Shown here: in pieces, positions 1 through 26,775 of the stretch | Layout: each line of letters begins with the position of its first letter | Numbering within the stretch: position 1 is the stretch's first letter | Source of the DNA: a virus | Direction: 5' to 3' (one strand) | Virus record (IMG/VR): IMGVR_UViG_3300042557_000971 | Coordinates: 1-26,775 of that record | Length of the DNA: 26,775 nt | The notes under the pieces: generated by a model | Database searches by the model: none | The model's input: the letters and a program-made list of their open reading frames with translations, nothing else | Told to the model about the DNA's origin: nothing | Position numbers and translations under genes: made by a program

Positions 1-1495
1 ATCCAACACTATCCTGTATCATTTTAATAGTTTTATTATACATTCCTTCAATCTCACTCTTAGGTTTGTTATCTCCCAAGTTAGCTAAGAATGTTTTCAT
101 CATTTCAGCTGACTTATCTTTAGTACCTTCATAAGCACTTTCAATAGCACTTAACGCTTCATCGATACTTTTAGCGTCTTTTTTCTGAGCCGCGTTATAA
201 ACCAAAGACCTAATATCATCACCGACACCTTCAAACATTTTTCTAATGTCTTGGGAACTACCCATAGCACTAAAAGACGCCCCTTGCACGTCTTCTCCAA
301 CTCTTCTAAAACCTTCTAAGTTTCTAAATACTGAGGTTTGTCCAACAAGAGAAGCTGCTAATCCATCTGCCATAGATTTCAAATAATTAGTTTGAAGTTC
401 GTCAAAAGATAATTGTTTTAAGGCGATTTCCTCCATAGTTTTTGGAGTATCTTCTTGTTGTTTTACAAGTTTTTCAAACTGTCCCTGAGATAGTTCTGAA
501 AGTTTCTTATATCCTTCCTCATCAGATACTTTAACAATATATTCACCACCCTCATCTCTTTTAGCTAAATTAGCGACTAAAGTCTTATCTTCATCAGATG
601 CGTCAATACTAAAACTTATATCAGCTAAACGAGTATCTAAATCTAACGCAGCAATTGCAGCTTTTTTCAAGTTTTCTGCCCCCAATCCAGTTTCTTGACC
701 AATTTCCTTTAACATTCTTAACCCATATGGATTAATTTCAAATCTCTGCGTTTCTTCGTTGAACTGAGCATATGTTTTGGCCATATTGATAATACTATCT
801 TGTAGTTTACCAGGGTCATTAATCGAAGCATCCATTAATGCAAACGGGTCAACCAAAGTCCCCATTGTTACACCAAGTCTTTGAAATGTTGACGCCATTT
901 TTATTGCCCCCTCAGGGTCCATAACTGAGTCCGCGAATTCAGCCGTCTTATTCATATCATACCTCAACATAGACGCTTGAGCCGCCATTTTTGTTAAACC
1001 CATAACACCATCTTGGAAATTAAATCGGTTCATCATATCCATATTCTCTACAACGTCCTTCATAATTTCCCTAGCATTTAACCCTAAACTTTGGATATAA
1101 CTTATACTATCAACGGTTCGTTCAGCGATTAAAGACGCTTCCATACCAGCTTTACCAAAAGATTCTGTAAGGTTTTGAACTTCTGTATCAAGGTATTTAC
1201 CAGCGGCATAAAGTTCTGTGATTGTTTCGGTAGTGGCAATCATATTTCTTCGAGACCCTTCAGCGACTTGGGCAATTACCCTACCAGCATCAGCTGCGGT
1301 ACCACCAAGTCTTGTAACCTCTCTTACACTATCAGCAACACTTGTCGAAAACTCTGTAACCCTTGTTCTTGATTCACCAAAAGCGTTATTGGTTTTTGTA
1401 ACAGCATCACTAATTTGGTTGAAAATATCAGCGGAAGTTTTTAAAGGTTTAAAAAACTTTTCTAAATTTTCAAATAATTCATCCATTTGACCCAT
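1..1495 (-). CDS. Tail tape-measure protein, N-terminal part (runs off window)
   Basis: The minus-strand frame stays open from an ATG at 1495 to the left edge, giving about 498 residues with no stop. It starts MGQMDELFENLEKFF and continues as a long, mostly helical protein rich in Ala, Glu, Lys and Thr, with stretches such as TRVTEFSTSVADSV and TRLGGTAADAGRVIAQVA that look like coiled-coil tape-measure sequence. Tape-measure proteins set tail length and fill the tail tube before ejection. No enzymatic motif is visible. Position supports the call: it follows the sheath, tube and gp26-like genes, as tape-measure genes do in P2-like and other myophages. A second in-frame ATG lies three codons in. 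The leader carries CTATTTATAG 15 bases before the start. The call rests on context and composition, not on a conserved motif. Confidence 0.65.
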   Translation of the reverse strand, partial: MGQMDELFENLEKFFKPLKTSADIFNQISDAVTKTNNAFGESRTRVTEFSTSVADSVREVTRLGGTAADAGRVIAQVAEGSRRNMIATTETITELYAAGKYLDTEVQNLTESFGKAGMEASLIAERTVDSISYIQSLGLNAREIMKDVVENMDMMNRFNFQDGVMGLTKMAAQASMLRYDMNKTAEFADSVMDPEGAIKMASTFQRLGVTMGTLVDPFALMDASINDPGKLQDSIINMAKTYAQFNEETQRFEINPYGLRMLKEIGQETGLGAENLKKAAIAALDLDTRLADISFSIDASDEDKTLVANLAKRDEGGEYIVKVSDEEGYKKLSELSQGQFEKLVKQQEDTPKTMEEIALKQLSFDELQTNYLKSMADGLAASLVGQTSVFRNLEGFRRVGEDVQGASFSAMGSSQDIRKMFEGVGDDIRSLVYNAAQKKDAKSIDEALSAIESAYEGTKDKSAEMMKTFLANLGDNKPKSEIEGMYNKTIKMIQDSVG

Positions 1496-1510
1496 AGCGA
1501 TTCTTTTTTT

Positions 1511-1520
1511 CTATAAATAG
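1511..1520 (-). promoter_or_regulatory. TATTTATA leader motif before tape measure
   Basis: The minus strand reads CTATTTATAG here, ending 15 bases before the tape-measure ATG. The element is an inverted repeat (CTAT/ATAG) around a central TT. The same element, in the same orientation relative to the gene, precedes several other genes in the window on both strands. Its function is unknown; a promoter element or translation/processing signal is possible. Confidence 0.4.
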
Positions 1521-1533
1521 GACTACTTTGATT

Positions 1534-1686
1534 TTATGGTTTTTGATTATCCTCAATCCACTTATTTAAAAGATATTTTCTGTAAAAAATGGGCATAGAC
1601 AAAAACTCCCCCCATCCTATATGAAGAAGTTTTGCCATATAATAAAATTCGTCTAATTGAGTTTGCCTATGTTCAGAAGAAAGGGC
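1534..1686 (-). CDS. Possible frameshift-encoded C-terminal extension of the gp26-like protein
   Basis: After the gp26-like gene's frame 0 reaches its stop at 1673, a second minus-strand frame is open from the T-run at 1693-1688 to a TAA at 1534. Read from GCC at 1686 it gives 50 residues: ALSSEHRQTQLDEFYYMAKL, then LHIGWGEFLSMPIFYRKYLL, then NKWIEDNQKP. It is dense in aromatic and hydrophobic residues and looks like real protein. An ATG at 1638 could alternatively start a free 34-residue product, but the sensible sequence begins well upstream of that ATG. The position between tube and tape measure is where phages such as P2 (E/E') and lambda (G/GT) make a frameshifted tail-assembly chaperone. 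A single-base error in the T-run of the assembly would also create this arrangement. Confidence 0.5.
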   Translation of the reverse strand, partial: ALSSEHRQTQLDEFYYMAKLLHIGWGEFLSMPIFYRKYLLNKWIEDNQKP

Positions 1687-2413
1687 GAAAAAATTCAACC
1701 CCAAACCCAACATTCACTGTGAGCTTTTCTCCTGACGGGGCTATAACGACGCGACTTAAGTCTAATTTGGGTTCATTGTCATCCATAAATTTCTTTATGA
1801 ATTTTGAGTCTGCTAAAGGCATTTGTTCTGAGAACTTAGCAATTTCACCTTTATCAGTATTTCCATCCACTGAGACAATTTCTCTTTGGAGTCTTAAAGT
1901 TCTTCTTGGTGCGATTCTACCTTGGGGGTATGTATTTAACTGATTTGTTAATTCGATTGATTGTCCGAATGTAAGTGGTCTTAATTTAACATTTTTTCCT
2001 GACATTGGTAACATAACGGTCCAAGTTCCATCTTCATCGGGAGACTTTCCTTTATTGATATCCAATTCACTCAAATCAACATTTGTTTTGAATGGGTTAC
2101 CTGTTTTTGGGTCAGTTACCGTAATTTCCATATCAGAACCAAAAGATGTATTACGTAAGAAAATTAAAATCGCTTCAACATCACCTTCCATTAATTCTTC
2201 AGGTCTAAGACCTGGTTCATAAATTTTGGCTCTTAATAGATTCAATGTCATATCTCTACCACCAGCCATAAGAATATTTTCATCTGCAGCTGTTAGGTAT
2301 CCGACTTTTACACTGTCTTTTTTATTTTTGTAAAAAATTCCTTTTGATGGTAGCGGTACCACATCGTGTGGTAATGAAAATTCCATCTGTCCATATTGTG
2401 CTGATTCATCCAT
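1673..2413 (-). CDS. T4 gp26-like baseplate/tail-assembly chaperone protein
   Basis: A 246-residue protein with an N-terminal LPSKGIFY motif, then VGYLTAADENILM, LLRAKI, EAILIFLRNTSFG and VTDPKTGNPF, and a second half with LPMSGKNVKLRPLTFGQSIEL. This is the layout of the T4-type gp26 baseplate family: a short peptide of the form LPS.G, a predicted helix around an LT..E/D.ILM segment, and a small beta domain. By position (tube, this gene, tape measure) it also matches tail-assembly chaperones, which bind the tape measure before the tail assembles. The frame-0 C-terminus, VEFFRPFF, is short and odd, and a better continuation lies in another frame immediately afterwards. The ATG directly follows the U-tract of a hairpin, leaving no room for a Shine-Dalgarno; an in-frame ATG lies ten codons in. 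Confidence 0.65.
   Translation of the reverse strand: MDESAQYGQMEFSLPHDVVPLPSKGIFYKNKKDSVKVGYLTAADENILMAGGRDMTLNLLRAKIYEPGLRPEELMEGDVEAILIFLRNTSFGSDMEITVTDPKTGNPFKTNVDLSELDINKGKSPDEDGTWTVMLPMSGKNVKLRPLTFGQSIELTNQLNTYPQGRIAPRRTLRLQREIVSVDGNTDKGEIAKFSEQMPLADSKFIKKFMDDNEPKLDLSRVVIAPSGEKLTVNVGFGVEFFRPFF
1686..1696 (-). other. Candidate slippery site (T6-C) for programmed frameshifting
   Basis: On the minus strand the gp26-like gene ends GAA TTT TTT CGC CCT TTC TTC TGA. A slip of -2 on the six T residues (TTT TTT then TTC GCC) or +1 (skipping the C) joins the 50-residue frame that ends at 1534. A -1 slip instead meets a stop within about twelve codons, so it is not favoured. Mu-type phages are known to use a -2 shift for this gene pair. 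Confidence 0.4.
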
Positions 2414-2420
2414 AATAAAA

Positions 2421-2445
2421 AACCGTAGAGTTTAGCTCTACGGTT
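2421..2445 (-). terminator. Intrinsic terminator after the tail tube gene
   Basis: On the minus strand a perfect 10-bp stem (AACCGTAGAG paired with CTCTACGGTT) with a 5-base loop is followed by TTTTATT, a classic hairpin plus U-tract. It lies 36 bases past the tube stop and ends directly before the ATG of the gp26-like gene at 2413, so it may be partial, letting some transcripts into the less abundant downstream proteins. Confidence 0.8.
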
Positions 2446-2480
2446 AAATATAAATTGAAAAAAAAGTAAATAAACAATTC

Positions 2481-2969
2481 TTAATAAATTAACACACAAC
2501 GGTCCATTCTAAGTGTTGTTGCAATGGTTGCTAATCCATCCTGACTGTAATTCAACTGGTTAAAGTTAACATCACTTAAGAATGTTCCATATAATATCCA
2601 TTTTTCTACTACAACACCTGTTGGGTCTAACATCTCAAGGTCGACATCTTTTTTGTAACCCGCAGCATAACCCATACGACCAGTTACTGATTCCGCACAT
2701 AAACGAACCCATTCCATCATAGCTTGTGCGGCTGAAGGTCCAATTGGGTCACGGAATGTTACCGGAATTGTCTGCCAGTTAAATCTACCCGCAACGAATG
2801 TAGATGTATTTAAAAACGGTATTTCAACCGGATTAATTGTAATGTGTGGTCGAGCAGCGCTCTCAACAAACCATTCGTTGATACCCAAAGATGATGGGAA
2901 CCTTAGAATGAATCGGTTCATTCTTTTAGGTTCGTAAGGTATCGGCATTTTCATTAATAAATCAGCCAT
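2481..2969 (-). CDS. Tail tube protein (T4 gp19-like)
   Basis: A 162-residue protein, almost exactly the length of T4 gp19 (163). It has the gp19-family pattern: an N-terminal RFILRFPSSLG strand, the PHITINPVEIPFLN segment, NWQTIPVTFRDPIGPSAAQAMMEWVR in the middle, and a C-terminal LEMLDPTGVVVEKW followed by LYGTFLSDVNFNQLNYS. In the family this protein stacks as hexameric rings to form the inner tube that the sheath contracts around. It follows the sheath gene with one HAD-type gene between, whereas in T4 genes 18 and 19 are adjacent. The gene has its own 126-base leader with an AAAAGTCAA plus TATTTATAG pair, and an intrinsic terminator behind it, fitting strong separate expression of an abundant virion protein. 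Confidence 0.9.
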   Translation of the reverse strand: MADLLMKMPIPYEPKRMNRFILRFPSSLGINEWFVESAARPHITINPVEIPFLNTSTFVAGRFNWQTIPVTFRDPIGPSAAQAMMEWVRLCAESVTGRMGYAAGYKKDVDLEMLDPTGVVVEKWILYGTFLSDVNFNQLNYSQDGLATIATTLRMDRCVLIY

Positions 2970-3001
2970 TGTTCTTTGTTTCTTTTACTTTGTTAATTTA
3001 T

Positions 3002-3043
3002 CTATAAATATACAATTTGTAGTTTTTTTACCTATTGACTTTT
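3002..3043 (-). promoter_or_regulatory. Candidate promoter for the tail tube gene
   Basis: The minus strand carries AAAAGTCAA (3043-3035), 24 bases, then TATTTATAG (3010-3002), 32 bases before the tube ATG. The sheath gene has the same 9-mer and the same second element with 21 bases between, and these two genes encode the most abundant tail proteins. The rest of the 2970-3095 gap shows no gene. Confidence 0.45.
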
Positions 3044-3095
3044 AAAGGTTAATTTTCTACTATTGCATTGTATCTAGTTCTAGTTTCCAGTTTAT

Positions 3096-3920
3096 TTAAT
3101 ATTGCTTTTTAATTCCTCCAGCTGTTGAATAAGTAGTTAATCCTTCTTCTTTGTCTTTAAAATATCCTTTAATTGCTTCTAGGTTTTTTAAATCATCATC
3201 GGAAAACCCTATTTTAGGTTCAGCAGGAATAAATTTATTTGCAATGTCTTTTTTGAGGGTCGCCCTACCTTTAAGTAAAGAAGCCATCGATTTAATATAA
3301 TAAATAAAATCTTCTAAAGCTTTTATTTTTGCTTGTTCAGGGTTTTGAGCTCCTGACGCATCACCAAAACTTACAGGGTTATAACGATTCATTTCTAAAT
3401 ATGAACGTATAAGTTGTGTATCAGTCATTTTTTCTTCACCCGCAAACTCACGATATTTTCTTAAGTTCTTTAAAAGTTTTTCCTTATCTATACCCTGATA
3501 ATTGTTTATGATGTAGTTGAAAACTCCCTCTTTAATTGTGTTCGGGTTATGACCTCTTGCGGTGATTATCGCAAAAATGGACCCGTTGTTAACCGCTTCT
3601 ACAAAGTCATCCCAAGCAGGACCTGGTTTAGCTCTCATAGCATCTATTAAAAACTGTCCATCACCAGGTGTTCTGAAGTTTCTAAATGGGTCATCAGAAA
3701 ATCCTACAATAGTCTCACCCTTGTAATCGAATTTTTCTTTTCCTATTTTACTTCTGTATTCGGCGAAATCATCTGTAGACATTTCTACATCATCACCATC
3801 TTCACTCTGTAAAATAATTTTAGTTGGCATATGGACAATGTTATCATCCCAGTCAAAAGCGTAATACTTAAGGTCTGGTGTCCCGTGTTTTGATATACCT
3901 TCTTTAAATTCTCTTTTCAT
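3096..3920 (-). CDS. HAD-superfamily hydrolase-like protein between sheath and tube
   Basis: A 274-residue protein when started at the ATG at 3920. An upstream in-frame ATG at 3950 lies inside the terminator hairpin and would add ten implausible residues. The N-terminus has YYAFDWDDNIVHMPT, matching HAD motif I (DxDxN/T, with Asp23 and Asp25). IFAIITARGHNP fits motif II (Thr in a hydrophobic strand), and NPVSFGDASGAQNPEQAKIKALE resembles the C-terminal FGD motif. HAD proteins are usually Mg-dependent phosphatases using the first Asp as nucleophile; both Asp are present, so activity is possible. The substrate cannot be read from sequence. Its place between two core tail genes suggests a role in tail assembly or co-expression for late metabolism. 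Family call moderate; function unknown. Confidence 0.6.
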   Translation of the reverse strand: MKREFKEGISKHGTPDLKYYAFDWDDNIVHMPTKIILQSEDGDDVEMSTDDFAEYRSKIGKEKFDYKGETIVGFSDDPFRNFRTPGDGQFLIDAMRAKPGPAWDDFVEAVNNGSIFAIITARGHNPNTIKEGVFNYIINNYQGIDKEKLLKNLRKYREFAGEEKMTDTQLIRSYLEMNRYNPVSFGDASGAQNPEQAKIKALEDFIYYIKSMASLLKGRATLKKDIANKFIPAEPKIGFSDDDLKNLEAIKGYFKDKEEGLTTYSTAGGIKKQY

Positions 3921-3929
3921 ATTGGCAAA

Positions 3930-3952
3930 AAGTGGGGTGATTAACCCCACTT
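3930..3952 (-). terminator. Intrinsic terminator after the tail sheath gene
   Basis: An 8-bp stem (AAGTGGGG with CCCCACTT) and 7-base loop, followed on the minus strand by TTT, giving a run of five U at the 3' side. It lies 15 bases past the sheath stop and ten bases before the best start (3920) of the HAD-type gene, the same arrangement as after the tube gene. Confidence 0.75.
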
Positions 3953-3967
3953 ATAATTAGTAGTTTA

Positions 3968-6900
3968 TTAGATATTTTCAAACGAAGCTCCTGTTGGAGT
4001 AATGAAGAATTCGATATCGATGAATTCAAGTGCCTTCGTTGGTTTTAAGTAAATTTTACCTGTTAATGTATTTCTGTCTAAATCTTCAGGTGAAGAACTT
4101 ACTGTTACACGGAAGTCGTAAAGACCTCTATCTCTTCTGATTGAATCCAAGATTGGGTTTACAGAATCCAAGAATTGTTGTCTTACGATTTCGTCGTTTT
4201 GTTCAAACAATAATCTTACAGCTACCGCTGAAATCAACTTACGAGCTTGTAGTAACAATCTTCTTACGTTCAATCTGTTCAATGCTGAATCAGAAACTTG
4301 TAGAGTTTTGTTACCCCAAATTACTGTTCCTACGTCTGCGAAAGTTGCGATAGGGTTGATACGACCTTGGTAAAGAGTATCTCTATCTTCTTGAGTTAGT
4401 TTTAATCTTGCTTTGATTGAGTTTACAAGACCTCTTGTGTAACCCGCAGATGCGAACCAAGGGAATGAAATGTTATCAGTCAATGCTAAGTTTCTACAAA
4501 CTTCACCTGTTGGGGGTAGATAGATTTGAGTGTTGTTAACAGTATCTCTTGTTAAAATCCAAGGATAGAACGTTGCTGTATAACTTGAGTCGATACCTGT
4601 TTGGTCAAGATTATCAACCGCTTCTTGAGGGTAAATAATTTCAAATTGACTGTTAGCGTCAGGTGTATACATATTGTAATCAGGTGTTGTTACAATGTAA
4701 ACAGAGTCCGCTCTTTCGTTAGACACCATTCCGATTGCCAATTCACACAAGTTAGAATTGTTAACATAATCGATACTTGCGGTTGCAAATACATTGATGT
4801 TTGTTGATTCAGGGTTGTTGAACGACAAGATACCAAGTAAGTATGCGTAGTAGTCGGTGTTAGCAAAGTCTTGAGTGTTGTTAGCAACAACTATTCTTTT
4901 AAATGTACCGTCTCCTGTAGCGTTAGGGTATCTAACTGATGGGTAAGCACCTTGTAAGAAACCTGATGCACCTAATGCGAATCTGTCTTGGTTTGTTCTA
5001 AACTCTCTATAGATATCCCATCCGTCAAATCCACCTTGGAAACACATAGTGTATTTTCTTGAATATAAGAAGTAGTATGGGTTTTCTTGAGTTGTAGGTT
5101 CGTCAGAGAAATTAGCTACACCACAAACAAACGCCGCTTGTCCACTAGTTACGAATGCATCACCGATAGTTACAATTGTTGCTCCTGAATCCATATGGAA
5201 ACCTTGTGTTAAGTAATTCCAAGGTGCCGATTCTGTAGCCAAGTACCAGTTAGTAACAGGATTTTGTTTACCTTTGTATTGTAACAAGTCAGAATCAATA
5301 CCTAAAGAACTTGAAAAACCTAAGTAAGTTCTTCTTACGATATCTCCTGATGAGGTTACAATGTTAGAACCACCTGCAGTTGTACCAAATGGTGGGTCAA
5401 ATACTGTTTCACCTGGATAATAATATTTGTTTTTGATTATTGCGAAAGGTGATGGATTTGATGCTGTTTCGTAAACTCTTGATTCTAAACCATAGAATCC
5501 ACAAGGAAGTGCATCTATTACATATTCGTCAGATAACTCAATCATAATATATGCCGAGTTTAAAGGATATTCACCATCTGATGAACCAACTTTTTTAGCT
5601 ACGAAACTGTTTGAACCCGGGTCCATCGTACAGTTTGTGTATTTTTCATAAACAACAGGATTAGCATCTGTGTCAAAGAAATCACGAACTAAGATGTCAA
5701 ATGTCATATTACTGAACGAAAGGTTAGCAATTGAAATTTTAACTTCTGTGTTAGCTGAGTTACCATCAGAGATAGAAACAAATCTAAATAATTTGTAAAC
5801 CTTGTTACCTCTTAATTCAGATACAACATAAGGTGTTTTAGGTGTTTGATATCTATCAAGGTACCAAGCGATTGTCGTTGTAGATGAAGTATCTCTCGCT
5901 TCAGGTAAAGCAACCATTTCTGGCTGAATACCTCTAATGTAACCTTTATTATAACCATAGTTTAAAAGACCAGGGTAAGACTCCTCAACAAATACAGGAA
6001 CTTGAGTTCTTGGTTTGAAGAAGTTTGTCACACCTAATACTTTTGTAATATAATTTGAATTATTTGATTGGAATGATACATCAAATGTAAATCCTGAACC
6101 TTGATAAGTTGCCCCACTCAATTGGAATGTTGCAAAAGGACTTTGTGATATACCTGAGTATGCGCCTGTTGTAACCATTTGTAAATCTGTAAGACCTGTA
6201 ACTTGGTAAGTCATACCGTGGTCGTTAGCGTCATAGATTGAAATACCTCTTGAACGTAGAGTTGCAACAACCAAGTTATTGTAATCTGTATAAGCAGTAC
6301 CACTATAAGTGTAGATACTACCTGACAATGTTCCGTAGAATGTTCCCGAAGCGCCTGTAAAGTAATTTGAAACCGCATAATCCCAAGAATAACCTGAGTA
6401 ACCATTACCTGTTGTTGGATTGAATGCTGCGTAGAACCAAGTGTCGTTGTTTCCGTCAGTTAAATCGTTAGCTTCCAAATCAATACTATCACAACCAAAT
6501 TGGTTAGTTAAACCTGTAAATGTTCCATCAAGGTTTGTATAACCTGTTGTTGGGATTGCTCCGTAAACAACTGCAGTTGTTGCTGAAAGATTTGTATTAC
6601 CTGATATACTTTGTACAAACGATGTGATGTCTGAATTATAAGTTGATGTTGAACCATCCGCTAATGTATACTGAACATTCAACTCATTAGATAACACTGA
6701 AGGTAATGACGATGTGAATGTAATCGTACTACCTGATGAATATCCACTAAAGTTTGCAGTAAAGTTTTGAGGGATAGCATATCCTGTGTCAATTCCAACA
6801 GTTGTTCCATCAACATTGGCAATTAATCTAATTGACCAAGATGGACCAGCATCATACCCTGACAAACCTAAAATTCTTGTTACGAATAATTGGTTAGATT

Positions 6901-7168
6901 GTTGTAGGTAAGACTTTGCAATGTAAGCCGCCTCATATTTAGGGATTTGAGTTCCGATAAATTTTACTGGTTCTGTTCCACCAAAAAATGTTTGGAATTC
7001 ATCGTAATTTGTAATGAAGATTGGTTCGAAGGCTGGACCCTTTAAAGTCTCCCCAACTAATCCCAAAGTTGTAACACCTACGCTTTGTGCTACGAAAGAT
7101 AAGTCTGTTTCTGAAGTATAAACGCCGGGTGAGACGAAAACCTTTTGATTTGCTTGTGCTGTTGCCAT
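3968..7168 (-). CDS. Tail sheath protein (T4 gp18-like), enlarged
   Basis: At 1066 residues it is about 400 longer than T4 gp18 (659). The N-terminus VFVSPGVYTSETDLSFVAQ, followed by TTLGLVGETLKGPAFEP, is the conserved sheath start. The C-terminal part (VIWGNKTLQ, LNVRRLLLQARKLISA, FEQNDEIVRQQFLDSVNPIL, then a GKIYLKPTKALEFIDIEF tail) is the conserved core that forms the contractile helix and the inter-subunit strands. Between them, roughly residues 130-480 are rich in Gly, Ser, Thr, Tyr and Asn and look like inserted beta domains exposed on the outside of the tail. It contracts to drive the tube through the cell envelope. A hairpin terminator follows, and a probable own promoter lies at 7205-7242. 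Confidence 0.92.
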   Translation of the reverse strand: MATAQANQKVFVSPGVYTSETDLSFVAQSVGVTTLGLVGETLKGPAFEPIFITNYDEFQTFFGGTEPVKFIGTQIPKYEAAYIAKSYLQQSNQLFVTRILGLSGYDAGPSWSIRLIANVDGTTVGIDTGYAIPQNFTANFSGYSSGSTITFTSSLPSVLSNELNVQYTLADGSTSTYNSDITSFVQSISGNTNLSATTAVVYGAIPTTGYTNLDGTFTGLTNQFGCDSIDLEANDLTDGNNDTWFYAAFNPTTGNGYSGYSWDYAVSNYFTGASGTFYGTLSGSIYTYSGTAYTDYNNLVVATLRSRGISIYDANDHGMTYQVTGLTDLQMVTTGAYSGISQSPFATFQLSGATYQGSGFTFDVSFQSNNSNYITKVLGVTNFFKPRTQVPVFVEESYPGLLNYGYNKGYIRGIQPEMVALPEARDTSSTTTIAWYLDRYQTPKTPYVVSELRGNKVYKLFRFVSISDGNSANTEVKISIANLSFSNMTFDILVRDFFDTDANPVVYEKYTNCTMDPGSNSFVAKKVGSSDGEYPLNSAYIMIELSDEYVIDALPCGFYGLESRVYETASNPSPFAIIKNKYYYPGETVFDPPFGTTAGGSNIVTSSGDIVRRTYLGFSSSLGIDSDLLQYKGKQNPVTNWYLATESAPWNYLTQGFHMDSGATIVTIGDAFVTSGQAAFVCGVANFSDEPTTQENPYYFLYSRKYTMCFQGGFDGWDIYREFRTNQDRFALGASGFLQGAYPSVRYPNATGDGTFKRIVVANNTQDFANTDYYAYLLGILSFNNPESTNINVFATASIDYVNNSNLCELAIGMVSNERADSVYIVTTPDYNMYTPDANSQFEIIYPQEAVDNLDQTGIDSSYTATFYPWILTRDTVNNTQIYLPPTGEVCRNLALTDNISFPWFASAGYTRGLVNSIKARLKLTQEDRDTLYQGRINPIATFADVGTVIWGNKTLQVSDSALNRLNVRRLLLQARKLISAVAVRLLFEQNDEIVRQQFLDSVNPILDSIRRDRGLYDFRVTVSSSPEDLDRNTLTGKIYLKPTKALEFIDIEFFITPTGASFENI

Positions 7169-7204
7169 TTAGTTATTCTTTTCTAAAAATGAATTTATTT
7201 TTAT

Positions 7205-7242
7205 CATAAATATTTGATTAAAACACAAAAAACTTGACTTTT
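7205..7242 (-). promoter_or_regulatory. Candidate promoter for the tail sheath gene
   Basis: The minus strand reads AAAAGTCAA (7242-7234), 21 bases, then TATTTATG (7212-7205), 36 bases before the sheath ATG. It parallels the tail tube leader. The 124-base gap 7169-7292 otherwise holds only the upstream region of the plus-strand ribbon-helix-helix gene. Confidence 0.4.
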
Positions 7243-7268
7243 GAATATGTATTTGTAAACGGTAAGAA

Positions 7269-7290
7269 TTTATTCTGCCTTTATTCTGCC
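7269..7290 (+). repeat. Tandem 11-bp direct repeat, candidate operator
   Basis: TTTATTCTGCC occurs twice head to tail (7269-7279 and 7280-7290), ending two bases before the ATG of the small ribbon-helix-helix gene. Proteins of that fold often bind tandem direct repeats about one helical turn apart, so this is a natural autoregulatory operator. It lies about 100 bases upstream of the divergent sheath gene. Confidence 0.5.
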
Positions 7291-7292
7291 TT

Positions 7293-7457
7293 ATGGACAA
7301 AACACCTCATAAAATAAAGAATTTAAAGATTTCTGTTGAAGCACACACAATGTTAAAAAAACACTGTGAAAAACACGGTTTAAAGATTTATAAGTTTTTG
7401 GAAAACTTAATTGCCGAAAAGTGTAAAGAAAAAAAAGATATCTACGGAGAGGATTAA
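7293..7457 (+). CDS. Small ribbon-helix-helix DNA-binding protein
   Basis: A 54-residue plus-strand gene, MDKTPHKIKNLKISVEAHTM then LKKHCEKHGLKIYKFLENLI, ending IYGED. The pattern of a basic start, a short strand (KNLKISV), helix, a Gly-Leu turn and a second helix is that of ribbon-helix-helix (Arc/MetJ/CopG-type) proteins, which bind operators as dimers through the strand. It sits alone against the surrounding minus-strand structural genes. It diverges from the sheath and converges on the sheath-stabiliser gene, sharing four bases at the stops (7454-7457). Two perfect 11-bp repeats lie directly before its ATG. A role as autoregulator, or as a regulator of the neighbouring late genes, is inferred. 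Confidence 0.7.
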   Translation: MDKTPHKIKNLKISVEAHTMLKKHCEKHGLKIYKFLENLIAEKCKEKKDIYGED

Positions 7458-8497
7458 ACCAACTTGGCAACAAAGTCTATATTTGCTTCTTGACCAACAG
7501 TTTCTTTATTAACCTCAATCAAAATAATATCATTTGTGTTGAGTTGGATTAAGTCTAAATCAGAACCATAGTAATCGCCATTTATGTAAACATCAAATGA
7601 ATCAACATTTGTTGTACCCATTAAATTTAAATCAATTCGGTAATCAACAATATCACTTAAACTTGTATTACCCGATGTGTAAATAAAATTGAATGGAAAT
7701 TCATTTGGGTTTGGTGGCATAATCTCTGCTCGTTTAGCATTTGCCAAACTTGCATCAACTTCAAATAATTCTAATACTCTACTAACCGCGGGTTTTACTT
7801 GGAACTCTTCTTCGTCAATCAAGTAACCTAACATTGTAAAATCATAACTTTGGACATAATATTTTCTTTTGTCCAAATCCATAACAGAATTATCCGTAAC
7901 GTTATCCATAATGATTGGAACATACTGACCTTTAATAAAGGTATATGCCTGTCTTGATGAAAAAGTTTGCATCACATTTTTATTAAATGTGTTTAACTCT
8001 CTCATTCTATTACAGATTATTTTTACACTATATTTTATATCCACAGGAACAGGTTGGGGGATTGTATAAACATCATACCCTTTTACGTTTCCGTTCCAAG
8101 TAGGAACTGTAGCATAATAAAATTGTTTTCTATTTGGAATAGTATACTGTGTGGATGGATTGGTTCCGTATTTAACTTCAGGATTTCTAACTGTTGTAAT
8201 AAATGGTGGGTTCGTATTGAAGTCAGGGTCTTTGAAGTTCCAAGTTTCAGTAAACTGTGACCAATTTTGTGTTGTGATAATTTTATCAATAACAGGAACT
8301 GTTTTACCCTCAACAACAAGTTTTAAAGAATCCTTAACAAAATCGAGCATACCCCTATCCAAATCAGCGTGTAATACGGACTTTGGTAGATATGTCCCAT
8401 CTTTTTGAATATACTCAAGAAGTTCTCGTCTTCTTTCGGATAAAATTTTTGGTGGAACTAAATCTATGTTTGGTTTTATTTGCTTTGGGAACCCCAT
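7454..8497 (-). CDS. Putative tail sheath stabiliser (T4 gp15-like)
   Basis: A 347-residue protein from the ATG at 8497. A frame extension to 8512 would need a non-ATG start inside the preceding gene. The central part, QPVPVDIKYSVKIICNRMRE, then LNTFNKNVMQTFSSRQAY and a KRKYYVQSYDFTMLGYL segment, resembles the T4-type gp15 tail sheath stabiliser family, which has a P.PV.I.Y.V strand, a helix, and a later hydrophobic GYL strand. In T4, gp15 caps the end of the sheath and tube and links tail to neck. It lies directly upstream of the sheath, in line with the T4 order 13-14-15-(16-17)-18-19, although no terminase genes intervene here. The C-terminal 100 residues look like an added beta domain. 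The family assignment is from remembered pattern only. Confidence 0.5.
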   Translation of the reverse strand: MGFPKQIKPNIDLVPPKILSERRRELLEYIQKDGTYLPKSVLHADLDRGMLDFVKDSLKLVVEGKTVPVIDKIITTQNWSQFTETWNFKDPDFNTNPPFITTVRNPEVKYGTNPSTQYTIPNRKQFYYATVPTWNGNVKGYDVYTIPQPVPVDIKYSVKIICNRMRELNTFNKNVMQTFSSRQAYTFIKGQYVPIIMDNVTDNSVMDLDKRKYYVQSYDFTMLGYLIDEEEFQVKPAVSRVLELFEVDASLANAKRAEIMPPNPNEFPFNFIYTSGNTSLSDIVDYRIDLNLMGTTNVDSFDVYINGDYYGSDLDLIQLNTNDIILIEVNKETVGQEANIDFVAKLV

Positions 8498-8498
8498 A

Positions 8499-8912
8499 TT
8501 AGTTATTAACAATAAAAATTTTATTTTTACGATTTACCATATCAACCGCATTGGCGTGAAATACTGGTTCTTCAGTATCTTTGTAAACAAATGAGTCATA
8601 AACATCGGGCTTATATGTTACAACAATACCGTTTGGTTCTTTAGGGATATTTTCACAAGGGTATTGACAAAAATCTTCCAAGTAACCAATAACAAATGCG
8701 TGAACATTTTTTGATTTTTCACGACGAACTCGGTCTCTACCACCCTTTCTAACTCTGAACTCCACATCACTTAATTTTACAAAGTCGGCGTGCATAATAA
8801 CCTTACCATCAAACGTTACTGAAAAAGTATGTTTGTGTAGGTTATAATACACCATAACTCTTTTACCTAAAAAGGCAGATTCAAATTGTGATTCAGTAAT
8901 TAGTATTTTCAT
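8499..8912 (-). CDS. Unknown 137-residue protein with MKI-ITE N-terminus
   Basis: I do not recognise the family. The protein starts MKILITESQFESAFLG and continues as alternating strands with many basic residues (VRKGGRDRVRREKSKN around residue 55-70), ending NRKNKIFIVNN. No membrane segment, signal peptide or catalytic motif is evident; there are two Cys (FCQYPCEN). The first eight residues match those of the adjacent 98-residue protein (MKIIITERQY), while the rest do not, so the two share a tag-like start. Nine bases separate it from that gene, and its stop lies one base before the ATG of the next gene, so all are likely co-expressed with the neck and tail genes. Confidence 0.7.
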   Translation of the reverse strand: MKILITESQFESAFLGKRVMVYYNLHKHTFSVTFDGKVIMHADFVKLSDVEFRVRKGGRDRVRREKSKNVHAFVIGYLEDFCQYPCENIPKEPNGIVVTYKPDVYDSFVYKDTEEPVFHANAVDMVNRKNKIFIVNN

Positions 8913-8921
8913 ATATTATAA

Positions 8922-9218
8922 TTATTTTGAACAATAGTTATCGTAGGTGTGAATAAAGAAATCCCTAAATTGTGATTGATACCCATTGTCAATAAGATAT
9001 TGATAGATATACTCATATAAATCATCATTACCAATTTGTTCACATAATTGTTCGACAATATTTGCCATTGATGAATCAACATATTCTCTAATTTCATCTT
9101 TACTCCAATAATCACAAACAGAATCACGGTCCAAGTCACTTATGTGTTCATCGACATACCCCAATCTTCGTTGTAGTCTTAACATATTGTATTGTCTCTC
9201 TGTGATGATGATTTTCAT
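8922..9218 (-). CDS. Unknown 98-residue acidic protein with MKI-ITE N-terminus
   Basis: The family is not recognised. It starts MKIIITERQYNMLRLQRRLGY and is then mostly acidic and helical, rich in Asp, Glu and Tyr (DDLYEYIYQYLIDNGYQSQF), ending HTYDNYCSK. Its start overlaps the stop of the upstream 171-residue gene (TAATG), a sign of translational coupling. The N-terminal motif is shared with the following 137-residue protein. T4 prohead protease cuts after the Glu of (I/L)-x-E, and ITE fits that form, so a processed or packaged protein is conceivable but unproven. Confidence 0.7.
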   Translation of the reverse strand: MKIIITERQYNMLRLQRRLGYVDEHISDLDRDSVCDYWSKDEIREYVDSSMANIVEQLCEQIGNDDLYEYIYQYLIDNGYQSQFRDFFIHTYDNYCSK

Positions 9219-9733
9219 TAAAATCCGTCAAATTCATTTACCGTAACCGGGGTTGCGATAATTGTTCTGTAGAATGGTTTGTAACCACCATACGTATGTT
9301 TATTGTCTGAAGTAACCCTTCCATCATCGGCTACAGAGAAATATCTAACCTTATCTTCAGTTAAATAATAACCCAAGTAATCACCAAACATTACATCAAC
9401 ACCAAGTTCATCAAGATAAGATTGGTAAACAGAAAATTTCATATTACCAGGTTCCATTTGTTCAACCCTACTCTGACCTAAGAATTGTGTGGTAGGTGCC
9501 ATAATTTGAACAAGACCCTTAAGTTCAACAGGGGGTAGGTATTTGATACCACCTTCCAAAGCTTCTCCATAAACATCATCAGTATTTGTTTTATATCTGT
9601 CGACTCTATAAAGGATTACGGTAAAGTTCATATCACCCTCTAACCACTCTGAACCCATTGCAATATCAAGGGCATAATCCTCACCACCAAAGAATTTACC
9701 TAATCTTGTAATTGGAACTAATTTTTCTCCCAT
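9218..9733 (-). CDS. Putative neck/head-completion protein (gp14-like)
   Basis: A 171-residue beta-rich protein. Visible segments are NFTVILYRVDRYKTNTDDVYGEAL, GIKYLPPVELKGLVQIM, KFSVYQSYLDELGVDVMFGD, then YYLTEDKVRYFSVADDGRV, and a closing IIATPVTVNEFDGF. The order (a D.VYGEA element, a strand with PPVE, a GD.L.Y turn and a final I.AT.....F.G) resembles T4-type gp14 neck proteins, which are longer (256 residues in T4). Neck proteins close the filled head and receive the tail. Being first in the minus-strand block ahead of the gp15-like gene supports this. Another short head-tail connector would fit equally. The leader has GTATTTATC three bases before the ATG. Confidence 0.4.
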   Translation of the reverse strand: MGEKLVPITRLGKFFGGEDYALDIAMGSEWLEGDMNFTVILYRVDRYKTNTDDVYGEALEGGIKYLPPVELKGLVQIMAPTTQFLGQSRVEQMEPGNMKFSVYQSYLDELGVDVMFGDYLGYYLTEDKVRYFSVADDGRVTSDNKHTYGGYKPFYRTIIATPVTVNEFDGF

Positions 9734-9734
9734 A

Positions 9735-9763
9735 TTGATAAATACAATTATATTGATTATTAT
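9735..9763 (+). promoter_or_regulatory. sigma70-like promoter for the helicase gene
   Basis: TTGATA (9735-9740), 17 bases, then TATTAT (9758-9763), 18 bases before the helicase ATG at 9782. The spacing is ideal for a host housekeeping-type promoter. The region also contains, on the minus strand, GTATTTATC (9745-9737) before the divergent neck-like gene, so the 48-base gap probably serves both directions. Confidence 0.45.
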
Positions 9764-9781
9764 TATGTAAAATGCTTTTTG

Positions 9782-11536
9782 ATGGCAGAACCAAGAACAA
9801 TAGAATCGAAGGCAATCAAGATTTTAGAGGAATACCAAGGGGCCAATAACCACATTATTAACTTAAAAATTAAGTTAGAAAAAAACCCTAAATTTTTCCC
9901 TACAAGAAGCCAATGTGATTACATCTTTGAGAATAAAGATGTTGTACCTAAAGTTGCTCGTAAATGGGTGGTACTTGATTCATACTTTTCACAAAAACTT
10001 GCTGATGATAAATTCTTAATGACCGTCCCCGAAAAAATGTGGGTGGAAAAGATTTTATGTGAAAGAGATAAAGCGTTTCATATTTGGGGAAAGTTTTTTG
10101 AATCCGATGAATTACAAGAATATTGGGTTCCGAAGGCATCTATTATCAAAGACAATAAGGTTAATATTGGTGAAATAGATTATTCAAAATATTCTCATCG
10201 TCCTCCATTGGACCACCAAAAAATTGCAATCGAACAATTATTAAGAAATAAGAAATACATTTTGGCTGATGATATGGGGTTAGGTAAAACTACCTCAACA
10301 ATTATCGCATCATTAGAGACAGGTGCTAAAAAGATTTTAATTATCTGTCCAGCATCTTTAAAGATTAACTGGCAACGAGAATATCAACTTTACAGTAACA
10401 AAACAAGTTATGTTTGTGAAGGTAAAAACTACTCAAGTGAACACGATATTTTGATAATGAATTATGATATTATCAAAAATTTCCACGATACAAAAAACAA
10501 AGAAAAGTCTCAAATTTTTAAAGACAAGTTTGATTTAGTAATCATTGATGAAGCACACTACATTCAAAATGTCCAAGCTCAAAGAACAAAATTAATTAAC
10601 GATATTGTTAAAGATGTTGATAGACTTTGGTTATTAACAGGTACCCCGATGACATCAAGACCAATTAATTATTTTAATTTGTTATCGTTGGTTGACTCTC
10701 CTGTTGCTAAGAATTGGATGGCGTATGTTGTCAGATATTGTGCAGGATATCAGTTCAAAGTAGGACCAAGAAAAGTTTGGAATGTAATGGGAGCGTCTAA
10801 CTTGGAGGAATTAAGAGACCGAACTACAACAACGGTTCTTCGTCGTTTAAAAGAAGACGTTTTAGATTTACCTGATAAAATCATAACACCAGTTTATTTA
10901 CGACTCAAGTCAAAATTGTACGAGGAGGTAATGGGTGATTATTATAATTGGTATGAAAAAAATCCTGACGAGAGTAAAAACTTATCTCTTCAGTTTACAA
11001 AGTTAACTCAAGTTAGACAGGTTATCGCAGATGAAAAAGTTAACCACACAATTGAACTTGCAGAGAACATAATAGAACAAGGAAAAAAAGTTATCATTTT
11101 TTGTAATTTTACAAACTCTTTAGAAAAAATATGTGAACACTTTGGTAAATCTGCGGTGCGTCTTGATGGGTCAATGTCAAAAACGCAAAGACAAGATTCG
11201 GTTGACAGATTCCAAGAAGATGACAAAGTAAAAGTGTTTGTCGGTAATATTAAAGCCGCAGGTGTGGGTATCACACTAACCGCAGCTGAAGCTGTTATTA
11301 TGAACGATTTGTCATTCTTACCGTCTGACCACAGTCAATCTGAGGACCGAGCTTACCGATACGGACAGAAAAATAATGTTTTGGTTTACTACCCAATTTT
11401 TGAAAATACAATCGAAGGAATCATCTATGACATACTCAATAACAAGAAAAAAATTATTGGAACCGTGATGGGTGATACTCAAGATGAAACAAATGTTGTT
11501 GAGGAAATTTTGAAAGAGATTAGTAGAATGAGATAA
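9782..11536 (+). CDS. SNF2-family DNA helicase/translocase
   Basis: A 584-residue protein from the ATG at 9782; a TTG just upstream extends the frame by one codon only. Superfamily 2 motifs are all visible: Walker A DDMGLGKTTST (about residues 163-173), motif Ia LIICPASLKINWQRE, DEAH box IIDEAHYIQN (about 254-263), motif III LLTGTPM, motif V VFVGNIKAAGVGITLTAA, and motif VI QSEDRAYRYGQKN (about 519-531). The RAYRYGQ form is typical of SNF2/SMARCAL1-type translocases, which move on duplex DNA, remodel forks and strip proteins. The N-terminal 130 residues are not recognised and may bind DNA. A role in replication restart or recombination, comparable to UvsW in T4, is likely. It starts the plus-strand operon, behind a sigma70-like promoter. 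Confidence 0.9.
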   Translation: MAEPRTIESKAIKILEEYQGANNHIINLKIKLEKNPKFFPTRSQCDYIFENKDVVPKVARKWVVLDSYFSQKLADDKFLMTVPEKMWVEKILCERDKAFHIWGKFFESDELQEYWVPKASIIKDNKVNIGEIDYSKYSHRPPLDHQKIAIEQLLRNKKYILADDMGLGKTTSTIIASLETGAKKILIICPASLKINWQREYQLYSNKTSYVCEGKNYSSEHDILIMNYDIIKNFHDTKNKEKSQIFKDKFDLVIIDEAHYIQNVQAQRTKLINDIVKDVDRLWLLTGTPMTSRPINYFNLLSLVDSPVAKNWMAYVVRYCAGYQFKVGPRKVWNVMGASNLEELRDRTTTTVLRRLKEDVLDLPDKIITPVYLRLKSKLYEEVMGDYYNWYEKNPDESKNLSLQFTKLTQVRQVIADEKVNHTIELAENIIEQGKKVIIFCNFTNSLEKICEHFGKSAVRLDGSMSKTQRQDSVDRFQEDDKVKVFVGNIKAAGVGITLTAAEAVIMNDLSFLPSDHSQSEDRAYRYGQKNNVLVYYPIFENTIEGIIYDILNNKKKIIGTVMGDTQDETNVVEEILKEISRMR

Positions 11537-11551
11537 AAGTGTATCTTCCTG

Positions 11552-11561
11552 TTATTTATAA
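11552..11561 (+). promoter_or_regulatory. TATTTATA leader motif before the SOD fusion
   Basis: TTATTTATAA on the plus strand, an inverted repeat (TTAT/ATAA) around TT, 16 bases before the ATG at 11578. Its presence in the leader argues for the ATG over a GTG at 11539 in the same frame. Confidence 0.4.
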
Positions 11562-11577
11562 GGAAATATACCTTAAT

Positions 11578-13107
11578 ATGCAACACTTACAAGAATCAGT
11601 AGAAAGAGTTGAAAAACAAATTTTACAAGAACAAAAAAAAGAAGAGGTAAAAGTTTTAATTAACGAAATGAAGAAGATAGGTATTGAAGACCTACCTTAT
11701 GCCTACACAGCCCTGAAAAGATTTATTGACCCCGAAACAATGAATGTTCATTACAACAAACATTACAAGGGTTATGTAAATAAGTTAAATGACTTACTCT
11801 CTAAAAGAAAATCAAAAAACAACGATTTAGAAAAAATCATAAGAAACATTTCAAAGTATCCAAAGGCAGTTAGAGATAATGCAGGTGGGGCGTTTAACCA
11901 CGCATTGTTTTGGAATATGTTATCACCAAAACCGATGAAAGTTGGTAATGATATTAAACAAAGAATCATAAAAGATTTTGGTAGTTTTGATAGATTCAAA
12001 AAAGAATTTGAAAAAATTGCAACAGAAAGATTTGGTTCAGGTTGGGTTTGGTTGATTATTACTAAAAAAAATACTCTAAAGGTGATGTCCACTCCAAACC
12101 AAGACAATCCACTAATGAATGTTATTGAGGATGGGGGATTCCCATTGTTAGGTTTAGACTTATGGGAACACGCTTACTATCTAAAATACAAAAACAAAAG
12201 AGACGAATACATTAAAAACTTTTGGACCGCAGTTAATTGGGATTTTGTCGAGGGGTTATACAAGATGAGGTCTGAGACTCGTTTAACTGAAATAAAAGAA
12301 GTTAAAGGTTTAATCTTGGAAGGTAAATCTGAAAGTTGTTCTAAAGAAGAAAAAGATTTTTACCGAGTTTTATTTAGTGTTAATGAAAATGTTGTTGAGG
12401 TTTACAAGAACACAATTAATAAAATAATTAAAAGAAAATTTGCTGACAAGTGGTTCCCTTATTCTAAAGGTGAATTAGCGGGTGTATACAATTTAGAAAA
12501 AGAAGGTCGTTCAGATATAAATTATTTAAACACAAACTACACCGTAATTTGTCCATTAATAAAAGATATTAATAAAGTTATTACTCGTTCAGGTCAAGAA
12601 CCAATATCATTTGCGGTACCACCACAAAATCAAGTTGCAGAAATGAAAAGACTCTGTAACTATATTGAAAAATATCAGGACAGAATTTTTGACCCAAAAA
12701 GTGCAACATTCCAAAATATGATGTCGTTATTACTTCGTACAAATGAACAAGGGTCTAAACGAGAAGAATTTGCAAAAAAAGTAATTACCGAAAAAATACC
12801 AAATTCAAAAGTTGTTACAACTGCAGGGTCTGGTTCAGTCAAAGATGCCGTCCAAAAAATTGACTTAGAAGTTTTCATAAATGGTCAAAAAAATACTTGT
12901 CAGGTAAAGGGTTTTATGGAATTAAAACCTGCCGATGGTAAAATAGTTATTATTGGTAGTGGTGAAGTAAGATACTATAATGTTGATTGGATGGTGTTTG
13001 TTAACATAAAAATGAGAAGAGTTGTTATCTTCAGAAACACACCAAATATTGTTATGGGAGAGTATGTTTTTGATGAGTCAGATTTGATTTACAACTTAAA
13101 CCTTTAA
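11578..13107 (+). CDS. Fe/Mn superoxide dismutase fused to a nuclease-like C-terminal domain
   Basis: A 509-residue protein from the ATG at 11578. Residues 35-228 form a complete Fe/Mn SOD: the first helix has MNVHYNKHYKGYVNKLN (ligand His58), then DNAGGAFNHALFWNML (His108), GSGWVWLI, and GLDLWEHAYYLKYKNKR (Asp194, His198), so all four metal ligands are present. SODs of this family convert superoxide to peroxide and oxygen. Residues 229-509 are unrelated. Near the end, Glu397 (REEFAKK), Asp429 (KIDLEVFING) and Gln442-x-Lys444 (CQVKGF) are spaced like a PD-(D/E)xK nuclease core with Gln in place of Glu. Typical SODs are about 200 residues, so this is a fusion. It is in an operon with the helicase and a neck protein, and its TATTTATA leader suggests late expression. 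The nuclease call is inference. Confidence 0.85.
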   Translation: MQHLQESVERVEKQILQEQKKEEVKVLINEMKKIGIEDLPYAYTALKRFIDPETMNVHYNKHYKGYVNKLNDLLSKRKSKNNDLEKIIRNISKYPKAVRDNAGGAFNHALFWNMLSPKPMKVGNDIKQRIIKDFGSFDRFKKEFEKIATERFGSGWVWLIITKKNTLKVMSTPNQDNPLMNVIEDGGFPLLGLDLWEHAYYLKYKNKRDEYIKNFWTAVNWDFVEGLYKMRSETRLTEIKEVKGLILEGKSESCSKEEKDFYRVLFSVNENVVEVYKNTINKIIKRKFADKWFPYSKGELAGVYNLEKEGRSDINYLNTNYTVICPLIKDINKVITRSGQEPISFAVPPQNQVAEMKRLCNYIEKYQDRIFDPKSATFQNMMSLLLRTNEQGSKREEFAKKVITEKIPNSKVVTTAGSGSVKDAVQKIDLEVFINGQKNTCQVKGFMELKPADGKIVIIGSGEVRYYNVDWMVFVNIKMRRVVIFRNTPNIVMGEYVFDESDLIYNLNL

Positions 13108-13111
13108 TAAA

Positions 13112-13121
13112 CTATTTATAG
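13112..13121 (+). promoter_or_regulatory. TATTTATA leader motif before the gp13-like gene
   Basis: CTATTTATAG on the plus strand ends two bases before the ATG at 13124. This closeness makes a conventional -10 element for this gene unlikely unless the mRNA is nearly leaderless, and argues for a translation or processing signal. Confidence 0.4.
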
Positions 13122-13123
13122 GT

Positions 13124-14242
13124 ATGGCAGCAATTCCAGAACCAGAAAGAAGTAAAATTTATACGAGAATTAAACATCAGTTAGGTGCACCACTTAGAAG
13201 TGTTGAACTTGAAGATGAAATGATGGACTCGTTAATGGAACTATCAATCCAAGACTATGAACAATATGTTTTAGATTGGTTAATAGAATCTCAATGGGTT
13301 AACTTGGTTAACCTTAATATGAGTGAAAAATCAGTTGCAAACGCACTAATTACAAGAACATTTAATCTTGAGGACCAATACACCTATGCATATTCAAAGA
13401 TTGTTGGTCTACAAACAGTTGGTCCTTGGGTTCTTAAAAAAGATTACTTTATTCTTAGTGCCAACACACAAACTTATGAGATACCAGCAGGTCGTGAGGT
13501 AAACGAATTACTATGGTTTTCAAACCAACCTTGGCAAAACGTGGCTCTTTGGGGTACCGCTGATTTTGGTTTTGCAGGCGTAGGTCTTGGTGGTAACCAA
13601 GCGGGTTATGCACAATATGGTAACGCAGGTTCGTACTTTATGATGAGTGGTTTTGACTACCTAATTAGATATCAAGAAGTAAATATTCTTAACCGAATCT
13701 TAGGTGGTTCATTAACCTATAGAATTACAGGATTACCGGACGGTAAAAAAATGGTTCATTTGTATAATACACCTGGTGGTAATTTTAACTGGAGTAACTA
13801 TTCTGAATACGCAGGTAAAGCCGTATGGTATTGGTATTATGATGTTGATGGTGATAGTAGAAAAGATTGTTTAAGAGACAATCCTGACGTTATCAAATTA
13901 CCTTCAGACGTTCCAATCGAAGACTTAAGTTGGGAAGATTTAAATGCTCCCGCACAACAATGGGTTAGAAGATGGTTTACCGCTTACTGTAAAGAAACTT
14001 TAGCGAGAGTTAGAGGAAAATACTCAGGTAATTTAAAAACCCCTGATAGTGAACTTGTAATGGATTATCAGTCACTTTTAACTGAAGCTAAAGACGAAAA
14101 GACTAAATTAGACGAAGAATTAAAAGCAAGACTTGAAAGATTACGTCCTGAAAAACAAATGGAAAAAGAAGCTCTAACGGCAGAAAACCTGAATAAACAA
14201 ATGAAATTTAGGGCAATGCCTCGTCAAATTTATGTTATCTAA
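13124..14242 (+). CDS. Putative neck protein / head-tail connector (T4 gp13-like)
   Basis: A 372-residue protein (T4 gp13 is 309). The N-terminus, YTRIKHQLGAPLRSVELEDE followed by SLMELSIQDYEQYVLDWLIE, has the R..LG.P...VEL.DE.....L..SI..Y pattern of T4-type gp13 neck/connector proteins. The middle has a Gly/Ala/Phe-rich beta stretch (GFAGVGLGGNQAGYAQYGNAG) and a YRITGLPDGKKMVHLYNTPG strand pair. The end is a long charged helix (EAKDEKTKLDEELKARLERL) likely to be a coiled coil. Connector proteins bind below the portal and hold DNA in the head until the tail attaches. It is on the opposite strand to the other neck and tail genes, which is unlike T4. Confidence 0.5.
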   Translation: MAAIPEPERSKIYTRIKHQLGAPLRSVELEDEMMDSLMELSIQDYEQYVLDWLIESQWVNLVNLNMSEKSVANALITRTFNLEDQYTYAYSKIVGLQTVGPWVLKKDYFILSANTQTYEIPAGREVNELLWFSNQPWQNVALWGTADFGFAGVGLGGNQAGYAQYGNAGSYFMMSGFDYLIRYQEVNILNRILGGSLTYRITGLPDGKKMVHLYNTPGGNFNWSNYSEYAGKAVWYWYYDVDGDSRKDCLRDNPDVIKLPSDVPIEDLSWEDLNAPAQQWVRRWFTAYCKETLARVRGKYSGNLKTPDSELVMDYQSLLTEAKDEKTKLDEELKARLERLRPEKQMEKEALTAENLNKQMKFRAMPRQIYVI

Positions 14243-14244
14243 TT

Positions 14245-14580
14245 ATGGCGGTTATTAAAAGTATTCCATCCCAAAGAATTATTAACGGACAAGTTCAAGA
14301 AACTTCCGAAATATCAATCGTATCTGAAGCTTACTATGACACTGCAGGAGAATCTTGTGTTGTTGTAAAAAGTGTGGATAATTCTAAATTAAGATTAAAT
14401 AGTACAACTACTGACCACGTAGTCGTTAAAGCATTAACTAAAGTTTTAGTTATACCTGATATTGGTAGAGTTGATGAAGCTTATGATGAGATTATGTTAG
14501 ATTGGGGCGCTTGTGTTGAGTTTAGATTCTGTGCAGGTAATTGGTATATCTTATCATCAGATGGATTAAAACAATCTTAA
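14245..14580 (+). CDS. Small beta-rich probable virion protein
   Basis: A 111-residue protein not assigned to a named family. It is almost all short strands: ISIVSEAYYDTAGESCVVV, KLRLNSTTTDHVVVKALTKV, then IMLDWGACVEFRFCAGNWYI and LSSDGLKQS at the end. The ending (E.....GNWYILSSDG) is the kind seen on beta-sandwich phage surface proteins and fibre heads. It starts two bases after the stop of the gp13-like gene, so the two are coupled and probably both structural. A small decoration, head or neck fibre component is a reasonable guess. Confidence 0.6.
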   Translation: MAVIKSIPSQRIINGQVQETSEISIVSEAYYDTAGESCVVVKSVDNSKLRLNSTTTDHVVVKALTKVLVIPDIGRVDEAYDEIMLDWGACVEFRFCAGNWYILSSDGLKQS

Positions 14581-14616
14581 TATTCAATTTTTTTAGATTA
14601 ATCATATTTTTTTTCT

Positions 14617-15294
14617 ATGAGAATAGAAAATATTAATGAAGTCCCAATTTTAATCCATACAATGGATGCCTACTCTACATATTGGGACACTTGGTACCAT
14701 TTATTTAAAAAATACACTACAAATCACGGACCAATTTACTTCTTAACTGAAGAAAAAGAACCTTCATTTGTTAATGAAGTTAACCACATTAAATCAGGTA
14801 AAGGTGAGTGGGGATATAGACTCAAAAAAGGTTTTGAACAAGTTCCTTCTGATATTCTATTTTATATGCAAGAAGACAATTGGGCGTATGCACCATTTGA
14901 ATTTAAACAAGAATATTTGGACAAGTTTTATGAACTTGATATACACTCATTGAGATTTCATAAATGTGCTTGGGGTGAAATCAATTATGTTTCAGTTGAA
15001 GATAATCTATTTAGGTATACTCAAAATTCACGGTATTTAATGGGACATCAAATGGGTCTTTGGGATAAAAATTTCTTTAAATCAAACGTGTTAGATACTG
15101 ACAATCCTTGGAGTAGTGAGTTGGAAGGAACACCAAGATGGTATGATACTGACCATAGAATTTATCAATACGACATCGCTTGGTATTGGTCTACTTGTAG
15201 AAGAGGTGAATTACAGAATATTGGTAGAGAGATATTAAGTAATAATGGTATCACAGAATTTGATGATACCCCCATTCCACGTCAATCAAACTAA
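14617..15294 (+). CDS. Glycosyltransferase-like protein (GT-A type)
   Basis: A 225-residue protein. It starts with a strand VPILIHTMDAYSTYWDTWY, then GPIYFLTEEKEPSFVNEV, and a core segment SDILFYMQEDNWAYAPFEF in which QEDN replaces the metal-binding DxD of GT-A enzymes. RLKKGFEQVPSDILFYMQED is the usual helix-strand-acidic arrangement. The remainder holds many Trp and Tyr (GHQMGLWDKNFF, DIAWYWSTCRRGEL). It probably transfers a sugar from a nucleotide sugar, as the four glycosyltransferase genes at 18775-23306 do. It ends the plus-strand operon and shares four bases at the stop with the convergent HsdS-like gene. Substrate is unknown, and its place after structural genes hints at a virion glycoprotein. 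Confidence 0.6.
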   Translation: MRIENINEVPILIHTMDAYSTYWDTWYHLFKKYTTNHGPIYFLTEEKEPSFVNEVNHIKSGKGEWGYRLKKGFEQVPSDILFYMQEDNWAYAPFEFKQEYLDKFYELDIHSLRFHKCAWGEINYVSVEDNLFRYTQNSRYLMGHQMGLWDKNFFKSNVLDTDNPWSSELEGTPRWYDTDHRIYQYDIAWYWSTCRRGELQNIGREILSNNGITEFDDTPIPRQSN

Positions 15295-15572
15295 TTTATA
15301 GAAATATTACCTAAATCACTAATCGTAATATTTTTTAATCTAGTTGTACCGTGAGATAACGACGCAATCTTACCTTGACTTACAAGGTATTGAAATACGT
15401 AGTAAAGATAATCAGGTATAACCAAATCAGGACGAGTTACCGTAACTCCAATATGTTCAGGAGAAAACTCACGAGTAGGTGTTCCAACAGTTGTTTCATC
15501 TCCTTTACGAATTAACCAAAAATCGGCTTCGGGATTGTTAACACTAAAGTCAACGATGTGTTTCAGTTTCAT
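15291..15572 (-). CDS. Mini HsdS-like protein (type I specificity-subunit fragment fold)
   Basis: A 93-residue protein that resembles half of a type I restriction specificity (HsdS) target-recognition domain: FWLIRKGDETTVGTPTREFS, then a THIGVTV-type strand (HIGVTVTRPDLVIP), DYLYYVFQYLVSQGKIASLS and HGTTRLKNITISDLGNISI. The last part corresponds to the recurring HsdS end, a Gly-Thr-Thr/Gln turn followed by I...DL..I.I. HsdS proteins are normally about 400 residues with two such domains, so this is a single short unit. No HsdM or HsdR is visible in the window. It is directly upstream of nothing else on its strand and follows the DNA polymerase by four bases, suggesting co-expression. It could interfere with host type I systems or bind DNA for another purpose. 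Confidence 0.55.
   Translation of the reverse strand: MKLKHIVDFSVNNPEADFWLIRKGDETTVGTPTREFSPEHIGVTVTRPDLVIPDYLYYVFQYLVSQGKIASLSHGTTRLKNITISDLGNISIN
15302..15333 (+). terminator. Possible AT-rich terminator for the plus-strand operon
   Basis: A 9-bp perfect stem (AAATATTAC with GTAATATTT) with a 14-base loop, followed by TTT on the plus strand so that the run of T reaches seven or more. It lies eight bases past the stop of the glycosyltransferase-like gene, inside the 3' end of the convergent HsdS-like gene. The stem is AT-rich, so strength is uncertain. Confidence 0.4.
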
Positions 15573-15576
15573 AATA

Positions 15577-18279
15577 TTAAATATGTTGTTCCCAACCTTC
15601 TTCGGCTAATTCATACATATAATCAGGTTCAAGACCTCGTTTCTTCCAATAAGAAACTTCACCGTCAGACATTGTCATAACTTCTTCAAGTTCATCTTGG
15701 TCTCCATTACCCAAAGGTAAACCATTGATAAGTTCACATTGAGCTGTGGTAAATAAACCTCTTTTTGATGGGTCAGCAACAATTAGACTCTTTCTTACTT
15801 CTTCTTTGAATACAACCATAAGCGGTTCAATACGTTTGTTGAACGTTGTAATTGCTCTCGCAACATTGTATTCGCCAGTCATCTCAGGGTTGTTCTCAAG
15901 GTCTTCAGGGTTCAACATATAACAATTTAACGTCACAGTATCACCTTTCTTAACAACATCTCCGTGAGAAGCTCTTTGTCCGTTATTAACATACATAATC
16001 ATATCCCCCAAGTTAACATTCAATCCGTGATGAATTGCAAGTTCCATATGTGCTTGTCTTGACATCAGAGACCCCGCTTTTGTCTTCTGTGTGCAACGAA
16101 ACTTGTAGTCCTGTAGTGTTTGTTTAACTTTAGCTTTTTGAGCGATTTTGGCCAAAGGAATTTGTTGGTCCCAAATCTTTTGTAGATACTCGTAATAATA
16201 CTCCACAAATGATTTACCATCACCCTTTAATAAAAGTTTAATACCCTTATCCAAAAACTCTTCGATGTAACCAGGTAGTTTCTTTGATTTGATTGTGTTA
16301 CCAACCAATTTGATTTTACCTGAATCGGTAAGTAGAGCATAGTTCTTACGAGCAAGGTTTATACACGATGGCCAAACACCATCGGTATCCAGTGCCATTT
16401 CACCTCTCATAAAAATATCGTTGTATTCTGCAACGTCAGCATCAGGTCCCGTATACTCTTTACCCTCTTTTACTTTCCAATTTAATCCTCGACCAATGTA
16501 TCTGTGACTATCAACATCTTCAGGTGACGAGAAGTTCACACCGTCCGTATCCATTACAAGTGGAATGTAACCACGAGACATAAAGAATTTAATCATTTGA
16601 CGAAGATATTGTCTACCCGTACAAGTAATCTGTTCTCCCATATACATATCCCCCCAAGCAAATACCTGTGGAGCTGAAAGCGCACCGAACATCGAGTTGA
16701 TGAAGATTTTAATCGGTAACTGTTTGTTGTTGTATGATGCTGATTTTTTGGGGTCAGATTCATAATACTCCTCAGCAAGTTGTTTGTACAAGATACGAGT
16801 ATCACGGAAGTATTTTAACATACCTTTCATCGCACCTGTTACGTCACATTGGGGGAACACATCGTGAACCAACTGAATTGATGGATAAAGTGACGAGAAG
16901 TCGAGCTTTAATACGCTTTTAGAATACCCTACTTTAAGTAGACGAGACAATCCACCTACGAAGTCTGTCTTGGATTGTTTTGCTGGTATTGCCAAATTAT
17001 GTTTGTAAGACCACGCTAACATCAACATCTTCCATAGTGTTGCCGTACCCATTGTAGATACTCGCTCATATGTTGTTGGAATCATTGATGCAAGTAGAAA
17101 CGATGCTTGGTTGAATTCTTTATCAACTTTTAAGGTTTCTTCCAAGTCATCTTGGAGATATCGTTCAACCAATTCGGCACCATCAGTTAATAGATAAGTG
17201 TCAGGAAACTTTTTATCCAAATCAACATAGTCACCCTTTTTACGATACTCACCATTTTTGATGTTTAACCAATACTCTTTCTTTTCCTGATACATCTTAC
17301 CAATAGAGTCGTGACCAATATAAACTCGGTCTGGTTCTTTTGCGTTTACATATTCTGCAATATACTTCAAACCCGCAGATTTGATTGATGAGTTAATTGC
17401 TTGAGCTCTACGGACCGCGTGAATAATATCAATTACATTGTAACCCCAAATAGAAGTCTGCATAAAATCCTCAACTTCGTTTGCGAGTTTCAACAAGTTT
17501 TTCTTTTGTGATATGGAATGTTCGGGATGTAATGAGTGACATATTTTTTTGATGTCAATTCCCAACGCCTTACATCTTTCAAAAATCCAATACCAGTCAA
17601 AGTTTGCTGAGTTGTAACCACCGATAATACTTGGTTTGAGTTCATTAATTACTTTGAAGAACTCGATAATACCGCTCTTCTCTTGTGTCTCATCAATACA
17701 TTCGATAATTCTATTATAACCTTTGTTTGTTCTAATACCAATCATAAAGATACGACCGTCTCTTGGTTCGAGTGAGGTCGTCTCTAAGTCGAATACCAAT
17801 CGAGACACGTCATCATAGTCTTCATACCCCTTAAATAATCGTTTTTGTTTTGAAACGAAATATTGTTCTACAGGTGGTAGAATCAAAATCTTATCTTTAA
17901 ATTTTTCACCCCAAGGGTCTGCTCCACCATCACGGAAGAACTGAATCAAACTTCTATACCCCTTCAAAGATTTAACCATATAGGTCAAACCTTTTTCCAT
18001 TCGTTCATCACCGTGAGTATCTAATTTGTCAATAACAATCCCGTGTTTTGACATTGCTTCTTTTTGAGCTCCTTTGGAGTTTCCGTAGAAATTTAATCCA
18101 CGTAAATCACCAACCCAACAAAATGGAATGAATGTATCTTTTCGGATTTCTTTACCCTTACCAGGAATTTCTTTGATTTTATAAATGGAGTCTGAGGCGT
18201 AATCAAATTCTACCGCCACGATAAATTCTTCAGGGTCGTTCCCTTCCAAGAATTCTTTGATTTCTTGTTGTTCAATCAT
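15577..18279 (-). CDS. Family B DNA polymerase (T4 gp43-like)
   Basis: At 900 residues it is essentially the length of T4 gp43 (898). Proofreading exonuclease motifs: Exo I VFDLETTS (about 162-169, Asp164 and Glu166), Exo II GGYNSANFDWYW (Asp228), Exo III YLQDDLEETLKV (about 374-385). Polymerase motifs: A KLDFSSLYPSIQL (Asp460), B LPIKIFINSMFGALSAP (about 521-537), C VMDTDGVNFS (Asp577, Asp579). All catalytic acids are present. Motif C is unusual in having DTDG where DTDS is the norm. It replicates the phage genome, probably with a phage clamp. The gene has its own sigma70-like promoter and a leader hairpin, and is followed after four bases by the HsdS-like gene. Confidence 0.95.
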   Translation of the reverse strand: MIEQQEIKEFLEGNDPEEFIVAVEFDYASDSIYKIKEIPGKGKEIRKDTFIPFCWVGDLRGLNFYGNSKGAQKEAMSKHGIVIDKLDTHGDERMEKGLTYMVKSLKGYRSLIQFFRDGGADPWGEKFKDKILILPPVEQYFVSKQKRLFKGYEDYDDVSRLVFDLETTSLEPRDGRIFMIGIRTNKGYNRIIECIDETQEKSGIIEFFKVINELKPSIIGGYNSANFDWYWIFERCKALGIDIKKICHSLHPEHSISQKKNLLKLANEVEDFMQTSIWGYNVIDIIHAVRRAQAINSSIKSAGLKYIAEYVNAKEPDRVYIGHDSIGKMYQEKKEYWLNIKNGEYRKKGDYVDLDKKFPDTYLLTDGAELVERYLQDDLEETLKVDKEFNQASFLLASMIPTTYERVSTMGTATLWKMLMLAWSYKHNLAIPAKQSKTDFVGGLSRLLKVGYSKSVLKLDFSSLYPSIQLVHDVFPQCDVTGAMKGMLKYFRDTRILYKQLAEEYYESDPKKSASYNNKQLPIKIFINSMFGALSAPQVFAWGDMYMGEQITCTGRQYLRQMIKFFMSRGYIPLVMDTDGVNFSSPEDVDSHRYIGRGLNWKVKEGKEYTGPDADVAEYNDIFMRGEMALDTDGVWPSCINLARKNYALLTDSGKIKLVGNTIKSKKLPGYIEEFLDKGIKLLLKGDGKSFVEYYYEYLQKIWDQQIPLAKIAQKAKVKQTLQDYKFRCTQKTKAGSLMSRQAHMELAIHHGLNVNLGDMIMYVNNGQRASHGDVVKKGDTVTLNCYMLNPEDLENNPEMTGEYNVARAITTFNKRIEPLMVVFKEEVRKSLIVADPSKRGLFTTAQCELINGLPLGNGDQDELEEVMTMSDGEVSYWKKRGLEPDYMYELAEEGWEQHI

Positions 18280-18310
18280 AATTTAAGTTTTACCGAGTGA
18301 CTTATTTTCT

Positions 18311-18325
18311 TCCACACCGTGTGGA
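18311..18325 (-). promoter_or_regulatory. Hairpin in the DNA polymerase leader
   Basis: TCCACA-CGG-TGTGGA on the minus strand forms a 6-bp stem with a 3-base loop, 31 bases before the polymerase ATG and downstream of its likely promoter. It lacks a U-tract, so it is not a terminator. T4 gp43 represses its own translation by binding a leader hairpin, so this could be an analogous operator, by analogy only. Confidence 0.35.
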
Positions 18326-18344
18326 GTTTGTCTTACTCATTCAA

Positions 18345-18378
18345 CTATAAATATAGATTGTAAAAGTGAATCTGTCAA
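18345..18378 (-). promoter_or_regulatory. sigma70-like promoter for the DNA polymerase
   Basis: On the minus strand TTGACA (18378-18373), exactly 17 bases, then TATATT (18355-18350): a near-consensus housekeeping promoter. The -10 overlaps an inverted repeat CTATA-TT-TATAG (18356-18345), the TATTTATA motif seen at other leaders. It starts directly after the stop of the upstream BppU-like gene and would give a leader of about 64 bases containing the hairpin at 18311-18325. Confidence 0.65.
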
Positions 18379-18756
18379 TTAGCAACAAGCAGTTTTTGCA
18401 ATAAAGCTGTCTTCAACATTAATATACAACTCTTCTCTAATAGGAACAATTAAATCACCCTCAAAGTTCTTGATTAAGAATTGTCCTTTGTATCTACCAG
18501 GAGTATTTGTGTCCCTTGCAGTAAATTGATAGTAGATATAATATTCTGTTGGAGCTCCGTCAGCCAAAATTAAACTAACAATAGAACAGGGCGCTGAAAC
18601 AATCTTGGGAATACCCGTTGCCTCATTAATCATTGAGAAGTATATTGCTGAAACCTCTAAAAGGTCCATCAACTCCAAATAACCTGACCTACCGTCTTGA
18701 ACGACCTGCATTTTTAATACAGGTAAAGTAGCATTTTTTCTGATAAAGAATTCCAT
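18379..18756 (-). CDS. BppU-like baseplate/fibre structural protein
   Basis: A 125-residue protein with strands LPVLKMQVVQDGRSGYLELM, EVSAIYFSMINEATGIPKI, then EYYIYYQFTARDTNTPGRYK and IVPIREELYINVEDSFIAKT. The plan, a start binding a DGR turn, then FSMINE, an ending strand of the form GRYKGQF and PI.E.L.I.V, resembles the N-terminal domain of BppU-type baseplate proteins, which attach receptor-binding parts to the tail. The end TACC is Cys-rich. It follows the glycosyltransferase genes and lies just ahead of the polymerase promoter. A link to the upstream Thr/Pro-rich surface proteins is likely but not shown. Confidence 0.5.
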   Translation of the reverse strand: MEFFIRKNATLPVLKMQVVQDGRSGYLELMDLLEVSAIYFSMINEATGIPKIVSAPCSIVSLILADGAPTEYYIYYQFTARDTNTPGRYKGQFLIKNFEGDLIVPIREELYINVEDSFIAKTACC

Positions 18757-18775
18757 ACAAAGATAAATACTTTGT
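18757..18775 (-). promoter_or_regulatory. Hairpin with TATTTAT loop before the BppU-like gene
   Basis: The minus strand reads ACAAAG-TATTTAT-CTTTGT and then ATG: a perfect 6-bp stem with the 7-base motif as its loop, filling the gap between two genes. The start codon follows the stem immediately, so folding would affect initiation. Confidence 0.4.
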
Positions 18776-20454
18776 TAAGACTCTTTTCTCAAGCTTCTGT
18801 CATAATGTTCAAATCTATCGTGCTCAGTTGGGGTTGCAAATAACAATGCCGACTTGATATTACCCTTTTTAGTTTCTTGGAAAATGTAACTCATCCAAGT
18901 TTGTTCAAAAGGACGGTCCCACTTTGTTGTTAAGAACATTTTCTCGTTTCCATATCTTGTAACAACTTGTGGCCAGTTACAATAATAAACTTCACCAATA
19001 CCATAAGGTAATCCTTGATATGAATATACTGCGTCAAATTTAGTTCTTGGCGCATTAGGGTCTAATCCTTGAACAGGTAGGTTTGGTTTTTCAGGCCAAA
19101 ACTTTTCTCTAACTGTTTGAGGAACATTATACCAAGACCATTGAACTCCATTGTCCCCAAAAAACTCAGAATAATTTAGTTTCAAAAAGTCTAATGAGTT
19201 TTCTCGGGTAATCTTCATAGACTTATTGTATAGGTCCTGAATATTTCTAATGAACCCATTTCTACAAACAGTATCTTTACCATCATAGAAGAACATATCG
19301 TCTTCAAAGAACCAATAAAAATCAAAACCATTTTCTTGTGCGTGTTCAGCGATAAATTGTCTACCACCACAGATACCTAAGTTATCTTTTTTAATGTGTT
19401 CAAACTCGTATAACTTACAAAGTTCCGAGTATTCCTCGGTAGTTGACAAGTCACTTGAATTATCTAAAAGATATTTCTTTTTAGGTTTTGTTAAGAAATT
19501 TTCATCATATAACTCCATAGACTTAATCAATGTTTTAAATTGATTAGGACTATTGAATGTAATTACATAGAGTGAGGTGTTATCATAATCTAAATCACTA
19601 TAAGACTGTTTACCTGAAATATTTTTAACTTTATAGGTATCATTTTTAACATCTTCACAAAACTTAGAGATAAGTCCGTTACCATCAATTTCGTGGTAAT
19701 CAAACATATCGTTGTGTCTGTATAACATAATACTGAATAAAGATTCTTCAGTGCCCATTAAACCTCTACCTAAAGTCTCACTTAAAACACTATAATAAAG
19801 ACTATTAACGTCTGTTATCATACTTTTTAATCCACCAAACAAACCTCCTCTACAAACAAGTTTTACATCTTGTCCTGCGTAATCATTAATCGTTGGGTAT
19901 TTGAATCCGTGAATTTCATTTTCAGCGTCATATGGGAACGCCACAAACCCAAATCTTGGAAATACCTTATCGAATTTTTCTTGAATTTTATCGTGTGTAA
20001 AATATCCAGGATGAACCGTATTTGTAATACCTGCATCAATCCAAAACAAATGTGTGGAGTCAAATTTGTCAAATATTTTTGCATCGTGCAATACAAACAT
20101 TTTTGACATAACAAGAGGGTTATACATATCAAGTTTTGCTTGAGTTGATTCTGGCAGCCATCCCGATTGACTATACCATTCAGGGTTTGTTCTTATAGAC
20201 TGAATGATTTCATAAAAATCATTTTTAAACCATTCTTGAGGTCTTACAATAAATTGGGTATTTTCATTATTTCTATTTGGTTGTGAAAATACGAATTCTT
20301 CAAGTTCTTTATCACCAAAAATAATAAAGTTAGTGTCTTGTCTTAAAAGTTCCGAGAACTTTTGTAGATAATGGTCAAACGACCTTGACCATCCTTCAGT
20401 CAAAGAGTCACGTTTAATATTCCAAAGTCCGGTTACAAATGTAATTTTACTCAT
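18775..20454 (-). CDS. Two-domain glycosyltransferase: HtrL/YibB-like plus GT-A domain
   Basis: A 559-residue protein of two halves. Residues 1-285 are of the HtrL/YibB type: KITFVTGLWNIKRDSL at the start, THLFWIDAGITNTV (138-142 WIDAG), and CRGGLFGGLKSM with a later GTEESLFSIML. Residues 293-559 are a separate GT-A-like domain: SLYVITFNSPNQFKTLIKSM, KKYLLDNSSD, LGICGGRQFIAEHA and FYWFFEDDMFFYDG (EDDM, about 384-387, the acidic metal-binding motif). The fusion suggests two sequential sugar-transfer steps. Its ATG overlaps the stop of the upstream HtrL-like gene by eight bases, so they are co-translated. The acceptor is unknown; the nearby Thr/Pro-rich proteins are candidates. Confidence 0.75.
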   Translation of the reverse strand: MSKITFVTGLWNIKRDSLTEGWSRSFDHYLQKFSELLRQDTNFIIFGDKELEEFVFSQPNRNNENTQFIVRPQEWFKNDFYEIIQSIRTNPEWYSQSGWLPESTQAKLDMYNPLVMSKMFVLHDAKIFDKFDSTHLFWIDAGITNTVHPGYFTHDKIQEKFDKVFPRFGFVAFPYDAENEIHGFKYPTINDYAGQDVKLVCRGGLFGGLKSMITDVNSLYYSVLSETLGRGLMGTEESLFSIMLYRHNDMFDYHEIDGNGLISKFCEDVKNDTYKVKNISGKQSYSDLDYDNTSLYVITFNSPNQFKTLIKSMELYDENFLTKPKKKYLLDNSSDLSTTEEYSELCKLYEFEHIKKDNLGICGGRQFIAEHAQENGFDFYWFFEDDMFFYDGKDTVCRNGFIRNIQDLYNKSMKITRENSLDFLKLNYSEFFGDNGVQWSWYNVPQTVREKFWPEKPNLPVQGLDPNAPRTKFDAVYSYQGLPYGIGEVYYCNWPQVVTRYGNEKMFLTTKWDRPFEQTWMSYIFQETKKGNIKSALLFATPTEHDRFEHYDRSLRKES

Positions 20455-21328
20455 CGATTTTATTTAATTCTTCTAAAATTTTATAGAAACTTTTGTTTTC
20501 AACAAAGTAACTGTCAGGGGTTTCTCTTGGAGCGTTATCTCTACACCACCAAGTATCAAAATGTTTTCTAACAAAATATTCTGAATGGTTGTAAAACATT
20601 AGTGTCATAAACAATTCTTCAGGAAAAGGTCTTTTATCCTCTTCAATAATCTTGTCAGCGTAATTCTCAAACATAGGTACTAATGTCTCCCATAATTCTC
20701 GTTTACCACCGAACATACCACCAATAATATGAATTGTTCTATCATAATTGGTATACCATTTTGGGTCAACTGTTTGAGACCAAAAATTTCTATCATTATC
20801 TTTACCAATCAAAAAGAATTTATCTCCTGAAAATTCTACAACATTTTTTAAAAAATCATTATTAAATAACGATGACTCATAAAACTTTCTTGGACCGTTT
20901 TCTACCGTAAGGTATTTGTTCGGTATTAATCCGCTATGTGATAAACCAGCATCAATCCAATAATAATAATCGTATGTTTTATCTTCGTTCCACCACCAAC
21001 TAAACTTTTGATATTGTATTTCAAAACATCTATCACTTTTTTTAGCGTCTTCATAGTTTTTATACTTTTGAAGTAGTGTTTCATATCTTGTGGTTCTTAA
21101 GTTAGACAACTCAAATTTTAATTTATCTTCAGATATACCATTTTCAACATAAAAGAAATTTTTTAATCTATCAATTTCTCTTGTTGAGGTATAACACACA
21201 AAATCAGCATCGGTCATTTTTAATAGTGAGAGAAGTGAATTTAAGTAATGACCAAATCTTGATGGTCTACCGCCTAACTCAGTCCCATATAGGTCACCGT
21301 AAATACAGGTTATAAATTTAACTGACAT
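20447..21328 (-). CDS. HtrL/YibB-like glycosyltransferase-type protein
   Basis: A 293-residue protein related to the N-terminal half of the next gene: KFITCIYGDLYGTELGGRPS at the start, YDYYYWIDAGLSHSGLIPNK (the WIDAG motif), and IHIIGGMFGGKRELWETL (the GG.FGG motif), then FPEELFMTLMFYNHSEYFV. The family was first named from E. coli yibB, next to LPS core genes, and behaves as glycosyltransferase-like in fold. The pair in tandem looks like a duplication in which one copy later gained a C-terminal GT-A domain. It overlaps the upstream GT25 gene by 11 bases and the downstream one by eight, so the cluster is translated as a unit. Confidence 0.7.
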   Translation of the reverse strand: MSVKFITCIYGDLYGTELGGRPSRFGHYLNSLLSLLKMTDADFVCYTSTREIDRLKNFFYVENGISEDKLKFELSNLRTTRYETLLQKYKNYEDAKKSDRCFEIQYQKFSWWWNEDKTYDYYYWIDAGLSHSGLIPNKYLTVENGPRKFYESSLFNNDFLKNVVEFSGDKFFLIGKDNDRNFWSQTVDPKWYTNYDRTIHIIGGMFGGKRELWETLVPMFENYADKIIEEDKRPFPEELFMTLMFYNHSEYFVRKHFDTWWCRDNAPRETPDSYFVENKSFYKILEELNKIDE

Positions 21329-22055
21329 AATAATATTCTTTATGAATGTTTTCTTTTTTCATTGTTTTATTGTTTACGTTATTCATAAACTCATTAGGTA
21401 TTTTTACCTCACTATAAAGGTTCCAATTGTATGTTTGACCGTAAAAATTATTACACATTTGTTGTGAAACGTCTGACCAGTCATTAGTAATTTGTGGTGC
21501 TATGGGTAGAATTGGGCAATAACTTTGTTTTTTTAAATATACTTTTTGATATATGTAATCATCCACTGCGTAAAATCTTCTACGTTCATCTTCTTCTATG
21601 GAAATAACATCATCATATGATGATTCGTGATACAATATCATATTTGTTGCAAAAATACCTCTGTGTTCAGGAGACGCTGGTGGTAGATTAGTAATATCAT
21701 TTAATAGTGGGTGTTTTTCGCTCCTATTAACATATCTATTTAAAGTTGGTGCCAAGTTAAAAACTGCGTATTCAAGACCTTGACACTCATCTTCGATTGC
21801 TTTTAATAAAGATTTTGCATACGGCATAACAACACAATCATCTTCAATAATAAGAACTTCTTTATATCCTCTTTCTTTCGCAATTTTTAAAATAGCCGTG
21901 TGGGAAAGTGTACAACCCACGTGGCTATTAGTATCAACCGCCTTGAATAACTCAAAATCCCATTCAAGATATTCCATTTCTTTTTTAATGGATTCTAATC
22001 TATCAGGTCTTCTTTCAAGATTTACTACAAATTTTGGTATTGTATTGAACTTCAT
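21318..22055 (-). CDS. GT25-family glycosyltransferase
   Basis: A 245-residue protein with the glycosyltransferase family 25 pattern: PKFVVNLERRPDRLESIKKE at the start, FELFKAVDT, GCTLSHTAILKIAKERG (GC.LSH, about 47-52) and EVLIIEDDCVVMPYAKSL (EDD, 71-73). The last is the metal-binding acidic motif. GT25 includes LPS galactosyltransferases and, in eukaryotes and giant viruses, collagen galactosyltransferases that act on hydroxylysine. RRRFYAVDDYIYQKVYLK in the second half fits the later conserved D.F. It starts three bases after the upstream GlcNAc-transferase-like gene stops and overlaps the next by 11 bases. Confidence 0.85.
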   Translation of the reverse strand: MKFNTIPKFVVNLERRPDRLESIKKEMEYLEWDFELFKAVDTNSHVGCTLSHTAILKIAKERGYKEVLIIEDDCVVMPYAKSLLKAIEDECQGLEYAVFNLAPTLNRYVNRSEKHPLLNDITNLPPASPEHRGIFATNMILYHESSYDDVISIEEDERRRFYAVDDYIYQKVYLKKQSYCPILPIAPQITNDWSDVSQQMCNNFYGQTYNWNLYSEVKIPNEFMNNVNNKTMKKENIHKEYYYVS

Positions 22056-22058
22056 TTT

Positions 22059-23306
22059 TTAAAGATTTCCTGTTAATCTATCACACCAACCCTTAGATTC
22101 TGAGTGAGGCCATACAACCCAATATTTAGGTTTTTCTGCTGTTTGGAATTCTCTCCATACTTTACAATATCCATCAGGGTCTCTTAACATTGAAGTAATT
22201 TCATTTTTATCAGCGTCTTTTCTAAAGATTGTTTCATCATTTTCATTGTGGAACGCAACCACCCAAAAATCATAATCTTTTTCAGGTACTGAAGAATAAC
22301 CAATATCAATACAGTGTTTGAATACTTGTGCGAAATCGGCTTTCCAATCATCTTCAGACTCATAATTGTATGGATTTGGCGGATATTTTTTATCAATTGT
22401 GTATTGCTGAACAGCTCTTTTTTCAAATAAAAGACCCGCATATTTTTCATAATCTCTTAAACTTCTAACGGTACCAAAGCCATAAGGACCATCGTGACCT
22501 TCTTGAGTTTCACCGTCCATACCAAACAACTTTCTATTTGTTAAGTGTGAGTGATTATTTTTATTAACCCATTCTTTGTCATCATCCCATTGTTTTGTTC
22601 TTCCTTTACGAGTATACTCGTGCCAAATTAATGTTTTATGTGGGTGAAACAAATCATAACCCCAAGTATATGCTCTTGCGGCGATTGAAATTTCTTCTCC
22701 GTGGAAGTAATATTCGGGATTGTGTTGTACCTCGTTTGAGAATTCACCTAATGTAAAACAATAGTGTGCAGAATAGAATCTTGCGGGGATTGGTTCTTTT
22801 AAATCTTGCCAACCAGGAATTGTTTCAGGTAAGAAAAATACCGCACCTTCAGGAATAAATCTATCAAAAACCATTCTCCAAGGGTCTTGAACTCTACCTG
22901 CAGGGTCGTTTTCAGGGTCAAATGATGAAACATATCCTGTTAATAAAGGTTTTTTATGACCTTTCTTTTGAAGTTGTTTAATCATCTTAATCATCTCGTC
23001 ATCCCAATTAGGTGCGAACCTCATATGTGAGTCAATTTGTAGGGTATATTCTTCACCCTCATAAAGTTGTTGTGTTAAGTTTCTAGCCCAACAAACGCCT
23101 TTAGATTCTTCGTGTGGAATATCTAAAACTCTGAATCTTTTATCCCCTTCAAATTCTTCTAAACTGTCAAATTTATCATCGGGGTGAAATTGTCTTGCAA
23201 TACCAAATCTAATATTTTTTGGTTTTTTAGCATTTTCCAACATATTCTTAATTGTTGGAACGAGTTGTGGGTCTCTATAGGACGCAATTTGAACAAAAAT
23301 TTTCAT
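22059..23306 (-). CDS. Skp1-GlcNAc-transferase-like glycosyltransferase
   Basis: A 415-residue protein matching the GlcNAc-transferase family known from Dictyostelium Skp1: FVQIASYRDPQLVPTIKNML at the start, ARQFHPDD, PHEESKGVCWARN, EEYTLQIDSHMRFAPNWDDE (QIDSH, 90-94, the DxD-type metal site), YYFHGEEISIAARAYTWGYD and HPHKTLIWHEY. In Dictyostelium the enzyme links GlcNAc to a hydroxyproline of a cytoplasmic protein. The residues after about 315 (NYESEDDWKADFAQVFKHCI onwards) look like an extra C-terminal domain. It is first in the glycosyltransferase run, directly behind the terminator that follows the Thr/Pro-rich protein genes. Acceptor specificity in this phage is unknown. Confidence 0.85.
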   Translation of the reverse strand: MKIFVQIASYRDPQLVPTIKNMLENAKKPKNIRFGIARQFHPDDKFDSLEEFEGDKRFRVLDIPHEESKGVCWARNLTQQLYEGEEYTLQIDSHMRFAPNWDDEMIKMIKQLQKKGHKKPLLTGYVSSFDPENDPAGRVQDPWRMVFDRFIPEGAVFFLPETIPGWQDLKEPIPARFYSAHYCFTLGEFSNEVQHNPEYYFHGEEISIAARAYTWGYDLFHPHKTLIWHEYTRKGRTKQWDDDKEWVNKNNHSHLTNRKLFGMDGETQEGHDGPYGFGTVRSLRDYEKYAGLLFEKRAVQQYTIDKKYPPNPYNYESEDDWKADFAQVFKHCIDIGYSSVPEKDYDFWVVAFHNENDETIFRKDADKNEITSMLRDPDGYCKVWREFQTAEKPKYWVVWPHSESKGWCDRLTGNL

Positions 23307-23330
23307 TACACTTTTTTTTAAAAAATAAAA

Positions 23331-23354
23331 AACCCTCCAATAAAGTGGAGGGTT
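23331..23354 (-). terminator. Intrinsic terminator after the Thr/Pro-rich protein genes
   Basis: A 9-bp perfect stem (AACCCTCCA with TGGAGGGTT) and 6-base loop, followed on the minus strand by TTTTATTTTTT. It lies between the repeat-protein gene (stop 23384) and the first glycosyltransferase gene (start 23306), separating a highly expressed structural unit from enzyme genes. Confidence 0.85.
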
Positions 23355-23383
23355 TATATGAAAGTTGTTTTAAATAATTTGAA

Positions 23384-24703
23384 TTAACATCCGTTAGGGT
23401 CTGTCTGAACAATAACTCCTGAAGAATCTGTTCTGTACCAAGCGGTACCGTTAGACCAATATGCAACTCCTACAGGGTTTGATAATGGGTCAATTGTTTG
23501 ATATAATGTCTCACCTAAGTTTGGTCCTACACCACCTGATACCGAACCATAAACTGTAATAGGACTAGCCGCACAAGCTAAGTTAGCGGTTGAGCCTGAT
23601 GATAACGAATAAACATAATTATTTCTTGTTGGTGTTGGTGTTGGTGTACTTGTTCCTGTGTTAGTTGGTGTTTGAGTATTAGTTGGAGTATTAGTTGCGG
23701 TATTAGTTGGTGTTTGAGTATTAGTTGGTGTTGGTGTGTTAGTTGCTGTTTGTGTTGGTGTTGGTGTTAATGTTGGACATATTGAGAATCCATTTAATTC
23801 ATAACCTGCAGAATCTAACTCAACAACTTGACCCGAATTCTGATAGAAACCTGACATATCAGTTGTTACAGGTCCTGAAGGAGAATCATAGAAGAAAATA
23901 TTTTGGTCAAAGAATTGATTTATACCATATATCTCAATAGACGTACCGTAATTACCACAAGCATCAAGGGCATTATTTGCGAAATTCACGGCAAATTGGA
24001 ATCTAGCAGGTTCAGTTGTTGATGGTGTTGGAGTTGGTGTTTGAGTATTAGTTGCGGTGTTTGTTGGTGTTTGAGTAATAGTTGGTGTTGGTGTGTTAGA
24101 TGATGTGTTGGTTGGAGTATTAGTCGGGGTTTGAGTTTGGGTACTAGTCGGAGTGTTAGTTGGTGTTTGTGTATTTGTAGGTGTTTGCGTTGGTGTACCT
24201 GTTTGAGTATTTGTTGGTGTTTGTGTTTGAGTTGATGTATTTGTTATAGTATTAGTCGGTGTCTGAGTTGGTGTATTTGTTGCGGTATTAGTTGGTGTTT
24301 GTGTTTGGGTATTACTTGGTGTGTTAGTTACAGTATTTGTTGGTGTATTAGTTACAGTATTTGTTGGTGTTGGTGTAGGCGTTTTGGTTTGAGTATTAGT
24401 TGGGGTTTGAGTATTAGTTGCGGTGATAGACGGTGTTGGAGTTGGGGTTCTTGTATTAGTTGGTGTTGGAGTATTAGTCGCAGTTTGAGATGGTGTTGGT
24501 GAAATAGGAGGGAATGTCTCCTCAACAATAGTAAATTGTGCTGATAAAGCAGCTTGAAACGTACCATTAACCAACCAAATATTTCGTACTTGACCAGGTG
24601 TTAATAAGATATCGTATTCCCACATATTGTTGGAACACTCTTGATAAGAGAAAGTTAATCCCTGAGCTGTGTTATTAGTTAGTATGTATTTTTTACAAGC
24701 CAT
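23384..24703 (-). CDS. Thr/Pro/Asn-repeat surface protein with three folded domains
   Basis: A 439-residue protein. Residues 1-72 form an N-terminal domain (CKKYILTNNTAQGLTFSYQE, NMWEYDILLTPGQVRNIWLV) nearly identical to that of the next gene upstream. Then come a long linker of TPTNTPTNT/TQTPTNT repeats (to about 232), a domain with ALDACGNYGTSIEIYGINQF and DSPSGPVTTDMSGFYQNSGQ (to about 312) shared with the gene at 25322, a second PT linker, and a C-terminal domain (ACAASPITVYGSVSGG, ending TDSSGVIVQTDPNGC). The architecture, folded modules strung on disordered Thr/Pro linkers, is that of phage fibre or adhesin proteins. No signal peptide or membrane segment is evident. It is the last of three such genes and ends before a strong terminator. 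Thr-rich linkers are natural O-glycosylation targets for the enzymes encoded next. Confidence 0.8.
   Translation of the reverse strand: MACKKYILTNNTAQGLTFSYQECSNNMWEYDILLTPGQVRNIWLVNGTFQAALSAQFTIVEETFPPISPTPSQTATNTPTPTNTRTPTPTPSITATNTQTPTNTQTKTPTPTPTNTVTNTPTNTVTNTPSNTQTQTPTNTATNTPTQTPTNTITNTSTQTQTPTNTQTGTPTQTPTNTQTPTNTPTSTQTQTPTNTPTNTSSNTPTPTITQTPTNTATNTQTPTPTPSTTEPARFQFAVNFANNALDACGNYGTSIEIYGINQFFDQNIFFYDSPSGPVTTDMSGFYQNSGQVVELDSAGYELNGFSICPTLTPTPTQTATNTPTPTNTQTPTNTATNTPTNTQTPTNTGTSTPTPTPTRNNYVYSLSSGSTANLACAASPITVYGSVSGGVGPNLGETLYQTIDPLSNPVGVAYWSNGTAWYRTDSSGVIVQTDPNGC
23625..23775. repeat. Thr/Pro-coding short repeats, second linker
   Basis: Degenerate repeats (plus strand forms such as GTATTAGTTGGTGTTTGAGT) that encode TPTNTQTPTNT on the minus strand within the 23384-24703 gene. 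Confidence 0.75.
24013..24505. repeat. Thr/Pro-coding short repeats, first linker
   Basis: About 490 bases of degenerate repeats built from units of 12, 18 and 24 bases, encoding TNTPTNT and TQTPTNT runs on the minus strand. Unit changes are in multiples of three, so expansion or loss keeps the reading frame. Confidence 0.75.
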
Positions 24704-24742
24704 TTTAGTAGTTCTTTATTATTAAATATCATCAATATGTTA

Positions 24743-25312
24743 TTAACAACTGCCAGTGTCTATAATAACTCCTGACCCGTTAGTTTGGATATAATTATGC
24801 CCATCAGAATAGAATGATGCTTCAGTTGTTGAGGTCATTGCAAAATTTAAATAAACAATATCACCATTAATCAAATTTGAAAATAGTTTTGTCGAATATC
24901 TTGGTGCATTTCCCTGTGGATAGTTATTACAAGCATTTACCGACAAAGTATCATCAATCCCTAAATCAGAATATTCAAACACTACTTGTGTTGGGGTTGG
25001 AGTCGGGGTTGATGTACGTGTTGGTGTTACTGATTGTGTTGGAGTAGGAGTTAACGTTGGAGTAACTGATGGCGTTGGTGTATTAGTCGGAGTCTGAGAT
25101 GGTGTTGGTGAAATAGGTGGAAACACTTCTTCAGTGATTGTGAATTGTGCCTCTAAAGCCGCTTGAAAAGTTCCGTTAACTAACCAAATATTTCTAACTT
25201 GACCAGGTGTTAATAAGATATCGTATTCCCACATATTGTTGGAACATTCTTGATAAGAAAAAGTTAAACCTTGTGAGGTGTTGTTTGTTAAAGTATATTT
25301 TTTACAAGACAT
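24743..25312 (-). CDS. Short Thr/Pro-repeat surface protein
   Basis: A 189-residue paralogue of the neighbouring repeat proteins. Residues 1-72 match the start of the 23384-24703 protein almost throughout (CKKYTLTNNTSQGLTFSYQE, NMWEYDILLTPGQVRNIWLV, FPPISPTPSQT). A short linker (TPTLTPTPTQSVTPTRTSTP, about 73-108) leads to a C-terminal domain with VNACNNYPQGNAPRYSTKLF and DGHNYIQTNGSGVIIDTGSC. This last domain resembles, in order of motifs, the C-terminal domain of the longer protein: an early AC, a later strand, then a T(D/N).SGVI turn ending in C. It is probably a minor or shorter fibre built from the same attachment domain. It lies nine bases after the upstream repeat gene. Confidence 0.8.
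   Translation of the reverse strand: MSCKKYTLTNNTSQGLTFSYQECSNNMWEYDILLTPGQVRNIWLVNGTFQAALEAQFTITEEVFPPISPTPSQTPTNTPTPSVTPTLTPTPTQSVTPTRTSTPTPTPTQVVFEYSDLGIDDTLSVNACNNYPQGNAPRYSTKLFSNLINGDIVYLNFAMTSTTEASFYSDGHNYIQTNGSGVIIDTGSC
24983..25115. repeat. Thr/Pro-coding short repeats in the short paralogue
   Basis: About 130 bases of degenerate TP/TPS-coding repeats on the minus strand, shorter and less regular than those of the neighbours. Confidence 0.7.
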
Positions 25313-25321
25313 AATATTTTA

Positions 25322-26775
25322 TTAACTATTTAAACAAGTTATACAATTATTCCAAGGACCCGATATAACGTCTGCGAATGTGGTTACTGTTGCAGTTGTT
25401 GTTGATATTATCGTGTAACAAGAAACACCATCATTAATTACATCTAATTTATAGATTTTACCCGTCTGTAAAGTATCATAAATACCAAACTGACCAACAA
25501 ATCCTGAAGAACAATCTTGTACTAAATATTTTTTAGCCCCTTGAGGTGTGTCAGTAGGTGTTACTGACGGTGTATTTGTATTTGTTGGTGTTGGACTTGC
25601 GGTATTAGTTGGAGTCTGTGTTTGTGTTGGAGTCTGTGTTTGTGTTGTTGTATTAGTTGGGGTTTGTGTTGGAGTATTTGATGCCGTGTTTGTTGGTGTC
25701 TGTGTTGCGGTATTAGTTGGTGTCTGTGTTTGTGTTGCCGTGTTAGTCGGAGTTTGAGTCGGAGTTTGAGTTGAGGTATTGGTTGGTGTATTTGTTGCAG
25801 TATTTGTTGGTGTTTGAGTTGGTGTTGGCGTATTACTAGCAGTATTAGTTGGTGTCTGAGTAGGTGTGTTGGTGGCAGTGTTTGTTGGTGTTTGAGTTGC
25901 GGTATTTGTTGGAGTATTTGTTGGTGTTTGAGTAGGTGTATTTGTTGCGGTATTAGTTGGAGTGTTAGTTGCAGTATTAGTTGGTGTCTGAGTTGGTGTA
26001 TTTGTTGCAGTATTAGTTGGGGTATTTGTTGCTGTGTTTGTTGGAGTCTGAGTCTGAGTTGGAGTTTGAGTTGGTGTAGGTGTGTTGGTTGCGGTATTAG
26101 TCGGAGTTTGAGTTTGGGTAGGTGTATTTGTTGCTGTGTTAGTTGGAGTCTGAGTTTGAGTTGGAGTTTGAGTTTGGGTTGGTGTTTGGGTAGGTGTAGG
26201 TGTAAGTGTTACGCATATTGAATACCCACCTGTTTCATTACCTGATGAATCCAACTCAACAACTTGTGCAGATTGTTGGTAGTAACCTGTCATATCAACG
26301 GTTACTGGACCTGACGGAGAATTGTAGAAGAAATTGTTTTGGTCGAATATAGTTTCAATACCATATATGGTAGTTGATGTTCCATAATTACCACAAGCCT
26401 CATCATATGTACCACCTTTGATAACTGAGAACGCATATCTTGGTGGTTCACTTGGGGTTGGAGTTTGTGTTTGTGTTTGTGTCGGAGTTTGTGTTTGTGT
26501 CGGAGTTTGTGTTTGTGTCGGAGTTTGTGTTGGAGTCTCTGTATTAGTTGGTGTTTGGGTTGGTGTTGAACCTAATGTAGATGTTGGTGTCTGAGTTGGT
26601 GTAGATGTTGGTGTGTTTGTCGCAGTATTAGTTGGTGTGTTTGTTGCGGTATTAGTTGGTGTGTTTGTTGCGGTATTAGTTGGCGTATTTGTCGCAGTAT
26701 TAGTTGGTGTGTTTGTTGCGGTATTAGTTGGCGTATTTGTTGCGGTGTTAGTTGGCGTATTTGTTACCGTATTAG
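25322..26775 (-). CDS. Long Thr/Pro-repeat surface protein, 5' end outside window
   Basis: The frame is open from the right edge to the stop at 25322, about 483 residues. An internal Met at 26293 is not the start, because a folded domain that matches the paralogue continues upstream of it. Order in translation: a PT linker of 8-residue TNTPTNTA units, a TQTQTP stretch, a domain with YDEACGNYGTSTTIYGIETI and NSPSGPVTVDMTGYYQQSAQ (matching the domain at about 233-312 of the 23384 gene), then over 200 residues of TQTPTNTATNT linker, and a C-terminal domain starting GAKKYLVQDCSSGFVGQFGI and ending CITCLNS. KKYLVQDCSSG recalls the KKY.LTNNT start of the paralogues. Probably a large fibre or adhesin; no catalytic motif seen. 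Confidence 0.8.
   Translation of the reverse strand, partial: NTVTNTPTNTATNTPTNTATNTPTNTATNTPTNTATNTPTNTATNTPTNTATNTPTSTPTQTPTSTLGSTPTQTPTNTETPTQTPTQTQTPTQTQTPTQTQTQTPTPSEPPRYAFSVIKGGTYDEACGNYGTSTTIYGIETIFDQNNFFYNSPSGPVTVDMTGYYQQSAQVVELDSSGNETGGYSICVTLTPTPTQTPTQTQTPTQTQTPTNTATNTPTQTQTPTNTATNTPTPTQTPTQTQTPTNTATNTPTNTATNTPTQTPTNTATNTPTNTATNTPTQTPTNTPTNTATQTPTNTATNTPTQTPTNTASNTPTPTQTPTNTATNTPTNTSTQTPTQTPTNTATQTQTPTNTATQTPTNTASNTPTQTPTNTTTQTQTPTQTQTPTNTASPTPTNTNTPSVTPTDTPQGAKKYLVQDCSSGFVGQFGIYDTLQTGKIYKLDVINDGVSCYTIISTTTATVTTFADVISGPWNNCITCLNS
25547..26210. repeat. Long Thr/Pro-coding repeat array
   Basis: About 660 bases of degenerate repeats of 6-, 12-, 18- and 24-base units encoding TQTPTNT/TNTATNT on the minus strand. 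Plus-strand open frames here (Val/Gly/Cys-rich) are by-products of the repeat. Confidence 0.8.
26460..26519. repeat. 18-bp tandem repeat coding for TQTQTP
   Basis: GGAGTTTGTGTTTGTGTC repeats three times, the first copy with an extra six bases (26460-26483, 26484-26501, 26502-26519). Copies 2 and 3 are identical, so expansion is recent. Confidence 0.8.
26608..26775. repeat. Seven 24-bp tandem repeats coding for TNTATNTP
   Basis: Units of the type TTGGTGTGTTTGTTGCGGTATTAG follow each other exactly every 24 bases from 26608 to the window end, with variants at a few positions (TCGCAG, GGCGTA). Each unit is eight codons on the minus strand. The array probably continues beyond the window. Confidence 0.85.

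What the first reader, a model, noticed from the sequence alone, without database searches (positions are those of the whole stretch)
18775..26775. Thr/Pro mucin-like surface proteins beside four glycosyltransferase-type genes: a possible phage glycoprotein module
Three repeat proteins with long TNTPTNT/TQTPTNT linkers are followed, on the same strand, by a Skp1-GlcNAc-transferase-like, a GT25-like and two HtrL/YibB-like enzymes. Known relatives attach GlcNAc to hydroxyproline and galactose to hydroxylysine. The linkers lack N-x-S/T sequons in their core repeat, so O-linkage to Thr or modified Pro fits best. Together this could be a dedicated system that builds glycosylated fibres for adhesion, immune evasion or receptor mimicry.
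Basis: partly seen in the sequence, partly recalled or inferred. Interest (0 to 1): 0.78.

Follow-up and report, generated by a model that had tools for sequence, protein, structure and literature searches.

The report
Phage-encoded mucin-type protein glycosylation island
Some large tailed phages appear to carry their own kit for coating threonine-rich, mucin-like proteins with sugars, with a fixed first enzyme, a fixed last enzyme and a swappable set of sugar-adding genes in between.

Summary
Three Thr/Pro repeat proteins (Thr at every second residue) are followed on the minus strand by four glycosyltransferase-type genes: GT60/PF11397, GT25, a YibB-like protein, and a two-domain YibB+TAGT-like protein. 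In 38 of 39 testable non-redundant relatives a TP-rich protein lies beside the island. GT60 and the two-domain gene bracket a co-directional cassette that varies (26 gene contents in 42 complete cassettes; GT25, GT10/GT11, methyl-, sulfo- and carbamoyltransferases). TPTxTP arrays occur in 14 of 14 long GT60-bearing phage records and 0 of 13 hand-picked GT60-negative phages. Characterised GT60 enzymes start mucin-type O-glycans. XacN1, an isolate with the same GT60 and two-domain protein, has at least two published glycoproteins. Best reading: cytoplasmic mucin-type O-glycosylation of TP-rich particle proteins on Thr, with a variable outer glycan. Hydroxyproline, DNA or host-envelope targets are less likely, not excluded. 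No glycan has been placed on a TP repeat, and 34 of 50 TP-rich viral contigs show no GT60, so the link is strong in one direction only.

The parts
25322..26773 (-). TP-rich repeat protein, N-terminus missing (record end); two long Thr-x-Thr-x linkers around a small domain, plus a C-terminal domain
24743..25312 (-). TP-rich repeat protein (189 aa): N-terminal domain shared with the next gene, TP linker, C-terminal domain
23384..24703 (-). TP-rich repeat protein (439 aa): shared N-terminal domain, linker, middle domain, linker, C-terminal domain
   Evidence: none of the 130 TP-rich ORFs of loci L001-L080 has a membrane-like stretch in its first 60 residues
22059..23306 (-). GT60/PF11397 polypeptide GlcNAc-transferase-like enzyme, proposed initiating enzyme; D92-S93-H94 and G203-E204-E205 invariant in 32 of 32 aligned sequences
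21318..22055 (-). GT25 (PF01755) glycosyltransferase, variable cassette gene, proposed elongation
20447..21328 (-). Weakly YibB-like protein, variable cassette gene
18775..20454 (-). Two-domain protein: HtrL_YibB domain plus TAGT-like domain, both predicted GT-A folds; conserved far bracket of the cassette
18379..18756 (-). p125: small protein found within the next two ORFs after the two-domain gene in 61 of 70 loci with any ORF there; some homologues carry their own TP-rich extension (L075, L105, L116)

Best explanation
The island is a phage-encoded, mucin-type protein O-glycosylation system. The GT60 enzyme transfers a HexNAc (most likely alpha-GlcNAc) from a host UDP-sugar onto threonines of the alternating Thr-x-Thr-Pro linkers of TP-rich particle proteins, in the host cytoplasm, before or during assembly. 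Genes of a swappable cassette (here GT25 and a YibB-like protein; elsewhere fucosyl-, methyl-, sulfo- or carbamoyltransferase families) extend and cap the sugar. The two-domain YibB/TAGT-like protein adds conserved sugars. The result would be stiff, hydrated, glycan-coated fibres whose outer sugars can change by gene exchange. Shown: family membership, gene order, variability, co-occurrence, purifying selection; published: glycoproteins in XacN1. Inferred: acceptor residue, sugar, order of action, particle location in these phages, and function.
For: GT60: PF11397 1.5e-66; D-S-H and G-E-E invariant in 32 of 32 (that these match the GT27/GT60 metal and catalytic motifs is recalled); 26 of the 50 rows of the second-look structure list are polypeptide GalNAc-transferases (Z 11.1-12.3, 207-242 residues aligned). 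Characterised GT60 enzymes initiate mucin-type O-glycans in Dictyostelium and T. cruzi (passages and one section read). Linkage: a TP-rich ORF lies within three ORFs upstream of GT60 or the first two after the two-domain gene in 38 of 39 non-redundant loci with at least 1.5 kb upstream; the miss, L052, ends in a short TP tail. Background TP-rich ORFs: 7 of 327, 6 of 376, 16 of 502. TPTxTP DNA pattern: 14 of 14 GT60-bearing records (11-96 matches), 0 of 13 GT60-negative phages, pattern read backwards 0-2. The full-length two-domain protein and GT60 occur in the same 3 of 50,697 phage records (five more records match the YibB half only). A 230-kb Saprospiraceae MAG contig (L083) carries GT60 and the two-domain gene beside a Ser/Thr/Pro-repeat protein with a type IX secretion tail and beside a sulfotransferase. 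Cassette: 339 of 339 ORFs co-directional, 26 gene contents in 42 complete cassettes, glycan-tailoring families. dN/dS 0.04-0.12 for GT60 and the two-domain gene in the 6 of 10 comparisons where it could be calculated (dS is near saturation, so rough). [quoted passage not shown] the figure was not seen); it has TP-rich ORFs beside its tail-sheath genes.
Against: No glycan has been mapped to a TP repeat; the XacN1 glycoproteins are not named in the text read. TP-rich proteins are wider spread than GT60: 34 of 50 viral contigs picked for a TPTNTPTNT pattern show no PF11397, and 21 of those 34 show no PF00535 GT either, though they may be fragments (one shows a weak match to the end of the two-domain gene at its contig edge). 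Only 1 of 3 Bacteroidota loci has a Ser/Thr/Pro-rich ORF in the DNA held, and in one of the other two the contig starts inside GT60. The 14-versus-13 comparison is not independent (several GT60-bearing records are near-duplicates) and the controls were chosen by hand. The GT60 model is of modest quality (pLDDT 68); plain Foldseek ranks TarS, RmlT and chondroitin polymerase above the first GalNAc-T, at TM about 0.3. The TAGT family is named for a link to DNA-base oxidation (description).
Confidence: 0.74

Rival explanations
1. The enzymes modify host envelope glycans (LPS or capsule) for receptor masking or superinfection exclusion, as a jumbo-phage review proposed for cyanophage GT clusters; the TP-rich proteins are unrelated neighbours.
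For: GT25 is described as an LPS biosynthesis family (a YibB link to LPS loci is recalled); the review reads cyanophage GT clusters as outer-polysaccharide modification (passages).
Against: Characterised GT60 enzymes act on polypeptides; undecaprenyl-phosphate sugar transferase PF02397 in 0 of 17 long records (control rang in 9 of 14; other initiating, flippase and polymerase families were not searched); only 2 of 120 cassette representatives have a membrane-like stretch; TP-rich proteins track GT60.
Confidence: 0.1
2. The enzymes glycosylate hypermodified phage DNA.
For: Weak TAGT similarity and a weak match to a beta-glucosyl-HMC-alpha-glucosyltransferase PHROG (1.4e-5); a paper on aquatic jumbo phages names DNA glucosylation among possible roles for its four core GT groups.
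Against: No Tet_JBP match in 17 records (but its control genomes did not ring, so weak); PF00303 in 4 of 17, which could be ordinary thymidylate synthase or a hydroxymethylase; XacN1 DNA was analysed by digestion with BssHII, NaeI and SpeI (passage; gel not seen); sulfo-, carbamoyl- and methyltransferase families in a cassette beside TP-rich proteins fit protein glycans better.
Confidence: 0.06
3. Skp1-like hydroxyproline glycosylation: a prolyl hydroxylase modifies the linker prolines and GT60 adds GlcNAc to hydroxyproline.
For: The Dictyostelium Skp1 enzyme is a relative of the mucin-type starter; G001 carries two PF13640 frames in a second region of sugar-type genes next to a collagen-like ORF.
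Against: PF13640 in 1 of 17 long records and in neither isolate genome XacN1 nor RAS14; the constant feature of the linkers is Thr at every second residue, with Pro 16.5-25% of residues in the window. Other hydroxylase families were not searched.
Confidence: 0.05
4. The TP linkers are unmodified flexible spacers and the GTs modify other virion proteins (capsid, tail tube), as in mycobacteriophages.
For: TP-rich proteins occur in viral contigs without a detected GT60; mycobacteriophage capsid and tail-tube glycans are cited in a paper read in passages (the original was not held).
Against: Local and genome-level linkage of TP arrays with GT60 and the bacterial counterpart beside a secreted Ser/Thr/Pro protein.
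Confidence: 0.05

Closest known systems
Mucin-type O-glycosylation initiated by GT60 polypeptide alpha-GlcNAc-transferases (Dictyostelium Gnt2, Trypanosoma cruzi TcOGNT2)
   Same: Same enzyme family (PF11397), Thr-rich mucin-like candidate acceptors, further sugars added by other GTs (fucosyltransferase families GT10/GT11 occur in some cassettes).
   Different: Encoded by phages, no Golgi, proposed to be cytoplasmic; a linked, swappable cassette; acceptor and sugar unproven.
Skp1 hydroxyproline glycosylation pathway (Dictyostelium)
   Same: Cytoplasmic location and a related initiating enzyme.
   Different: Needs a prolyl hydroxylase; a PF13640 domain was found in only 1 of 17 long records here.
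Mycobacteriophage virion glycosylation (Freeman 2023, cited in PMC12619734; original not read)
   Same: Phage-encoded decoration of virion proteins.
   Different: Capsid and tail-tube C-termini there; here long Thr-Pro arrays and a GT60 starter.
XacN1 glycoproteins (PMC5852040; passages and one section read)
   Same: Has the GT60 (48% identical) and the two-domain protein (39%), plus TP-rich proteins; at least two glycoproteins reported.
   Different: In the passages read, ORF334 is called a glycosyltransferase and a possible source of the glycoproteins, without mucin-type chemistry or TP-rich proteins.
Moraphages (PMC12619734; passages read), aquatic jumbo phages of Bacteroidota with four core GT orthogroups
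   Same: Similar genome size (200-307 kb there; 295 and 309 kb records here), four core GT groups, Bacteroidota hosts predicted there and close Bacteroidota homologues here; possibly the same or a near lineage, not tested.
   Different: The authors offer DNA glucosylation, serotype change or virion glycosylation; the word 'mucin' does not occur in the text.

Membership tests
GT60 / PF11397 polypeptide GlcNAc transferase | Profile match above the curated cut-off | tested here: met
   225.7 bits against a cut-off of 21
GT60 / PF11397 polypeptide GlcNAc transferase | Conserved D-x-H and catalytic acidic residues (motif recalled) | tested here: met
   D92-S93-H94 and G203-E204-E205 invariant in 32 of 32 sequences
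GT60 / PF11397 polypeptide GlcNAc transferase | Catalytic fold like polypeptide GalNAc transferases | tested here: inconclusive
   Model pLDDT 68; polypeptide GalNAc-transferases fill 26 of 50 rows, Z 11.1-12.3, but tied with other GT-A enzymes; Foldseek ranks other GT-A enzymes first
GT60 / PF11397 polypeptide GlcNAc transferase | Transfers GlcNAc to polypeptide Thr/Ser or Hyp | not testable with these tools
   Needs an enzyme assay
Mucin-type O-glycosylation system | Dense Ser/Thr/Pro-rich acceptor domains | tested here: met
   188 distinct linkers of 40 or more residues: 40% Thr, 21% Pro, Thr at lag 2 in 82%
Mucin-type O-glycosylation system | Glycans present on those domains | not testable with these tools
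   Glycoproteins reported in XacN1 without names in the text read
Skp1-type hydroxyproline glycosylation | Prolyl hydroxylase encoded with the enzymes | tested here: inconclusive
   PF13640 in 1 of 17 records; other hydroxylase families not searched
TET-associated DNA glycosyltransferase (TAGT) | TAGT profile above the curated cut-off | tested here: not met
   20.6 bits against a cut-off of 27.5
TET-associated DNA glycosyltransferase (TAGT) | TET/JBP oxygenase in the same genome | tested here: inconclusive
   0 of 17 records, but the control genomes were silent too
Moraphage lineage | Placement in its TerL/MCP/PolB trees | not tested

The most novel reading that the evidence does not exclude
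A widespread group of large phages builds true mucin-like glycoproteins: a whole set of TP-rich particle proteins O-glycosylated by a GT60 starter of the kind known from protists, with a horizontally exchanged cassette that re-types the outer glycan as O-antigen loci do for bacteria. A Saprospiraceae bacterium uses the same starter and two-domain protein beside a secreted mucin-like protein, so host and phage may share or mimic one another's surface sugars.
Probability: 0.4. Interest if true: 0.88.

Novelty: new variant of a known kind. Interest (0 to 1): 0.76.

Why it matters
Glycosylation of phage structural proteins is described as rarely identified (passage). A conserved starter plus a swappable cassette beside Thr-Pro arrays would be a mucin-type system in viruses of bacteria, could explain unassigned core glycosyltransferases of aquatic jumbo phages if they are the same genes, would bear on the history of GT60 enzymes, and can be tested on existing XacN1 proteome data.

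Tried and rejected
Prolyl hydroxylase PF13640 in the window's own record: none. Sequence search of solved structures for GT60, single sequence and profile: no match at E 1; for the two-domain protein only two weak rows, E 0.03 and 0.09. tblastn of the 189-aa repeat protein in phages: no match, low-complexity filter on. DNA-modification and polysaccharide families were searched and did not explain the island. PHROG 15511 matches to the repeat proteins lie mainly in the TP linker, so they say nothing about homology of the domains. Nine paper searches covering phage virion glycosylation, GT60, XacN1/jumbo-phage GTs and mucin-like phage proteins listed no paper that, from title, abstract start or the passages read, describes this module; the library holds only openly licensed papers, so this is not proof of novelty. 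The Gemmatimonadota locus L086 was not examined beyond an ORF list and a Ser/Thr/Pro check. The habitat of the IMG/VR records was not looked up.
Full report
What is there. The window is a complete 26,775-base IMG/VR record, a fragment of a myovirus with tail sheath, tail tube, baseplate hub, family B-type DNA polymerase and helicase genes. On the minus strand, in reading order, lie three Thr/Pro repeat proteins, a GT60/PF11397 enzyme, a GT25, a weakly YibB-like protein, a two-domain YibB+TAGT-like protein, a small protein (p125) and the DNA polymerase. The linkers have a strict signature: Thr at every second residue (lag-2 recurrence 0.95, 0.72 and 0.91 in the three proteins; lag 1 at most 0.01), mostly with Pro, Asn, Gln, Ala or Ser between, written with all four Thr codons. 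Over 188 distinct linkers from the window and loci L001-L082 the lag-2 value is 0.82, with 114 N-x-S/T sequons in 20,175 residues.

The island is conserved with a variable centre. A scan of viral contigs with GT60 confirmed 538 relatives, of which the best 80 were fetched. After collapsing at 97% GT60 identity, 47 remain. Of the 39 with at least 1.5 kb upstream, 38 have a TP-rich ORF (at least 60% T+P in a 40-residue stretch) within three ORFs upstream of GT60 or the first two after the two-domain gene; the ORF immediately upstream is TP-rich in 31 of 46. The exception, L052, has a short TP tail. In loci L039, L040, L043-L045, L047-L049 and L062 a TP-rich ORF follows the two-domain gene. Between GT60 and the two-domain gene lie 1-7 ORFs in 42 complete non-redundant cassettes with 26 distinct contents at 40% identity; 137 pairs with GT60 at least 84% identical share no interior family. 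Cassettes not closed within the fetched DNA are longer; in the 295-kb record the two genes lie about 17 kb apart. All 339 cassette ORFs of 82 loci (not collapsed) point the same way. Of 120 cassette representatives, Pfam names GT25 (12), FkbM methyltransferase (9), GT10 (8), GT11 (3), PLOD-type GT (3), carbamoyltransferase (2), sulfotransferases and others (25 of 41 families were shown, and how many representatives had no hit is not known). Two of 120 have a membrane-like stretch, and none of 130 TP-rich ORFs has one in its first 60 residues, which fits cytoplasmic modification. GT60 and the two-domain gene are under strong purifying selection (dN/dS 0.04-0.12 in 6 of 10 comparisons; 4 were saturated); cassette genes are looser (0.10-0.38 in 8 of 10).

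TP arrays are genome-wide, not only local. TP-rich ORFs number 7 of 327 and 6 of 376 in two records of 295 and 309 kb and 16 of 502 in XacN1, where one gene was cut by a piece boundary and counted twice, so 15. In XacN1, TP-rich ORF369, 370 and 372 follow the tail sheath and sheath-stabiliser genes, and ORF350 lies next to a gene annotated as a structural protein. Of five TP-rich proteins from other loci, one carries a Laminin_G_3 domain (L036) and two match a virion-structural PHROG (L036, L009). The TPTxTP DNA pattern gives 11-96 matches in 14 of 14 long GT60-bearing records and none in 13 GT60-negative phages; read backwards it gives 0-2. The 14 are 13 of the 17 long records used (four near-duplicates left out) plus CM1, and several that remain are still near-identical. 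The 13 controls were picked by hand as jumbo or T4-like phages; their lack of GT60 rests.

Isolates and bacteria. Among 50,697 phage records GT60 occurs in three (XacN1, RAS14, CM1), and the full-length two-domain protein in the same three only; five further records match its YibB half. [quoted passage not shown] passage read, figure not seen) and used BssHII, NaeI and SpeI digestion of its DNA. In bacterial genomes GT60 relatives were confirmed in four assemblies, all MAGs. In three Bacteroidota loci GT60 is followed by the two-domain gene, in one as part of a larger protein with an FkbM methyltransferase domain. One, a 230-kb Saprospiraceae contig with housekeeping-like neighbours (by eye), has beside GT60 a Ser/Thr/Pro-repeat protein with a type IX sorting tail and a signal-like N-terminus (by eye), and a sulfotransferase. 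The other two and the Gemmatimonadota locus show no Ser/Thr/Pro-rich ORF in the DNA held; one of them starts inside GT60.

Enzymes. GT60 keeps D-S-H and G-E-E in 32 of 32 sequences. Its model is modest (pLDDT 68). Plain Foldseek puts TarS, RmlT and chondroitin polymerase first and GalNAc-T2 eighth, at TM about 0.3; in the second look 26 of 50 rows are polypeptide GalNAc-transferases, tied in Z with other GT-A enzymes. The two-domain model is good (pLDDT 87): residues 1-270 resemble GT6-type enzymes and residues 287-559 resemble B4GALNT1, GnT-I, POMGnT1 and GalNAc-Ts; two-domain hits include LH3, COLGALT1 and mimivirus R699. [quoted passage not shown] cruzi, and that the Skp1 hydroxyproline enzyme is a relative.

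Results against. Of 50 viral contigs (from 80 shown of at least 119 with a TPTNTPTNT codon pattern; mostly the longer ones), 16 carry PF11397 and 34 do not. Of those 34, one has a weak match to the end of the two-domain gene at its contig edge and 13 carry a PF00535 match. G051, a 112-kb GT60-negative contig, has a TP-rich open frame of about 5,470 codons (read across two overlapping pieces) and a separate run of sugar-type genes (by eye, with three PF00535 matches). So TP-rich phage proteins exist without a detected GT60, perhaps with other starters. G001 carries two PF13640 frames in a second region of sugar-type genes next to a collagen-like ORF, so a hydroxylation route cannot be excluded there.

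Verdict. The best-supported chemistry is mucin-type O-glycosylation on Thr in the cytoplasm, with a swappable outer glycan. The decisive evidence, a glycan on a TP repeat, is missing but obtainable.

Noticed in passing
window 14617-15294 (+): A fifth possible glycosyltransferase-like ORF (225 aa, 'QEDN' motif by eye) with no Pfam or PHROG hit, labelled among the fetched loci only in near-identical relatives (L001-L005, L059).
   Followed up: partly
window 11539-13107 (+): Iron/manganese superoxide dismutase domains (residues 49-238) in a 522-aa protein with a long unassigned C-terminal part.
   Followed up: no
window 3968-7168 (-): A 1,066-aa tail sheath whose Pfam sheath domains match only residues 835-1056; the long N-terminal part is unassigned.
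   Followed up: no
record of L149 (G051), 10246-26664 (+) and 56010-68119 (-): A giant TP-rich open frame (about 5,470 codons) and a separate run of sugar-type genes in a viral contig without GT60; G023 looks like a similar phage.
   Followed up: partly
record of L036 (G001), 263854-294913: TP-rich ORFs followed by a second region of sugar-type genes with two 2OG-Fe(II) oxygenase-like frames, next to a collagen-like protein at the record end.
   Followed up: partly
L083:6349-13092: Saprospiraceae MAG contig: GT60 and the two-domain gene beside a Ser/Thr/Pro-repeat protein with a type IX secretion tail and a sulfotransferase.
   Followed up: yes
L075:13732-14310, L105, L116: Homologues of p125 (window 18379-18756) with their own Thr/Pro-rich extensions, hinting that p125 is a particle protein.
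   Followed up: no
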